Below are positions 1-64,000 of a stretch of 64,000 bases of DNA, piece by piece. The DNA lies in the NCBI GenBank assembly GCA_943788755.1, contig CALSRM010000003.1, positions 1,798,001 to 1,862,000 on the forward strand, written 5' to 3'. Each line of letters starts with the position of its first letter. Position 1 is the first letter of the stretch. The notes beneath the pieces were generated by a model. That model was given only the letters and a program-made list of their open reading frames with translations. It was not told the origin of the DNA and did not search any database. Origin of the DNA: an uncultured Flavobacteriales bacterium (GTDB lineage: Bacteria; Bacteroidota; Bacteroidia; Flavobacteriales_D; Parvicellaceae). Made by a program: the position numbers and the translations under genes.

Positions 1-251
1 CGGGCGGCAAAGATACATATATTTATCGGATTATGAAACAATTGATCCAAACAACTTAGGTTTTCGAAGAGTTTGGTAAATTTATATGTGTTCATATTGA
101 TGCAAAATATTGATACATAGCTTTATGGGGGAATATTTTAAAGCAGATATGGAGATAAAGAAAGAGCCAAAAATTGGTAAACCTAAGTTTTTTGGGTATT
201 AGCTTATTAACATATTGTTGATAAGTAATGAATGCTAAAGTATTGTAAATA

Positions 252-282
252 TTGGTGTATAGGAAGAATTAATTTAGTTTTG
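252..282 (+). promoter_or_regulatory. Bacteroidota-type promoter of dnaX
   Basis: A TAGTTTTG box at 275-282 fits the Bacteroidota -7 consensus TAnnTTTG, and TTG at 252-254 lies about 20 bases upstream as a -33 element. The box ends 11 bases before the ATG at 294, so the predicted leader is only a few bases and has no Shine-Dalgarno sequence. The remaining part of 1-293 shows no gene that I can support. Confidence 0.55.
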
Positions 283-293
283 TATCCCTGAAA

Positions 294-1373
294 ATGGCAG
301 AGGAACAATTCATAGTATCCGCAAGGAAATATAGACCAACTACTTGGGAAAATGTGGTTGGGCAAGAGACAATTAGTTCTACGTTACAACATGCCATTGA
401 TACTGGACATCTAGCACAGGCCTATTTGTTCTGTGGTCCAAGGGGAGTAGGTAAAACTACTTGTGCTCGAATTTTTGCAAAAACGATTAACCAACAAGAC
501 GGAAGCGAGCAGGAAGATTTTTCCTTCAATATTTTTGAATTGGATGCTGCTTCGAATAATTCAGTTGATGATATTCGATCAATTACAGATCAAGTTCGAA
601 TTGTACCCCAGGTAGGAAAATACAAAGTTTATATAATTGATGAGGTACACATGTTATCGACAAATGCTTTTAATGCATTCTTGAAAACGCTAGAAGAGCC
701 ACCTCCTCATGCTATATTTATATTAGCTACTACAGAGAAACACAAGATTATACCAACAATATTATCGCGTTGCCAAGTTTATGATTTCAATCGTATATCG
801 ATTCAAGATATGGCAAATCACTTGGCCTATGTCGCAAAACAAGAGAATATTAAGTTTGAGTCAGATGGATTGCATGTTATAGCAGAGAAAGCAGATGGAG
901 CTTTACGTGATGCACTTTCTATATTTGATCAAATTGTAAATTATTGTGATGGTAACATTACCTACGATGCGGTAATTAAAAACCTTAATATTCTTGACTA
1001 CGATTATTATTTCAAAATAACAGATCATTTATTGAAAAATGAAATTCATCAATCGCTTTTGGTTTTTAACGAAATCCTTGAGAATGGTTTTGATGGCCAT
1101 AATTTCATTAATGGTTTAGGAAGTCATTTAAGAAACCTTCTTGTAAGTAAAGATGCTATTACATTGAAACTTTTAGAAGTCAGCGACAATGTAAAGGCTA
1201 AATACAATGAGCAATCAAAATTAGCAAATCCCAAATTCCTCATTGATGGACTCAAGATAATTGGCGAAACAGATGTCCAATACAAGTCCAGTAAGAATCA
1301 ACGATTACATGTTGAATTAGCCTTAATGAAATTAAGCTCTCTAACCGCCATAGAGGGAGAAAAAAAAAAGTAG
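294..1373 (+). CDS. dnaX: DNA polymerase III gamma/tau subunit, zero-frame (gamma-like) product
   Basis: This is the ATPase of the DNA polymerase III clamp loader. Visible in the 359-residue product are the Walker A motif GPRGVGKT at residues 48-55, the Walker B/DExx segment IIDEVHML, the SRC sensor 1 region (ILSRCQ) and the clamp-loader domain III that follows. The zinc-finger cysteines found in E. coli DnaX between Walker A and the DAAS segment are absent here, which I believe is common in this phylum. The frame stops at TAG 1371-1373, directly after a run of ten A. The sequence beyond remains open in another frame and encodes the tau-specific part, so this product would equal a natural gamma form if the shift is programmed. 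ATG 294 is placed just after a good promoter. An indel error or mutation in the A run is the alternative. Confidence 0.93.
   Translation: MAEEQFIVSARKYRPTTWENVVGQETISSTLQHAIDTGHLAQAYLFCGPRGVGKTTCARIFAKTINQQDGSEQEDFSFNIFELDAASNNSVDDIRSITDQVRIVPQVGKYKVYIIDEVHMLSTNAFNAFLKTLEEPPPHAIFILATTEKHKIIPTILSRCQVYDFNRISIQDMANHLAYVAKQENIKFESDGLHVIAEKADGALRDALSIFDQIVNYCDGNITYDAVIKNLNILDYDYYFKITDHLLKNEIHQSLLVFNEILENGFDGHNFINGLGSHLRNLLVSKDAITLKLLEVSDNVKAKYNEQSKLANPKFLIDGLKIIGETDVQYKSSKNQRLHVELALMKLSSLTAIEGEKKK
1360..1369 (+). other. A10 slippery run in dnaX
   Basis: Ten consecutive A residues are followed by G and the zero-frame TAG stop. Loss of one A, gain of two A, or a +1/-2 ribosomal shift joins the gamma frame to the tau frame. 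A -1 shift, as in E. coli dnaX, would instead reach a TAA after a few codons. I see no clear downstream stem-loop of the E. coli type, which favours transcriptional slippage (known for Thermus thermophilus dnaX on an A run) over ribosomal frameshifting. That is inference. Confidence 0.6.
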
Positions 1374-2067
1374 CTCATCCCACTGGGAAATAATACCACC
1401 CAATTTTTTATCAGAAGGTTTACCAGTTCCCCCAAACCCCGTTAAAATTACTCCAGAAAAAATTAAGGAAGTTGTAAAACCTACTGAAGAGAAAAGTTCT
1501 AATAAGGCGCCAATAGAAGTTAAACCTGAGCCTGAACATAAAATACAAGGAAAAAAACCAACGACAGGAAATGTGGTTAGTGTCCAAAGAAAATTTGCTG
1601 GTAAGAAACGTTCTGGAATTTCTATTTCTGCCATGCAAAATGAGAAAACAGAAAAGCAAGAAACGGAAGCTATAGAGGACCTAACAAATAAACCAAGAAC
1701 CGATTTTACTATAAATGAATTAATGTCAAAATGGAATGCGTTTTCTTATCAGTTAAAAGTAAAGGGTAGGCAAGGGCTCTATATTACTTTGACGAAAAGA
1801 AAACCAAGGTTAAAAGAGAATTTAATTTTGGAGTTTATAATAGATAATGAAATTCAAAAAATTGAATTGGAAGAAGAAAGGTCTAATTTACTGACTTTTC
1901 TGAGAGTTGAGTTAAATAATTACGGTATCCAATTAAAAGTTTTGCTCAGTGAAGAAGATAATACAGTAGAGCACCTTTCTAGCAAGGATAAGTTTTTAAA
2001 AATGGCGGAGAAGAATCCTGCTTTGCATGAACTAAGAGAAAAGCTGAATTTGGATATTGAGTATTAA
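1372..2067 (+). CDS. dnaX: DnaX tau-specific C-terminal extension (shifted frame)
   Basis: The frame starting at 1372 is open for about 231 codons up to TAA 2065-2067. It first encodes a proline- and lysine-rich linker (residues such as VPPNPVKITPEKIKEVV), typical of the flexible part between DnaX domains III and V, then a compact alpha/beta segment ending in LREKLNLDIEY. There is no good start codon near the beginning, so I read it as the tail of dnaX and not as a separate gene. Joined to the preceding frame by one skipped base it gives a tau protein of about 590 residues. An ORF starting at GTG 1573 covers only its last part. Confidence 0.75.
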   Translation, partial: SSSHWEIIPPNFLSEGLPVPPNPVKITPEKIKEVVKPTEEKSSNKAPIEVKPEPEHKIQGKKPTTGNVVSVQRKFAGKKRSGISISAMQNEKTEKQETEAIEDLTNKPRTDFTINELMSKWNAFSYQLKVKGRQGLYITLTKRKPRLKENLILEFIIDNEIQKIELEEERSNLLTFLRVELNNYGIQLKVLLSEEDNTVEHLSSKDKFLKMAEKNPALHELREKLNLDIEY

Positions 2068-2098
2068 GCTTGAATAGAAAGAGCAAAGGGTATTTTAT

Positions 2099-4390
<2,292 letters not shown>

Positions 4391-4617
4391 CTAATGATAA
4401 CATTGATTTTTAATGCAGTATTTTAATGCTAAAATTAGAAACCCTATTACAAGACGTTATTTTTTGCTAGGTAATATCTTTCGCATCATTAACTATTTTT
4501 TGTCATTGAAAAATACAAATTTAAAGAAGGTGTTTATCTATTTCAATCAGACAATAGGGTTATTGCAATTTGTTAAACAATAAAGAAGTATGTTTTATCC
4601 GGGAAATACAGAATAGA

Positions 4618-4914
4618 CTATTGCTTGTCTTCTTCAACGAATAAGAAGATAACTTCATTCGCCTTTTTCATTCTGTAAGTTTCACGAGCGAATTTCTCTA
4701 ATTCTTCAGGATTGGTGGTCAATTCATTTATTTTGACTTTTATTTTTTCAATTTCAATTCTTTTTAAATCATTTACTTCTTGAAGTTCACTTAGCTTATT
4801 TAATGATTTAAATTGACGGTAAATATTGGTGTCTTCAAAGGCTATTAATATTAAAAGTAATATTAATGTTGATAGGAAATATTTATCTTTTATTAAGCGA
4901 AATGACCTTTTCAT
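4618..4914 (-). CDS. FtsB/DivIC-family septum formation initiator
   Basis: A 98-residue bitopic membrane protein. Residues about 12-28 (YFLSTLILLLILIAF) form a single membrane helix after a short basic N-terminus, followed by a periplasmic heptad-rich coiled coil (about residues 36-70) and a short conserved tail around NPEELEKFARETYRMKKANE, which is the hallmark of FtsB/DivIC proteins. In the divisome these bind FtsL and FtsQ. The gene stands alone, transcribed toward icd with a 290-base gap. Sequence does not discriminate FtsB from DivIC. Confidence 0.85.
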   Translation of the reverse strand: MKRSFRLIKDKYFLSTLILLLILIAFEDTNIYRQFKSLNKLSELQEVNDLKRIEIEKIKVKINELTTNPEELEKFARETYRMKKANEVIFLFVEEDKQ

Positions 4915-5027
4915 TATGAGAACAAAAATAGAAGGTAAATGGGAAGGATAGTTTTATTGTTTTTTTTATTGTAAACAATTATTTGTGAGTTTACTGTAAA
5001 TTTTAACTTTACAGAAGTAAACACAGA

Positions 5028-6020
5028 ATGAAATCGTTTTTCAAAACATATTTATTAGAAATGCTCATGATATGGTGTGCTTTAGGGTTGTATCTCTTGG
5101 TGCCCTTTGGAGAGTTAACTTATGGTCCTCAACTTGGGTTCTATTACCATGAAAACAATTCAATAGCAATACTATTTTATTTGGCATGTTTGTATTCAGT
5201 TATTGGAATTCCTTTATTCCTTGTAAAAGAAAAAGAAGAAAGTGGATCTAAGCTTTTGTATTTGGTTAATTCTTTTCTACAGAAAAAGTTTGACTATAAA
5301 GCAAAAACTATTGCTTTGGCTTTTGGTGTAAAGTTGTTCTTTATTCCGCTAATGATTCCTTGGACAGTGGAATTTGCTGTTGTGATAAAAGAGATGCTAT
5401 TTGATACTACAAAGACATATAGTTCTTTTGTTTTGTATTTCAATGGATATTTATTCTTGCTTATATCATATCTTATAGGCTTTACAGCATTGGTGTTTTA
5501 TAGCTTTGGATATTTAATTGAGTCGCGTTTTTTGAATAATAAAATTAAGTCAGTCGAGCCAACTATATTTGGCTGGGTAGTTACTTTAATTTGTTATCCT
5601 TTATTTTTAACCTTTGTTCTTATTGCTATCCCTTTTTACACAAACGATATGGCGTTTTTTAAGAGCCAGGAGATTACCTTTATTATTAGAATATTTTTAT
5701 TGCTTGTAATGACATTTAAAATCTGGTCTATAGCTGTTTTGGGGGCGAAGTGTTCTAATCTTACTAACCGAGGAATTGTGACTAAAGGTCCCTATAGATG
5801 GGTGCGTCATCCACATTATTTAGCAAAGCTAATTGTATGGTGGATTACTTTAATTCCTGCCTTCGCCATTTATGATTTTTGGATTGTTGGAACTATGATT
5901 TTTTGGACAGTGATTTATGTGCTTAGGGCTTTTACAGAAGAAAATCATCTGCGCGCAGATGAAGAATATGTAGCTTACTGTTCTCAAGTAAAATGGCGTT
6001 TTATTCCTTATATATTTTAA
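5028..6020 (+). CDS. Isoprenylcysteine carboxyl methyltransferase-like integral membrane protein
   Basis: The 330-residue protein is very hydrophobic, with about seven or eight membrane segments. The C-terminal third carries the ICMT/PEMT-type SAM methyltransferase signature: GPYRWVRHPHYLAKL at about residues 252-266 and the acidic segment EENHLRADEEYVAYC before the end. Bacterial members methylate small-molecule or lipid substrates in the membrane; the substrate here is not predictable. The N-terminal hydrophobic extension of about 150 residues is longer than in the shortest ICMT homologues. It is divergent from the ftsB-like gene and 111 bases before fhs. Confidence 0.75.
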   Translation: MKSFFKTYLLEMLMIWCALGLYLLVPFGELTYGPQLGFYYHENNSIAILFYLACLYSVIGIPLFLVKEKEESGSKLLYLVNSFLQKKFDYKAKTIALAFGVKLFFIPLMIPWTVEFAVVIKEMLFDTTKTYSSFVLYFNGYLFLLISYLIGFTALVFYSFGYLIESRFLNNKIKSVEPTIFGWVVTLICYPLFLTFVLIAIPFYTNDMAFFKSQEITFIIRIFLLLVMTFKIWSIAVLGAKCSNLTNRGIVTKGPYRWVRHPHYLAKLIVWWITLIPAFAIYDFWIVGTMIFWTVIYVLRAFTEENHLRADEEYVAYCSQVKWRFIPYIF

Positions 6021-6131
6021 GCAATAAAGCTGTTTTAATTAAAGTTGCAAATAGCAGAGCTGTTTTATTCTTAATATTCTTCAGTATCGTATTGATATAA
6101 TAACTACTTTAAGCATCTAAAATGTAAATAA

Positions 6132-7826
6132 ATGAGTACAGAATTAACGACACACAATTTTTCTGATATAGATATCGCACAAAATGCAAAGATGCAACAC
6201 ATTAGAGATATTGCCTCTAAACTAGGTATTTCGGAAGATGATCTTGAAATGTATGGCAAGTATAAAGCTAAGCTTCCGCTGACTTTAATTGATGAGAGTA
6301 ATATTGCAAAAAACAACTTAGTCTTGGTAACTGCGCTTACTCCAACTCCGGCAGGAGAAGGTAAAACAACTACTTCAATTGGCTTGACAGAAGGATTGAA
6401 TAAATTAGGGAAGAAAACAACTGTGGTTCTAAGAGAACCATCTTTGGGTCCTGTGTTTGGAATTAAAGGTGGCGCTGCTGGTGGAGGATATTCTCAAGTA
6501 CTCCCTATGGAGGATATTAACCTGCACTTCACGGGTGATTTCTCTGCCATTGAAAAAGCCAATAACTTACTTTCTGCTTTAATTGACAATAACATTCAAA
6601 GTAAAACAAGAAACTTAAATATTGACCCACGAACTATTGTGTGGAAACGTGTAATGGACATGAACGATCGTTCGTTAAGGGATATAACAATTGGATTAGG
6701 TGGCACCGCTAATGGTATACCGCGCCAAGATGGGTTTAACATTACGCCTGCATCGGAAGTGATGGCGATTCTTTGTATGGCTGAGAATTTTGTAGATTTA
6801 AAAGCAAGACTAGGAAATATATTCGTAGGCTTTACATTTGCTAAAAAACCTATTTATGCACGTGATTTGAAAGCAGAAAATGCAATGGCAATTTTATTGA
6901 AAGATGCTGTAAAACCCAATCTAGTTCAAACATTAGAAGGGAATCCAGCAATTATTCACGGAGGTCCTTTTGCAAATATTGCACAAGGGACAAATACCAT
7001 CCTGGCTACAAAAATGGGGTTGTCTTTAACCGACTATGTTGTTACTGAAGCTGGATTTGGAGCTGATTTAGGCGCAGAGAAATTTTTAGATATAAAATGT
7101 GTGTCTGGTGGGTTAAAGCCAAAAGCTTTGGTTTTGGTTGCTACAATTAGAGCATTAAGACATCATGGTGGTGCACCAAAAGAAGAATATAACACAGCAA
7201 GTGTAGAAAGAGTGTCAAATGGGTTTGCAAATCTTGAAAAACACATAGAAAACTGTAAGAAATTTGGATTGAACCCAGTGGTTGCGATCAATGCTTTTCC
7301 AACAGACTCGCAAGAAGAAGTAGATGTAATAAAAGAGAAATGTGGTGTAATGGGAGTTGAAGCAATTGTTGCGAACGGCTGGGCAATGGGAGGTAATGGA
7401 ATGACTGATCTTGCAGCAGCAGTAATACGAGAAGTTGAATCTGGAAATAATGAATTCAAACCACTTTATGATTGGAAGCTTCCAATTAGAGAGAAGATTA
7501 AAATTATAGCAACAGAAATCTACGGTTCCGATGGTGTTGAATACAGTAAGAAAGCAATAACAGATTTGAGAAGAATAGATGAGTTAGGATTAAATGAATT
7601 ACCAATCTGTATGGCGAAAACCCAGAAATCACTTTCAGACAACGATAAACTATATGCGCGTCCAACCGGATTTACTGTTAATGTTCGTGAGTTTGAATAT
7701 GCTGCAGGAGCAGGATTTATTATTCCAATACTTGGTAAAATGATGCGTATGCCTGGGTTACCAGCTACACCGGCTTCTGAGGGGATGGATATTGATGACA
7801 ATGGCGTTATATCAGGGCTGTCTTAA
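6132..7826 (+). CDS. fhs: Formate-tetrahydrofolate ligase
   Basis: This cytosolic enzyme makes 10-formyl-THF from formate, THF and ATP, the entry of formate into one-carbon metabolism. The 564-residue product has the P-loop TPTPAGEGKTTTSIGL at about residues 70-85 and the family signatures VLREPSLGPVFGIKGGAAGGGYSQ (quoted in part: GPVFGIKGGAAGGG) and MPGLPATPASEGMDID near the C-terminus. It is the first gene of a same-strand run with fdhD (9 bases downstream), formate dehydrogenase beta subunit, a histidine kinase and the alpha subunit. Placing fhs in the formate dehydrogenase operon gives two fates for formate: oxidation to CO2 with NADH formation, or assimilation into folate. Confidence 0.96.
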   Translation: MSTELTTHNFSDIDIAQNAKMQHIRDIASKLGISEDDLEMYGKYKAKLPLTLIDESNIAKNNLVLVTALTPTPAGEGKTTTSIGLTEGLNKLGKKTTVVLREPSLGPVFGIKGGAAGGGYSQVLPMEDINLHFTGDFSAIEKANNLLSALIDNNIQSKTRNLNIDPRTIVWKRVMDMNDRSLRDITIGLGGTANGIPRQDGFNITPASEVMAILCMAENFVDLKARLGNIFVGFTFAKKPIYARDLKAENAMAILLKDAVKPNLVQTLEGNPAIIHGGPFANIAQGTNTILATKMGLSLTDYVVTEAGFGADLGAEKFLDIKCVSGGLKPKALVLVATIRALRHHGGAPKEEYNTASVERVSNGFANLEKHIENCKKFGLNPVVAINAFPTDSQEEVDVIKEKCGVMGVEAIVANGWAMGGNGMTDLAAAVIREVESGNNEFKPLYDWKLPIREKIKIIATEIYGSDGVEYSKKAITDLRRIDELGLNELPICMAKTQKSLSDNDKLYARPTGFTVNVREFEYAAGAGFIIPILGKMMRMPGLPATPASEGMDIDDNGVISGLS

Positions 7827-7835
7827 TTAGATTAA

Positions 7836-8642
7836 ATGGCAATACTCGATTATCAAGCAATAAAATTTGAAGGTACATCTTCTGAAAATAGGTTAGATGC
7901 ACTTACTGTTGAAGAAGCTCTTCAAGTCAATGTGAATGGAAAACCATTAATGATTACGATGCGTTCGCCGGGTGACGATATTGAGTTGGTAAGAGGTTTG
8001 TTGCATTCCGAGGATATTTATACAGCCGTAAATGAAGATGTCGAAATTATTGTTAAAAGTGAGAACAAACAAGGGGTGATTTCTGCTGTGAATGTTAATA
8101 TTCATCAAGATAAGCTGTGCGATGGTTATAAAAATAGTCGGAGCTTTTTATCTGTTTCTTCTTGCGGTATCTGCGGACAAACGGAGTTGCAAGAATTAAA
8201 AGGAGAGTTGGAAAATAAAGGAATTTTTAATCCTTTAGATTTAAAATATATGTTTGAATTGATGGATGGAAAACAAAAAACTTTCCGAAAATCTGGAGGA
8301 TCTCATGCTGCAGCTGCATTTGATGAAAATGGTGAAATGCTGTGTGTTATGGAAGACATTGGACGACACAATGCAGTTGATAAAGTAATTGGAGCATTGT
8401 TGTTAAAAAAACAGTTAAACAAAGCGGTTGCAATAACTGTAAGTGGAAGAATTTCATACGAAATTGTTATGAAAGCGTTTAGAGCAAAAATTCCGGTTTT
8501 AGCAGCAGTTTCAGCGCCATCTTCTTTAGCTGTTGACTATTCAAAAGAACTAGGGATTACTTTATTTGGATTTTGTAGAGGTAAAAATGCAACCTGTTAT
8601 TCAAATACACATAGAGTTAATGCTATCGATCAAACAAAATAA
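7836..8642 (+). CDS. fdhD: Formate dehydrogenase accessory sulfurtransferase FdhD
   Basis: FdhD transfers sulfur from a cysteine desulfurase to the bis-MGD molybdenum cofactor, which makes formate dehydrogenase active. The 268-residue protein has the essential C-x-x-C pair at C110 and C113 (SSCGICG), and the conserved segments EDIGRHNAVDKVIG and VSGRISYEIVMKA. ATG 7836 follows the fhs stop by 9 bases, so the genes are almost certainly co-transcribed. Its presence supports a genuine Mo/W-bisMGD formate dehydrogenase encoded downstream. Mo-cofactor biosynthesis genes are not in this window. Confidence 0.95.
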   Translation: MAILDYQAIKFEGTSSENRLDALTVEEALQVNVNGKPLMITMRSPGDDIELVRGLLHSEDIYTAVNEDVEIIVKSENKQGVISAVNVNIHQDKLCDGYKNSRSFLSVSSCGICGQTELQELKGELENKGIFNPLDLKYMFELMDGKQKTFRKSGGSHAAAAFDENGEMLCVMEDIGRHNAVDKVIGALLLKKQLNKAVAITVSGRISYEIVMKAFRAKIPVLAAVSAPSSLAVDYSKELGITLFGFCRGKNATCYSNTHRVNAIDQTK

Positions 8643-8661
8643 ATAGGATAATTGAAAAGGT

Positions 8662-10314
8662 ATGTCAAAAAATTTAAGTGAATTATCAGGAAGGAAAGGA
8701 ATAGAAGATAACTTATTCGATAAGTTAGGGAAACTTTCTGTAAACGAAGGAGCACCTAGTAAAAAGGAATTACAGCAGTTAGCCGACGAATTCTTAGTTG
8801 GAAGTGCAAATACTTATGGGACTTCAACTTTTTATGATTTCATGAAACCGGAAAATAAAGGAATGAAGGCATATATCTGTAATGGAACAGCCTGTGTTTG
8901 TTCGGGTAAACAAGAGGCTGTAAAGACGGAGTTGAAAAAGCACCTGAAGGACGATGAAATTGGACATATGACTTGTTTAGGACGTTGTCATGAGAATGGA
9001 GCGTTTAATTTTAATGGAGAGAATTATTCAGCAAAAAGCAATGCTGAAATAGCAAGTATTTTAGCAGGTTCTTCAACGAATGCGAATAAAGATAAGTATA
9101 TCGTCAAGGCAACAAAAGAAAACCTAACATTACCCTACGAAGGTTTTGAAGTACATTACGATGTGCTAAAGTCAGCTTTGAAAAGAGATTCCTCAGAAAT
9201 TTTAGAAGAAATAAAAAAATCAAATGTCAGGGGTAGAGGTGGAGCAGGTTTCCCAATGGGTTTTAAATTGGAATCGTGTAGAAATGAAAATTCTGACACG
9301 AAGTTTATTATCTGTAATGCTGATGAAGGGGATCCAGGAGCATACTCTGATAGATATTTGATGGAACAACGGCCACATTCTGTTTTATTTGGGATGATAA
9401 TGGCTGGTTATGCTACGCATGCTAAATGGGGGATATTATATATTCGTGCGGAGTACCCTGAATCCATTACCATTATTCAAGAAGCAATAGACGAATTAAG
9501 GTCAAATAATTTACTCGGAGAAAACATTGACGGGAGTGGTTTTAGTTTTGACTTGAAAATAATTAAAGCCCAAGGAGCTTATATATGTGGCGAAGAGACA
9601 GCGTTAATAAATTCAATTGAAGGACAGCGTCCCGAAGTTAGAACGCGACCTCCATATCCTACACAGCAAGGGTTATTTAATAAACCAACCATTGTCAATA
9701 ATGTAGAAACGTTGGCAGCTGTTTATCTGATTATTAAGAATGGAGGGGAAGCTTATAAAGCTATCGGTACAGAAAAATCAAGTGGAACAAAATTGGTTTG
9801 TTTAGATAGTTTTTTCAATAACCCAGGAATTTATGAAGTTGAAATGGGAGTGCCGTTGTCTGCTATTGTAAATGAATTGGGTGGAGGCTTTAAGGAGCCG
9901 GTAAAAGCAATGCAAATAGGAGGTCCATTGGGAGGACTGGTTCCAGTAGAGAAAATCGATGCTTTGAATTTAGATTTTGAATCCTTTGCTCAAGAAGGAT
10001 TTTTATTAGGACACGCCTCTGTTATTTGTGTGCCAGAATCATTTCCGATGATAGTGTTTTTGGAGCATTTATTTGATTTTGCGGCTTACGAAAGCTGTGG
10101 AAAATGTTTTCCTTGTCGTTTAGGTACAAAACGTGGACATGAAATGTTGAAAAAGGCGCATGAAGAAGGAGAAAAAATAAGCAAAGAACTTTTTGAGGAT
10201 TTACTCACAACCCTGCAGGAAGGGTCCCTATGCGCTCATGGAGGTGGGATTCCTTTACCCGTAAAGAATGCAATGCAGTATTTCGAAAATGAATTAAAAG
10301 AATATTTTAATTAA
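8662..10314 (+). CDS. NAD-linked formate dehydrogenase beta subunit (NuoE-NuoF fusion)
   Basis: The electron-output subunit, binding FMN and NAD. Residues 1-135 form a NuoE-like thioredoxin-fold domain with the [2Fe-2S] ligands C73, C78, C105 and C109 (C-x4-C and C-x3-C). Residues 145-545 are NuoF-like: the glycine-rich GRGGAGFPMGFK at 191-202 (NADH/FMN site), ICNADEGDPGAYSDR at 217-231, GAYICGEETALI at 305-316, and the [4Fe-4S] cysteines C479, C482, C485 (SCGKCFPC) and C524. Fusion of the E and F modules is known in FdhB/HoxF-type proteins. It lies 19 bases after fdhD and its TAA stop overlaps the ATG of the histidine kinase gene by one base. Confidence 0.93.
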   Translation: MSKNLSELSGRKGIEDNLFDKLGKLSVNEGAPSKKELQQLADEFLVGSANTYGTSTFYDFMKPENKGMKAYICNGTACVCSGKQEAVKTELKKHLKDDEIGHMTCLGRCHENGAFNFNGENYSAKSNAEIASILAGSSTNANKDKYIVKATKENLTLPYEGFEVHYDVLKSALKRDSSEILEEIKKSNVRGRGGAGFPMGFKLESCRNENSDTKFIICNADEGDPGAYSDRYLMEQRPHSVLFGMIMAGYATHAKWGILYIRAEYPESITIIQEAIDELRSNNLLGENIDGSGFSFDLKIIKAQGAYICGEETALINSIEGQRPEVRTRPPYPTQQGLFNKPTIVNNVETLAAVYLIIKNGGEAYKAIGTEKSSGTKLVCLDSFFNNPGIYEVEMGVPLSAIVNELGGGFKEPVKAMQIGGPLGGLVPVEKIDALNLDFESFAQEGFLLGHASVICVPESFPMIVFLEHLFDFAAYESCGKCFPCRLGTKRGHEMLKKAHEEGEKISKELFEDLLTTLQEGSLCAHGGGIPLPVKNAMQYFENELKEYFN

Positions 10315-11495
10315 TGAGCTTGTTTACTCCAAATACAGATTCTATTAATAGCTTCTACGACAAGGGCAGGTATCTCATGGTTTGGAGAATTAGCCTGCTT
10401 TTCATAGTTGTTTTTGGAGCCTTAACTGCTATATTTATATATACGAAAGAAGATTCGTCATTCCCCACATTTGTCACTTTTGCTATAAGTTTCGTAAGTT
10501 TTATCTATTTGAATATTACAAAAAAATTTATAATATTTTTTTGGCTTTATGCGATTATAGGAACTATAGTGGCCAATTTGGCGCTGAATTTTATATTCGG
10601 ACCTTCTCATTTTGTAGATTTTATTTGGCTACTTGTTTCTGTGCTAATTGCGTTTACCGGAATAAGTGCTAACGTGGGTTTAATGTTTCTTATTATTAAC
10701 GTATTAGGAATGATTTATTTTATGTTTTTTTCACTTAATAGCCATATTGAAGATCAAGTAACTTTGTCTTTTACTAGGCAAATAGCTGAAACTATTGAGA
10801 TTATGTTTTCTATTTTTGTTTTTGGATATATTATGGTTCAATTTATCGAGTTTCAAACGTATGCAAAAAAACAAGTTAGAATTATTAACGCTGATCTTCA
10901 ACTAAAAATCAATGAGAATAAACTTTTGGTGAAAGAAGTGCATCACAGAGTAAAAAATAATTTACAAATAATCGTTAGTCTTCTGAGGTTGCAAAAGGAA
11001 GAGGATAGAAAAAAGGGAAAAGACAGTTTTGATGATTCAATAAATAGAGTTATGGCAATGGCTTTGATTCATGAAAAATTGTATCAGCAAAATGATTTGA
11101 AAGAAATAATAATTGAAGACTATATTAATGAATTCATTTCAGAAGCAAAAGCTTTGTATGGCATGAATGAAAAATTAACAGTTAATTTTAAATCTTCGGT
11201 TGGTTCAATGAAGCTAAAAAACATGGTTCCTTTTTGTCTTCTGCTAAACGAATTATTTACAAATTCAATAAAGCACGCATTTAATGAAACGGGAAAAGGA
11301 ACTATATTTATTTCCATAGATAGAGAAAGCGATTCTTTCATAAGACTAATTTACAGTGATTCTGGAAAATGGAATAATTCATCAGAAACCTATTTTGGAA
11401 CCGAATTAATTGAATCATTAATAGAGCAAATGGATGGGAAATACCAAAGGGAGAAAAGTGAATATTCATTTCAAATTTCTGATTTGGATGAATGA
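10314..11495 (+). CDS. Membrane sensor histidine kinase (HisKA_2 type) embedded in the formate dehydrogenase operon
   Basis: The 393-residue protein has about six membrane helices in residues 20-180, with almost no extracellular domain. A short linker leads to a HisKA_2 dimerisation domain with EVHHRVKNNLQIIVSLLRLQ at residues 208-227 (phosphoacceptor H210 or H211) and a HATPase_c domain whose N-box is LLNELFTNSIKHAF. The final glycine-rich boxes are weak, and the tail FGTELIESLIEQMDG is typical of this kinase group. Its ATG overlaps the stop of the beta subunit gene (TAATG), and the alpha subunit gene follows after 102 bases, so it is translationally coupled into the module. No response regulator is encoded nearby. 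Its signal is unknown; a redox, quinone or formate-related cue is only a guess. Confidence 0.9.
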   Translation: MSLFTPNTDSINSFYDKGRYLMVWRISLLFIVVFGALTAIFIYTKEDSSFPTFVTFAISFVSFIYLNITKKFIIFFWLYAIIGTIVANLALNFIFGPSHFVDFIWLLVSVLIAFTGISANVGLMFLIINVLGMIYFMFFSLNSHIEDQVTLSFTRQIAETIEIMFSIFVFGYIMVQFIEFQTYAKKQVRIINADLQLKINENKLLVKEVHHRVKNNLQIIVSLLRLQKEEDRKKGKDSFDDSINRVMAMALIHEKLYQQNDLKEIIIEDYINEFISEAKALYGMNEKLTVNFKSSVGSMKLKNMVPFCLLLNELFTNSIKHAFNETGKGTIFISIDRESDSFIRLIYSDSGKWNNSSETYFGTELIESLIEQMDGKYQREKSEYSFQISDLDE

Positions 11496-11597
11496 ACCTT
11501 TGCAGGTTAAATAGCGTAGAAAGATTAAAGCCTTTTTTTTATAAGAAGGAAAGAGTGTTGTTGTTTACTTCGGTTTAAAGATTAAATAATAGATAAT

Positions 11598-14327
11598 ATG
11601 GAGAATATAGCTTTTATAGACAATATTAAACATGCGTTTAATGCGGGTGAATCGATACTCAGTTTTGTAAAAAGAATTGAAGGAGAGAAAATTATTCCAA
11701 CACTTTGTGATGCTCCCAACCTTGAAGCTTTTGGAGCTTGTAGAGTTTGTAGCGTGGATGTTGCACTAGAGCAAAATGGTAAGACCAAGACGATGGCTTC
11801 TTGTCATACACCCATAACTAAGGGAATGTATATATATCCTAGCTCCGAAAGCATCCAAAAATTAAGGAAAAATATTATTGAACTGGTGTTGACAGATCAT
11901 CCATTGGACTGCTTAACATGTGAAGTAAATGGGAACTGTGAATTACAAGATGTGGCTGCGGAAGTAGGGATACGTGAAGTACGATATCCTGCAGGAGACC
12001 ATCATTTGGATAGAGCTAAAGATTTAAGTCACCCATATATGACGTCTGATTTGTCGAAATGTATTAATTGTTATCGCTGTGTTAGAGCTTGTGATGAGGT
12101 GCAAGGTGAATTTGTGTTAAATATGTCAGGAAGAGGATTTGATACTAAAATAATAAAAGGAGCAGACGAAAGCTTTATGGAATCTGATTGTGTGAGTTGT
12201 GGAGCCTGTTCACAAGCTTGTCCAACAAGTGCTATTTCCGATGTGTTTCAGTCTAAATCTTTAAAAGGTGATGAGATAACCAAAACTATATGTACATATT
12301 GTGGTGTTGGTTGTAATTTAAATGTCTCTACTAAAAATGGTAAAATATTATCTATTCAAGCGCCATATGAAGCAGAAGCAAATGCGGGACACACTTGTTT
12401 GAAAGGACGATATGCATTTAAATTTTATGATCATCCAGATAGATTAAATTCTCCGATGATTAAAAGAAATGGAGAATTTGAAAAAGTTAGTTGGGACGAA
12501 GCATATAACCATATTGCAAGTGAGTTAACGAGAATTAAAAAGAATAATGGGGCGGATGCTATAGCAGGAATCTCTTCTGCTAGAACACCCAATGAGGAAA
12601 ATTATTTAATGCAGAAATTTATTCGAGCTGTTGTTGGAACAAATAATATTGATTGTTGTGCAAGGGTTTGTCATTCACCTACCGCCCTTGGTATGCAAAG
12701 AGCTTTTGGAACCGGAGCTGCAACTAACTCTGTGGATGATATAGAATACACAGATTGTATTTTTGTAATTGGAGCAAACCCAACGGATGCACATCCTGTA
12801 ACAGGGGCTAAGATTAAGCAAAGAATGATGAAGGGCGTAACTAGTATTGTGGTTGATCCCAGAAGAATTGAATTAGCAAGATATGCAACTTATCACCTCC
12901 AGTTAAAACCAGGAACAAATGTAGCGTTGTTAAATATGATGTTATATTTCATTATAACGGAAGGGGTTGCTGATGAAGATTTTGTTGGTAAAAGAACAGC
13001 TGGTTATGCAGAATTCAAAGATGAGATATTAAAATTAGATATTGATGAATTGGAGCAAATTACAGGTGTAGATAAAAACCTTGTTAAAGAAGCAAGTATT
13101 GCTTATGCAACAGCGAATGCAGCCATGGAATTCCATGGCTTAGGAGTTACCGAGCACACGCAAGGAACTTTTACAGTCCAATTGATTGCTGATTTAGCAA
13201 TGATTACAGGTAATATAGGAAAACGAGGAGGGGGAGTAAACCCATTGAGAGGTCAGAACAATGTGCAAGGAGCTGCCGATATGGGCGCGCAACCTCATCA
13301 AGGTGCAGGTTACATGGATGTAACAGACCCAGAAATGAATCGTAGATACAATTCTTTTTATGGTGCTGAAACTCCAAGCCATGTAGGGCTTAAAATTCCA
13401 GAGATGTTTGACGCGGCGATAGCTGGAGATTTAAAAGCGTTATGGATAATAGGAGAGGATGTTGTACAAACAGATCCAAATACAAAAAAGGTAATCAAGG
13501 CAATGGAGAGCTTGGAATTGTTGGTGGTTCAAGAATTATTTATGACAGAAACAGCGATGAGAGCTACTGTTATATTACCCGGAGCTTCATTTTTGGAAAA
13601 AGATGGAACCTTTACCAATGGAGAAAGAAGAATTCAACGGGTAAATAAAGTCGTAGAGCCAATTCCTGGATGTAAAACAGATGGACAAATCATTGTGGAT
13701 ATTATGAACAAAATGGGCTATTCTCAACCTGATTATACGGCTGAAGGAGTATTGAAAGAAATTGCTCAAATTGTACCTTTCTTTAAAGGAGTAGTTTGGG
13801 ATGATTTAATTGAGAATGGTAAGCAATGGCCAGTATTAGATGGAGGACAGGATACGCAGATGCTCCATATTGAGGAATTTAAAAATGGCAAAGGTCAATT
13901 TTCATACTTTGATTATAAGGGGTCTCAAGAATTAGAAAAATACAGTGAAGATTTCCCATATATAATAACAACTAATAGAGAATTAGAACATTACAACTGT
14001 GGAGCTATGACACGTAGGACAGGAAATGTGGAGATATTGACAGAAGATGTATTGTTGATACATCCTGATGATGCAAAAGCAAACTTAATTGAAGATGGAG
14101 AATTTGTTTGTGTTGAATCTCCAAGAGGGAAGGTCGATATAAAAGCAAAAATAACGGATGAAATGAAGCCTGGTATACTAAGTTCTACTTTCCACTTTCC
14201 AGAAGTTATGTTGAATATAATCACTTCTGATGAGCACTGCTCAGAAGCAATGTGTCCTGAGTATAAAGTGGTTTCCTGTCGAATTAGAAAAAGTAAGGGT
14301 AAGTATAAGCAACTGGCAGAGGTTTAG
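11598..14327 (+). CDS. fdhA: Formate dehydrogenase alpha subunit, NAD-linked, cysteine-type, molybdopterin
   Basis: The catalytic subunit, 909 residues. In order: NuoG-like [2Fe-2S] domain (C37, C48, C51, C69), His-Cys3 [4Fe-4S] site (H101, C105, C108, C114), two ferredoxin clusters (C155-C165 and C198-C208), then the molybdopterin oxidoreductase body with its own [4Fe-4S] (C232, C235, C239, C267). The active-site segment CCARVCHSP places cysteine at residue 358, where E. coli FdhF has selenocysteine, followed by the conserved His359. Bis-MGD contacts are spread through residues 400-900. With the NuoEF-type beta subunit this is a soluble NAD-dependent formate dehydrogenase. The 102-base gap after the kinase gene may hold an extra promoter but no clear box was found. 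Confidence 0.93.
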   Translation: MENIAFIDNIKHAFNAGESILSFVKRIEGEKIIPTLCDAPNLEAFGACRVCSVDVALEQNGKTKTMASCHTPITKGMYIYPSSESIQKLRKNIIELVLTDHPLDCLTCEVNGNCELQDVAAEVGIREVRYPAGDHHLDRAKDLSHPYMTSDLSKCINCYRCVRACDEVQGEFVLNMSGRGFDTKIIKGADESFMESDCVSCGACSQACPTSAISDVFQSKSLKGDEITKTICTYCGVGCNLNVSTKNGKILSIQAPYEAEANAGHTCLKGRYAFKFYDHPDRLNSPMIKRNGEFEKVSWDEAYNHIASELTRIKKNNGADAIAGISSARTPNEENYLMQKFIRAVVGTNNIDCCARVCHSPTALGMQRAFGTGAATNSVDDIEYTDCIFVIGANPTDAHPVTGAKIKQRMMKGVTSIVVDPRRIELARYATYHLQLKPGTNVALLNMMLYFIITEGVADEDFVGKRTAGYAEFKDEILKLDIDELEQITGVDKNLVKEASIAYATANAAMEFHGLGVTEHTQGTFTVQLIADLAMITGNIGKRGGGVNPLRGQNNVQGAADMGAQPHQGAGYMDVTDPEMNRRYNSFYGAETPSHVGLKIPEMFDAAIAGDLKALWIIGEDVVQTDPNTKKVIKAMESLELLVVQELFMTETAMRATVILPGASFLEKDGTFTNGERRIQRVNKVVEPIPGCKTDGQIIVDIMNKMGYSQPDYTAEGVLKEIAQIVPFFKGVVWDDLIENGKQWPVLDGGQDTQMLHIEEFKNGKGQFSYFDYKGSQELEKYSEDFPYIITTNRELEHYNCGAMTRRTGNVEILTEDVLLIHPDDAKANLIEDGEFVCVESPRGKVDIKAKITDEMKPGILSSTFHFPEVMLNIITSDEHCSEAMCPEYKVVSCRIRKSKGKYKQLAEV

Positions 14328-14383
14328 ATTGATTAATCCCGATTGGTTTACTCTGCATGAATCGAAAGAAATAGATGTTAAGT

Positions 14384-15094
14384 TTAAAGAACTCTCTTGT
14401 TGCCAACAGAAATTTCTGACCCTTCAGCTAACATAACAGATGTCGGTTGTTGGTGATTTAAAAATTCAAAATCAGCTCCATAGCTTGCTTTAAAATCAAC
14501 ATTAACCCTAGAATCTAATACATTGTAAATTTTCCAAGCTGGATGTTTTACTTCGTATTCATTGGTTTGTGCGTTGTTTATTTTGGTGTAACCCCAGTAA
14601 TGTTCTGTAATAAAATCAGCTTCACTATTTTCGTTAAAAGAAAAAGGAGTGCTTTCAGCATTTACACTAACCGAATTCCAGATACCCTTCAATTTCCAGC
14701 TGTATGCAATGTTTAGTTCGCTATCCTCAGACCAACTATGTTTCATCGGCAGGGTTTGATAAGGTTCTTTGTAGATAGTTCTAGCTACTGCAGTTATTAA
14801 AGGTTTAGGAACCATTTCTTTAATAAAGCCGACACCGCGTCTTACTTCATCGCCATTTTGATGTTTGATGTAGTAACGTAAGTTGACCTCTTCGAAATTA
14901 ATGTGTCCTGGTAATTTGCAGCCTTTTACTTTTGTGTTTAAAAACATAAACCCAACTAAACTGACATAACATTTCCCTTCCCATAAATCTAATTCTGTTT
15001 TATGGGGGAGATATTTTTTTAGAATTTCTGGATCGATTGCATAATTGATAAGAATCAACTTCCTCCATTCAGCGGTGAGAAAAGGTTTTTTCAT
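14384..15094 (-). CDS. DUF2071 (YqjF-like) family protein
   Basis: The 236-residue cytosolic protein begins KPFLTAEWRKLILINYAIDP and continues with YLPHKTELDLWEGKCYVSLV and VGFMFLNTKV, the typical start of the DUF2071/YqjF family. Function is unknown; the fold is thought to resemble acetoacetate-decarboxylase-like beta barrels. Its ATG overlaps the stop of the upstream DCC gene by four bases (ATGA), which means translational coupling. It is convergent with fdhA, with 56 bases between. Confidence 0.8.
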   Translation of the reverse strand: MKKPFLTAEWRKLILINYAIDPEILKKYLPHKTELDLWEGKCYVSLVGFMFLNTKVKGCKLPGHINFEEVNLRYYIKHQNGDEVRRGVGFIKEMVPKPLITAVARTIYKEPYQTLPMKHSWSEDSELNIAYSWKLKGIWNSVSVNAESTPFSFNENSEADFITEHYWGYTKINNAQTNEYEVKHPAWKIYNVLDSRVNVDFKASYGADFEFLNHQQPTSVMLAEGSEISVGNKRVL

Positions 15095-15492
15095 ATGAAT
15101 TTGCTCTTATAGTTAACATTCAGAGGCAATTCGCAAGCTTTTCTTTTAAATATTTTATAGCGCATCTTGGCGATTATATCATAAAAGAAATCTCTGACAA
15201 ATCGAGGAAATATTTTTAATCCGTATATAAATTTTCCTAACCCGCCAAGCAAGTATAGTATTTCAAATACGGCATTTGTTTTAATGAAAGCATTTCCATC
15301 TTTGTGGATGAGAACAACAGAATCTACTTTGTCATTAATATCATGTTTGTCTTGGTAATAAATTCCAGCCATTGACTGCAATGAAGCGAAGCGAAATTGA
15401 TCGTGTTTATCCCGTTTTAGCACAAATTTTACCCAAAAACTGCAGAAAGTGCATTCGCCATCAAAGAGTATAATGTTTTTCTTATTATTCAT
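15091..15492 (-). CDS. DCC-family thiol-disulfide oxidoreductase-like protein (DUF393)
   Basis: The product of about 133 residues carries the family motif DGECTFCSFW close to its N-terminus, with a thioredoxin-like C-x-x-C pair. DCC proteins are small, of unclear physiological role, and often sit with SDR (TIGR01777) and DUF2071 genes. I choose ATG 15492 (MNNKKNIILFDGE) over ATG 15513. The reason is the remnant at 20.2 kb, where the same region is preserved and the upstream SDR reading frame ended right at the equivalent ATG. The 3' end overlaps the DUF2071 gene by four bases. Confidence 0.82.
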   Translation of the reverse strand: MNNKKNIILFDGECTFCSFWVKFVLKRDKHDQFRFASLQSMAGIYYQDKHDINDKVDSVVLIHKDGNAFIKTNAVFEILYLLGGLGKFIYGLKIFPRFVRDFFYDIIAKMRYKIFKRKACELPLNVNYKSKFI

Positions 15493-15593
15493 GGATAAGA
15501 TTATGTAGGCCATGGTAGATTAAGAGCACAAATTTTGCAGAAAAAACATACTTGGAAATCAAAAACCACGAGCCATTTTGGGTTAGTAAATAT

Positions 15594-18500
15594 CTATTTA
15601 AACTGACAAAACTTTTCGGAAGTCCCATCTTTGTAACGAACAATCACAATGCCGTTATAAAATTGATCCACTTCTTGTCCTAAAAGATTTATTCTGCCTA
15701 TTATCTCTTTAAAAGAATCATCTATTCTATTATCAATACTGATGGTGTTTGAATATTCAAATTTACCATCGAAATCGGTTTGTTTTAAACGATAATAATT
15801 AATTGTTTTGAGAATTTTGAAATCGGTTAATTTGTAATTTGTAATTTGTGTAGAAGGAGAAGACCCTTCTTTCGTTCCGACCCATTCAAAGTCGAATCCG
15901 TTATACGATTTCTCTATTGTAAAATAAGCATTGTTTATTTCACTCGCAGTTGTCCAATTCAATATGTTTCTATTGTCCTTTTTCTCTCCATAAAAAGAAA
16001 CTAATTCTATCGGTAAAACATTTGTAGATGAACTACTTGCTAAGGTAAACGGACTAAAAGTACTTACCGCGGAACCAGAAGTAATTAAACCTGATGCATC
16101 CGTCCCCACCGGCGATGCTGTTATCATATCCCAGTCTGTTCCATCAAAATGCGCAAGTCTTAAATCAGCATAGGCTAAGACTGCATTATTCGCTACCCAT
16201 GGAATTGCAATTTTTGCATTTGAAGGTGTACCATCGGTGCCCCTATCTAAATCCCAATATTCATATGAACTAACATGATCTAAATCACCAGAATTGGACC
16301 CATATGGATCTAAAGTTAAGGCTAGGGGAGCATTGGCTTGTAGAAAGTATTCAGCGGTCCAAACAGTAGAGTTTCCCGAGGAAGGTGTAATAGCAATTGA
16401 TTTATATTGAGTTCCATCACCAAGAGGGAAAGTGAATTGTGAAGTAGACTCGGTGGTTTTAATCATCGTTCCAATAACGTGTGATGCATCGGTTCCACCT
16501 GATACAGTAGCAGCAGATGTTAATACTAAATTGTTTGATGATGCATCAATATCTCCTGACGAAAAGGTAATAGATCCATCAATTGAAATTACATCATTAA
16601 GTATGATGTTTCCACCGGAATTATTAATTGTACAATTGTTTAATTCGGCACCTGAAGTTGTCACATCTTCTTGAATTAAAACGTTGTCAAACTGGGCTCC
16701 ATAGTCATTATTACCATAATAATGGAATCTTAGAGAATAGGAGTCAGATGTTGAATTTGAACCTGATAAGGTAGTTTGAGCAGAATACGTCTGATTATCA
16801 ACCGAAGACGTAATATTAATTAGATCTGTACCGACCTGAGTAGCATCAGTTACATTATATAAATAAACTTCAAAATACTGTCCACCGTAATCTCTAACTG
16901 CGTAATTAAAGCTTATATCAAGAGCTGATGTTGTCGGTGAAAATTCGGCTGTAATTATTGTGTTGTCTTGTGTACATGAACTACCATAATATTCGATATG
17001 GGCTCTGTTGCCTGAACATCCTGAACAACTACCTGCGTAAGGAATGTCAGAAGACTCTATTTCCCACTTCTCAAATGTGCAGTCAGCTACGTTTTGATAG
17101 GTAGCAGTAGTGCTTACTGATTCGGTTAAGGAACCTGTAGAAAGACTATTGAAATCTTCTGATACAAGAGTCACTGTTGATGATCCTCCTGTACTACCTT
17201 CATGTGTTACAGTTTGATCACTAGAACCATCAAAAGTTACACTAGATAGAGCGTTACTTACATCTAAACCATCAGTAGCTCCAACTGTAATATTTCCTGC
17301 TACGTTTAAGGCGTAAGTAGACATATCTAATTTACAACCTGCTGTTGTTGATGTTGTTAAATCACCATCAATATTAATTGCTCCTCCAGCTGTTTTAGTA
17401 CCAGCTGTAGAAATAGTTAAATTATAATAATTATCACCAAATACTGTTTGTGTTGCTCCATCGTATTCAACAGTACCCATTTCAGCATCTAAGGTACCCA
17501 AAGAAGTAACTGCTGCGCTTAATATTAGGGTTCCTGAACTATTAGTGAAGTCTATTGTTCCACCTGTGAAATCAGCTGTGCCATCAGCATTAACGGTTGC
17601 GTTATCGATATATAAATTGTCGTTTATATCCATTGTTCCGGTTACTGTAAGTGAATTACTACTAACAGTTAAACTCGCTCCTGAATTAATTGTAAGCCCA
17701 CCTAAGGTCACATCAGAAGTAATAATAGGGGTGTTTCCTGACCCTGAGCTTACATCTGGAATAGTAATATTTTCACTTGTTCCAGGAACTGTTCCTCGAC
17801 TCCAGTTAGATGAAGTGGCCCAAGCTGAACTTGTTGTTCCAGTCCAGTTATTAGGACTGTATTCATAACATCCCATATCAGGACTTCCATCTCGAGTAAC
17901 TCCTAGTATGTCTGCATCTGGACCACCAGAAGTGCCAGCATCAACCGCTGGAGAAGCGCTTGTCAGTGTAAAATCATTACTTGCAGCGTCTGAGAACAAG
18001 GGGTCAGAGGTTGAGTTATTTCCCCCATCAGTATATGAATCTCCACCTGAACCACCATTTAATAAAGAATAGCTTATTGTTAAATCTCCACTATAACCCT
18101 GTATAACTTCATTTCCAGAATCATCAGACTGGAAAATACAATTTTTAGCAGTAACTGTTCCATCTACTTCTAATGCAGTAACATAGTAATCATTTACATT
18201 TGAACTTGTATTTTGGGCAAAGGTTGAATTATAAACACTACCTTGAACATTATATACTGTACAAGAAGCTCCATTAGAAGCACTGTTATCATGGAATAAA
18301 GAATTTTCTAATGTAAATCTACTGGAAACTCCGGAAGAACTTCCCAAATAACTAACATATAAACCACTACCATAATAATAATTGTTATTGTTAGAGAATG
18401 TACACTTTCTAACTGTTACACTATAACCTCTATCAATCATACAAGCTCCATGTGATGATCCAGAAGTAGTAACATCATTATTGTCAAAAGTAGTATTCTC

Positions 18501-19592
18501 TAAAAGGACCGAATAGTCGTAATCATAAGAGTATGAACGAATATCTAAAGCACAACCACCTGAAGCTTCTGCACTAGTATTGTCCGAGAATGTACAGTTT
18601 TTGATTACAACACTGTCGCTGGAAGAAGCTCCTGGGTCATGAAATATGAAAACGGCACCATCATAAATATTGGCGCTTACATAACAACTATTAACAGTGA
18701 CATTTTCCATGACTACCTTATTATCTCTTCCATATGTATACAAAGCTGGCCCCCCTCCATCTTTGAAGTCTCTTATAGTCATATCTTTTATGGAAATATC
18801 TGCACCGTCAGCTGTTACTCTGAAGCAACGTTGACCAGATACATCATCATTGTCTATGATAGTGCCAGCTTCCGAAGTACCCTGAAAAGTAGTGGAATAA
18901 TCAATATCCATGTCGTTTTCGTTATAGGTACCGTCTGCAATTTCTATTCTAGTTTCATTAGCTGTTGTAGCGGTTATGGCAGATGATATTGTTAGTTTCG
19001 GAGCAGATGGATCATTTCCTGAATTCGAATCATCTCCTGTTGTTGCTACATAGAAAACGTAGGTAGTTCCGCTTGTGGTTAATTCACATCCTGAACAGCC
19101 TGATCCTGATCCCATGACTGTGCCAGAACCTGTAACGGTCAGTGTTCCATAAGTGATCATTGTTCCTGTCCCTGAAATTGAAGAACCGTTTCCTGCAGCA
19201 AAATCACCAGTACAAATTAAAGATCCATTTAAGGTTGTTCCTGTGGAGTTATTTCTCACTTCACCAGTAGTACATTTTATCGTTCCTCCTGTAAATATGG
19301 TAACAGTACATCCGTTAAAAAACTCTAGACCATCAGCATGGTCAACGATTAAATATCCGTAAACAAATAATACTCCGTTGTTCCTTACTTCTAGCATCGC
19401 TGAATTTATCGTAACGGTATCACCAGCCGCTATAGTAACAAAATCACCACTACCTATTACTTCACTTGGGGATACTCCCCCCACCCATGTTGCACCTGAA
19501 GTCCAGTTGCCATTAGTTGTTGAAGTTTGGCCCGAAATAACAGCCGCAAATGCCACTAATATAATTGCACAGAAGAGTTTTGTATTTTCCAT
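15594..19592 (-). CDS. Secreted right-handed beta-helix protein with degenerate T9SS-like tail
   Basis: A very large exported protein (about 1332 residues) starting with a signal peptide (MENTKLFCAIILVAFAAVIS-GQ). It is rich in S, T, G, N and D and is built from repeated short beta strands. Residues about 185-560 look like a pectate-lyase-type right-handed beta-helix with repeats such as ITVNSCY/VVIKNCTFSDN, ending near SPAVDAGTSGGPDADILG, a choice-of-anchor Q-like motif. Residues about 575-800 are repetitive strand-rich modules, and 840-980 a jelly-roll-like segment. The last 110 residues (SFYGEKKDNRNILNWTTASE, then IIGRINLLGQEV and GIVIVRYKDGTSEKF) resemble the C-terminal sorting tail seen in some flavobacteria. 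ATG 19592 is preferred to a TTG at 19601. Likely surface adhesin or polysaccharide-binding protein; no catalytic residues recognised. Confidence 0.85.
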   Translation of the reverse strand: MENTKLFCAIILVAFAAVISGQTSTTNGNWTSGATWVGGVSPSEVIGSGDFVTIAAGDTVTINSAMLEVRNNGVLFVYGYLIVDHADGLEFFNGCTVTIFTGGTIKCTTGEVRNNSTGTTLNGSLICTGDFAAGNGSSISGTGTMITYGTLTVTGSGTVMGSGSGCSGCELTTSGTTYVFYVATTGDDSNSGNDPSAPKLTISSAITATTANETRIEIADGTYNENDMDIDYSTTFQGTSEAGTIIDNDDVSGQRCFRVTADGADISIKDMTIRDFKDGGGPALYTYGRDNKVVMENVTVNSCYVSANIYDGAVFIFHDPGASSSDSVVIKNCTFSDNTSAEASGGCALDIRSYSYDYDYSVLLENTTFDNNDVTTSGSSHGACMIDRGYSVTVRKCTFSNNNNYYYGSGLYVSYLGSSSGVSSRFTLENSLFHDNSASNGASCTVYNVQGSVYNSTFAQNTSSNVNDYYVTALEVDGTVTAKNCIFQSDDSGNEVIQGYSGDLTISYSLLNGGSGGDSYTDGGNNSTSDPLFSDAASNDFTLTSASPAVDAGTSGGPDADILGVTRDGSPDMGCYEYSPNNWTGTTSSAWATSSNWSRGTVPGTSENITIPDVSSGSGNTPIITSDVTLGGLTINSGASLTVSSNSLTVTGTMDINDNLYIDNATVNADGTADFTGGTIDFTNSSGTLILSAAVTSLGTLDAEMGTVEYDGATQTVFGDNYYNLTISTAGTKTAGGAINIDGDLTTSTTAGCKLDMSTYALNVAGNITVGATDGLDVSNALSSVTFDGSSDQTVTHEGSTGGSSTVTLVSEDFNSLSTGSLTESVSTTATYQNVADCTFEKWEIESSDIPYAGSCSGCSGNRAHIEYYGSSCTQDNTIITAEFSPTTSALDISFNYAVRDYGGQYFEVYLYNVTDATQVGTDLINITSSVDNQTYSAQTTLSGSNSTSDSYSLRFHYYGNNDYGAQFDNVLIQEDVTTSGAELNNCTINNSGGNIILNDVISIDGSITFSSGDIDASSNNLVLTSAATVSGGTDASHVIGTMIKTTESTSQFTFPLGDGTQYKSIAITPSSGNSTVWTAEYFLQANAPLALTLDPYGSNSGDLDHVSSYEYWDLDRGTDGTPSNAKIAIPWVANNAVLAYADLRLAHFDGTDWDMITASPVGTDASGLITSGSAVSTFSPFTLASSSSTNVLPIELVSFYGEKKDNRNILNWTTASEINNAYFTIEKSYNGFDFEWVGTKEGSSPSTQITNYKLTDFKILKTINYYRLKQTDFDGKFEYSNTISIDNRIDDSFKEIIGRINLLGQEVDQFYNGIVIVRYKDGTSEKFCQFK

Positions 19593-19608
19593 AATTTTCA
19601 ACTTCTAT

Positions 19609-19983
19609 TTATTCGTTAGCTCTACTTTTTATTTTTTCCTCTTGATACAGTACCTTTCTCTTTTCTTTACACAGTTTTATTAGTTCTCTGTAGTTTTCAA
19701 ATTTAATCTGAAAATCTGTTGTTTGATCAACTGACAATTTTTCTTTTCTTTCCTCCATATCATTTTTGAGATGCTCAGCTCTCCATGATAAATGATTTTG
19801 AGCAAGGTCAGCATCTTCAATTGTTCTAAGAAAAGCCAATTCAAAAGAACTGAAATCTTTCATTTTTTTTTCAACAAAATTATCTAAGTCAGCAGTGAAT
19901 TTTTGCTGTTCTGCTGTTTGAGCCAAAATATTAAGATTGGCTATGAAAAATAAGCAAATCAAAATTCTTTTCTTCAGTTGCAT
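19609..19983 (-). CDS. Small exported helical protein of unknown function
   Basis: A 124-residue protein with a clear signal peptide (KKRILICLFFIANLNILAQ). The mature part is entirely helical and charged, with heptad-like spacing (KFTADLDNFVEKKMKDF, HLKNDMEERKEKLS). It ends 16 bases before the ATG of the giant beta-helix gene, so the two are probably one operon. It might be a periplasmic partner or chaperone of that protein, but this is inferred from position alone. I do not recognise the family. Confidence 0.65.
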   Translation of the reverse strand: MQLKKRILICLFFIANLNILAQTAEQQKFTADLDNFVEKKMKDFSSFELAFLRTIEDADLAQNHLSWRAEHLKNDMEERKEKLSVDQTTDFQIKFENYRELIKLCKEKRKVLYQEEKIKSRANE

Positions 19984-20204
19984 AGTCTTTATTTATTACT
20001 TTATTATAAGTAAATGTAATTAATTGTTTCATGATTTTAAAATAAAAATAAACAAAAACACAACAGAATTAATCTGATAATAAAGTTATTTCAGCAAATG
20101 TAACAAGTGTAATTTAATCCGATTATTAAATTTATTTGCAATTTAGATAGAGTTAGCTTTTTCTTTATCTGTCCAACCAATGATTAATTGGTAATTTACA
20201 CGGA

Positions 20205-20410
20205 TTCGCCATCAAAGAGTATAATATGTTTATTCTTATTCTTATTCATGGATAAGATTATGTTGGGCTGGTCCTAAGTTTTCGAATTTAAAAATAAAAC
20301 CAGCTTCAAGCAAACGTTTTGGTTGAACACATCGACTTTTTAGTATTAATTGTGATTCTGTTCTAAGAAAAAAAGTGCCAATAATTAACATCCATATACG
20401 CGAATCAATA
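20205..20410 (-). pseudogene. Remnant of an SDR (TIGR01777/YfcH-like) gene end plus duplicated start of the DCC gene
   Basis: On the minus strand, a frame through about 20410-20245 reads LILKSRCVQPKRLLEAGFIF followed by KFENLGPA and a stop. This is the C-terminal signature of TIGR01777/YfcH-type epimerases (DUF1731). The stop overlaps an ATG that begins MNKNKNKHIILFDGES and then ends. That is the first 15 or so codons of a DCC protein, closely matching the intact DCC gene at 15.49 kb. The DNA at 20205-20268 is an imperfect direct copy of 15454-15510. I read this as the broken left part of an ancestral SDR-DCC-DUF2071 operon. Confidence 0.65.
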
Positions 20411-20554
20411 GCTAATAGGTACTTCAGTGAATTCTTGGCAATACGATCTGAGCTCTTTTCTGAATGCAGATTGGAGCTTCACACTTTATTCAAGTGCTAA
20501 AAAGTAATTATCATTGAAAAAGGCTTACTTTAGACATTCATTAATATACATACT

Positions 20555-21178
20555 ATGATCAAAAATATACTTTATCTATTGATAACTTTCTTTATTTCCA
20601 CAAGCTTTTTAGCACAAACATCACATAATGTGGATGTTGCTAGTAATTCTTTTACGCCTTCGGCCTTAACAATTGAGGAAGGGGACACAGTTATTTGGAC
20701 AAATACAAGTGGTTCTCACAATGTAAATGGAACAATAACAACTTTTCCTTCAAACCCCGATAGTTTTGGCAGCGGAGCAGTTGCTTCAGGAGGATGGACC
20801 TATTCTTATGTATTTACAACTGCTGGGAGTTATGATTATCAATGCGACCCGCATGCTGGATTGGGGATGACTGCTACTATAACTGTTAGTGAGACTATTA
20901 CCTCAATTAATGAATCTAAAATTGAAAATGGAACGAATGTTTATCCAAATCCATTTACTAGTTATTTTACAATTGCGTTAAATAAAGAGTTGATAAATGA
21001 TAATTCTTCAATTGAGTTTATTTTATATGATTTATTAGGTAATCAAGTTCATAGTATAGCAAACGTGAACGCTGAGTTAACTAAAATTGAAACAAATCAA
21101 TTATCTAATGGTATTTATATTTTTTCATTCAAATCGAACGGAAAAACACTTAGAACAGGAAAGTTGACGAATAACTAA
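20555..21178 (+). CDS. Secreted plastocyanin-like cupredoxin with T9SS sorting domain
   Basis: The 207-residue product has a signal peptide (residues 1-20, ending SFLAQ), then a single cupredoxin domain. The type 1 copper ligands are all visible: H55 (GSHNVNG), C97 and H100 (YQCDPH) and M105 (GLGM). Residues about 125-207 form a Por/T9SS type A sorting tail (NVYPNPFTSYF, then LYDLLGNQ and SNGIYIFSFKSNGKTLRTGK). It therefore is an exported, probably surface-attached blue copper protein for electron transfer or copper binding. It stands alone on the plus strand. Confidence 0.88.
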   Translation: MIKNILYLLITFFISTSFLAQTSHNVDVASNSFTPSALTIEEGDTVIWTNTSGSHNVNGTITTFPSNPDSFGSGAVASGGWTYSYVFTTAGSYDYQCDPHAGLGMTATITVSETITSINESKIENGTNVYPNPFTSYFTIALNKELINDNSSIEFILYDLLGNQVHSIANVNAELTKIETNQLSNGIYIFSFKSNGKTLRTGKLTNN

Positions 21179-21395
21179 ATTAAGAGAATATTGCGAATTG
21201 AAATGGTTTTTATTTATAAAGACCCTTTTTTTGTCTCAGAATTTAACTAGCCAAGGTTAAATAGCTATTATTTAAGAATTTTTCATGTATAAAATAGCTA
21301 AACCAGCAAGTGTCTTGATGGTATATTAATAGGATTTGGTTCAAAAAAATGTTAGTAATTATGTTTTGTATCACTTATGTGGATATAAAAAGGGT

Positions 21396-21403
21396 TATCT
21401 TTG
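21396..21403 (+). promoter_or_regulatory. Putative -7 box upstream of the acyl-CoA desaturase pseudogene
   Basis: TATCTTTG fits TAnnTTTG and lies 26 bases before ATG 21430. A TTTG at 21365-21368 is a possible -33 element but the spacing is longer than usual, so the assignment rests on the -7 box. Confidence 0.4.
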
Positions 21404-21429
21404 CACTTTATAAGCTAAAACATTGAGTT

Positions 21430-22537
21430 ATGACTTTAAAGACGGTAAGATTTAACACAAAAGATAAGCCTGAGTTTTATAAGGTTTTGAGAAAGCGGGT
21501 AAATGGTTATTTCAAAGAAAATAACATTTCAAAATTTGCAAACGCAAGAATGAAATGGAAAACAGCGATTATTTTAATTGCCTTTTTCACACCATTGGTA
21601 TTATTGTTAGCAGGCTTGGTTCCTAATCCTTACATTCAAGTATTACTTTGGATCTTTATGGGGATAGGTATGGCTGGCGTTGGGCTAACCATAATGCACG
21701 ATGCAAATCATGGCTCTTACTCTAAAAACCAGATGGTTAATAAATTATTAGGAATGACTATTAATTTTGCAGGAGGTTATGCCTTAAACTGGAAAATTCA
21801 GCACAATGTTTTGCACCATACTTATACCAATATATCAGATATGGATCAAGATATTGACACGGGTAAGCTAATGCGCTTTTCACCAAGACAACCGCATTTT
21901 AAATTTCAAAAGTTTCAAATTATTTATGCATGGTTTTTTTATGGTCTTATGACTTTCTATTGGGTAATAGCGAAGGATTTTATTCAAATAGCATCTTTTA
22001 AGAAGGATGAGTTATTAAAGGCGCAAGGAAAAACATTAGGAATGGCCTTACTTGAAATATTTGCGGTAAAAATTGTTTACTTATTTATATTTGCTTTTTT
22101 ACCACTTTACTTTATGGATATTTCTTTCGGATTTTGGTTCTTGTGTTTTTTCTCTAAACATTTTGTTGCCGGATTAATTTTAGCATTAGTATTTCAACCG
22201 GCTCATGTAATTGAAGATACGGAGTTTCCAGAGCCCAGATGCAGAGGGTAGTTTAGAAAATAATTGGGCCATTCATCAATTTAAAACGACTGCTAATTTC
22301 GCGCCTAAGAATAATATTTTAGGATGGTATATGGGTGGTTTGAATTATCAAGTGGAGCATCATATGTTTCCAACAATTTGTCACATACATTATCCAAAGA
22401 TTTCTAAAATTGTAAAAGCTACTTGCGAAGAATACGGGGTGCCCTATTATTCAAAAGATACATTTACAGATGCTGTGGTTAGTCATGTAAAACTGTTGGC
22501 GAGATTAGGAAAAGGAGAGTCTGTTGCGCATACTTAA
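21430..22537 (+). pseudogene. Membrane fatty-acid (acyl-CoA/front-end type) desaturase, frameshifted
   Basis: The gene encodes an integral-membrane di-iron desaturase with all three histidine boxes: HDANHGSY, HNVLHHTYTN and QVEHHMFP. The Q in the third box is typical of front-end/linoleoyl-CoA desaturases. The reading frame breaks near 22240: the first frame ends in PEPRCRG and stop, while the +1 frame continues as DAEGSLENNWAIHQF up to 22537. One surplus base, probably in the CCC at about 22236-22238, explains it. Joined length is about 368 residues, normal for the family. The lesion removes the third histidine box, so a zero-frame product would be inactive. A sequencing or assembly error is possible, but the next gene is also damaged. 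Confidence 0.85.
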
Positions 22538-22542
22538 TCCAA

Positions 22543-23283
22543 CTATGCTATTCATTTTTACTTTTCGTAATTATTCACTGGTACACATCTTTATTTTTTC
22601 AAACCTTTTTCCTACATCGATATTCGGCTCACAAGCACTTTACGATGACTCCATTTTGGGAGAAAGTATTCTATATTCTTTCATGGATTACACAAGGGTT
22701 TACAGCACTCAGTCCTCATGTTTACGGTAAACTACATCGATTACATCATGCGTATGCGGATACAGAAAAGGACGTCCATTCACATAATTATGACAAACCT
22801 TGGTAGCTATGATGCGCAAAACAGATAAGATATTTCGAGGAATTACACGGTAGAATCGTATTAGAAGAAAAGTTCTGCAAGAACCTTCCTTACTGAGGGT
22901 TTATGGGAAAATATGCATATAGTCTAGGAGCAAGAATTTTGTGGGTAGGAATTTACGTTACTATTTATTATATGGTTGTTCCTTCTAAGGCATTATGGTT
23001 GTGGGCATTTTTACCTTTCCATTTTATAATGACACCCTTGCAAGGTATAGTCATCAATTGGTTTGCGCACAAAATTGGTTATCGTAGTTTTGATGTAACA
23101 GACACTTCTACCAATCTTATGCCTTTTGACCTAATAACTATGGGTGAAGGTTATCATAACAATCACCATGCACACTCTGGTAATGCCAACTTTTCTCAAA
23201 AATGGTACGAAACAGATTTAAGCTATCCTGCCATTGCTTTATTCGATACAATTAGAATTATTAAATTGGTTAAGACAAAGTAA
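22543..23283 (+). pseudogene. Delta-9-type membrane fatty-acid desaturase, multiply disrupted
   Basis: Pieces of a stearoyl-CoA/OLE1-type desaturase are spread over several frames. The frame at about 22570-22806 reads IIHWYTSLFFQTFFLHRYSA and later LHRLHHAYADTEKDVHSHN (first two His boxes), and stops after DKPW. About 22806-22850 the neighbour frame gives MMRKTDKIFRGI. The first frame then resumes (GRIVLEEKFCKNLPY), meets a TGA, and continues as the open segment 22903-23283. That segment contains the third box GEGYHNNHHAH. The best ATG (22545) is in yet another frame. At least three or four lesions including a nonsense codon make this a true pseudogene. It starts directly after the first desaturase. 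Confidence 0.82.
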
Positions 23284-24079
23284 GGTTTGTTCGCCTTCCT
23301 AAAAAACAAAGGTTCGAGTGAATTAGAAGAGTTTTAGAGAATGCGAAAATTAATTATTATATTTTTGATTAAGTGATAATTTTAGTTAAATGGAAATAAT
23401 CGAAAACATATTTTAAAATTTATTAATATTTTTACCTCAATTTTGATAAAAAAGAATAGGATGTAATCATATTTTTATAATTTCGTAAAAAAGTATAATT
23501 TACTCATGAATCTTTATGTTTCAAGTTTATCACTATGCATAATCCAGAATTAAAGCTATTGGGTAAATAAGCTAAATGAGAAGATTTTATACATTTATTT
23601 TGGATTACTAAAATTAAGACGTGGCAATACTATATAGGTTAATAAGAGATTTATGTCTGGTTATTATAATAGCTATCTTTTTTACTGAGGATCCTATAAC
23701 AACAAAACTAATAATTGGTTTGTCATCATTAGTGATGTATTTTTTCATGAGTATCCGTGTTGACTCAGCTGAAAGTAATAAAAAGTAGTTGTATCAATCT
23801 GAATAAATTTTCTGGAGGATTTCAATCGATTTGGATGTAAAAAAAGGAATTTACTTACTAATTATATCAATGCTCGCTTGTTTTAGCTTAATTAAAGAGT
23901 AAATTAAGGAAAGTTCAGAAGCCCCCAATATTAATCAATAAATTGTTGTATTGGAATGATGATTTAAGTTTTAAAAGCATAGACGGTTAACTGGATTAGT
24001 TTAATATCATTAACTTATTAACATCTTCTGCTAAGCCAAAGGCTTTTTCGTATTATTGCCAATCTCAACAAAAGGTCAA
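23284..24079. other. Long, mostly non-coding stretch with one possible small membrane protein
   Basis: About 800 AT-rich bases follow the desaturase pseudogenes. The only reading frame I can point to is at 23621-23788 (listed separately). A short frame after a GGAGG at 23815-23819 would give about 23 hydrophobic residues ending LIISMLACFSLIKE, too short to support. No RNA gene, repeat or terminator was recognised. Confidence 0.4.
23621..23788 (+). CDS. Possible small membrane protein (55 residues)
   Basis: A GTG-initiated frame encodes 55 residues: a basic start (ILYRLIRDLCL), a hydrophobic stretch (LVIIIAIFF), a short polar turn (TEDPITT), a second hydrophobic stretch (LIIGLSSLVMYFFMSI) and a polar tail. 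The two-helix hairpin pattern is what one expects of a small membrane protein, but there is no good ribosome binding site and no recognised homologue. It could equally be a gene remnant. Confidence 0.3.
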   Translation: MAILYRLIRDLCLVIIIAIFFTEDPITTKLIIGLSSLVMYFFMSIRVDSAESNKK

Positions 24080-25123
24080 ATGATAAACGTAGAAACAGCC
24101 AAATTAGGTCAGCTAGCAATTCATAGAGTTGGAAATAAGCACAAAGGAGAAAGCATCTTTGTTTCCCAAGAACCAGTTAAGCTTACAGATGACTTATCGC
24201 AATTGTTAACTGATTATTTTTTGAGGCCGTTTACTAGAACTACAGAGAAATTTCATTTTGTCCATGATGTAGATTTAAGTTACAATCCGCTAAATGGAAT
24301 AAGTGAAAATATCTTTTCAGATAAGTCTTCCTTTTTTGAGAACTCTGTATTGATCCTTCGTCACTTGTTCGATCAATCAAATCATCCGCATATAAAAATA
24401 GGAGATTTGTTTATTGCTTATTTTGATAAGATGCACCATTTGGGGGAGCAGGTAAAAGCAATAGGTATCTTTAAATCGGAAAGAAAAGACGCTTTTTTAC
24501 AAGTAGAGGAGAAAAATAAGAAGCTGACAATTAATACTGAAAAAGGCATTAGCGTTAAGAAACTAGATAAAGGTTGCTTGATTCTAGAAACTGAGGAAGG
24601 CTTGAAAGTTTTATCAGTTGACAATAATAACTACGATGCAGAATACTGGAAAAAGGACTTTTTAAAAATAGATTATATTCATGATGAGAATTACGAAACA
24701 GATGCTTTTCTAGATTTATGTAAGTCTTTTGCTAAAGATATAATAGGCGAGGAGACAAGAAAGGATGAAATCGATTTTGTAAATCATTCTATGCGATTTG
24801 TAGAGGGTAATCAAGAAATTTCTGTAGATGATTTTAGTGATACTTTGTTTTCTGATGAAGAAACCAAGGGAGAATTTAAAGATTATAAAAAAGCTTTTGA
24901 AGCGGAATTTGAACTAGAAATTTCAGATTCTTTTCAAGTTTCTGAGCTTGTCTTAGAAAAACAAAAGCGAACGATTAAAAATGCTATTCAGTTAGATACA
25001 AACATCCAACTTCGTTTCAATTTTGACAATCCTGATTCCATGGGGAAATTTGTTGAAAGAGGCTATGATGTGCAGAAAGGAATGCATTATTATAAAGTGT
25101 TTTACAACGAAGAGCTTAAATAG
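24080..25123 (+). CDS. Nucleoid-associated protein, NdpA/YejK family
   Basis: The 347-residue protein starts INVETAKLGQLAIHRVGNK, the typical opening of the 37-kDa nucleoid-associated protein family (NdpA/YejK, PF04245), and carries the family block HLFDQSNHPHIKIGDLFIAY and the C-terminal DNA-binding-type region. YejK binds nucleoid DNA in E. coli; the exact role is unclear, and homologues also occur next to defence or plasmid genes. I select ATG 24080 because an AAAAGG sits at 24070-24075; a TTG at 24056 is less convincing. The gene stands alone between the desaturase pseudogenes and the convergent propeller protein. Confidence 0.83.
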   Translation: MINVETAKLGQLAIHRVGNKHKGESIFVSQEPVKLTDDLSQLLTDYFLRPFTRTTEKFHFVHDVDLSYNPLNGISENIFSDKSSFFENSVLILRHLFDQSNHPHIKIGDLFIAYFDKMHHLGEQVKAIGIFKSERKDAFLQVEEKNKKLTINTEKGISVKKLDKGCLILETEEGLKVLSVDNNNYDAEYWKKDFLKIDYIHDENYETDAFLDLCKSFAKDIIGEETRKDEIDFVNHSMRFVEGNQEISVDDFSDTLFSDEETKGEFKDYKKAFEAEFELEISDSFQVSELVLEKQKRTIKNAIQLDTNIQLRFNFDNPDSMGKFVERGYDVQKGMHYYKVFYNEELK

Positions 25124-25367
25124 TGTTTGGGGGTTAAGACGAATTGTTGGGACTATCCAATTTTATTGAGGAATTAGTTCTTTTGATAACAGTGGTAATA
25201 AAGATACTCATGATGCTAGCGCGAGCGTTACGCTTGTGCAACTTCAACTATTATTTTATTTTTTGTTAAGACACGAGCTCGAAGCTCGCCATAGCAATGG
25301 GGGTAGATCCAAGAAATTTATGTTTTTTGCAGGAATGCTATAAAGATTTCTCTCTTACGAAAGATTA

Positions 25368-28300
25368 TTAAAATTTTACGCCTATTACGCAAATGTCGTC
25401 CACTTGCTCATGGTCTAAACGCCATTCTTCAAACCTTTCATCTAGTAATCTTCGTTGTTCCTTTATAGGTTCACTAGCGATTGAGATAAGGAGTCTTTTA
25501 AATGACTTATACATGAATTTTTTCCCTTTTGGTCCTCCAAATTGATCAGGGTAACCATCTGTAAAGAAATAAATACAATCCCCTTTTTCTAGTTTAATAG
25601 AATGATTAATAAATGGCTTTGTGAACCCCGATGGGCCAATTGGTCTTCTGTTTCCTTTTATCTCATATAGGTTTTCTAATTGCTTAAGCCTTAAAGTATT
25701 GCCTTTTTCATCAATAACCGCATTATTGTTTTTACGTACAATGTAAAGAGGATTGTTAGCACCAGAAAACTCTACAATGTTATTTTCAAGATCTATCGAA
25801 CAAAGTGCTGCGTCCATTCCATCTTTAATCGCGCCTTCTCCCTCATCATCGTTAAAAGAATTAATGACGTGAGTTGACAGTTGTTCTAGAATTGCTGAAG
25901 GTTTTCTGAGATTGTATTCAGTTACTGCACTGTTCATTCCAGAATGACCAACCATACTCATGAACCCACCTGGAACACCATGTCCTGTGCAATCTACTGC
26001 AGCTAGCAGGAATCTGTTTTCAATGTTTTTAAACCAGAAAAAATCCCCGCTAACAATGTCCTTCGGTTTGTAATACACAAAGCAGTTAGTCATTTCTTCT
26101 TTTAACGAGTTTTTTGGTAAGATAGCTTCTTGAATTATTTTAGCATAGTTTATACTGTCAATAATTTCGTGATTTTTTTCTTCAATAATACTATTTTGTT
26201 GCCTTACCATCTGATTAGCTTTTTTAATCAGTTTATTTGAGGCTCTAATCTTTAAATATGAATAAACAGCAGATAAAAATGCAATAAAACAAAAGGAATA
26301 AAACCACCAAGTTTGCCAAAAAGGAGGAAGAATCGTAAATGAAAATGTAACAGGTTTTTTATTCCAAATAGCTTCGTCATTAGAAGAGATAACTTTAAAA
26401 GTATAGTGTCCTGGTTTTAAGTTAAGATAATCAGCATTTGTTTTTTTATCTGTCAAAATCCATTCTTTATCAAGTCCTTCAAGCATATATTTATATCTAA
26501 CTGCACTTGGGTTTTTATGACAAATACCTGTGAAGTCAAAAGTGAAATAGTTTTGGTTGTAATCTAACTTTATGTCTACTGGATATCCTCTTTCATCTAG
26601 ACTATCAGAATATATGCGCCAATCTGTAGGTTGAGAAAATAATTTTATGTCAGTTATCACTGTGATGGATTCTAAAAAGTTGAATTGGTCAAATTCTTTA
26701 TTATATGTAAGTAAGCCTTTGTCAGTGCCAATTAAAACTCTTCCTTTAGGGTCAAGTGTCATAGCGTTGTTGTTGCAAAAGTTTGCTAAAAACCCTTTAC
26801 CTTCGTCGTAGTGCCTAACTTCTCTTATTTTAAATTTATTTAAAATAAGTTTGTCTAGGCCATCAGGCTGGCCAACCCATAATTGGTCATCAGTATCAAA
26901 GCATAAAGAATAGATCGTATTATTACTTAACCCGTCCTTTTCAGATAGGTGTGTAAATTTCCCTTTTGAATAGATATATATACCTTCACTGGACCCAATC
27001 CATAAATTATTGTCCTTATCTTTTATTATGCACCTTATTTTAATTGAAGGAATTCCATGGTTTTCATTATAAAAAGTAGTTGAGGTCCCGTCATAACTAA
27101 ATAAGCCTCTGTCTGTAGCAAACCAATAAACACCTTGATGATCTTTTTCAATATCCAATACAGGAGTTTCAGGCATTTGAATGGAGTCGTTTATTATTTT
27201 TATGTAATCACCTTCAATTATTCCAATACCATTAACCCCACCATACAATACACCCGTGCTGTCTATGAAAGAGCAGTACCCTTTAAAAATTTGCTCATCA
27301 CTGTTTAAATTATATATTGTTGAAATCCCATTTCTGATTATTTTAACCCCAGATTTCATAACTATATGTATGTTGTTGTTTTGATCTTCGTTTATTGAAC
27401 GAATATCGTTGTGAACGATTATTTTTTGTTCAAGTATAATGTCGCCTAATTCGTTTCCTTTATTAAAAAGACCATTCTCCGTACCAATCCAAATTTGAGA
27501 CTTACTATCCGTGAACACGGATTGGACGTTGTCATTTGGTAAACCAAAGTTTGAGTTTTTTAATTCAAAAGTTTCGTTGGGTAATTTCGACAATCCTTTG
27601 GTTTGACCACCAAACCACATATTATGTTCCCTATCTTGGAAAATTCTCCAGCAATGGTTATCGCCTAATCCATTTACTTCTGTAAATAATTTCTCTTTTG
27701 TTCCGCGCAATTTTATGACACCTCTTTTTTTTGTAGCAAACCAATAATTCCCATCATTGTCTTCATAGCAGTGGTGGAAATAGGTGCTCTTGTAATTCTC
27801 AAGTACTTTGAATTTTTTTTCTACAATTGAATCATCTATTAATTCAAATAATCCTTTATAGGTTAGGAACCAGGTTGTTTTGTCATTAGGATGAAATATA
27901 GAAAAGGTATATTTCATTGCTCTACCTGAAGAATACTGTGTTACTTTTTCATTTGGAGAGATTTTGAATGAGTTCTCTCCCATAGTTCCTAGCCAAATAT
28001 TGCCTTTATGATCTTCATTGCAAAAGATGACGGGAGTTTTATTAAGAATTTCATTTCCAGAATTAAATTTCACAATATTGTTGTCAACTAATTTGGCTAA
28101 GCCTTCTCCTGTGCAAAACCAAACAGTGTTTTTCGAATCAATAAAAGTTTTATATATTCTTTTATGGACAAGTGTGTCCACACAAGAAATAGAGTCAAAT
28201 GTTTTCCCATTATATATGCTAACACCATTATTTGTAGAGATCCATACATTTCCTTCTTTGTCGTGAAGAAAATCATAAATAACGTTGTCAACTAAGCCAT

Positions 28301-28523
28301 TTTCTTTTGTAATGGGTGTAAATGAGTTTCCGTCAAAAGTGTTGATACCACCTTCATTTGTTCCAATCCAAATTTCACCATTATTCAATTGTGTTATATC
28401 AAGAATGGTGGTGTTGCTTATTCCGGCATCAGCGTTATAATTTTTAAAGTTGTGTACTTGACCTACAACAGTTTGGTGCAGCAATATTGAAAATAAAATA
28501 ATATAAAAATTGAATCGCTTCAC
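25368..28523 (-). CDS. Two-component-type beta-propeller sensor with SpoIIE/PP2C phosphatase output
   Basis: The 1051-residue protein starts at GTG with a signal peptide (residues 1-21, ending VVGQ). Residues about 25-620 are repeated propeller modules of the LxxGDxxGxIWxGT kind (for example GEIWIGTNEGGI, GNVWISTNNG, NNLWIGSSEG), forming two seven-bladed propellers. A Y_Y_Y domain follows (KYMLEGLDKEWI to ILPPFWQTWWFY, about 650-735), then one membrane helix (about 738-757), a short coiled coil and a SpoIIE/PP2C phosphatase domain (about 790-1051; KPKDIVSGDFFWF, DCTGHGVPGGFMS, FFTDGYPDQFGG). The periplasmic ligand sensor would control a cytoplasmic Ser/Thr phosphatase acting on an anti-anti-sigma-type partner, which is not encoded nearby. 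Confidence 0.9.
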   Translation of the reverse strand: MKRFNFYIILFSILLHQTVVGQVHNFKNYNADAGISNTTILDITQLNNGEIWIGTNEGGINTFDGNSFTPITKENGLVDNVIYDFLHDKEGNVWISTNNGVSIYNGKTFDSISCVDTLVHKRIYKTFIDSKNTVWFCTGEGLAKLVDNNIVKFNSGNEILNKTPVIFCNEDHKGNIWLGTMGENSFKISPNEKVTQYSSGRAMKYTFSIFHPNDKTTWFLTYKGLFELIDDSIVEKKFKVLENYKSTYFHHCYEDNDGNYWFATKKRGVIKLRGTKEKLFTEVNGLGDNHCWRIFQDREHNMWFGGQTKGLSKLPNETFELKNSNFGLPNDNVQSVFTDSKSQIWIGTENGLFNKGNELGDIILEQKIIVHNDIRSINEDQNNNIHIVMKSGVKIIRNGISTIYNLNSDEQIFKGYCSFIDSTGVLYGGVNGIGIIEGDYIKIINDSIQMPETPVLDIEKDHQGVYWFATDRGLFSYDGTSTTFYNENHGIPSIKIRCIIKDKDNNLWIGSSEGIYIYSKGKFTHLSEKDGLSNNTIYSLCFDTDDQLWVGQPDGLDKLILNKFKIREVRHYDEGKGFLANFCNNNAMTLDPKGRVLIGTDKGLLTYNKEFDQFNFLESITVITDIKLFSQPTDWRIYSDSLDERGYPVDIKLDYNQNYFTFDFTGICHKNPSAVRYKYMLEGLDKEWILTDKKTNADYLNLKPGHYTFKVISSNDEAIWNKKPVTFSFTILPPFWQTWWFYSFCFIAFLSAVYSYLKIRASNKLIKKANQMVRQQNSIIEEKNHEIIDSINYAKIIQEAILPKNSLKEEMTNCFVYYKPKDIVSGDFFWFKNIENRFLLAAVDCTGHGVPGGFMSMVGHSGMNSAVTEYNLRKPSAILEQLSTHVINSFNDDEGEGAIKDGMDAALCSIDLENNIVEFSGANNPLYIVRKNNNAVIDEKGNTLRLKQLENLYEIKGNRRPIGPSGFTKPFINHSIKLEKGDCIYFFTDGYPDQFGGPKGKKFMYKSFKRLLISIASEPIKEQRRLLDERFEEWRLDHEQVDDICVIGVKF

Positions 28524-28536
28524 TGAATTTTAAATA

Positions 28537-28565
28537 AAAAAAGGACTTAAAAAGTCCTTTTTTTA
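28537..28565 (-). terminator. Intrinsic terminator after the T9SS protein gene
   Basis: An A/T-flanked hairpin with stem AAGGACTT/AAGTCC plus T tract lies between the stop of the 28.6-30.3 kb gene and the start of the propeller gene. It fits an intrinsic terminator and is symmetric enough to act in both directions. Confidence 0.75.
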
Positions 28566-28580
28566 GAGATTTGTATAGGT

Positions 28581-30293
28581 TTATTTTTTAATAATTCTTA
28601 GGCACTCAACACTTTCTCCAAGCGTAACTTTAACTAAGTATATTCCTGCATCGTTTATATCATTAAGAGTGTAGTTCGTAGAACCTACGTTTAATTGTTC
28701 TTGAATTACCTTATAAACCAACTTTCCAGTTATATCGTAGACATCTATACTAATCTTTGTTTCAGATTCAGTGTCAATATTTACTAAAGTATTATCCACA
28801 AAAGGGTTTGGATAAATCTTAACTCTTCTAGATTGATTAATAGTAGGTTCATTTATCGAAGTAATAATCATATTTGAGGGGAAAATCTCATCAGCCCCAA
28901 CTTCAAAGTCTAAACCATTAACAACTGTACCATTTGAAACCGTAAAATTATAAGTTCCAGCCATAGGAAGTCCAGGCATATCAACCCAAATTTTGTAATC
29001 TCCGTCATCAAGTGCTGGAAAACTAAAATTCCCGAAGATATCTGTATTCGTTTCAATAATTGGTTCTTCCTCAGGATCTTTCTCTACAATAATGTCAATC
29101 CCGGGCACAGGGTCATTGTTTTTTAACCAAATATTAAGAGATAGATTTCCTCCTAATGAGCTTGTCCCAACTTGAGCATTTCCGTAAAGTACGTTAATGT
29201 CAATTCCTGCAGTATCTGCTGTTGTTATAGCTGTTTGACAATTAACCCAATCAGTAGTGTCTCCATAATAAGTAGTGAAAACATTAGGGTATGCTCCTAA
29301 ATCTGGTCTTGCTGCTATTCGATATTCTCCATAAGGAATAGAATCAAACTGATAAGTTCCGTCATTGTTTATTTCAGTAGTTGCTAAGATGTCATTTTTT
29401 GTAAAGTTTGAGTTCTCACGGTACAAATACATTTCTCCAGTTATAATAGGACCTCCGGTAGTATCGTAGACTGTCCCGCCAATGGATCCAAAATCCACTG
29501 GTAAGGTGTACCAGCCATATCGTGCAATAGTTTCAGTAGCATCCGTGTTAATCTGCATCAAATGAGTACTTGCAAAAGTATTGTTTCTTAAAAAATGAAA
29601 ACGATGTGTAACGTCTAACAATTCAGTAGCGAAAGTATAATTTCCCGTACCTATGAAATCAACGAAAATAGAATCTATTTGATTAATTACTTCTTTTCCA
29701 AGCATAACTTCCGAATAGGTAGCGTCTGGTGTAATTAGCGTTCCATATCCATCAGCTGACATAACTTTAGTCATAGTTCTAACAACTCTTACTGGTGTTC
29801 CTGAATAATCAAGAAATCCTTCATAGCGACTATTATCAACTAAGGTATCTTGATAAGCAAGAGTCATTGGCAATACGAATTCAGGTGGTCCGGCCGTAAC
29901 TAAACCGCTAGAAGTTGATTTATCTGAATAATATCCTAAATTTTTTATTCCAACAGTATCAACAGTAAAGTACAACCACAACGAATCCGCTAGTACGAAA
30001 GGCGATCTTAAAAAAGAAGCGTGTGTTGCATCTGGGAAATCCGCTACATGTGGTGTAGCAATAGGGTCTTTCACCGCTAATTCGAAAGTGTCAGAAATAC
30101 TTCCAAAAGCACCCGAGTAATCCCATAATTGGTTAGCACCAATAGTTGGAATCGTCATAGTAGTAGCCGCGGTGTCCCAAACTTGTAAGATTCTTGTGTT
30201 TTTAACCGGTAAATAAGTTCCTTCAATTGTAGTTTGAGAAAAGGTGATGAGACTAATTAATGAAAGTAAGGCTGTAGATATGATTGATTTCAT
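28581..30293 (-). CDS. Exported T9SS type A sorting domain protein with carboxypeptidase-regulatory-like modules
   Basis: The 570-residue protein has a signal peptide (residues 1-19, ending ITFSQ). Residues about 20-270 are an unrecognised beta-rich domain (NQLWDYSGAFGSISD). Two SdrD B/CarboxypepD_reg-like Ig modules follow: GGTVYDTTGGPIITGEMYLY with TYQFDSIPYGEYRI, and GGNLSLNIW with FGNFSFPALDDGDYKIWVD. The last 80 residues are a Por/T9SS tail (VKIYPNPFVDNTLV, VYDITGKLVYKV, AGIYLVKVTLG). It is likely delivered to the cell surface or medium. Enzymatic activity was not recognised. A hairpin terminator follows the stop. Confidence 0.86.
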   Translation of the reverse strand: MKSIISTALLSLISLITFSQTTIEGTYLPVKNTRILQVWDTAATTMTIPTIGANQLWDYSGAFGSISDTFELAVKDPIATPHVADFPDATHASFLRSPFVLADSLWLYFTVDTVGIKNLGYYSDKSTSSGLVTAGPPEFVLPMTLAYQDTLVDNSRYEGFLDYSGTPVRVVRTMTKVMSADGYGTLITPDATYSEVMLGKEVINQIDSIFVDFIGTGNYTFATELLDVTHRFHFLRNNTFASTHLMQINTDATETIARYGWYTLPVDFGSIGGTVYDTTGGPIITGEMYLYRENSNFTKNDILATTEINNDGTYQFDSIPYGEYRIAARPDLGAYPNVFTTYYGDTTDWVNCQTAITTADTAGIDINVLYGNAQVGTSSLGGNLSLNIWLKNNDPVPGIDIIVEKDPEEEPIIETNTDIFGNFSFPALDDGDYKIWVDMPGLPMAGTYNFTVSNGTVVNGLDFEVGADEIFPSNMIITSINEPTINQSRRVKIYPNPFVDNTLVNIDTESETKISIDVYDITGKLVYKVIQEQLNVGSTNYTLNDINDAGIYLVKVTLGESVECLRIIKK

Positions 30294-30424
30294 AATAAAG
30301 CTATTTAATATTCTACGAAGATACTAGTTTTGCCATATTAATGTCAATTTATTATTGATTAATTATATATAGGCAATGTTATCGGGCTGATGAGATTCTA
30401 ACAAATGCATTTATAAAAAAGTTC

Positions 30425-31138
30425 TTATTTGTCTGTGATCATAGGTGATAGCCATTGAAGATTTTCAGAAAGGTTGATCAACGTATCTGAAAATGCTCCG
30501 GCTTCAATTAGTGCTGTAATGTCACTCTGCAACAAATTTCCTGCGTAGTAATAATCTCTTGATTCTTTAGAGTTATTCATGCGAGATGGAGGAGTTAGTT
30601 CAATCAACTTATCCTTTTCTACTATTTCAAGTAATTTATCGTTGTCCAATAATTTTAATAAGATATCATTATTGTCTAGTTTTTCAATTTGAATCACTTG
30701 CCACATTCCATTATCTTCTAAAATGTTCAGTATAAAATATTTTCCAACTTTCTTTAAAATGATGCTGTTATTTAAACCATGTTCTAAATTCTCTGTAGGC
30801 TTTTGAATAAATAATGTATCTCTAATCAGGCTATACTCTCCTTTATATTCTAGATGGTCTCCTTCAAATTTGTAAATTGTTTTATCACTTTTAATATATG
30901 CAGAAGAAGTGTCAAGCGTGCTTAATGGGATTTTAGTCGTTTCAAAACCAGACTGAACTATCGTGGATTTGCTTATGGTTAAAGTATTTAGTTTGTATTT
31001 CCAGGTGCCTCTATATTTTTTTGGAATTGAAGTTAGACGTTTCCCATCAATAGGTTGTGGTTTGTCAAAATACACCATTTTACAGCCAAGGATTGCTGTA
31101 ACAATTAATACGAGTAAAGTTCTTGTGATTAATTTCAT
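30425..31138 (-). CDS. Lipoprotein of unknown function, translationally coupled to copA
   Basis: Starting at ATG 31138 the product has about 237 residues with a lipoprotein signal: KLITRTLLVLIVTAILGC, the lipobox being ILGC, then KMVYFDKPQPID. The mature part is a beta-strand-rich domain with GTWKYKLNTLTI, KFEGDHLEYKGEYSLIRD and FILNILEDNGMWQVIQIE. There are no Cys, His or Met clusters that would show metal binding. The ATG overlaps the copA stop (ATGA), which is strong evidence of a functional link. A longer in-frame start at 31273 would lie inside copA and lose the signal peptide. I do not recognise the family. Confidence 0.75.
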   Translation of the reverse strand: MKLITRTLLVLIVTAILGCKMVYFDKPQPIDGKRLTSIPKKYRGTWKYKLNTLTISKSTIVQSGFETTKIPLSTLDTSSAYIKSDKTIYKFEGDHLEYKGEYSLIRDTLFIQKPTENLEHGLNNSIILKKVGKYFILNILEDNGMWQVIQIEKLDNNDILLKLLDNDKLLEIVEKDKLIELTPPSRMNNSKESRDYYYAGNLLQSDITALIEAGAFSDTLINLSENLQWLSPMITDK

Positions 31139-33264
31139 TTTTTCACTTTTAGTAATATTGAATTTCCAATTACCACTATATCCGATAACCCCATTGTTGC
31201 AGTTGCTATAATTGGACTTAGAAACCCAAAAGCCGCTACCGGAATGGCCAATACATTGTAAAAGAAGGCCCAAAATAAATTTTGTTTAATTGTTTTAAAA
31301 GTCAGCCTACTGAGGTGGAGTGCTTCGGTTAATTTATCAATTCCATTTGTTCCTAATAATACAACTTGTGCGGTATTTATTGAAACATCTGTTGCGTCAC
31401 CAAAAGAGATGCCAACATTAGCGCGTGCTAGGGCAGGGGCGTCATTAACGCCATCTCCAACCATTACAGTGTTTCCTTTGGAACTATATTCTTGAACTTT
31501 AGCAAGTTTTTCTTCTGGAAGTTGCTCAGCGAAAATAGTTTGAATATTTAATGTTTGAGCAAGGTCATCACATTTACTTTGTTTATCACCACTTAGAAGG
31601 ATAATTTCAATACCTTGATGGGTAAGTTCTGCTATCATTTCCTTCGCTATGGGTTTTATTTCATCTTCGATATCTAATGTTGCTACTAGTTTATGGTTTT
31701 TTAGGATATAAACTTCATGCAATTTGTCATCCGTCAATTCACTCGCCATTCTATATGACCCCACTTTCCAGTTATTACCCATTTCATCGGTTGCAGAAAG
31801 CCCAATTCCTTTTACTTCTTCAATGTCTGATAGCGCAATGGCTTTTGCTTTTTCTTTTAAGTTCTCTACAATTGATTTAGCAATTGGGTGCGCGCTTCTT
31901 CCTTCTATGTTAAATAATACGTCAATAATTTCTTGCTCATTGCCGTCTATTACATTGAGAGATTTGATTGTGAACTTACCCGTGGTTAAAGTTCCTGTTT
32001 TGTCAAAAATAATGGTCTTAGTCTTCGCTAATTCTTCCAGTGTACTTCCTCCTTTTATGAGGATACCTTTTTTTGCGGCTCTACCAATTCCTACCATAAC
32101 TGCTGTTGGTGTCGCTAATCCCATTGCACATGGACAAGAAATAACCAATACGGCTATCGCTTGCAACATACTTTGCTGTGTGCTTAAATCAAAACCAAAT
32201 TTACTGAGTAGAAATGTTGTTAATGAAATACCAAGTACGATAGGAACAAAAATAGCACTGATTCTATCTCCTAATCGCTGAATTTCAGGTTTGTCTTGCT
32301 GTGCGTTTTTGACTAAGTCAATAATTTTGGATAGAACCGTATTTCGTCCAATAGCTTCAGCTTTAACGATTATATTTCCGTCTGTTAGGATAGTGCTACC
32401 AACTACTTTGTCTCCTTTTTCTTTATTTAGCGGAATACTTTCTCCAGATACCATGGACTCATCAATAGTTCCATTTCCTTCCATAATAATTCCATCAATG
32501 GGAATTACATCGCCTGTATTTACCAAGAGTAAATCACCGATTTGAATAGCGTTATAAGTAATTTCTTCGGGCTCTCCGTTTGAATTGAACCGCATAGCAG
32601 TTTTGACTTGCATAGCAGATAAATCCTTAATTGCAGAGGTTGTTTTGGTTATGGAACGATGTTCAAGTAAATTACCAAGTAGTACCAAAGAAACAATCGA
32701 AGCAGAGGTTTCAAAAAACAGAAAATCGTGGGTTAACGGTGTGCCATAGAATGTATATGCACCCCAACTGCTGTAGAAGAAAGCAGATGCTGATCCAATA
32801 AAAATAAGAACATCCATGTTGGGTGCGCCTGTGCGCAATGAGGATAATCCACTTTTTCCAAAGTGAAAAACGCCTAAAATAAAAACGGGAAAAGCTAAAA
32901 AAGCCTGTAAAATCGGATTTTGAATAAACGAATCATGTGGCAAAAACATGTGCGTTATTAAGGGCAAAGTAAAAATTAAGCTAAACCAAAACTTTTTTTC
33001 GATAGATGAAAGTCCTTGCTTTTCATCTATGTCATGTTCTCGAATACGCGATTTGTAGCCGATTTGCGTAATTCCTTTCGCAATTTCATCTGCCGAAATA
33101 GAATTTGGAGCAATAAAAGAAGCTTCCCCTAATGCAAAATTGACTTTAATCTCATCTGCACCCAATTTTTTCAATTGGTTTTCAACCCCAATAGCACAAT
33201 TGGCACAGGTCATTCCTTCCACATCAAGAATGGTTTCTGTTTTTTCTACTGTAGGTTCGTTCAT
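31135..33264 (-). CDS. copA: Copper-translocating P-type ATPase
   Basis: A P1B-type ATPase of 709 residues that exports Cu(I) from the cytosol. In order: one N-terminal heavy-metal domain with C20-x-x-C23 (GMTCANC), membrane helices, the actuator GES motif (SGESIPL, 273-279), the metal-channel CPC at residues 377-379 (ISCPCAMGLATPT), the phosphorylated D421 in DKTGT, HP at 459-460 and the hinge GDGVNDAP at 603-610. In the last helix the family MxxSS is replaced by MGLSD, a variant that may matter for affinity. It leads an apparent operon with a downstream lipoprotein, while DUF6653 and DoxX genes lie upstream on the same strand. No operator site recognised. Confidence 0.95.
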   Translation of the reverse strand: MNEPTVEKTETILDVEGMTCANCAIGVENQLKKLGADEIKVNFALGEASFIAPNSISADEIAKGITQIGYKSRIREHDIDEKQGLSSIEKKFWFSLIFTLPLITHMFLPHDSFIQNPILQAFLAFPVFILGVFHFGKSGLSSLRTGAPNMDVLIFIGSASAFFYSSWGAYTFYGTPLTHDFLFFETSASIVSLVLLGNLLEHRSITKTTSAIKDLSAMQVKTAMRFNSNGEPEEITYNAIQIGDLLLVNTGDVIPIDGIIMEGNGTIDESMVSGESIPLNKEKGDKVVGSTILTDGNIIVKAEAIGRNTVLSKIIDLVKNAQQDKPEIQRLGDRISAIFVPIVLGISLTTFLLSKFGFDLSTQQSMLQAIAVLVISCPCAMGLATPTAVMVGIGRAAKKGILIKGGSTLEELAKTKTIIFDKTGTLTTGKFTIKSLNVIDGNEQEIIDVLFNIEGRSAHPIAKSIVENLKEKAKAIALSDIEEVKGIGLSATDEMGNNWKVGSYRMASELTDDKLHEVYILKNHKLVATLDIEDEIKPIAKEMIAELTHQGIEIILLSGDKQSKCDDLAQTLNIQTIFAEQLPEEKLAKVQEYSSKGNTVMVGDGVNDAPALARANVGISFGDATDVSINTAQVVLLGTNGIDKLTEALHLSRLTFKTIKQNLFWAFFYNVLAIPVAAFGFLSPIIATATMGLSDIVVIGNSILLKVKK

Positions 33265-33305
33265 TACAGCACTAAGGTACGAACTTTAATAGAATCAAAC
33301 TGGTT

Positions 33306-33791
33306 TTAATATTCCCAATTACTATATTCTGTATGCTTTTCTTTCATGTTTTCAAATAGATAAACCATTCTATCTAAAAACCACATTTTTCCCGCATAGA
33401 TCAATACCATCCCAAGTAGGGTAGTCCAAAAATGAAAACTGTATAACCCATAAATAAGAAAAGGTAAGCCCGATCCATTAATAGTGTTTAATAGCATCGC
33501 CATAAATGCATACTCTTTAGGAATCGGAACTTTTTTACGGTTGATCCAAACGCGTTCGCCCAATACTGCTTTAGAAGCCCAATTTTTTGTTGACTTCGGT
33601 TTTTTAAATGCTTTCGGGTTAAGAATTAACCAAATAACGAGTAGTCCCACAATTATCCATGCATACCAGCTAATCCAGACTCTGCTCCATATAGCAAAAA
33701 CTAAAAAAGGAAGGGTTATCATTCTTGTCCATACACTCATAGGGTTCGCGTGTTTTTCCCATGTTTCATCTTTCATGTTAAGCAATCCCAT
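33306..33791 (-). CDS. DUF6653-like integral membrane protein
   Basis: The 161-residue protein (or 156 from a second ATG at 33776) has the sequence WEKHANPMSVWTRM near the start and WIVGLLVIWLILNPKAF, which I associate with the DUF6653 family. About four membrane segments are present, with a conserved charged loop (ERVWINRKKVPIPKEYAF). Function unknown. It ends 41 bases before copA and runs in the same direction, so they are possibly co-transcribed. Confidence 0.6.
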   Translation of the reverse strand: MGLLNMKDETWEKHANPMSVWTRMITLPFLVFAIWSRVWISWYAWIIVGLLVIWLILNPKAFKKPKSTKNWASKAVLGERVWINRKKVPIPKEYAFMAMLLNTINGSGLPFLIYGLYSFHFWTTLLGMVLIYAGKMWFLDRMVYLFENMKEKHTEYSNWEY

Positions 33792-33920
33792 ATTTTGGTT
33801 GTTGATTAAGTTTGGTTACTTCTTATAACGCTAAGGCACCAAAGCAATAGGTGTTTTTAAATTGCCTACAAAGCATAGATTGGGCGTAGGCCAAACGTTC
33901 TTTTTGATTCTTAAAGTTAA

Positions 33921-34280
33921 TCAATTCTTATACTTCTTGTAAATCCACCATCCCGCATATATCATTACGCCTTGAATCGAAATCCTCACTAAAGCTATCG
34001 TTTTAGTGCCAATGAAGGGTTCTTCTTTGAGCATATCCCATACGTGAATTGGCAGGAAAATAATCATCAAAAGCATAAAACCGAGTCCGCCATATTTTCT
34101 AAACTTCGGAATTATCAAACCAAGCCCAATGGCTGCTTCAGCAATTATAGCGAATAAATGTGCTGTAAATTCTGGAATAAAGCTGGGAATTAGTGCTGAA
34201 TATATTTTAGGAAAGGCAACATGGCCAATAGCTCCTAAAATCATAGTTATAGCTATAAATATTGAGGTGATTTTCTTCAT
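33921..34280 (-). CDS. DoxX-like small membrane protein
   Basis: The 119-residue protein has four membrane segments and the DoxX-family layout: helix one followed by GAIGHVAFPKIYSALIPSFI, then AIIAEAAIGLGLIIPKFRKY and FLPIHVWDMLKEEPF. DoxX-like proteins are often found in redox or stress clusters; their chemistry is not settled. It is 24 bases after the upstream membrane protein gene and probably in one operon with it. Confidence 0.75.
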   Translation of the reverse strand: MKKITSIFIAITMILGAIGHVAFPKIYSALIPSFIPEFTAHLFAIIAEAAIGLGLIIPKFRKYGGLGFMLLMIIFLPIHVWDMLKEEPFIGTKTIALVRISIQGVMIYAGWWIYKKYKN

Positions 34281-34304
34281 TGTTGTATGCCGTTTTTGTT
34301 TTAT

Positions 34305-34727
34305 TCATTTTTCATTCGGGTCATCTTGATTGGACTTGTTAAAAAGTCTTGACCAATTACTTCTTTTAAATAGGGCAAAAAATTCCATACCATTCAACCA
34401 TACTATATATGAAAGAGAGAGTATAGCATAAACAAGTATCACAGGAATAAAGAGCAGTGACTTACTGGGCAGTGCTTTGATAAGCCACAACAATGGTAAT
34501 CCAAAAACAGGCAATACCGCAAATATTTTTAGAAAGGGAACTTCCCCATAGCTGATTCTAATTATGGGAGCACAGATTGCCCAACCAAATACAGCTCCTA
34601 AAAAAAAGCTACTAAACCAATTTCCAGATAAATTTGAGGAATTAAAAACCATTGTACCAGTGGTAAGCGAAACAATTAAAAATACGATTATGATGAGCAA
34701 AAGGCTCTTAGGGTTTTTACTTTTCAT
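34305..34727 (-). CDS. Small membrane protein of unknown function
   Basis: A 140-residue protein with a basic N-terminus and four hydrophobic helices (LLLIIIVFLIVSL, SFFLGAVFGWAI, FAVLPVFGLPLLWLI, LFIPVILVYAILSL), ending in a charged tail (NKSNQDDPNEK). I do not recognise the family. It is the first gene of the minus-strand group that runs into the DoxX, DUF6653 and copA genes, so a role linked to membrane or metal stress is possible but unproven. Confidence 0.65.
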   Translation of the reverse strand: MKSKNPKSLLLIIIVFLIVSLTTGTMVFNSSNLSGNWFSSFFLGAVFGWAICAPIIRISYGEVPFLKIFAVLPVFGLPLLWLIKALPSKSLLFIPVILVYAILSLSYIVWLNGMEFFALFKRSNWSRLFNKSNQDDPNEK

Positions 34728-34909
34728 GCTGTGTGATTGATGTGACTAGAGGTCATGTTTTTTTTTCGTTAAAATTCAAGTTTTTCCTTATGGTTCTGAA
34801 TTTATCTAATCAGATACAACGTTTAGCTAAAGTAAGCAAAATCGGTTTGGTAGTTTAGGGGATTGGTTAAGATAAGTCTAAATTAATTTATGCAATTTGA
34901 TTGAATTGC

Positions 34910-35314
34910 TTATTCCTTTTTAATAATTGGTTCTGAAAATAGTACTTTGTTGTTGTCCCATTTATAGGGGTAATATAAATTGGTAATCGGATGTTGGTTT
35001 CCTTCATGAATCTCAATACAAATAGCATCTTTTATATTTAATTCTGTTTTATGTAGAATACCATCAAAACAGATAGTCCACACTTTGATTCTTTTGATGT
35101 AGGCCAATCGATTTAATTTATTAGAGAGGTATTCAATTCTACTTTCTTTTAATTCCATGTTGAGTGCTGGATCTTCTATGATTATTTCATTTTGCATATT
35201 GAGAAAAGCCCCAAATGGAATCAGCGTTTGGTTGGATTCGATGATTTTTTTGGCATAAGAATAGCAAACTTCTTGTAAGATTAATTTCTCCTCAGTTATT
35301 TCTTGACTACTCAT
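34910..35314 (-). CDS. Hypothetical cytosolic protein
   Basis: The 134-residue protein is soluble, mixed alpha/beta, with no signal or membrane segment. Recognisable stretches are SYAKKIIESNQTLIPFGAFL at the start and CIEIHEGNQHPITNLYYPYK near the end. The length and composition resemble small single-domain proteins such as immunity proteins, but no family is recognised. It is between the membrane-protein operon and the dipeptidase gene, separated by about 140-180 bases on each side. Confidence 0.6.
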   Translation of the reverse strand: MSSQEITEEKLILQEVCYSYAKKIIESNQTLIPFGAFLNMQNEIIIEDPALNMELKESRIEYLSNKLNRLAYIKRIKVWTICFDGILHKTELNIKDAICIEIHEGNQHPITNLYYPYKWDNNKVLFSEPIIKKE

Positions 35315-35452
35315 TTTATCAGTTACGTTTTATATACGGTGAGTTTAACTAACGCTTTTGGGTTGATATGTGTTTGTTTTAACCACTCCAACTGCAAAAG
35401 CGAATGTGTTTTATGGTTTTCTTATGTTTTTCCTTTCAATGCTGATGTGAAC

Positions 35453-36442
35453 TTACTTCCACAGTTCAATAAGATAGCGCATCACATTTTTACTACTTAT
35501 GCTTTCAATGGCTTCTGGTGAAACCTGCTCGGAAATTTTTTGAATGATAGACGGGTAGCAGCTAGCATCTTCATGTTCTTCAAAGTAATAAGGAACTCTT
35601 GACGGGTCAGGATGATTGCCAGTAGAGAAATAATCGGCTCCAAAGCAAATAGAGTTGAAACCTCCAAGATTAATTCCGTAATTCATATGTTGATAAAGGG
35701 CATTAGAGTTCTTGTTGTTCACAAACGCTCTTAAGAAATTGACTCCAATGACTCCATCTCGTTTGATGATTTCTTTTGCAATATTGTCAGAGAGGTTCCG
35801 TACATGGTTGAATACCTTTCTGTAATTTGAATGACTGGCTAGAATAGGTACTTCCAAGTTATATTCGGAGAGGTAATCCAAAATATCTTGAGCTAAGGCG
35901 TCACTGGCATGTGAAAAATCAACTGCAATTTTTTTTCCATTCAAATACTGAAGTAATTTTTCCCCATCTTTCTTAAGCCCTGCAACACTATTATTTCCTC
36001 CTCCAAATCTATTTTCTGCGTGATGCGTAAAACTGATATATAAGATTCGTTTTGTGTTGGTAATGATTCTCTCCAGACGCTCAAAACCAATTTTCAATGG
36101 CTCATCCTCTTCGCAAAATCCGGAGGCGTTTTCAATTGCTGCAATCATGCCTAGCTTCGACGAAGCAGCAATTTGATTCAACGTGTTTATGTCATGAACC
36201 AAGGTGCAGTCATTCGGGTACTCGGCTAGCAATGATGCAAAAATCTCACTCTGTCTCAATGCTAATGCCGTGCTTCCATTTTCGGTGGCCGTAAAAATAG
36301 CCATTACCTGCAGTTTCACATTTCCTTCAGCCAAGGCCGGAAAGGAACAGCCAATTCCTTCTCGTTTAAAGGGGTTTGGATTAGGCATATTCAACATATG
36401 CGCGAGCAAATCGCAATGTAGATCAATAACTGGGTACTTCAT
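35453..36442 (-). CDS. M19-family (renal-type) membrane dipeptidase homologue
   Basis: The 329-residue cytosolic protein matches the zinc dipeptidase family M19. It starts VIDLHCDLLAHML with the HxD pair at H9 and D11, followed by the bridging-Glu region (MIAAIENASGF), FSHASDALAQDI and ILASHSNYRKV with metal-ligand histidines, and GVIGVNFLRAFV. It has no signal peptide, as is usual for bacterial members, and hydrolyses dipeptides, often with D-residues at the C-terminal position. Length is at the shorter end for the family. It stands alone. Confidence 0.88.
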   Translation of the reverse strand: MKYPVIDLHCDLLAHMLNMPNPNPFKREGIGCSFPALAEGNVKLQVMAIFTATENGSTALALRQSEIFASLLAEYPNDCTLVHDINTLNQIAASSKLGMIAAIENASGFCEEDEPLKIGFERLERIITNTKRILYISFTHHAENRFGGGNNSVAGLKKDGEKLLQYLNGKKIAVDFSHASDALAQDILDYLSEYNLEVPILASHSNYRKVFNHVRNLSDNIAKEIIKRDGVIGVNFLRAFVNNKNSNALYQHMNYGINLGGFNSICFGADYFSTGNHPDPSRVPYYFEEHEDASCYPSIIQKISEQVSPEAIESISSKNVMRYLIELWK

Positions 36443-37091
36443 TTATGTATTTAATTTTATAGTGGTTTTTTATAGTTGGCTGGCCATTAGATTTACGTTG
36501 CTTGTCAAAGTTTATTATTCTTTTTTGAGATTAAGGCCTACTCTAAATTGAATTTTCGGGTTCTTTGCATGTTATAGGAGAATTAGGAAATGCGTCTTGA
36601 AATATTTCCAAAACTCTTCGTTTTTCTTTTTGACTATGAATTCTCTTCATGTAATTAAATGTTGGTCCAAAAGTAAATCCAAAAATCTAACTCATTTAGT
36701 CTTGTTCAGTTAAATACATACTTTAGACAATGGGTTATTACTGTATATTTTATTATTAGCTGATTTTTATGTCAACCTATTTTAGTACGATGCCTCATTT
36801 TTAATTGTAATCAAATGGCTATACCATATTTGGTCGTTTTTTGGATATACCATTAGTGTACATATCTACTATGGTCTTAACTACAAATTTAGTGAATCTA
36901 AAGGACTTTGGATAGGTTCAAATGAATTGACTGCCACATGGGTGTAAATCTAAGTAGTTTGGATACTATTCTGCCCAAGTAGGTGAGTAACAAATTAAAA
37001 TTACATAATATCATCAAATATATCACAACTCAATCAATTAGGCTCTTTGTTATTTTTATGTTAAGCTCTAATCAATAAAATCAATTTTCTG
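36443..37091. other. Intergenic stretch with a possible gene remnant
   Basis: About 650 AT-rich bases between the dipeptidase and the metal cassette. On the minus strand 36543-36686 is open and reads FGFTFGPTFNYMKRIHSQKE, then a helical segment ending in stop. It looks like the tail of a lost gene. The part from 36700 to 37080 has many stops on all frames; I see no RNA gene or repeat in it. Confidence 0.4.
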
Positions 37092-37099
37092 TATATTTG
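37092..37099 (+). promoter_or_regulatory. -7 box upstream of the HYC_CC_PP gene
   Basis: TATATTTG is an exact TAnnTTTG match. It ends eight bases before ATG 37108, so the transcript would be nearly leaderless. This also argues against GTG 37099 as the start codon. Confidence 0.5.
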
Positions 37100-37107
37100 T
37101 GTCAGTA

Positions 37108-37545
37108 ATGAAAAGATTAGTTTCCATATTTCTAATGTTAACCGTATTGATTGCTTCAATAGGAGTGTCTGTTAATACGCATATATGCAAGAAAGAAGGA
37201 GTAATTAAGTCCTATTTTGTTGATTTTGGAGAATGTGTCTGTGAGGTAGAAATAGAAGAAGCTCCTGCCCACAAATGCTGTCATAAACAAACAGTAGAAA
37301 AAACAGAACAAAAAGGCTGTTGCCAGGATGAAACAGCTTTTTTTCAATTGAGATTTTGATTATGTAACGCAAATAGAGAACGTTTCATTAAACCCAGATT
37401 TGCTTGTTTACTTCGGCTTTGATTTACAACTATTTTTACCCCTCTTAATATTGAAGAAAATGCAAATATTGTTGAATTTAACCATTATTCACCCCCAATT
37501 CCCGATCGGGATATTCCTATTCTTATCCAGTCTTTCTTAATTTGA
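37108..37545 (+). pseudogene. HYC_CC_PP-family exported protein, two compensating frameshifts
   Basis: From ATG 37108 the frame gives a signal peptide (KRLVSIFLMLTVLIASIGVS), then the family motifs HICKKEGV, AHKCCHKQ and KGCCQDE, and stops early at 37359. The same family normally ends in a PP..RDIP..IQSFLI-like motif. Exactly that (HYSPPIPDRDIPILIQSFL) is encoded at 37480-37542 in the original frame, while the bridge (DYVTQIENVSLNPDLLVYFG) is in the neighbouring frame. One surplus T near 37353-37356 and one missing base near 37435-37440 restore about 145 residues. Cys-rich proteins of this kind accompany copper-linked TonB receptors. Either a decayed gene or base-calling errors in homopolymers. 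Confidence 0.72.
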
Positions 37546-37633
37546 TTTTTATTGTTAGCTACAGTAAAAATAGCACGTGTAAGCTTTCCTCTATTGGATA
37601 GCTAGAGTATTAATAACAATAAAAATTATACAG

Positions 37634-37978
37634 ATGAAAAATTTACTAATAATAGTACTTACTATAATATCAACTACTGCTTTTGGTCAAAAGCAAAAAA
37701 CTAAATACCAAGAAATCAATTTTAAAGTATCTGGAGTTTGTGAAATGTGCGAAGATCGTATTGAAAAAGTACTGGATGCACCAGGTATTCGGGTTGCGGA
37801 ATGGGATGTAGATACACATAACTGCAAAGTAATATTTAATACAACTAAGATAACAGAACTGGCAATACATAAAATAGTTGCTGGCGCCGGACACGACACC
37901 GATAAGGTAAAAGCGAGTAAGGAAAGTTATGATAATTTACATGGCTGCTGTAAGTATAGATCGGATGTAAATCATTAA
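37634..37978 (+). CDS. Periplasmic heavy-metal-associated (HMA) domain protein
   Basis: The 114-residue protein has a signal peptide (residues 1-19, ending TTAFGQ) and one ferredoxin-like HMA fold with the metal site GVCEMC (C36, C39). Unlike cytosolic CopZ it carries a signal, so it acts in the periplasm or is anchored there. A second Cys pair (GCCKY) near the C-terminus may take part in metal binding. It lies 12 bases before the TonB-dependent receptor gene, and together with the HYC_CC_PP gene forms the cassette often seen near copA in this phylum. Substrate is most likely Cu(I); this is inferred from family and context. Confidence 0.85.
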   Translation: MKNLLIIVLTIISTTAFGQKQKTKYQEINFKVSGVCEMCEDRIEKVLDAPGIRVAEWDVDTHNCKVIFNTTKITELAIHKIVAGAGHDTDKVKASKESYDNLHGCCKYRSDVNH

Positions 37979-37990
37979 TTTCTTCTTTTT

Positions 37991-40279
37991 ATGAAAGCTG
38001 CAGCTAAACAAGTTGTAACTGTTCTTTTTCTGTTAGTTTCTTCGGTTGCGTTTACGCAAAAAGAAGATAAAACAGTAGTCGAAGGACAGGTTTACGAATT
38101 AGATTTAAAGGATTCTGTTGCTCCATTACCCGGAGCAAATATCCATTTTCCAGGAACAACTATTGGCGTTTCTACAGACGCTGATGGTTATTTCAAACTG
38201 GAGAGTTTAAACCATTACACACAAATTGTTGTTACGTTTATTGGTTTTGAACCGGATACAATTGATATTCCTAAAAGGAAGAAAATGTTGAATATAGTAT
38301 TGAAAAATGGGAGCATTCTTCCTGGTGTGGAAGTACTTGTTAAAAAAGGAAATTATACAATTTCCAAATTCTCTGTGAGAAATGCACATACCATGAATAC
38401 AGGGGAGTTAAGAAAAGCTGCTTGTTGTAATCTGGCAGAAAGTTTTGAGACCAATCCTTCCATTGACGCAAGTTTTACGGATGCTGTTACGGGCACTAAG
38501 CAAATACAAATGCTTGGCTTATCCGGTAAGTATGTACAGATTATGCAAGACAATATTCCTATGATTCGAGGTCTTTCTACTATTTATGGATTTGAATATG
38601 TTCCCGGAAGTTGGATTAATTCTGTTCAAGTTTCTAAGGGGACTGGTTCTGTAGTGAACGGCTATGAAAGTATGACGGGCAAATTAATTTAGATTGGAAA
38701 AAACCGGGGAATGCTGAAAAATTACATTTAAACCTTTTTGGTAACCAAGCGGGTCGAATGGAACTCAACTTAAATTTAAACAGAATTGTTTCGAAAAAGT
38801 GGGAATCCACACTGTTGATGCATGCGAAATACCAAGCTTTAGAAATAGATAATAATGCCGATGGTTTTTTGGATAGACCACTTGACGAAAATTTTATCAT
38901 TCATAACCAATGGAATTATACGGGTACTATACTTCATATGGAATATGGTGTTGGCGCACTTACATTTTAGCAGTCTTGCGGGTAAAGGTGTAACAGATAA
39001 ACAATTAGCACAGGATAATCTGCAAAACCCATATAAAGTTTCTTCTACAACAAATAGGGGGCAGGCTTTTGCCAAGATTGGCTATTTATTTCCGGACGAG
39101 CAATATAAAAGTATGGCTGTTCAGTTTTCAGGAGTATATCACGATCATCAATCTTTGTTTGGTAACAGGCAATATTTAGGGAAACAGACAAGTGGATATG
39201 CGAACTTCATTTACCAAGATGAAATTGGTAAAAAACAAGAGCAAAATTTTAAAACTGGGTTTAGCCTTGTTTACGATCTTTACGAGGAATCACTTCAAAA
39301 CAATGATACATCTATTGTTCAACAATACAACTTAGAAGAGGTTGTGCCAGGTGCATATTTTGAATATAATTTAACGAAATCAAAATTAGGTCTGGTAGCA
39401 GGTGTAAGAGCAGATTACCATTCTGTTTACGGGGCTTTTATAACACCAAGAGTGAATATGCGGTATAATTTCACTGAAAAAAATGCGCTTAAAATTTCAG
39501 CTGGTAGAGGAAGAAGAACACCCAATCTAATTATGGAAAACGTAGGCTTATTAGCAACTTCTAGAAATTGGATAATAGAAAATGATGTTAACCTTCCTGG
39601 TTTCGGTTTGAAGCAGGAAAGCGCGTGGAATTTTGGCTTCGGATTTAATCAAGATTTCGAGATTTTGTTTAGAGGAGGGAATATTAATGTAGATTTTTAT
39701 CATACGCTTTTTGAGAATCAAATAATTGTTGATTTAGATTACCATCCGCAAGAGGTGTATTTCTACAATTTAGAAGGACAATCTTTTTCGAATTCTTTTC
39801 AAATAGAAGTAAATTACGATATTTCCAAAAGGATGGATATTCGGTTAGCATATCGTTTTTTAGATGTTCAAAAAGATTTCAAAGTTGGAATGCTTTCAAA
39901 GCCATTATTAGCTCAAAACAAGGGGTTTGTTAATTTATCTTATGAAACAAAAAAGAATGATAAAGAAGGCCAATGGAAGTTTGATATTACCAGTCAATTG
40001 GTTGGAGAACAAAGAATTCCTTCAACTAGTTTAAATCCTTCTGAGTTTATTGTATCATCGAAATCTCCTTCTTACATGCTGTTAAGTGCACAAATTACAA
40101 AAGTGTTTTCTAAAAAATTCGAATTTTATATTGGGGGGGAAAACCTCACTAATTTTATTCAAAACGATCCAATTATACAAGCTGAAAACCCCTACGGAGA
40201 GTATTTTGATAGTTCGCTTATTTGGGCACCTGTTTTTGGTAGAATGGTTTACGGCGGCCTGCGTTGGACAATTGAATAG
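37991..40279 (+). pseudogene. TonB-dependent receptor (metal/copper-type), two compensating frameshifts
   Basis: An outer-membrane receptor of about 762 residues. A signal peptide (TVLFLLVSSVAFTQ) is followed by a CarboxypepD_reg-like domain (VEGQVYELDLKDS to NIVLKNGS), a plug with the distinctive AACCNLAESFETNPSID, and a 22-strand barrel. The frame breaks after SMTGKLI at 38690. Adding one C to GGGC restores SMTGQINLDWKKPGNAEK in the frame that runs through 38758-38970, and near 38960 the original frame resumes (FSSLAGKGVTDKQ) up to the stop. The two single-base changes compensate, leaving the overall length divisible by three. The final residues (GLRWTIE) look like a normal barrel end. Pseudogene or sequencing error. 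Confidence 0.82.
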
Positions 40280-40312
40280 GCAATAATATTAGCATTAATA
40301 GGTTGAGCTGAT

Positions 40313-42593
40313 TTATTTTGATTCTTTATTTTTATCAATAGCTAGAATCAAAATTGGAAGTAAAAATAAATCAGAAATGAGTGCAAATAGCAATGTTATG
40401 GAAATTAATAATCCAATATAAAAGGTACTACTAAAGTCTGATAGTAAGAATGTTAAAAATCCTGAGGAAAGAACAAAAGATGTTATTATGAGCGCTTTCC
40501 CTGTAGTTTTGATAGATTGAAACAATGCATCTTTTTTATCTCTCGCGTTTGGTAGCTCAATTTTATATCGAACTAATAAATGAATAGTATCATCTACAGC
40601 TATTCCAAAACCAATTGTAAATATAACTACGGTAGAAAATTTTAAATCTATTCCAATAAGGCCCATCAGACCGGCAACAAAAACAAGGGGTAATACATTT
40701 GGGATTAGAGAAATTAAAGCAATTTTTACTGACTTAAAAAGGATTCCCATCAGCAAGGCAACAACCAGGAAGCTGAAAATTAACCCCTTTATTATTTGCG
40801 TAGAAATATAAGCACTTGTTTTATCCATCATATCCGGTGCTCCAGTAATTCGAAAGTCTACTAAATGTATATTTTTATTTAAAAACTCTCGTAAATTTTG
40901 GTTTAATTCAGTAACTTTTTTTTGTCCTAAGTCGTGAATTTTACTCGATATTCTACCTTTTTTCCCCTCTTTTGTTAATAGGGTGGAAGTAGCAGTTTTG
41001 TCAACATTTTTATCGAAATATTTTTTTATGTTTTTCATTTCTTGAATGGAGTTGGGAACTCTGTAGTATTCTTGCTTTCCTCCGTTGATAGATCGATTAA
41101 TTTCTTTCATAATTGTCATAGCAGAATACGACATTTTAGCACCATATACATTCTCCAAATAATACTGTACTGTATCAATTTCTCTAGCTACCTGTATGTC
41201 GAATATAGTGAGCGAAGTATCCTTAAGCGCAAACCCCATTTCAAATGGTCGGATTCCTGCAAATTGAGATTCAAAAAAGCGCATGTCTTTTTTTAAGGAG
41301 CTTTTCTCACTTAAATCATCCAGCACATAATTGTTTGTCTCTAATTTATAAATACCAATTACAGATATTACGAAAAGCAAGCTGGCAATAATTATTGTAT
41401 GTTTTTTATATTTAAAAATTAGGTGAAATAAAGGAGTCAGTATCTTGTTCCATTTTTTTTCTTTTTTTAAATTGTTGGTGTATTTTTTTGTTTGTGTGAT
41501 GCATATAGCCGAGGGCAATACGGTAATCGAAACGACCCAAGTTATCATCACTCCAACAGCAGTTGCAATACCAAAATTTTGAATAGGTGGGATGTCAATA
41601 AAGTATAAAGAGATAAATCCAATAGCAGTTGTAAGGGCGGTTAAAAAGGTTGTCTTCCCAATTTTCATAATAGTATTGTTAACCGCCTTATATTTATTAT
41701 TTTCAATTAAATATTCTTCATTGTAACCTGTCAGAATATGAACAGAATTGGACACTCCAATAATAAATAGCAGCGTAGGAATTAAGGTCATTAATAAATC
41801 AAGTGCTCCAATAAAAACTTGAATTAATGTCATGGTAAAAATAAGGGAAGTAAGTAAAATTAATAGGGGAACGGCAACACTCCAGAATCTCTTAAAAGTA
41901 TATATCAAAAAGAGAACTAATAAAAGTGAAGTTGCAGCTGTAAGTAGTTTCATCTCTTTATTTACAGTAGTTACATAGTAATTTTGTGTTTTTATTTTTC
42001 CTGCAATATGAAAGTCGCCACAATTGAATGTTTTCAGCGTGCTCTCTATCATTATGCAAAAGACTATCATTAGCGGAAGCAGAAATCGAAACATCTTTGG
42101 TTAAATAAATTAAAACAGATGCAGTATCTTGAGAGAAAAAGGATTGAAAAAAATCGTTTGTATTGTATATTATCTCCTTGTCCTCTGCCAATCTTTCGGG
42201 CTCATTTAGATGAATGACTGGGGCATTAATATAGCCGACAATGGGCACTTTAATTACCTTTTTTAGCGTTGTTGGAGATACAATGTTTTCAACGTATTTC
42301 AAGTCTTTCAAATGCTTTGTTACACTATCGATTAAATGGAGGAAATCCTTATTGAAAATACCCTTCTTGTTTTCAATTGCAATCAGAATAAAGTTGTTGT
42401 CACTTTCGAATGTCTCTCTATGCTGATGGTAGTATATTAAATCAGAATCTTCTGGGTCAAAAAAGTTTTCAATATCATAATCGATTTTCAATTGCAATAA
42501 TCGCGGAATAGCCATCGCAGTTAGCGCTGCTGTAACTATTATAATAAACCAAGGTAATTTCTTGGAGGACACTATCTCTTTTTTATTTTTCAA
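40313..42593 (-). pseudogene. RND/MMPL-family membrane exporter, frameshifted
   Basis: A predicted exporter of the RND superfamily (MMPL type, about 760 residues) with the usual order: helix 1 (LPWFIIIVTAALTAMAI), periplasmic domain 1 (DIENFFDPED), helices 2-6 (LLTSLIFTMTLIQ, HILTGYNEEY), a second periplasmic domain (APDMMDKTSAYISTQ) and helices 7-12 (FGIAVDDTIHLLVRYKIEL). The frame changes near 42035-42050: the N-terminal part ends in HNDREHAENIQLW, while the other frame supplies ESTLKTFNCGDFHIAGKI. No ATG lies in the N-terminal frame. The nearest is at 42618 in another frame, suggesting a second indel in the A-rich start; 42593 is a TTG. Substrate unknown. It is convergent with the TonB receptor gene. 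Confidence 0.8.
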
Positions 42594-42693
42594 TAGATGC
42601 TTTCTTATTATTCTGCATTTGAAGTGAGCAAATCAAATTGATAGCTCAGCTTAATAATACAAAAAATACCCTTTTAAGCCATTCTTGTTAAAT

Positions 42694-43563
42694 TCAATAG
42701 GTCGGTGCAGGGAATTTTAAAAATCCAAAGCTACCAAAAAGTAATTTAAAGAACTTTCTTTTGTATTCTATTTTAGATAAATCTGCATCGAAACTTAGGT
42801 AAAACTGTCTGTATCTTGTGAGGTCATCACATATAGGATTGGTTAGACACCAATCTGCATGAACATCTCCAGTAACCATTTGCTCTGCACCATAGCCAAT
42901 AGCTACATTTAACCAGCTAGGAAAATTAGATTCTTCCTTTAAAAAATCTTTAATATTTAGACTTAGCCAATAGGTTTGGCCATTATAATCTTTCAAAATA
43001 CGTTCTGTAAAATTACTACCGAGCAAATTAGGTCGATAAGCAGCAAATTCACTTTGATGTGTCGAAAACTTGAGCTTAATTCTTTGTTCATCCCATATAA
43101 GATTCTGGGCTATTGCCAATGCAGTGCCGGATGTATTGGCGAGCATATCATACCCTGAAAAGCCCCATCTATCTGAATAGCCATCTAAAAATTCAACTCC
43201 AGTTAAGTAAATTAATCCAAGACTTCCCCCCCAAATAGTAGCTTTGTTTTTTTTTGCTCCGCTCCATTTTAAAGCTTCTATACCGGCAATACCAACATAA
43301 TAGGATACCATTGCATGTCCCATTTTATCTACTTGCATCCATTCTTTTCCATCATCAAAAAAGTGAAATTTTCCCGTATTGTAATTTTTATACCAGACTT
43401 CGTGTAATAGTGCCAATGAGGAAATTGTTGCAATACTTTCGCTTATTATAACTGTATTTCTCCTTTTTTTTATAAGCGAATCAGGATAGTCTAAAGTTTT
43501 CAGTTCTTGCCCCTCACATAGTGTGGAAATAAGGATGAATACCAAGAGCGAAATGCGTTTCAT
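42694..43563 (-). CDS. DUF2279 (YfiM-like) exported protein
   Basis: Starting at ATG 43563 the 289-residue protein has a signal peptide (KRISLLVFILISTLCEGQ). The core (EWMQVDKMGHAMVSYYVG, then EFLDGYSDRWGFSGYDMLAN) is typical of DUF2279/YfiM-type proteins, which are outer-membrane or periplasmic proteins of unknown role. The C-terminal half has alternating strands (YWLSLNIKDF, WLNVAIGYGAEQM) and may be a small barrel. An upstream in-frame ATG at 43644 would put the signal peptide inside the protein, so it is rejected. Confidence 0.78.
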   Translation of the reverse strand: MKRISLLVFILISTLCEGQELKTLDYPDSLIKKRRNTVIISESIATISSLALLHEVWYKNYNTGKFHFFDDGKEWMQVDKMGHAMVSYYVGIAGIEALKWSGAKKNKATIWGGSLGLIYLTGVEFLDGYSDRWGFSGYDMLANTSGTALAIAQNLIWDEQRIKLKFSTHQSEFAAYRPNLLGSNFTERILKDYNGQTYWLSLNIKDFLKEESNFPSWLNVAIGYGAEQMVTGDVHADWCLTNPICDDLTRYRQFYLSFDADLSKIEYKRKFFKLLFGSFGFLKFPAPTY

Positions 43564-43679
43564 ACGATTCAAATATAGTTGAGTAATTTGAATGTTTAAT
43601 TTATTCAATTGAATTTTTAATAAATTGTCAATAACAATGTCCAAAACTTAACAGTTTTAACGCGTTTTTTGTATTATTT

Positions 43680-44276
43680 TTGTGTGTGAATTTTTCGGAA
43701 GCAAAAGAATATATAATTAATCGATTGGTAAAGGAGTTGCCTAAAAACCTTTTTTATCACGCTGCTCATCATACGTTCGATGTTGTTAAACAGGCCCAAA
43801 CTATAGGTAAGTCTGAAGGGATATCGAATGACGAGATGTTTATTCTGTTAACTGCTGCTTATTTTCATGATGCAGGGTTTTTATTTAAGTATCAATCTAA
43901 CGAATCAGAAGCTGTTAAGCTGGTTAGAGAAGTTCTTCCTGAAATGGATTATACCCAGGAGGAAATTGAAGAGATTTGTAAAATAATTTTAGCCACAGAC
44001 ATAAAAGTTCAACCGAACACATTATTAGAGAAAATAATGTGTGATGCTGACCATGATTATTTTGGTAGGGAAGGCTATTCTCAAACAGCGGATAACTTAA
44101 GAAAAGAACTAGAAGAATATGGAGAAAAGTTTGCTGATAAAGAATGGCTAGAAGTCCAGATAAATTTCTTAGAAGATAAACATCAATATTATACGGAGAC
44201 CTCTAAATTAAATCGAATTCCCAATAAAAATAAAATTATTTCAGCGCTTAAAGTTGCGTTAATGAACTCGTTTTAG
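43680..44276 (+). CDS. HD-domain phosphohydrolase-like protein
   Basis: The 198-residue cytosolic protein has the HD-domain metal motif order: HAAHHTFDVV (H30/H31), AAYFHDAGF (H63-D64) and a later Asp in MCDADHDYFG. HD proteins hydrolyse nucleotides or cyclic nucleotides; the specific substrate is unknown. Start is uncertain: TTG 43680 or GTG 43686 are the options, and a TATTTTTG promoter box overlaps them at 43675-43682. The gene is divergent from the DUF2279 gene and ends four bases before the T9SS-tail fragment. Confidence 0.78.
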   Translation: MCVNFSEAKEYIINRLVKELPKNLFYHAAHHTFDVVKQAQTIGKSEGISNDEMFILLTAAYFHDAGFLFKYQSNESEAVKLVREVLPEMDYTQEEIEEICKIILATDIKVQPNTLLEKIMCDADHDYFGREGYSQTADNLRKELEEYGEKFADKEWLEVQINFLEDKHQYYTETSKLNRIPNKNKIISALKVALMNSF

Positions 44277-44280
44277 TGGG

Positions 44281-44508
44281 GTGGTGTTTTCTTATTTTAG
44301 GCAACAGTTCATGTGCGTTTCTTCTTGTGTCATTAACTTTTTCGACTTTTCTTTTGAAGTTTATAACATTGCTGGAAAATTAATTACTTCAAATACAGTT
44401 TCATCTACATATGAGGTTGTATCAAATGAAGGATTTGTTTCTGGAATCTATCTTGTTAAGTTAAATACACCAAAAGGTGTTATTACGAAGAAAGTTTTCT
44501 TAAAGTAG
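44281..44508 (+). pseudogene. Orphan T9SS sorting tail (remnant of a secreted protein)
   Basis: The frame encodes FEVYNIAGKLITSNTV, SGIYLVKLNTPKGVITKKVF and a stop, i.e. only the last 50 residues of a Por/T9SS type A sorting domain. There is no signal peptide and no cargo domain, and the first 25 codons (from a GTG) look random. I take it for the 3' remnant of a deleted surface-protein gene. A terminator follows. Confidence 0.65.
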
Positions 44509-44527
44509 AAGTATTTATTTATGATAT

Positions 44528-44560
44528 GAAAAAGCCGTTTTTGATGAAACGGCTTTTTTT
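44528..44560. terminator. Bidirectional intrinsic terminator
   Basis: AAAAAGCCGTTTT, a four- to six-base loop, and AAACGGCTTTTTTT form a strong hairpin with A and T tracts on the two sides. It sits between the T9SS-tail remnant on the plus strand and the CotH-kinase gene on the minus strand, and can serve both. Confidence 0.8.
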
Positions 44561-44584
44561 GCATTTTGTTCGGAAAGAAATAAG

Positions 44585-45802
44585 TTAAAATCTAGAGACA
44601 TATTCACTCACTTCTTTTAGCTGAAGCGGAACCCATTTCTTCATCAATTGAATTTCATCTTCAAAGTCAGTATCGTCATAAAACGTTTCGGCGTCAATGG
44701 GCCAGCGCTCCTCGTTCTTTTTTGCAAAGTCTCTAAGTCTCACATAATCCTTATCTATCATAGATGTTAAGTTTTCTGTGGTGAGTATTCCTGCTTCTAC
44801 TAATTCAAAAAAACGTTGCTTAAGTCGGGTCTTATATCGAAGTGTATTTGAATTGACTAATCTATTTAAGAGTACGTTCCTTTCCCAATTTATAATGCCG
44901 GGCAAATGCGGCTCATTATCAGTATCTCTTCCAAAAGAGTTGTCATAATCCCAAACTGCAAGTTTAAAAGGTGTATTATCATCTTTTTTATATAAATAGA
45001 AACCTTTTATGACGCCATCAGAATTATGCGTAAGTAGCAGAAGAATATGCCAATCGATTATATCATCTAAGTTAAAGTGTGACAGTATCTCATTATCAAA
45101 TATTGAATCGGGCGCATAAGCAATAAACTCTCGTAACCATTGCATTTTCGGCGACTTGTTTCGCTTAGTTAGGTCTGGAAATTTCTGATGATAAAAATCA
45201 TTTTCTTTTTCGGGATTACTATTTACTTGGACTTTAGGGTCAATAAATATTGGCGGTTCTTTAAAAATGCAAGCGGTACTATCTTTTTTGTTTATTTCCA
45301 ATCTGTTTCCATCCATTCGCTCCATAATAATGTATAAACCATGGTATTTGAAATTTCTGTAAATTTCTATAAATTCACATTCAGGAGCTTTATGTGCTGC
45401 GTTAAATAATCTATATAAATCAAATGAAAGTTTATGCCGAATAAATGATTTTTCAATAAAAGACGCCCCTAGTATCCAATTGTCTTCATTCTTTAACCCT
45501 GCTAGTTGATGTTTATTTTTTAATTCAATTGTAAAATTATGTTTTGGAAAGTCTGCACTGCCACCTCCTCTTGCCTTTGCTCTAATTTTCTGGAAATAGA
45601 TATGGTCAATTTGAGGGTCGTTGCTCATGTAAGACATAAAGGTAGTTGCTTTCTTATGAAAAGGAATAGATCGCCATCGGTACAAGTAGATTTTAGGTAG
45701 TTCATTCGGTTTATTATCAAAAAGTTGACTAAACCATATTCCGCTAATAACAAGGGCTATTATCAGTAATCCAATTAATAATTTAAATACGGTTTTGGTC
45801 AT
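44585..45802 (-). CDS. CotH-kinase-family membrane-anchored protein
   Basis: The 405-residue protein has one N-terminal membrane helix (residues about 4-25) and a CotH kinase-like domain outside the cytosol. Key stretches are RAKARGGGSADFPKHNFTIE, YHGLYIIMERMDGNRLEI, ILLLLTHNSDGVIKGFYLYK and KLAVWDYDNSFGRD, the last including the Asp that in CotH binds the ATP-metal. CotH of spore formers is an atypical Fam20C-like secreted kinase; in Gram-negative bacteria the targets are unknown. It stands alone and ends at a shared terminator. Confidence 0.82.
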   Translation of the reverse strand: MTKTVFKLLIGLLIIALVISGIWFSQLFDNKPNELPKIYLYRWRSIPFHKKATTFMSYMSNDPQIDHIYFQKIRAKARGGGSADFPKHNFTIELKNKHQLAGLKNEDNWILGASFIEKSFIRHKLSFDLYRLFNAAHKAPECEFIEIYRNFKYHGLYIIMERMDGNRLEINKKDSTACIFKEPPIFIDPKVQVNSNPEKENDFYHQKFPDLTKRNKSPKMQWLREFIAYAPDSIFDNEILSHFNLDDIIDWHILLLLTHNSDGVIKGFYLYKKDDNTPFKLAVWDYDNSFGRDTDNEPHLPGIINWERNVLLNRLVNSNTLRYKTRLKQRFFELVEAGILTTENLTSMIDKDYVRLRDFAKKNEERWPIDAETFYDDTDFEDEIQLMKKWVPLQLKEVSEYVSRF

Positions 45803-45954
45803 GAAATTAGAACAACAATATAAGGATTAATACTTACTAATTAGATAAGACAAAAAGTTGTTTGTCTATGATCACATTCTAGTTGCTTCATATTTCATAC
45901 AGGTTAGTTAGCCTAGCTGTTATTGTGTGATTATTGTGGGATGCATTTTCCATT

Positions 45955-46494
45955 CTAATGGGTGAGTTGAATACTATTTATAAATCGTGTAGCATTCAAT
46001 TTTCCTTGCATTTCATCTTTTTTGCTATACCACGAACAAAGTAGCATCGTAAAGCCATTGTTGTTATAAATAAATTCATGGCGTATCTCTGGCATTTGGT
46101 GTCCTTGAATATCGTAAGGATCAAATTCATAGATGATTTCTGTTCCTTTAATACCGTTGATTTCTTTTTCTTTGTGGAATAATATTTTTGATGGGTATTT
46201 ACTGTACCGTCCTTCCAAATAAGACGCATGCCCAATTTCGGGATTGAGTGGCGCATGCAAAAACCCTGCACTATAGAACTGATCCTTCTTATATGCAAAC
46301 TCAGTCATTTCACTGTATTTATTCTTTTGTGGATAACCGGGTAGGTTAATCATGATTTGGGGAGTGAATTTGAAATCAATCCATATAGGTTCTGAGGGTA
46401 ACTGTTTTTTGGTCGGGTATGTATAGGTATTTTCAGTTTCTCCTCCACACGATCCGATAAGTAATATTGTGCATAATGTAATTATTAATTTCAT
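45955..46494 (-). CDS. Lipoprotein of unknown function
   Basis: From ATG 46494 the product has about 179 residues with a lipoprotein signal (KLIITLCTILLIGSC, lipobox IGSC, then GGETENTY). The mature domain is beta-rich (IWIDFKFTPQIMINLPGYPQ, GIKGTEIIYEFDPYDIQGHQ, TRFINSIQLTH) and resembles periplasmic carbohydrate-binding or DUF-type lipoproteins, but I cannot name a family. Upstream in-frame codons to 46590 would destroy the signal peptide and overlap the next gene. Confidence 0.72.
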   Translation of the reverse strand: MKLIITLCTILLIGSCGGETENTYTYPTKKQLPSEPIWIDFKFTPQIMINLPGYPQKNKYSEMTEFAYKKDQFYSAGFLHAPLNPEIGHASYLEGRYSKYPSKILFHKEKEINGIKGTEIIYEFDPYDIQGHQMPEIRHEFIYNNNGFTMLLCSWYSKKDEMQGKLNATRFINSIQLTH

Positions 46495-46570
46495 GTATTT
46501 AAAAATTAAGTAATTATAATTTAATATATGTTCTACAAAACCAAGTTGCGTAATTTGGTTTAGGTTTTTG

Positions 46571-46999
46571 TTACCATTTATTGAGTTCAATAATTATTCC
46601 AATTAAACCAATTATAACGCATAAAGGAGAGAATAATTTTGAATCCATTTTTCCGAAGTTAGAGGTTTTAATTGTCTTAAAAAACCCAAAATATTTAAAA
46701 TCACCAATTGATCGTAAAATAAAAATGAATGAAACTACCCATCCAACATAAAGTGAAATCCAATTAGGGAATTTAAATGAAATCAAATCACTTATTAAAA
46801 AGTAATATGTTGCAAAAACTAATAGTCCAATAGCAACAAGTGAACTTTCAATTTTTTTTGGATTAAATATCTTATTGCCTTCTAAATTTGTTGGTATTGC
46901 ATTTTCAAATCCCCAATTACCTCCAAATACCCAATTCCAATGAATTCCAGATAGAATACTGAAAATAGTGATTTCTAAAATTATTAATGTAAATATCAT
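46571..46999 (-). CDS. DUF3995-like membrane protein
   Basis: From ATG 46999 the product has 142 residues with four membrane segments. The start IFTLIILEITIFSILSGIHW followed by WVFGGNWGFENAIPTN and, later, GWVVSFIFILRSIGDFKYFG matches the small DUF3995 membrane-protein family as I know it. Function unknown. Extending to 47140 would run through the promoter region of the neighbouring rlmF copy. Confidence 0.7.
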   Translation of the reverse strand: MIFTLIILEITIFSILSGIHWNWVFGGNWGFENAIPTNLEGNKIFNPKKIESSLVAIGLLVFATYYFLISDLISFKFPNWISLYVGWVVSFIFILRSIGDFKYFGFFKTIKTSNFGKMDSKLFSPLCVIIGLIGIIIELNKW

Positions 47000-47069
47000 T
47001 TTTCTAATTAATGCTAACGTTCCAGCTAAACCATACAAAAATAAACCATTGTGATTTATATCAATTTTA

Positions 47070-47458
47070 TTTATGAAATAAATAAAAAGAATTAAAGTGT
47101 AGTTTTGTAAGCGTGAATAATATGAAATAAATGCTTCCACCGAAAAAACAACATCCCAAAGTTAAAGCAATCTTACATCCTCGTAATAAGCACCGAGAAC
47201 GATATGATTTTAAATTATTGTCGGAGGCGTGCCCTGATTTAAAACAGTTTGTCAATCTGAATGATTATGGGGATGAATCAATTGATTTTTTCAATCCAGA
47301 AGCTGTTAAAATGCTAAATAAAGCATTGTTGATGCATTTTTACGATGTAGTAGAATGGGATATTCCTGAAGGCTATTTGTGTTCGCCAATTCCGGGTAGA
47401 GCAGATTACGTGCACTATGTTGCAGATTTATTGGGCAGAGATAGAAAGAGTATTTCCA
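47070..47458 (+). repeat. Direct repeat, copy 1: promoter and 5' third of rlmF
   Basis: About 389 bases match 50669-51057 with only a handful of differences (for example GCGTGAAT against GCGCGAAT, CCACCGAA against CCACGGAA, GCACTATGTTGC against GCATTATGTCGC). The repeat contains a TAGTTTTG promoter box (47100-47107), the leader and about 108 codons of rlmF. High identity including the leader shows that the duplication is recent. Confidence 0.9.
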
Positions 47459-47487
47459 TATGGTATTTGGCTGCTCAATTTTCATAG
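47131..47487 (+). pseudogene. rlmF: Truncated rlmF copy
   Basis: The first 108 codons are almost identical to the complete rlmF at 50.73 kb. After KSI the sequence runs into the IS3-type remnant and stops ([10 protein letters not shown]). All SAM-binding and NPPF catalytic sequence is missing, so no methyltransferase activity is possible. The promoter is retained, so a nonfunctional N-terminal fragment could still be expressed. Confidence 0.88.
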
Positions 47488-48184
47488 TATTCACTAAGTT
47501 TTTATGTTTTCTAAAGCGATGGTGAGAGTCTGTGGTAATATGACAACTTCTCTTGGGCTCTATAAGCATGTGATTTGCTCTTAATATCCTGAAAAGCTTG
47601 TCACGTCCCACGTTTAATTGGTATAATTCAATTTTAAGCATATAATATAATTTTCGTGTTCCTAATTTGAGCAATAAATTGCTTATGAAATGTTGATTTT
47701 ATTGACCGATAATAGACCTGTCTATTTACCCCGAGTAAATCACAGGTAGAAACTAATGTTTCTTTGTGTTCTTCTTTGAAGGAGTCGATAACTCGGGTTT
47801 GTAATTTTTTCTGAATCGAATATTATATTCCTTTTCAGCCATATCCAATAGCATGTCAAAGATGATAACCTTATTATCGGCACGTTCTGCTCGGTGTTCA
47901 GCACGTGTTTTTTGTTTCTCTAAAAGTTTAATCTTAGCTTCTAGCTCTAGAATCTTTTGTTCCGGTGTTTTTGACATAGTAGTTTCATTTTTGTGCTCCC
48001 AATCAAATGTACCATACTTTTGCAACCATGTACTCACCGTTGAATCATCTTGAATACCATATTAATCTTGGCTTGAGTTTTTGTTAGAAAACCTAGTTCA
48101 ATTTCTTCTACTAATTGTAATTTAAAACAAAGAATAGTCTTTCTGGGTTCGCTTGTTACCTAATTTTTTTACTGGTGTTTTCAT
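47459..48184 (-). mobile_element. Degraded, truncated IS3-family insertion sequence
   Basis: On the minus strand an orfA-like gene begins at ATG 48184 (KTPVKKLGNKRTQKDYS). It is broken by frameshifts and continues as FKLQLVEEIELG, STVSTWLQKYGTFDWE and QKILELEAKIKLLEKQK, the helix-turn-helix plus leucine-zipper organisation of IS3 orfA, ending near 47753. The orfB-like part (about 47720-47459) reads LGTRKLYYMLKIELYQLN, GRDKLFRILRANHML and TTDSHHRFRKHKNL, up to EQPNTIW. It is cut there, before the DDE catalytic core, exactly where the rlmF fragment begins. No intact inverted repeats were found. The element cannot transpose. Confidence 0.82.
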
Positions 48185-48237
48185 TACACTATTGTTTTAG
48201 TGTATCGCTATGTTAGGATGGGACATATTAATAATAT

Positions 48238-48272
48238 AAAAAAAGCTGTTTTTAATAAAACGGCTTTTTTTA
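48238..48272. terminator. Terminator-like hairpin
   Basis: AAAAAGCTGTTTT and AAAACGGCTTTTTTT pair with a short loop (one G-T pair). It closely resembles the terminator at 44528-44560. No intact gene ends directly at it, so it may be the relic of a lost gene end. Confidence 0.6.
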
Positions 48273-48318
48273 TGCCTATGCGTCTGCCTATTTGTGTATC
48301 TGAAAATTATGACGCCTC

Positions 48319-48348
48319 AGTAAAATCGACACCAATTTTTATCGTGAG
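48319..48348 (+). repeat. 30-base direct repeat, copy 1
   Basis: The sequence AGTAAAATCGA...TTATCGTGAG is repeated at 50520-50549 with three mismatches. The two copies lie on the two sides of the T9SS protein gene and its flanks. Origin unknown. Confidence 0.55.
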
Positions 48349-48549
48349 GAATTTAGATTGTTTAAACCATTCTGGAAGCGTGCATCAACATGTCATCTTT
48401 ACTAGGTTAATTAACATGGGTTTATTGCCGCGTGCTTGTTTAAATGGAAACTTGTATCTTTTTAGTTTGAAAGAAATAATTAGACCGTTTGTATCAAGGA
48501 TACGCATGAAAATAGGAGTTTTACAGATTACGTAACGATTTTTATAATT

Positions 48550-49962
48550 TTAGTTACCTGAAACTATTGTTACTTTTTGAGCAATAGGGTTGCTGCTATA
48601 ACCATTTAAAACTAAAACGTAGGTTCCATTAACTATATCAGTAGGTATTTCCATTTTATTCTTTACATTTAAACTGCTGAACACTATCCTGCCTTCTAAA
48701 GAATACAATTGTGCAGTCCAACCTTTAGCAGGTGAATTATAAAAATGAATTGTACCATTATCCACTAGTGTATTAATTACTATAGCCTGGTTAGGCTTAA
48801 TTGAAAGTAATACATCTAAATACAATGGATCATAAACATGAATAAGCGTTCCAAACCGATCACCATCAGGTCTTGTTTCACCACAAATAAGTTTTCCTCC
48901 AGATAATGCTGGAATAATATCAAATCCTATATCAATAGATTCAAATCCATAAAATGCAGTTGAGAATATACTTCCTGCTGTGTCTGCAACTCCTACAATA
49001 ATATCATTTGTTTGGTTAATTGCATTCCAACCATAACCAGTATAATAGAATTGATTTCCATTTATAGGTGATAAATCAAATGCGGATTCCGCTTTATTAG
49101 TATGTGGCAAGTATTTGGTTCCGAGAATATTTCCAGAAGTTGTGTCAAATCTTGATATAAAAGGGTCGTAAAATAAAGTAGTCGCTGTAGACGATTCACC
49201 TGTTACCCAAAGTTCATTGGATGCGATTTCAAGATTTTGACACCCTGTATTATAAGGTGTAACAATAGTGTCACACCATCTTTGAGCACCTGACAAACTA
49301 AATGATGCAACAAAAAAACTATATTCAAAATTGGCTTTTTGCTTATCATTAGATACATAAAAATTATTTCCATCTGTAACAACATCCTGAGAATAGCTGT
49401 TTTGAATTGTACTAATTTCTTTCCGCCAAACTTCATTTCCATTAGTGTCTATAACCCAAATAAATGCGTTGTTGTTATTGTTGTTTAGATCTGATATATA
49501 ACCTACAGAGCATATTTTTCCATTTGCAGCTGTGACTCCTCTAAAACTTGTTTCCTTAGGAAGTTCATCAAGTACAGATTTCCAAATTAAATTGCCCGCC
49601 ATATCAACTTTCAACACCAACCCAGAAGATAAACCAGTTATTGAATCCCACCGCTGTCCAGCAAGATATAAATACTCATCCATATATGCCATATCAAACG
49701 TATATTCGGAATGTGGACTTTGATAATCCACATTCCATTGTTCTTCACCATACTGATCGAATAGATATATTACAGGTTCTGCTTTTGCTAAATCATCCTC
49801 CTGAAAGCCACTTACGTAAATAGTAGAATCAGTGTGCTGGTAAATACCGCCGCCTTGAGTTGCATAACGACTATCTCCAAATTGAATAAAAAACCCTTGA
49901 CTAAATCCTGTAATGCTAATAAGCAATGAAGATAAGACGATAATATAACTTAGTTGGATCAT
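48550..49962 (-). CDS. Exported beta-propeller-like protein with C-terminal T9SS-like tail
   Basis: The 470-residue protein has a signal peptide (residues 1-21, ending SITGFSQ). The body is a repeated four-stranded pattern of the kind GNEVWRKEI, GNLIWKSVLDEL, GEEQWNVDYQ and GGGIYQHTDSTIYVSGFQ, as in PQQ/WD-like or SBBP-type beta propellers. The last 75 residues (FYNSPAKGWTAQLYSLEGRI, NGTYVLVLNGYSSNPIAQKV) are a sorting-domain-like tail, though the usual YPNP motif is replaced. It lies inside the region bracketed by the two rlmF copies. Likely surface-located; binding partner unknown. Confidence 0.8.
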   Translation of the reverse strand: MIQLSYIIVLSSLLISITGFSQGFFIQFGDSRYATQGGGIYQHTDSTIYVSGFQEDDLAKAEPVIYLFDQYGEEQWNVDYQSPHSEYTFDMAYMDEYLYLAGQRWDSITGLSSGLVLKVDMAGNLIWKSVLDELPKETSFRGVTAANGKICSVGYISDLNNNNNNAFIWVIDTNGNEVWRKEISTIQNSYSQDVVTDGNNFYVSNDKQKANFEYSFFVASFSLSGAQRWCDTIVTPYNTGCQNLEIASNELWVTGESSTATTLFYDPFISRFDTTSGNILGTKYLPHTNKAESAFDLSPINGNQFYYTGYGWNAINQTNDIIVGVADTAGSIFSTAFYGFESIDIGFDIIPALSGGKLICGETRPDGDRFGTLIHVYDPLYLDVLLSIKPNQAIVINTLVDNGTIHFYNSPAKGWTAQLYSLEGRIVFSSLNVKNKMEIPTDIVNGTYVLVLNGYSSNPIAQKVTIVSGN

Positions 49963-50668
49963 AGCATGTGTTTATTATTTCACAAGGTATCGAATTGTAT
50001 CTAAAATAACTATTAGTTTATTTATTATCTTGTTATTAATACTCTAACAAACTACAGTAAGACTCTTATAGCAACTTTCATTTGAATTAGGATGGCTTTA
50101 CCTATAGTTCTGGTAACCCAATTATCCCGGTTACAATTCATAAATTTTTCAAACGATTCTCTCTCGCCTGTTTCTGATTCCCAATAAATTTTTATTTACC
50201 AACTTAAAAATTCTTTCTTTTATTCACCTAAGCGTGTAAAATAATCCTTGACTTTGTCTTCATTAGTTTTATTCCAAAGGATTTTTCATATTAATTTGTT
50301 TTATGACTATGAGAGAAGTATATATATGTGCGATTAATACTGTTAGACTTTAATATGCAGCTAACATAATATTAGCATATCTATGAATCCATTAACAATT
50401 CTCTAGCAGAAAGAGGGGAGAAGCTTGATGCTTTTCGTTTAAAACCATTACTCTGAAACAAATAATGTTTACGGGTTTTCACTTTTTTTTACATTTACTA
50501 AAACAGTCCATTTAAACCAAGTAAAATCGATCCCAATTCTTATCGTGAGTGTTTTAGGTTATTCAGTTATTGTTGTACAGGATTTTTATGCTAGTTCTTT
50601 ATAATTGTGAACTCTAGTTGGGCAGCCATAATCAAATTTGACAGTAGTTATTTTTATTCCAAAATTAT
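49963..50668. other. Long non-coding stretch with gene remnant
   Basis: About 700 AT-rich bases. On the minus strand 50052-50194 is open for 46 codons and reads IYWESETGERESFEKF, then NRDNWVTRTIGKAIL and ends. It has normal amino-acid composition and looks like the C-terminal part of a lost protein that I do not recognise. The second copy of the 30-base repeat is at 50520-50549. No complete gene or RNA gene was found. Confidence 0.45.
50520..50549 (+). repeat. 30-base direct repeat, copy 2
   Basis: Matches 48319-48348 with three mismatches and lies about 150 bases before the complete rlmF repeat unit. Confidence 0.55.
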
Positions 50669-51057
50669 TTTATGAAATAAATAAAAAGAATTAAAGTGTA
50701 GTTTTGTAAGCGCGAATAATATGAAATAAATGCTTCCACGGAAAAAACAACATCCCAAAGTTAAAGCAATCTTACATCCTCGTAATAAGCACCGAGAACG
50801 ATATGATTTTAAATTATTGTCGGAGGCGTGCCCTGATTTAAAACAGTTTGTCAATCTGAATGATTATGGGGATGAATCAATTGATTTTTTCAATCCAGAA
50901 GCTGTTAAAATGCTAAATAAAGCATTGTTGATGCATTTTTACGATGTAGTAGAATGGGATATTCCTGAAGGCTATTTGTGTTCGCCAATTCCGGGTAGAG
51001 CAGATTACGTGCATTATGTCGCAGATTTATTGGGCAGAGATAGAAAGAGTATTCCCA
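50669..51057 (+). repeat. Direct repeat, copy 2: promoter and 5' third of rlmF
   Basis: The partner of 47070-47458, here joined to a complete gene. It carries the TAGTTTTG box at 50699-50706, 23 bases before ATG 50730. Confidence 0.9.
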
Positions 51058-51689
51058 AAGGAAAGAAAGTAAAATGTTTAGATGTTGGCGTAGGTTCAAA
51101 TTGCGTTTACCCAATTATAGGAAACAAAGAATATGGTTGGTATTTCATTGGTTCAGAAACAGACTCTATTGCAATTGAGTCCGCAAACAAAATAATAGAA
51201 GCTAATCCTTTAGTAAAGGGAGTTGTTGAAATTAGACATCAGCCAAATGCGAATAACATTTTTTACGGGATAATTAAAAATGGAGAACGAATTGATATTA
51301 CAATTTGTAATCCGCCGTTTCATGCATCGCTAGAAGAAGCTCAGGCCGGAACTAAACGTAAGTTAAAAAACCTAAAAGGAAAAAAGGCTGATAAGACTGT
51401 TCTAAATTTTGGAGGTCAAAATAATGAACTGTGGTGTGAAGGTGGCGAAAAGAAATTTATACATGCAATGATTCGCCAAAGTAAATCTTTTACTAATCAG
51501 TGTTTATGGTTTACAACCCAAGTAGCTAAACAAACAACATTGAAAAGTATTTATGCAGCTTTAGAGTCAATTGGAGTCTTAGAGGTCAAAACAATTGAGA
51601 TGGGACAAGGAAATAAAAAAAGTAGAATTGTTGCTTGGACGTTTCTTAATAAAGAACAGCAATCAAATTGGTTTAATCCAAAAAAATAA
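50730..51689 (+). CDS. rlmF: 23S rRNA (adenine-1618-N6)-methyltransferase RlmF
   Basis: The 319-residue enzyme matches the RlmF family (m6A1618 in E. coli 23S rRNA). It has the N-terminal [12 protein letters not shown] block, the SAM-binding motif [11 protein letters not shown] at about 118-128 and the catalytic NPPF at 194-197 ([14 protein letters not shown]), and the late block [15 protein letters not shown]. Full length. The first 109 codons and the promoter occur a second time at 47.1 kb. It is followed by the acyl-ACP desaturase gene after about 250 bases. Cytosolic, acts on the large subunit rRNA. Confidence 0.93.
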
Positions 51690-51942
51690 TTCGTCAGGTA
51701 CCACGCAAGCATCGCCCATGCAATTGGGTTAATTTTCTTCTGAAAAAATAGGTACTATACTTTTGTTGTAAGTAATAACAGTAATAATTATGCCTTTACA
51801 TTAGTTAGGAATGAGTCATGAACTTTCCTTTTTTAAAAAACAAACTAAGAAACCTCTTAAAGTTTTATTTAAAACAAAAGTTAATATATACCTTAAAGAT
51901 TATAGTATTGGCGTAAATTTGCTCAACTTTTAATCTAACCAG

Positions 51943-52920
51943 ATGTACGATATAAATCACCGAAGAGAAGTAATGCAAACCCTTGCAGAGTCAATGGATG
52001 AGTTACTTGATAAATTTCTAGTTTCACCTGATAAAAACTGGCAGCCAACTGATATGTTGCCCAACTCTAATTCACCTGATTTTTTAGATGAAGTCAAAGA
52101 ATTACAGGAATTGGCAATGGAAATTGATTATGATCTTTTTGCAGTTCTAATTGGCGATACGATTACTGAAGAAGCACTTCCTACTTACCAATCGTGGTTG
52201 ATGGGATTAGATGGTGTTGATCAAGGTGAAAGAAAAGGATGGACTCAATGGATTAGGGCCTGGACTGCAGAGGAAAATAGACATGGTGATATGTTGAACA
52301 AATACCTCTATTTAAGCGGAAGGGTTAATATGAAAGAAATGGAAATTTCTACACAATATTTAATTGGTGATGGTTTTGATATTCATACTGCTACAGATCC
52401 ATACAAGAATTTTGTTTACACCAGTTTTCAAGAAATAGCTACAAACGTTTCACACCGAAGAGTAGGAGAGTTTGTTAAAAAACAAGGAAATGATCAATTA
52501 GCAAAAATGTGTGCTTTTGTTGCAGCGGATGAAGCACGACACGGTACTGCGTATAAAGAGTTTGTTCGCCGTATATTTGAATTAGATCCAAGTGAAATGA
52601 TGCTTGCATTTCAATTCATGATGAAAAAGAAAATCACTATGCCTGCGCATTTTTTAAGAGAATCAGGCGAGAATATAGGCGACGTTTATACTTATTTCTC
52701 AGAAGCAGCGCAGAGAGCAAAAGTTTACACATCTACTGATTATATTGATATTTTAAAGTCATTATTGAAAGATTGGGATATTACGAATATTAAAGGATTG
52801 AATGATAAAGCTGAAAAAGCAAGAGATTATGTTATGGCTTTACCTGATAGGCTGCAGAGAGTTTCTGAAAGGACAATAATTCCAAAAACACAGCATAGTT
52901 TTAAATGGCTTATGAAGTAG
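51943..52920 (+). CDS. Acyl-[acyl-carrier-protein] desaturase (soluble, ferritin-like)
   Basis: The 325-residue protein belongs to the soluble stearoyl-ACP desaturase family and introduces a cis double bond into acyl-ACP with O2 and reduced ferredoxin. The di-iron ligands are all visible: E76/E77 (TITEEALPTY), E110-E111-x-x-H114 (EENRH), E164 (SFQEIATN) and D196-E197-x-x-H200 (DEARH). Length is normal for bacterial members. It is complete while the two membrane desaturases at 21.4-23.3 kb are broken. It stands between rlmF and the RlmG-like gene, without overlap. Confidence 0.92.
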   Translation: MYDINHRREVMQTLAESMDELLDKFLVSPDKNWQPTDMLPNSNSPDFLDEVKELQELAMEIDYDLFAVLIGDTITEEALPTYQSWLMGLDGVDQGERKGWTQWIRAWTAEENRHGDMLNKYLYLSGRVNMKEMEISTQYLIGDGFDIHTATDPYKNFVYTSFQEIATNVSHRRVGEFVKKQGNDQLAKMCAFVAADEARHGTAYKEFVRRIFELDPSEMMLAFQFMMKKKITMPAHFLRESGENIGDVYTYFSEAAQRAKVYTSTDYIDILKSLLKDWDITNIKGLNDKAEKARDYVMALPDRLQRVSERTIIPKTQHSFKWLMK

Positions 52921-53058
52921 AACTTTTTCTCATTGGAATTATCATCCGACCACAATTGCACCAATTATTCCTACTGCTAATAGCATTATTTTTACATAGA
53001 AAAGAGAAATCAACCAAATTGACTAAGTAAAAACAACTTTAATTCGTTCCTTTACAAA

Positions 53059-54129
53059 GTGAAAGTAATTAGATATCCAGCTACAACAGATCTCTCTCTA
53101 AAGGCTTGGAGTGCAGCAGATGAGTTCTTATTAGAACAGGTTTTGGATCAAAATTTATCTGGAAAAAAAATTATTACCTACAATGATAGATTTGGATATT
53201 TAAATTGTCAACTCCATCAAAATGATGCTCTTTCAGTAATAAGTTATAAAAGTCAGGAAAAATCGCACAAAATTAATCGAGAGAACAATGGGTTAAATTT
53301 TGATGATAGCCGCTTTATTAACCCGCTTTCTAGTATTGACGAAAAAATCGATATAGCTTTAATGAAGGTGCCTAAATCGGTAAATTTATTTGAATTATAT
53401 TTAGCTCAGATAGCTACTTGTATAAAGGAAGAAGGTGTTGTTTATTGCTCTTTTATGACAAGGCATTTTACAAAACAACTATTATCCATTTCCAATAAAT
53501 ATTTTGAAGTAGTGGAACAAAGCTTAGCAAAGAAAAAGGCTCGAGTTTTGATTTTAAAAAAGAAAAAAGAAGTAATAGACAACGAATTAATAAACAAGCT
53601 AACCCTCAGTAATAAAGAAATCTTAAGGCAATACTACGGGGTATTCTCCGCGAAAGAAATAGATCAGGCAACTCAATTCTTTATCGATAATCTACAAATA
53701 GAAGAAAACACGAAAGAGGTTCTGGATTTAGCTGCAGGGAATGGCGTTCTAGGCCATATAATACAAAAGCAACTACCTAATTGTAAAATACATTTAATTG
53801 ATGATTTTTATTTAGCTATTGAATCTGCTAAACTTAATTTAAAAGGAGAGAATGTTTGTTTTCATTATAACGATACATTAAAGGAAATTGAAGAGAATTC
53901 TATCGATTTAGTAGTGTCTAATCCGCCATTTCATTTTGAATATGAAACCAATATTGAAATTTCCTTAAGTTTATTTAAAGATGTAACGTATTGTTTAAAG
54001 CAAGGGGGAAAGTTTCAATTGGTAGCTAATCGACATTTAAATTATGGACCTCATTTAGAGAGAATTTTTAACAAGGTGATTAGAGTGGTGCATAATGATA
54101 AATTTGAGATTTACAATTGCATTAAATAA
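53059..54129 (+). CDS. RlmG/RsmC-like rRNA guanine-N2 methyltransferase
   Basis: The 356-residue protein has the two-domain layout of RlmG/RsmC. A degenerate N-terminal methyltransferase domain covers residues 1-175. A catalytic domain follows, with DLAAGNGVLGHII (SAM motif I, about 233-245) and VVSNPPFHFEYE (motif IV) near 290. The end, LVANRHLNYGPHLERIF then NDKFEIYNC, matches RlmG (23S m2G1835) better than RsmC. It starts with GTG 53059. The exact target guanine is not certain in this phylum. Together with rlmF this puts two NPPF-type rRNA methyltransferases within 3.5 kb. Confidence 0.78.
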   Translation: MKVIRYPATTDLSLKAWSAADEFLLEQVLDQNLSGKKIITYNDRFGYLNCQLHQNDALSVISYKSQEKSHKINRENNGLNFDDSRFINPLSSIDEKIDIALMKVPKSVNLFELYLAQIATCIKEEGVVYCSFMTRHFTKQLLSISNKYFEVVEQSLAKKKARVLILKKKKEVIDNELINKLTLSNKEILRQYYGVFSAKEIDQATQFFIDNLQIEENTKEVLDLAAGNGVLGHIIQKQLPNCKIHLIDDFYLAIESAKLNLKGENVCFHYNDTLKEIEENSIDLVVSNPPFHFEYETNIEISLSLFKDVTYCLKQGGKFQLVANRHLNYGPHLERIFNKVIRVVHNDKFEIYNCIK

Positions 54130-54300
54130 GTGTCTTTGAAAACGTATTACCCTCCACAGTATCAAATAGCTTACAAAACCTATAAAATTTGAGGTTGGGA
54201 TAACAGTAAATTGACGATGAATGCGTTAGCCTAAATAAGGCTGGAGATAAGTGTAATCAAATAAAAGCATAAAAAAATTCGCTTTGTTCATTATTAGTGC

Positions 54301-54308
54301 TATTTTTG
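54301..54308 (+). promoter_or_regulatory. -7 box of first cold-shock gene
   Basis: TATTTTTG matches TAnnTTTG and ends 20 bases before ATG 54329. A TTTG at 54283-54286 is a closer than usual -33 candidate. The leader (TAATAAATTATTATA before ATG) is shared with the second cold-shock gene, where the box is the variant TATTTTCG. Confidence 0.5.
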
Positions 54309-54328
54309 CGGTCTAATAAATTATTATA

Positions 54329-54520
54329 ATGAAAAAAGGAACAGTAAAATTTTTTAATGACACCAAAGGATTTGGTTTCATTGTTGACGACGAAACAAAA
54401 ACAGAGTATTTCGTACACGTATCAGGATTAATCGATGAGATTAAAGAAAATGATACAGTTGAATTCGAATTACAAGAAGGTAAAAAAGGTTTAAATGCTG
54501 CAAACGTAAAAGTTTGTTAG
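54329..54520 (+). CDS. Cold-shock domain protein (copy 1)
   Basis: A 63-residue CspA-family protein with RNP1-like KGFGFIV and RNP2-like YFVHVSGL motifs on the five-stranded beta-barrel, shorter than CspA itself (about 70 residues). It binds single-stranded RNA/DNA and acts as an RNA chaperone. The second copy at 56.5 kb differs at only a few residues (for example I to V in the RNP1 motif). The gene has its own promoter and a strong terminator, so it is monocistronic. Confidence 0.93.
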   Translation: MKKGTVKFFNDTKGFGFIVDDETKTEYFVHVSGLIDEIKENDTVEFELQEGKKGLNAANVKVC

Positions 54521-54540
54521 GATAAATAATTTTATTTTTG

Positions 54541-54574
54541 AAAAAAGCTATCTCAATGAGGTAGCTTTTTTTTT
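54541..54574 (+). terminator. Intrinsic terminator of cold-shock gene copy 1
   Basis: AAGCTATCTC and GAGGTAGCTT form a hairpin with loop AAT and a following run of T. The hairpin sequence is almost the same as at the end of copy 2. Confidence 0.85.
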
Positions 54575-54737
54575 GCTTCATAGAATAGATTGTGACTTTC
54601 CTTACATGATTTATTAGGTTTATCATCACGTTACTTTTGAATGTAACTTTATGTTATACAGGATTTTGTGTAATTTCTTGTAACTATAGGTAGGGTAAAA
54701 GGTTGCAAATGCGGTATATACATAAATCTTAATCATA

Positions 54738-56360
54738 ATGATACTATATTTCACAAAACGAATATTTATTTTACTACTGTTTATGGGCGCTTCCATAAAC
54801 CTTAATGCTCAGGTTTGGACCAAAACGTTCACTGCAGGAGGATATGATTCAAATGGAAATTTCCTTGGAGGATCTGAAGTTCTGCAGCTGGTTAGTCATA
54901 AAAATAAGCTGTTTGCATCTGTTGGTTATTGGGAAGATGTTAACAATATATGGTACGGTGGAACAAACAGTAGCATTGGTTGGGGGCAAATAAATCGCTT
55001 GGATAATCCTGCTGGTAATTGGCAGGAAGATTTGACTCTTGGCACGAATTATCTGCGACCAGAAACTCTTAAACAAATTATTTTCACAAAAGATCAATTT
55101 GGGAATCTACTATCATCACCAGATACCGTCTTGATTGCAGCCGGTTATGCTCCAAACTATATAACAAGTAGCGTTAAGGTGAAGAGTTTTGCAAGGAATG
55201 ATTTAAATGGTACCTGGGAAGAAAGTTTGATAGTACAAGGAAACTTCCCGGCCGGAGAGAACTACTCTGTGAGAGATGTCCAAATTTACAGTGACCAACA
55301 GACTGGTTTGGAATATATTTTTGCAACGGTTGGAACACAAGGAATTTTTAAAGGGAAATACAATCCATCAATTCCAGGAAAAATTGATTGGATTTCTGCG
55401 CCTGAACATGGTCCTTTAGATATAAGGCCATTGGGGATATCAGTAGCGAATGATACTTTGTATTTTTCTTCAGGAAACAAATTGTATAAACGTATTGATG
55501 GTGTCACTGCAACATATGTAATTGCACATGACTTTAGTGACTTGAGTACAAATATTAATTCTGCTGTTGGAGGTATTCGTGGATTGACAGTGATTGATAA
55601 TCCAAGTGCCAATGGTAAAGCGTTATTATTGATGTGGTGTCCTAATGGTCAGTCTCAAGGAATTATTTATCGTCTCGAACCAGATTGGAATGGGGGTTTT
55701 AATCGTATTTATGAAGCTAAATTGTCCTTGCTAGTAGAAGATTTTTTGTTAGAAACCACTGCGAATTATATTCTAGGAGCGTACAATGAGTTTTACAATT
55801 ATATTGATCCTGTGAGTTCTGAGTCCATCCATATGATAGGTTTTGAGGTAAATATATCGGGAGGAGGTTATCCGACATGGAACGGCTACTATAAAGGTGG
55901 CTTGTTTGCTAAAAGAGATGCTAACGGTCAATATTCTATTGAAGAAATAAACGGCCCTATAGGGATAAATGATCCTGCTTTGGTTGCTAATAGATGTTAT
56001 GTGTCATCTCCCTTTTTGAATGAAAACGCTATTTACTTTGGTGGTTTTGACCCAAATAGTTTTACTTCTACAAGTATGGCATGGGTATATAAAAAAGAGT
56101 ATCAAGCAAATGTTATAAGTGATTTTCTTGAAAATGAAAATAGTTTAGTTATCTACCCTAATCCAGCCAAAAATCAACTGAACCTGGATTTTGAAGTTTC
56201 GGCAAATCATGAATTCAATATTATAAATATTTTTGGAGAAATAGTCGTGTCTGGATTGATAAATGCAGCGAATATAAGTATTGATATTTCTTCACTGCCG
56301 CCTAATATTTATTTTCTCAGAATTGCCAATAAGACACTGAAGTTTATAAAAATAGATTGA
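54738..56360 (+). CDS. Exported T9SS type A sorting domain protein between the cold-shock genes
   Basis: The 540-residue protein has a signal peptide (residues about 1-24, ending GASINLNAQ). The body (residues 25-455) is a beta-propeller-like domain with repeats such as HKNKLFASVGYWEDVNNIWY and LIVQGNFPAGENYSVRDV; some segments look like choice-of-anchor or PKD-free propellers. The tail (NSLVIYPNPAKNQLNLDF, IINIFGEIVVSG, LPPNIYFLRIANKTLKF) is a clear Por/T9SS type A domain. The gene is in the same direction as its neighbours but is flanked by cold-shock genes with their own terminators. Ligand unknown. Confidence 0.86.
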   Translation: MILYFTKRIFILLLFMGASINLNAQVWTKTFTAGGYDSNGNFLGGSEVLQLVSHKNKLFASVGYWEDVNNIWYGGTNSSIGWGQINRLDNPAGNWQEDLTLGTNYLRPETLKQIIFTKDQFGNLLSSPDTVLIAAGYAPNYITSSVKVKSFARNDLNGTWEESLIVQGNFPAGENYSVRDVQIYSDQQTGLEYIFATVGTQGIFKGKYNPSIPGKIDWISAPEHGPLDIRPLGISVANDTLYFSSGNKLYKRIDGVTATYVIAHDFSDLSTNINSAVGGIRGLTVIDNPSANGKALLLMWCPNGQSQGIIYRLEPDWNGGFNRIYEAKLSLLVEDFLLETTANYILGAYNEFYNYIDPVSSESIHMIGFEVNISGGGYPTWNGYYKGGLFAKRDANGQYSIEEINGPIGINDPALVANRCYVSSPFLNENAIYFGGFDPNSFTSTSMAWVYKKEYQANVISDFLENENSLVIYPNPAKNQLNLDFEVSANHEFNIINIFGEIVVSGLINAANISIDISSLPPNIYFLRIANKTLKFIKID

Positions 56361-56529
56361 TTATTGTAACCAAATCTTATTTGAATAAACGATATTAACA
56401 TTTTTATGAATACGTCTTTCAAGTATGTCGTTCTTTTAAATCATAAATAAAGGTCCGTAAAATATTATTATTAAAAAAGGAACATTTTTCCGAAATATTA
56501 TTATTTTCGCTCCCTAATAAATTATTATA

Positions 56530-56721
56530 ATGAAAAAAGGAACAGTAAAATTTTTCAACGACACCAAAGGATTTGGTTTTGTTGTAGACGAAGAAGACAA
56601 AAGTGAATATTTTGTACACGTATCAGGTTTAATCGATGAGATCAAAGAAAATGATGTAGTTGAGTACGAATTGCAAGAAGGTAAAAAAGGATTAAATGCA
56701 GTAAACGTAAAAGTTTGCTAA
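56530..56721 (+). CDS. Cold-shock domain protein (copy 2)
   Basis: A 63-residue CspA-family protein with KGFGFVV and YFVHVSGL. It matches copy 1 except for a few substitutions (DDETKTE against DEEDKSE, DTVEFE against DVVEYE, NAANV against NAVNV), and the 15 bases before the ATG and the hairpin after the gene are also conserved. A tandem-type duplication with later insertion, or retention, of the T9SS gene between the copies explains this. Confidence 0.93.
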   Translation: MKKGTVKFFNDTKGFGFVVDEEDKSEYFVHVSGLIDEIKENDVVEYELQEGKKGLNAVNVKVC

Positions 56722-56740
56722 TATAAATTCATTTATTTTT

Positions 56741-56774
56741 GAAAAAAGCTACCTCATGGAGGTGGCTTTTTTTA
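56741..56774 (+). terminator. Intrinsic terminator of cold-shock gene copy 2
   Basis: AAGCTACCTC and GAGGTGGCTT form a hairpin followed by a T run. It lies 19 bases before the stop of the convergent tsaD gene and may serve both. Confidence 0.85.
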
Positions 56775-56792
56775 TGCCGCGAAAAATATATG

Positions 56793-57827
56793 CTAAAATT
56801 TCATTCTTGCAGAAGGTGTAGTGCTTTGGTCCGAAACATCTCCCTTTTCTAGTTTGTACAACCCCGTAATAGCAATCATTGCTGCATTATCAGTACAATA
56901 TTCAAATTCAGGAATAAAAGTATTCCAACCTTCTTGCTTGCCGGTTTTTGCTAGTTTTTTTCTCAAACAACTATTTGCTGAAACACCTCCTGCAATAGCA
57001 ACATCTTTTATGTTGTAATGGGCAACAGCCTTTTTTAATTTGATAAATAAATAGTTAACGATATGCTCCTGGTATGAGGCGCAAATATCGTTTAGATTTT
57101 GTTGAATGAATTTATCGTTCAACTTTTCTTCTTTTTGTAAAAAATATAAAAACTGGGTCTTCAGTCCACTGAAGCTGTAGTTAAATTCTCCTACTTTAGG
57201 AAATGTAAAAGTAAACTTTGCTGCGTCACCCGCTTTACTTAGTTCATCTACAAGTGGCCCTCCAGGATATGGAAGTCCTAAAAGTTTGGCCGCCTTGTCG
57301 AAAGCTTCTCCAGCTGCATCGTCGATTGTCTCACCAATCAACTCCATACTTAGATGGTCTTTTACTAATACGATTTGCGTATGTCCACCACTTACTGTTA
57401 AGCAAATGAATGGGAAATTTGGCGTGGGTTTGTGATTTTCCTTTTTCTGAATAAAGTGTGCAAGTATATGTCCTTGCATATGGTTTACATCAATTAAAGG
57501 AATATTTAACCCCATTGCCATTGATTTTGCAAATGAAGTTCCAACAAGCAAAGATCCAAGCAACCCAGGACCTTTTGTATATGCAATTGCTGTAAGCTCA
57601 TTTTTAGTAATACCCGCCTGTTTCAAGGCTGTATCAACTACAGGTAAAATATTTTGTTGGTGCGCTCTGGAAGCAAGTTCCGGAACAACACCTCCATATT
57701 TGGTGTGAACATCTTGGCATGCAATAACATTCGACAGGATTTCTTCGTTTTTAATTATTGCGGCAGAAGTATCGTCGCAACTTGATTCTATACCAAGAAT
57801 GATGCTATATTTGTTTGTTACACTCAT
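56793..57827 (-). CDS. tsaD: tRNA N6-adenosine threonylcarbamoyltransferase TsaD
   Basis: The universal enzyme that transfers the threonylcarbamoyl group to A37 of ANN-decoding tRNAs. The 344-residue product contains the ASKHA start ILGIESSCDDTSAA, the metal-binding H116-x3-H120 (NHMQGHILAH), TVSGGHTQIV and the late nucleotide-binding IAGGVSANSCLRKKL. Length is typical. The start codon is 13 bases from the start of tamB on the opposite strand, so their promoters must overlap the partner gene. Confidence 0.97.
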   Translation of the reverse strand: MSVTNKYSIILGIESSCDDTSAAIIKNEEILSNVIACQDVHTKYGGVVPELASRAHQQNILPVVDTALKQAGITKNELTAIAYTKGPGLLGSLLVGTSFAKSMAMGLNIPLIDVNHMQGHILAHFIQKKENHKPTPNFPFICLTVSGGHTQIVLVKDHLSMELIGETIDDAAGEAFDKAAKLLGLPYPGGPLVDELSKAGDAAKFTFTFPKVGEFNYSFSGLKTQFLYFLQKEEKLNDKFIQQNLNDICASYQEHIVNYLFIKLKKAVAHYNIKDVAIAGGVSANSCLRKKLAKTGKQEGWNTFIPEFEYCTDNAAMIAITGLYKLEKGDVSDQSTTPSARMKF

Positions 57828-57840
57828 TTAATGAAATAAA

Positions 57841-60800
57841 GTGCTCAAAACTATCAAAAAAATAGGGTTTTACTCCATAAGAACGGTAGCAAATCTATTT
57901 GAAATAGTTTTTTTCTTCAGTCTTGTGCTTATATTTTTTATTCGGTCTGATTGGGTGCAAACGCAGCTTGCGGTAAGTTTGGCAGAATTTTATTCTTATG
58001 AATTGGATACTGATGTCTCGATTGAGAGTGTTAAAATCAATGGTTTTGAATATGCCGAAATTAATGGTTTCTATATTGGTGATAGGCATAATGATACACT
58101 ATTGTATATCCCGCATATCAATGGATCTTTGGCCGATTTAAGTGTAGAAAGTAAGTTTGTTATTTTGAGTGGTATTAACGCTGAAGGTGCGCGTTTGAAA
58201 ATTCAAAAGTATACGGGAGAACCAGAATTCAACTTGCAATTTCTTATCAACTATTTTTCCTCAGAAGAAGATGAATCATCCAGCTTTACAATGAAAATAA
58301 AGGAGGTTAACTTAAATAAATCACACATAACCTATTACGATTGGAACAAGGAACTAAAAGAATATGGGGTGGATTATGATCATCTAGATTTGTGGGATGT
58401 TTCTGGAAAAATAATTGAATTTAGAAACAGAGGAGATGTTACTACCATGAATGTTGAAGGTCTCGCTCTGACCGATAGGAGTGGTTTTCGTTTAGATAGT
58501 CTGAATGCGCACATATTGGTTAATTCCAGAAAGATTAAATTGGATAAATTATTGGTTAAAACACCTTGTTCAAATGTTGTCACTAAAGGTGTTGAATTGA
58601 ATTTTTCAGGCCATCAAAACTTTTCGAATTTTGTAGAAGATGTTCGACTATTTGCTAATGTTGAAATGTCTTCTATTAACATGAAAGATATATCTTATTT
58701 CGTGCCTTCTATGGAAGCATACGACTTTTCGATTAATTTAATTACAGAGATAGAAGGTCCTATTAATGATTTAAATTTAAGCAGTTTATTTATCAGTGTT
58801 TCTGAAGGAACCTATTTCGATGGTGATATTTCTTTAAAGGGATTACCGAATTTGGATAGTACACAAGTAGCTCTAAACATTAATAGGTTGCAGACATCCA
58901 AAATGGATTTGGAAACAGTAGATTTGATGAAGTTTGGTTTAATGGAAAATGTTGACATTCCTAGACAAGTGTCTAGCCTTGGAGGGATTTCTGTAACGGG
59001 GAATTCTAATGGTTATTATCATGATTTTGACATATCCTTAGATATAATTACAGATATAGGGGCTGCCACTGGTAGTTTTGCATGCAATATTGATACCGCT
59101 AAAGAATTAAATTATGATGGTTATTTGAGTACCGCAGGAATCGATTTATCGACCTTAACAAACTCAAGTGTATTTGGTAATTTTACTTCAGATTTAACTA
59201 TTAAAGGGAAAGGGTTAACAATTGATGACTTAGATGTTGTGGTAGATGGTCATTTGAATAAATTTGATTTGCAAGGATACACCTATGATGAAGTAAACAT
59301 TAATGGCCATTTTAAAGAAAAATCTTTTGATGGTTTTTTAAATGTTGCCGATCAAAATATAGATTTAAATTTTGAAGGAAATATTGATTTAAACAAAGCA
59401 CCTTATGACTTTAGCTTTGCCACAGAAGTAATAAAAGCTAATCCTTATGATTTGCATTTAATCAATACGCGAGAAACTGCTTCTGCTTGTTTTAATCTTA
59501 TGGCAGAAGGAAGTGGAACTAATATAGATGATTTTACCGGGTTGGTTTATTTTACGGATGTAGCTTATTTTCAAGAGGGAACTGATTATTCTTTTGAATC
59601 TATTATGCTTGAATCAAAAGGAAATACAAATTACCATACCATAGATATTTTCTCAGAATTCGCAAACATTTCAATGGAAGGAGAATTTAATCTAGATTCC
59701 ATTAAAAATAGTCTTTCTTACTTGGGAGCAAAGGTATTGCCATCATTGTTTCCAAATGCTGAAAGTTTTTACTTAACGCACGAAGAATTTAATTTGGGTG
59801 TTCAAATAAATGACCTTTCCAAATTGACAGAACTTTTTTTTCCTAGGTTACGGATAGCACCTGCAACAGCTCTTAGCTGTGATTATGTGAGTGAAGATGA
59901 TGCTTTGGAGTTGTTTGTAAAATCGGATTGGATAGAGTATGGCGATATGCGTTTTGCTGGTATTCAGTTGGATACCACACAAAGAATATCTGGACTCGAC
60001 CTTTTTTATACCTTAGACTTAACAATTGATTCATTATTCGTTTCAGAAGAAATTTACATCCAAAATGTTAACTTGATTGCAAAAGCTTACGAAGATAATA
60101 TAGGTACAAATATTTATTGGTCCGCAGATGACTCTAGTTATTGGGGAAAAATATATGGTGATGGCTATATAATGAGTTCGAGTGAATTTGAATTTGATAT
60201 TCATCCTTCTGAGATATTTTCGAGTGTTGGAATGTGGCATATTGACCGAGATGCTCATGTTCGCGTGGATTCGACGGCATTACATCTAGATAAAATAATT
60301 GCAAAAAATGAAGATCAATTGATCAAGTTTGATGGCATCGTTTCACAAATTCCTGGAGATAAAATAAATTTTGAAATAGCAGGGTTTAACTTAAATAACA
60401 TTTCTGCCTTAACTAATTTAGATACAATGCAATTAGATGGCTCTTTGTTCTTAGATGGATATGCTTCAAACCTTTACGAGGATGGTTATTTATCCGCTTA
60501 CTCCTTAATAGAGGACTTAAGTATAAATGGTTATTATACGGGTAATATTGAAACAAGTACATCCTGGAACGCCAACGAACAAAGGATGGAACTAATTGGG
60601 GAGTTAACAAGATCGAATGATGTATCGGATTTTGTGATTTCAAAAGGCCATTATTATGTGAATAGACCTGATAATAATTTGGACTTCCAGTTTGATTTTA
60701 AAAATACTGACTTAACATTTGTAAATGCTTTTATGCCTGAAGGAGTGGCTTTAGAAGGTAATACAAAAGGTGCTGTTTATCTTAAGGGAGAGGTGAGTAA

Positions 60801-62394
60801 TCCCCAGTTTAAGGGTAGCTTGTTCTTAAATGAAACTGCTGTCCAAATGGATATGTTAAATGTAAAATATACAGCAAATGGACAGGTTCTTATAGAGCCT
60901 GATATGGTTTTATTAAATGGATTTCCTTTGATGGATAAATATGGGTCAGAGGCACTTGTGGTTGGTTCTTTCTTTCATCAAAATTTCGAAAAGTATAGTT
61001 ACGATTTCTTCGCCACATTTGATAAACCATTTCAAGTGCTAAATACAAACTATAATATGAATCCATTGTATTATGGGGATGCTTTTGTGTCAGGAGATTT
61101 GTCGATTAACTACGAAGATATATTAGATATCACTATCAATGCTAAAACGGAGAAAGGTACAAACATTACATTACCATTATATGGATCCGAAGATGTTGTA
61201 TTGAAAGAATTTGTGACGTTTGTAAATAAAGAAATTTCTGAGGAAGAATACAAAGTAGATCTTGAAGGTATTAACTTAAACCTGAGTATGGATTTAACGG
61301 AAGAGGCTGAAATTCAACTCGTATTTGATGAAGTAGTTGGTGATGCAATGCGCGCTACCGGAGCAGGACACATCGATATGTATATTGATAAATTCTATGA
61401 TTTTTCCATGTTTGGAAACTATGAAGTTTCAGAGGGAAGTTATCTGTTTACGCTTAAAGATTTTATAAATAAAAAATTCCAAGTTAAACCAGGTAGTTCA
61501 ATTAGTTGGTATGGAGATCCTTATAGTGCAGACCTGGATATTAAGGCATATTACCCATTGAAAGCAAGTTTATATGATATAATGCCTAGAAATGATAGAG
61601 AAGGGTATAAGCAAAAGGTGGACATAGAGTGTATAATGCATTTGACACAAAACTTATTTAATCCCAATATAGGATTTGATGTTTCAATCCCACGTTCAGA
61701 CGAGAATGCAAAGTCCGTTTTAAGAAACTTAGTTTCTACGGAACAAGAAATGAATAAGCAGGTATTTTCATTGTTGATTTTGAACAAGTTTTTACCGCGT
61801 TCGGATGTAGAAGAAAAGGAAGGTGATAGGCTTGGCTTTGTAGAGACTGCAACGAGCGAGGTTCTTTCTAATCAATTGAGCAACATGATTTCAAATTTCT
61901 CAGATGATTTTGATTTGGGGTTTAATTATCGCCCTGGTGATGAAATAAGTAATGATGAAGTTGCAGTTGCTATGTCCACTCAATTGTTTAATGATAAATT
62001 AACAGTTAAAACAAATGTTGGTGTTTCTCATGAAAATGAATCATCTGGAGGAAATAGCAATAGTAGTTTAATTGGTGATGTAGATGTTGAGTACAAATTA
62101 AACCCACCAGAAGGAAACTTAAGGGTTCATGCATTTAATGAGTCAAATGAATATGACATTGCTAAAGTAGATCAAGGCAATTATACACAAGGTGTTGGGT
62201 TATTCTATCAAGAGAGTTTTGATAATGCAGGTGAGCTCTTTTGTAAATTGGCAAATCTTTTTCGGTTTGGTGATAATAATTGCACAGAATGCCAAGATAA
62301 GGAAAGCAGGGAAAGTTGGAAGGCTGCCAAAAAAGAAAAAAGTGCTGCTAAAAAGAGCAAAGTGGTTGAAATAGAAGAGTCTTTTCCAGATTAA
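57841..62394 (+). CDS. tamB: Translocation and assembly module TamB-like protein (DUF490)
   Basis: A 1517-residue inner-membrane-anchored protein. One N-terminal membrane helix (about residues 17-36, FEIVFFFSLVLIFFI) is followed by a very long periplasmic beta-taco/AsmA-like body and a C-terminal DUF490 domain (about 1150-1480; TKGAVYLKGEVSNPQFKGSL, then SISWYGDPYSADLDIKAYYP and VSTEQEMNKQVFSLLILNKF). TamB-type proteins bridge the envelope, for outer-membrane assembly or lipid transport. Start is GTG 57841. The C-terminal tail after about 1490 is lysine-rich (SWKAAKKEKSAAKKSK), unusual for the family. Confidence 0.92.
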   Translation: MLKTIKKIGFYSIRTVANLFEIVFFFSLVLIFFIRSDWVQTQLAVSLAEFYSYELDTDVSIESVKINGFEYAEINGFYIGDRHNDTLLYIPHINGSLADLSVESKFVILSGINAEGARLKIQKYTGEPEFNLQFLINYFSSEEDESSSFTMKIKEVNLNKSHITYYDWNKELKEYGVDYDHLDLWDVSGKIIEFRNRGDVTTMNVEGLALTDRSGFRLDSLNAHILVNSRKIKLDKLLVKTPCSNVVTKGVELNFSGHQNFSNFVEDVRLFANVEMSSINMKDISYFVPSMEAYDFSINLITEIEGPINDLNLSSLFISVSEGTYFDGDISLKGLPNLDSTQVALNINRLQTSKMDLETVDLMKFGLMENVDIPRQVSSLGGISVTGNSNGYYHDFDISLDIITDIGAATGSFACNIDTAKELNYDGYLSTAGIDLSTLTNSSVFGNFTSDLTIKGKGLTIDDLDVVVDGHLNKFDLQGYTYDEVNINGHFKEKSFDGFLNVADQNIDLNFEGNIDLNKAPYDFSFATEVIKANPYDLHLINTRETASACFNLMAEGSGTNIDDFTGLVYFTDVAYFQEGTDYSFESIMLESKGNTNYHTIDIFSEFANISMEGEFNLDSIKNSLSYLGAKVLPSLFPNAESFYLTHEEFNLGVQINDLSKLTELFFPRLRIAPATALSCDYVSEDDALELFVKSDWIEYGDMRFAGIQLDTTQRISGLDLFYTLDLTIDSLFVSEEIYIQNVNLIAKAYEDNIGTNIYWSADDSSYWGKIYGDGYIMSSSEFEFDIHPSEIFSSVGMWHIDRDAHVRVDSTALHLDKIIAKNEDQLIKFDGIVSQIPGDKINFEIAGFNLNNISALTNLDTMQLDGSLFLDGYASNLYEDGYLSAYSLIEDLSINGYYTGNIETSTSWNANEQRMELIGELTRSNDVSDFVISKGHYYVNRPDNNLDFQFDFKNTDLTFVNAFMPEGVALEGNTKGAVYLKGEVSNPQFKGSLFLNETAVQMDMLNVKYTANGQVLIEPDMVLLNGFPLMDKYGSEALVVGSFFHQNFEKYSYDFFATFDKPFQVLNTNYNMNPLYYGDAFVSGDLSINYEDILDITINAKTEKGTNITLPLYGSEDVVLKEFVTFVNKEISEEEYKVDLEGINLNLSMDLTEEAEIQLVFDEVVGDAMRATGAGHIDMYIDKFYDFSMFGNYEVSEGSYLFTLKDFINKKFQVKPGSSISWYGDPYSADLDIKAYYPLKASLYDIMPRNDREGYKQKVDIECIMHLTQNLFNPNIGFDVSIPRSDENAKSVLRNLVSTEQEMNKQVFSLLILNKFLPRSDVEEKEGDRLGFVETATSEVLSNQLSNMISNFSDDFDLGFNYRPGDEISNDEVAVAMSTQLFNDKLTVKTNVGVSHENESSGGNSNSSLIGDVDVEYKLNPPEGNLRVHAFNESNEYDIAKVDQGNYTQGVGLFYQESFDNAGELFCKLANLFRFGDNNCTECQDKESRESWKAAKKEKSAAKKSKVVEIEESFPD

Positions 62395-62431
62395 TCCACA
62401 AAATAAAAGTTCCGGCTCGTTAGAAAGGCCT

Positions 62432-63529
62432 CTATTGTTGTGTATCTTTAATAGGTTTACTCAGTAAACGGTTTTGTGTATTAATTGAATTTTGATGAAT
62501 AGCATGGAAAACTTTCGAAATTAGTTTGGGTTCTAATGAGAGTTTTTCTGCCTGCTTTTGATGCTTTGCAAGCAACGAACTCCATCTGTTCTTTTGAAAA
62601 ACAGTCATGCCATTGTTTAATTTGAATTGAGCAATGTCTTTTATTACATGCGATCTGTAACTTAATAAATCAATGATTTGTTCATCTATAAAGTTGATTG
62701 ATTTTCTAAGTTCATCGATACTTTTTAATTCAATTCCCTCTGGTGTTTCAGCTCGCACGATTAAACGGTCCAGAATGTTGGTCAGCTGCTCAGGGGTAAC
62801 TTGTTGTGCTGGATCACTCCATGCTTTATCGGGTTCGAAATGTGATTCTATCATTAGTCCATCAAAGTTTAGATCCATTGCAGTTTGCGATATTTTATGA
62901 ATTAACTCGCGATTTCCACTAATATGACTCGGGTCATTAATTATGAGAATGTCAGGTAGTTGTTCTCTTAATTCAATAACCATTTGCCACTCTGGATTGT
63001 TTCGGAAAGATGATTTTTCGAATTGTGATACACCTCGGTGTACTGCTCCAATTCGAGTGATTCCAGCTTTACTTAACCTTTCAATTGCTCCTATCCATAA
63101 TGCTACATCTGGGTTCACAGGGTTTTTAACCAATACAGGAATGTCAACACCTTTTAGGGCGTCTGCAATTTCTTGAACTGCAAATGGATTAGCTGTTGTT
63201 CTAGCGCCAATCCAGAGTATGTCAATTCCTGCTTTTAACGCTTCGTAAACATGTTTTAAATTCGCAACCTCGATCGCTACAGGCATTCCTAGTTCGTTCT
63301 TTACACGCTGTAACCAAGGAAGACCAATGCTTCCAACTCCTTCAAAACTTCCTGGTTTTGTTCTAGGTTTCCAGATTCCGGCCCTGTAAATCTTTACGCG
63401 ATTATCACTTTTTAATTCCTTAGCAGTTTGCATTACTTGTTTTTCAGTTTCAGCGCTGCATGGTCCCGCAATAATTAATGGCTCATTTTTTTTTAGTTGT
63501 GGCCAGGCTTCAGTTTTAATTAACATCAC
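62432..63529 (-). CDS. Bifunctional DAHP synthase / chorismate mutase
   Basis: The 365-residue protein joins a KDO8P/DAHP-synthase-like class I domain (residues about 1-262; PLIIAGPCSAET, GIWKPRTKPGSFEG, HRGVSQFEKS, NDPSHISGNRELI) to an AroQ-type chorismate mutase domain (about 265-350; LRKSINFIDEQIIDLLSYRS). It catalyses the first step of the shikimate pathway and the chorismate-to-prephenate step. This fusion is widespread in the Bacteroidota. The stop of the aminotransferase gene is three bases upstream of its ATG, so it is co-transcribed with an aromatic amino acid operon. Confidence 0.95.
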   Translation of the reverse strand: MMLIKTEAWPQLKKNEPLIIAGPCSAETEKQVMQTAKELKSDNRVKIYRAGIWKPRTKPGSFEGVGSIGLPWLQRVKNELGMPVAIEVANLKHVYEALKAGIDILWIGARTTANPFAVQEIADALKGVDIPVLVKNPVNPDVALWIGAIERLSKAGITRIGAVHRGVSQFEKSSFRNNPEWQMVIELREQLPDILIINDPSHISGNRELIHKISQTAMDLNFDGLMIESHFEPDKAWSDPAQQVTPEQLTNILDRLIVRAETPEGIELKSIDELRKSINFIDEQIIDLLSYRSHVIKDIAQFKLNNGMTVFQKNRWSSLLAKHQKQAEKLSLEPKLISKVFHAIHQNSINTQNRLLSKPIKDTQQ

Positions 63530-63532
63530 TTT

Positions 63533-64000
63533 TTATTTTAAATTATTTATTCTAATCAATGCTTCTCGCAAAATCTCTGTTGTGTTACATAATGAAACAC
63601 GGATGAACTTATTTCCACTTGAGCCAAATATGAATCCTGGAGTGATAAATACTTTTGCGTTATAAAGAATTTCATTTATCCAAATTTCGGCACTATCAAA
63701 TTTATCAGGTATGCTTGCCCATACAAATAAACCAACGTTATCCTTTGAGTAAGAACAATCCAATTTGTCTAAAATTTCCCAGACTACTTTTCTTCTTTCA
63801 GAATAGGTAAAATTGAGTTGTTCAATCCAATCTTTAGAAACATTTAAGGCACTGATTGCAGCTTTTTGAATAGGAAGGAACATTCCAGAGTCCATATTGC
63901 TTTTTACCTTCAATATGGATTGAATTAATTCTGTTTTTCCAGTAACCCAACCAATCCTCCAGCCAGACATATTATGTGATTTACTCAATGAGTTGAGTTC
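63533..64000 (-). CDS. PLP-dependent aminotransferase (class I/II), partial at window edge
   Basis: The open frame continues past position 64000, so only the C-terminal about 155 residues are present. The segment SLSKSHNMSGWRIGW includes the PLP-binding lysine, and GLFVWASIP and SGNKFIRVSLCNTTEI are typical of the aspartate/aromatic aminotransferase group. In this operon setting it most likely transaminates prephenate or phenylpyruvate-type acceptors. A TTG or ATG codon near 63988 is internal, not the start. Confidence 0.85.
   Translation of the reverse strand, partial: ELNSLSKSHNMSGWRIGWVTGKTELIQSILKVKSNMDSGMFLPIQKAAISALNVSKDWIEQLNFTYSERRKVVWEILDKLDCSYSKDNVGLFVWASIPDKFDSAEIWINEILYNAKVFITPGFIFGSSGNKFIRVSLCNTTEILREALIRINNLK

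Follow-up and report, generated by a model that had tools for sequence, protein, structure and literature searches.

Insertion with long target duplication was first described from strains of Helicobacter pylori and is often tied to restriction-modification genes (PMC1643837, PMC3031569); the original description is that of Nobusato et al. (2000, Gene 259:99-108), as cited in PMC1643837, PMC3031569 and PMC3154945. In Streptococcus pneumoniae, transformation produces tandem duplications (merodiploidy) of 100-900 kb via repeats in donor and host (PMC3784515). Here, we analyzed a window of 64,000 nucleotides (G000:C3:1798001-1862000) from the genome of an uncultured Flavobacteriales bacterium of the Parvicellaceae (G000), and compared it with three congeners (G001, G002 and G003) and with four further operon loci of the Flavobacteriales (L063, L064, L068 and L086). 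The architecture of one locus in this window matches insertion with long target duplication: the insert is absent in G002, the duplication of 55-70 bp is single there, transposon ends are lacking, and the target genes are intact.

Insertion with target duplication at the SDR/DCC junction

At all four further Flavobacteriales loci, genes for an SDR, a DCC and a DUF2071 protein follow one another in the order SDR-DCC-DUF2071, abutting or overlapping. The L064 SDR passes the curated TIGR01777 cut-off, and the SDRs of L063, L064 and L068 carry a C-terminal DUF1731. Because these loci keep the three genes intact, we conclude that an ancestral SDR-DCC-DUF2071 operon existed, as a first-pass annotation of this DNA had proposed. 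The locus in G000 has the same gene order, the same families and overlapping junctions (its DCC stop overlaps the DUF2071 start), but its SDR gene is a remnant and its operon is split by a cassette (Table 1).

Table 1. Features of the split operon and its cassette, in window coordinates.
Feature	Position	Strand	Remarks
DUF2071 gene, intact, last of the operon	14384..15094	-	Pfam PF09844, E 9e-58
DCC1-like thiol-disulfide oxidoreductase gene, intact, right-hand copy	15091..15492	-	Pfam PF04134, E 1.5e-25
Repeat copy A	15453..15509	-	Last ~20 nt of SDR gene and start of intact DCC
Possible fragment of first DCC copy, nt ~45-52 and 63-74	15525..15545	-	18/21 identical to DCC
Relic of the terminator that follows home-array beta-helix paralogues	15538..15582	-	Post-stop sequences of seven paralogues aligned
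Beta-helix exported protein, 1332 aa, main cargo	15594..19592	-	NCBIfam NF041518, E 5e-7; weak Pfam DUF5123
Small partner, 124-aa exported coiled-coil-like protein	19609..19983	-	In G000 and G001 only
Cassette left flank (66 bp)	20138..20203	-	No detectable relative
Repeat copy B	20204..20266	-	SDR gene end and first 40 nt of DCC (dead stub)
Decayed C-terminal remnant of TIGR01777 SDR gene	20242..20470 (right end approximate)	-	Also in G002, in part in G001

Copies A and B repeat a single SDR/DCC gene junction in the same orientation and lie within 1-2 bases of where imperfect copies of the DCC start had first been placed. Ungapped, they are 89% identical between 15453-15490 and 20204-20241 and 88% identical between 15476-15509 and 20233-20266; a gapped alignment gives 87% over 70 bp (E = 5e-12, self-comparison of 7.2 kb). 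On the minus strand, each copy crosses the overlap of the SDR stop codon with the DCC start codon, an overlap that the first-pass annotation had also named. The SDR-tail part of copy A matches the remnant beyond copy B, and none of 1000 shuffles matched as well. 5′ of copy A lies only the final part of the SDR end, followed by the relic of the beta-helix gene's terminator.

The SDR remnant beyond copy B aligns to TIGR01777 positions 245-290 (E = 8.6e-4) and is 51% identical to an intact-operon SDR over 57 residues (E = 3.7e-12), bearing out its initial assignment as a TIGR01777-type C-terminus. G002 has the same C-terminal remnant, with the front of the gene gone (its 36 aligned residues are 61% identical to the L063 SDR), and G001 has a shorter trace of it. 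As the remnant is common to G002 and, in part, to G001, the decay of the SDR gene predates the insertion. This contradicts the first-pass annotation, which had the decay follow the insertion, and rules out decay as its result.

In G002, the desaturase gene, SDR remnant, DCC and DUF2071 stand in a row in mid-contig, with a single SDR/DCC junction and with the beta-helix gene absent from this site. When aligned to G002, the left and right flanks of the insert both cover the same 55 bp (G002:C2:102721-102775), which constitute the duplicated target. Because G002 offers an empty site and four loci an intact operon, we conclude that about 4.7 kb were inserted with duplication of the target, as had been suggested from the letters of the window alone. 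That the cassette is such an insertion into an already damaged operon is well supported by these sequence comparisons. The first-pass annotation had named two findings that would speak against it, relatives with the beta-helix gene in another place and an unrelated sequence at 20.2 kb; the former is found in G001, one gene over, while at 20.2 kb the window has the operon junction. DCC and DUF2071 were not found in G003, whose assembly is 82% complete and so uninformative for the insertion site.

We estimated the age of the duplication against a between-species dS of 0.5-1.0. Of 54 core positions, compared by eye in the alignment, 4 differ between copies A and B, and the two have bases in common that differ in G002 and G001; were the duplication as old as the species split, such a pattern would have a probability of 3e-4 to 8e-9. 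The G000 duplication is relatively young compared with the species split, although this dating rests on about 54 bases and the divergence between these genomes is uneven. Identity between G000 and G002 along the window falls into blocks of 74-98%, a patchiness that likely reflects exchange between species. One block, at window 56428-64000, is 97.8% identical over 7.6 kb, suggesting that exchange there was recent.

Content, ends and putative source of the cassette

Between the two copies lie the beta-helix gene and its small partner, just as first described. The beta-helix protein contains a choice-of-anchor Q stretch (NCBIfam NF041518). Its structure model is of low confidence (mean pLDDT 53, pTM 0.65), and the top structural matches of that model are right-handed beta-helices (such as PL6 lyases, AlgE epimerases and tailspikes), none with E < 0.001. 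Pfam recognized no anchoring domain in the protein, and a search of solved structures by sequence gave no match. As a predicted right-handed beta-helix carrying this stretch, the protein fits polysaccharide lyases and adhesins equally well, and the surface adhesin of the first-pass annotation is a putative one. Of 399 genomes from the order, two (G000 and G001) contain the small partner, and no other home for it was found in this set.

At another locus, G000, G002 and G003 carry a tandem array of beta-helix paralogues that share the C-terminal part of the cargo (G000:C2:218000-226400, G002:C13:149400-156300 and G003:C4:16100-20300). In all three, the array is a variable set of beta-helix and fibronectin-type exported proteins with one common C-terminal region and broken copies, flanked by an aminotransferase gene and a conserved gene for a 368-aa exported protein. 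Aligned with the seven paralogues, the terminator relic of the cassette is whole in G000, and only its first arm is present in G001. Judging by the related genes and the terminator they have in common, this array is a likely source of the cargo gene. The cargo has GC contents of 0.37 and 0.30, around the contig mean of 0.35, and thus shows no sign of recent foreign origin in its base composition. G000 and G001 have mosaic beta-helix genes, dS varying between 0.12 and more than 2 along their length.

We also inspected the segment for remnants of mobile elements, a check that the first-pass annotation had proposed. No transposase or integrase was found among the genes of the insert, and neither transposon or integrase ends nor inverted ends were present at its borders. 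A DNA transposon or insertion sequence would carry a transposase, end in inverted repeats and leave a short target duplication of fixed length, a set of features that is not seen here; as for an integrase-mediated island, the insert lacks an integrase and the duplicated target differs between G000 and G001. The cassette did not enter by transposition of an element with its own enzyme.

Collectively, our data make it probable that loss of the SDR gene was followed, on the branch to G000, by insertion of the cassette at the front of DCC, with duplication of the target by recombination. In this account, the SDR-DCC-DUF2071 operon was first stripped of the greater part of its SDR gene; the cassette, about 4.6-4.7 kb long and comprising the small exported protein, the beta-helix exported protein, its own leader region and the terminator relic, was inserted later. 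With the target duplicated, the SDR remnant runs on the left into a dead 40-nt DCC stub, and the right side has the final bases of the SDR gene ahead of a complete DCC-DUF2071 pair. DCC and DUF2071 stayed whole because the target was duplicated on insertion. The most likely mechanism would be recombination, either illegitimate or unequal, such as may occur with incoming DNA in replication or transformation, and the donor would presumably be related to the beta-helix gene array at the other locus of these genomes.

One insertion or two

The cassette of G001, again the small partner with the beta-helix gene, is located between DCC and DUF2071, on the opposite side of DCC from that of G000; the two small partners are 62% identical and the two beta-helix proteins 72%. 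On one side of it, G001 has a complete DCC and then a decayed 5′ stub of DUF2071, which matches the start region of DUF2071 on the same contig at 26 of 36 bases, ungapped (that region itself aside, no other of 37,332 positions exceeds 21 matches). To its right are 24 bases of the DCC end and then a complete DUF2071, and no fragment of DUF2071 or DCC was found on this side beyond the 24-nt DCC tail. The duplicated DCC/DUF2071 junction is 75% identical over 52 bp (E = 2.5e-4, self-comparison). With 13 of 52 positions differing and a T*mu of 0.19, against 0.06 in G000, the G001 duplication looks older than that of G000, although these counts are small. A single recent insertion in the G000 lineage does not explain this cassette one junction away.

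Read alone, each of the two genomes displays a complete event. This is consistent with two independent insertions of the cassette kind, one at the SDR/DCC junction in G000 and one at the DCC/DUF2071 junction in G001, each with a duplication of 50-60 bp. The two also differ in apparent age, in left flank and in right end, and inserts cluster here, the cupredoxin gene at 20555-21178 being a further insertion found only in G000. We hold this account tentatively, as it demands that one rare cassette (its small partner being so nearly unique in the order) arrived twice in one operon by coincidence. Gene-end duplications are rare, so two neighboring insertions of one cassette would be either non-independent or a striking coincidence. 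If there was instead one ancestral insertion, then it would have duplicated about 0.5 kb (the SDR end, the whole of DCC and the DUF2071 start); the left DCC copy would then have disappeared from G000, the right one from G001 and, through recombination between the copies, the whole insert from G002, with gene conversion keeping the G000 copies alike until recently. Such a history would explain why the cassettes lie on opposite sides of DCC and why the stub in each genome comes from exactly the gene adjoining the cassette, the 5′ end of DCC in G000 and, in G001, that of DUF2071 together with the 24-nt DCC tail. It also avoids two independent insertions within 400 bp, which are improbable a priori for inserts this rare. 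However, we looked for a DUF2071 stub in G000 and could detect none, though 60 neutral bases might be unrecognizable at this divergence; gene conversion is required for the youth of the G000 copies; no known genome has two full DCC copies; and the cassette ends differ in how much of the terminator relic they keep. We regard one ancestral insertion as possible but rather doubtful, and favor two events by a narrow margin.

Immediately to the right of the terminator of the beta-helix gene, G000 has a candidate DCC fragment that carries G000-specific bases (p about 0.004) and begins about where the stub stops (nt 45 versus nt 40). Its identity as part of the first DCC copy is suggestive only, but it would point to an event more complex than plain target duplication. 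It is consistent with a cassette that broke DCC near nt 40-45, after which unequal recombination with an intact allele restored DCC-DUF2071 and the rest of the broken copy was lost; tandem duplication by alternative pairing in transformation is known (PMC3784515). Such a sequence of events seems unlikely to us, as the fragment comprises about 20 bases and G001 has no matching one. Less probable still is that the small partner and beta-helix gene form a moving unit that enters overlapping gene junctions and duplicates 50-60 bp without an enzyme of its own. The presence of two DCC starts might also reflect two paralogous DCC genes, one of them decayed, with no insertion. This we consider barely credible, given that G002 has one DCC start and no cassette, that copies A and B share an SDR tail, and that their repeat core is nearer to each other than to any relative. 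We also considered the raised dS of DCC between G001 and G002 (0.70 versus 0.21 for DUF2071) as a sign of paralogy, but rejected it, as the value is not clearly high beside those of other genes (0.36-0.62).

Related duplications and comparison with known systems

Across 1.66 Mb of G000, we found five candidates for gene-end duplications around inserts, three of them with a clear stub and two of those three in the window; a comparison set of 1.01 Mb from other Bacteroidota contained two candidates. With three clear cases in the G000 sequence and two candidates in the comparison set, there is no lineage-wide flood of such insertions, and the first-pass statement that the locus shows how this lineage gains surface adhesin genes generalizes too far.

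A direct duplication at window 47038-47458 and 50634-51057 (96% over 424 bp) covers the upstream sequence and about the first 120 codons of the gene for an RNA methyltransferase (Methyltransf_10, 50730-51689). Between these copies is a gene for an exported protein (48550-49962, minus strand), which the corresponding G002 site lacks; the architecture is the same as at the G000 cassette, with a 5′ stub of the host gene, an exported-protein gene and the intact host gene. A further gene that has a type IX secretion tail (54738-56360) lies between direct copies at 54259-54590 and 56460-56791, which are 81% identical over 332 bp; in G002 the two copies adjoin each other without that gene. The third clear case is a 207-bp direct duplication (84%) of a gene end around a 1.3-kb segment at G000:C3:1261414-1263153. 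The cupredoxin-type gene, which has a type IX secretion tail and is absent from both G001 and G002, was inserted separately, with the SDR remnant on one side and the desaturase gene on the other. In G000, a frameshift splits this fatty acid desaturase gene (21430-22537); G002 has it split by a different frameshift, and in G001 the gene is whole. The frameshifts are either sequencing errors or real decay.

With an empty site and an intact ancestral operon, the locus is a clean comparative example of how a large exported-protein gene can be gained inside an operon without destroying it. This kind of insertion is already known, and the interesting part is its mirror image in the congener G001, where the cassette at the next junction poses the choice between junction targeting and one insertion with reciprocal gene loss.

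Among the described systems, pneumococcal merodiploidy is alike in that unequal crossing-over with incoming DNA duplicates the sequence around a junction, but its duplications span 100-900 kb, whereas 55-70 bp remain in G000 (PMC3784515). In homology-facilitated illegitimate recombination, foreign DNA likewise enters through a homologous joint at one end and an illegitimate one at the other, but this process alone does not predict a direct duplication of the target (PMC3240628). The Helicobacter insertions share with the G000 locus a gene-bearing insert that is absent from a related genome and has no transposon, as well as long, variable direct duplications that were found by comparing related genomes. 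Their cargo is mostly restriction-modification genes, whereas here a flavobacterial operon has received a beta-helix exported protein and its small partner; and, unlike in the Helicobacter cases, a congener carries the cassette at the neighboring junction.
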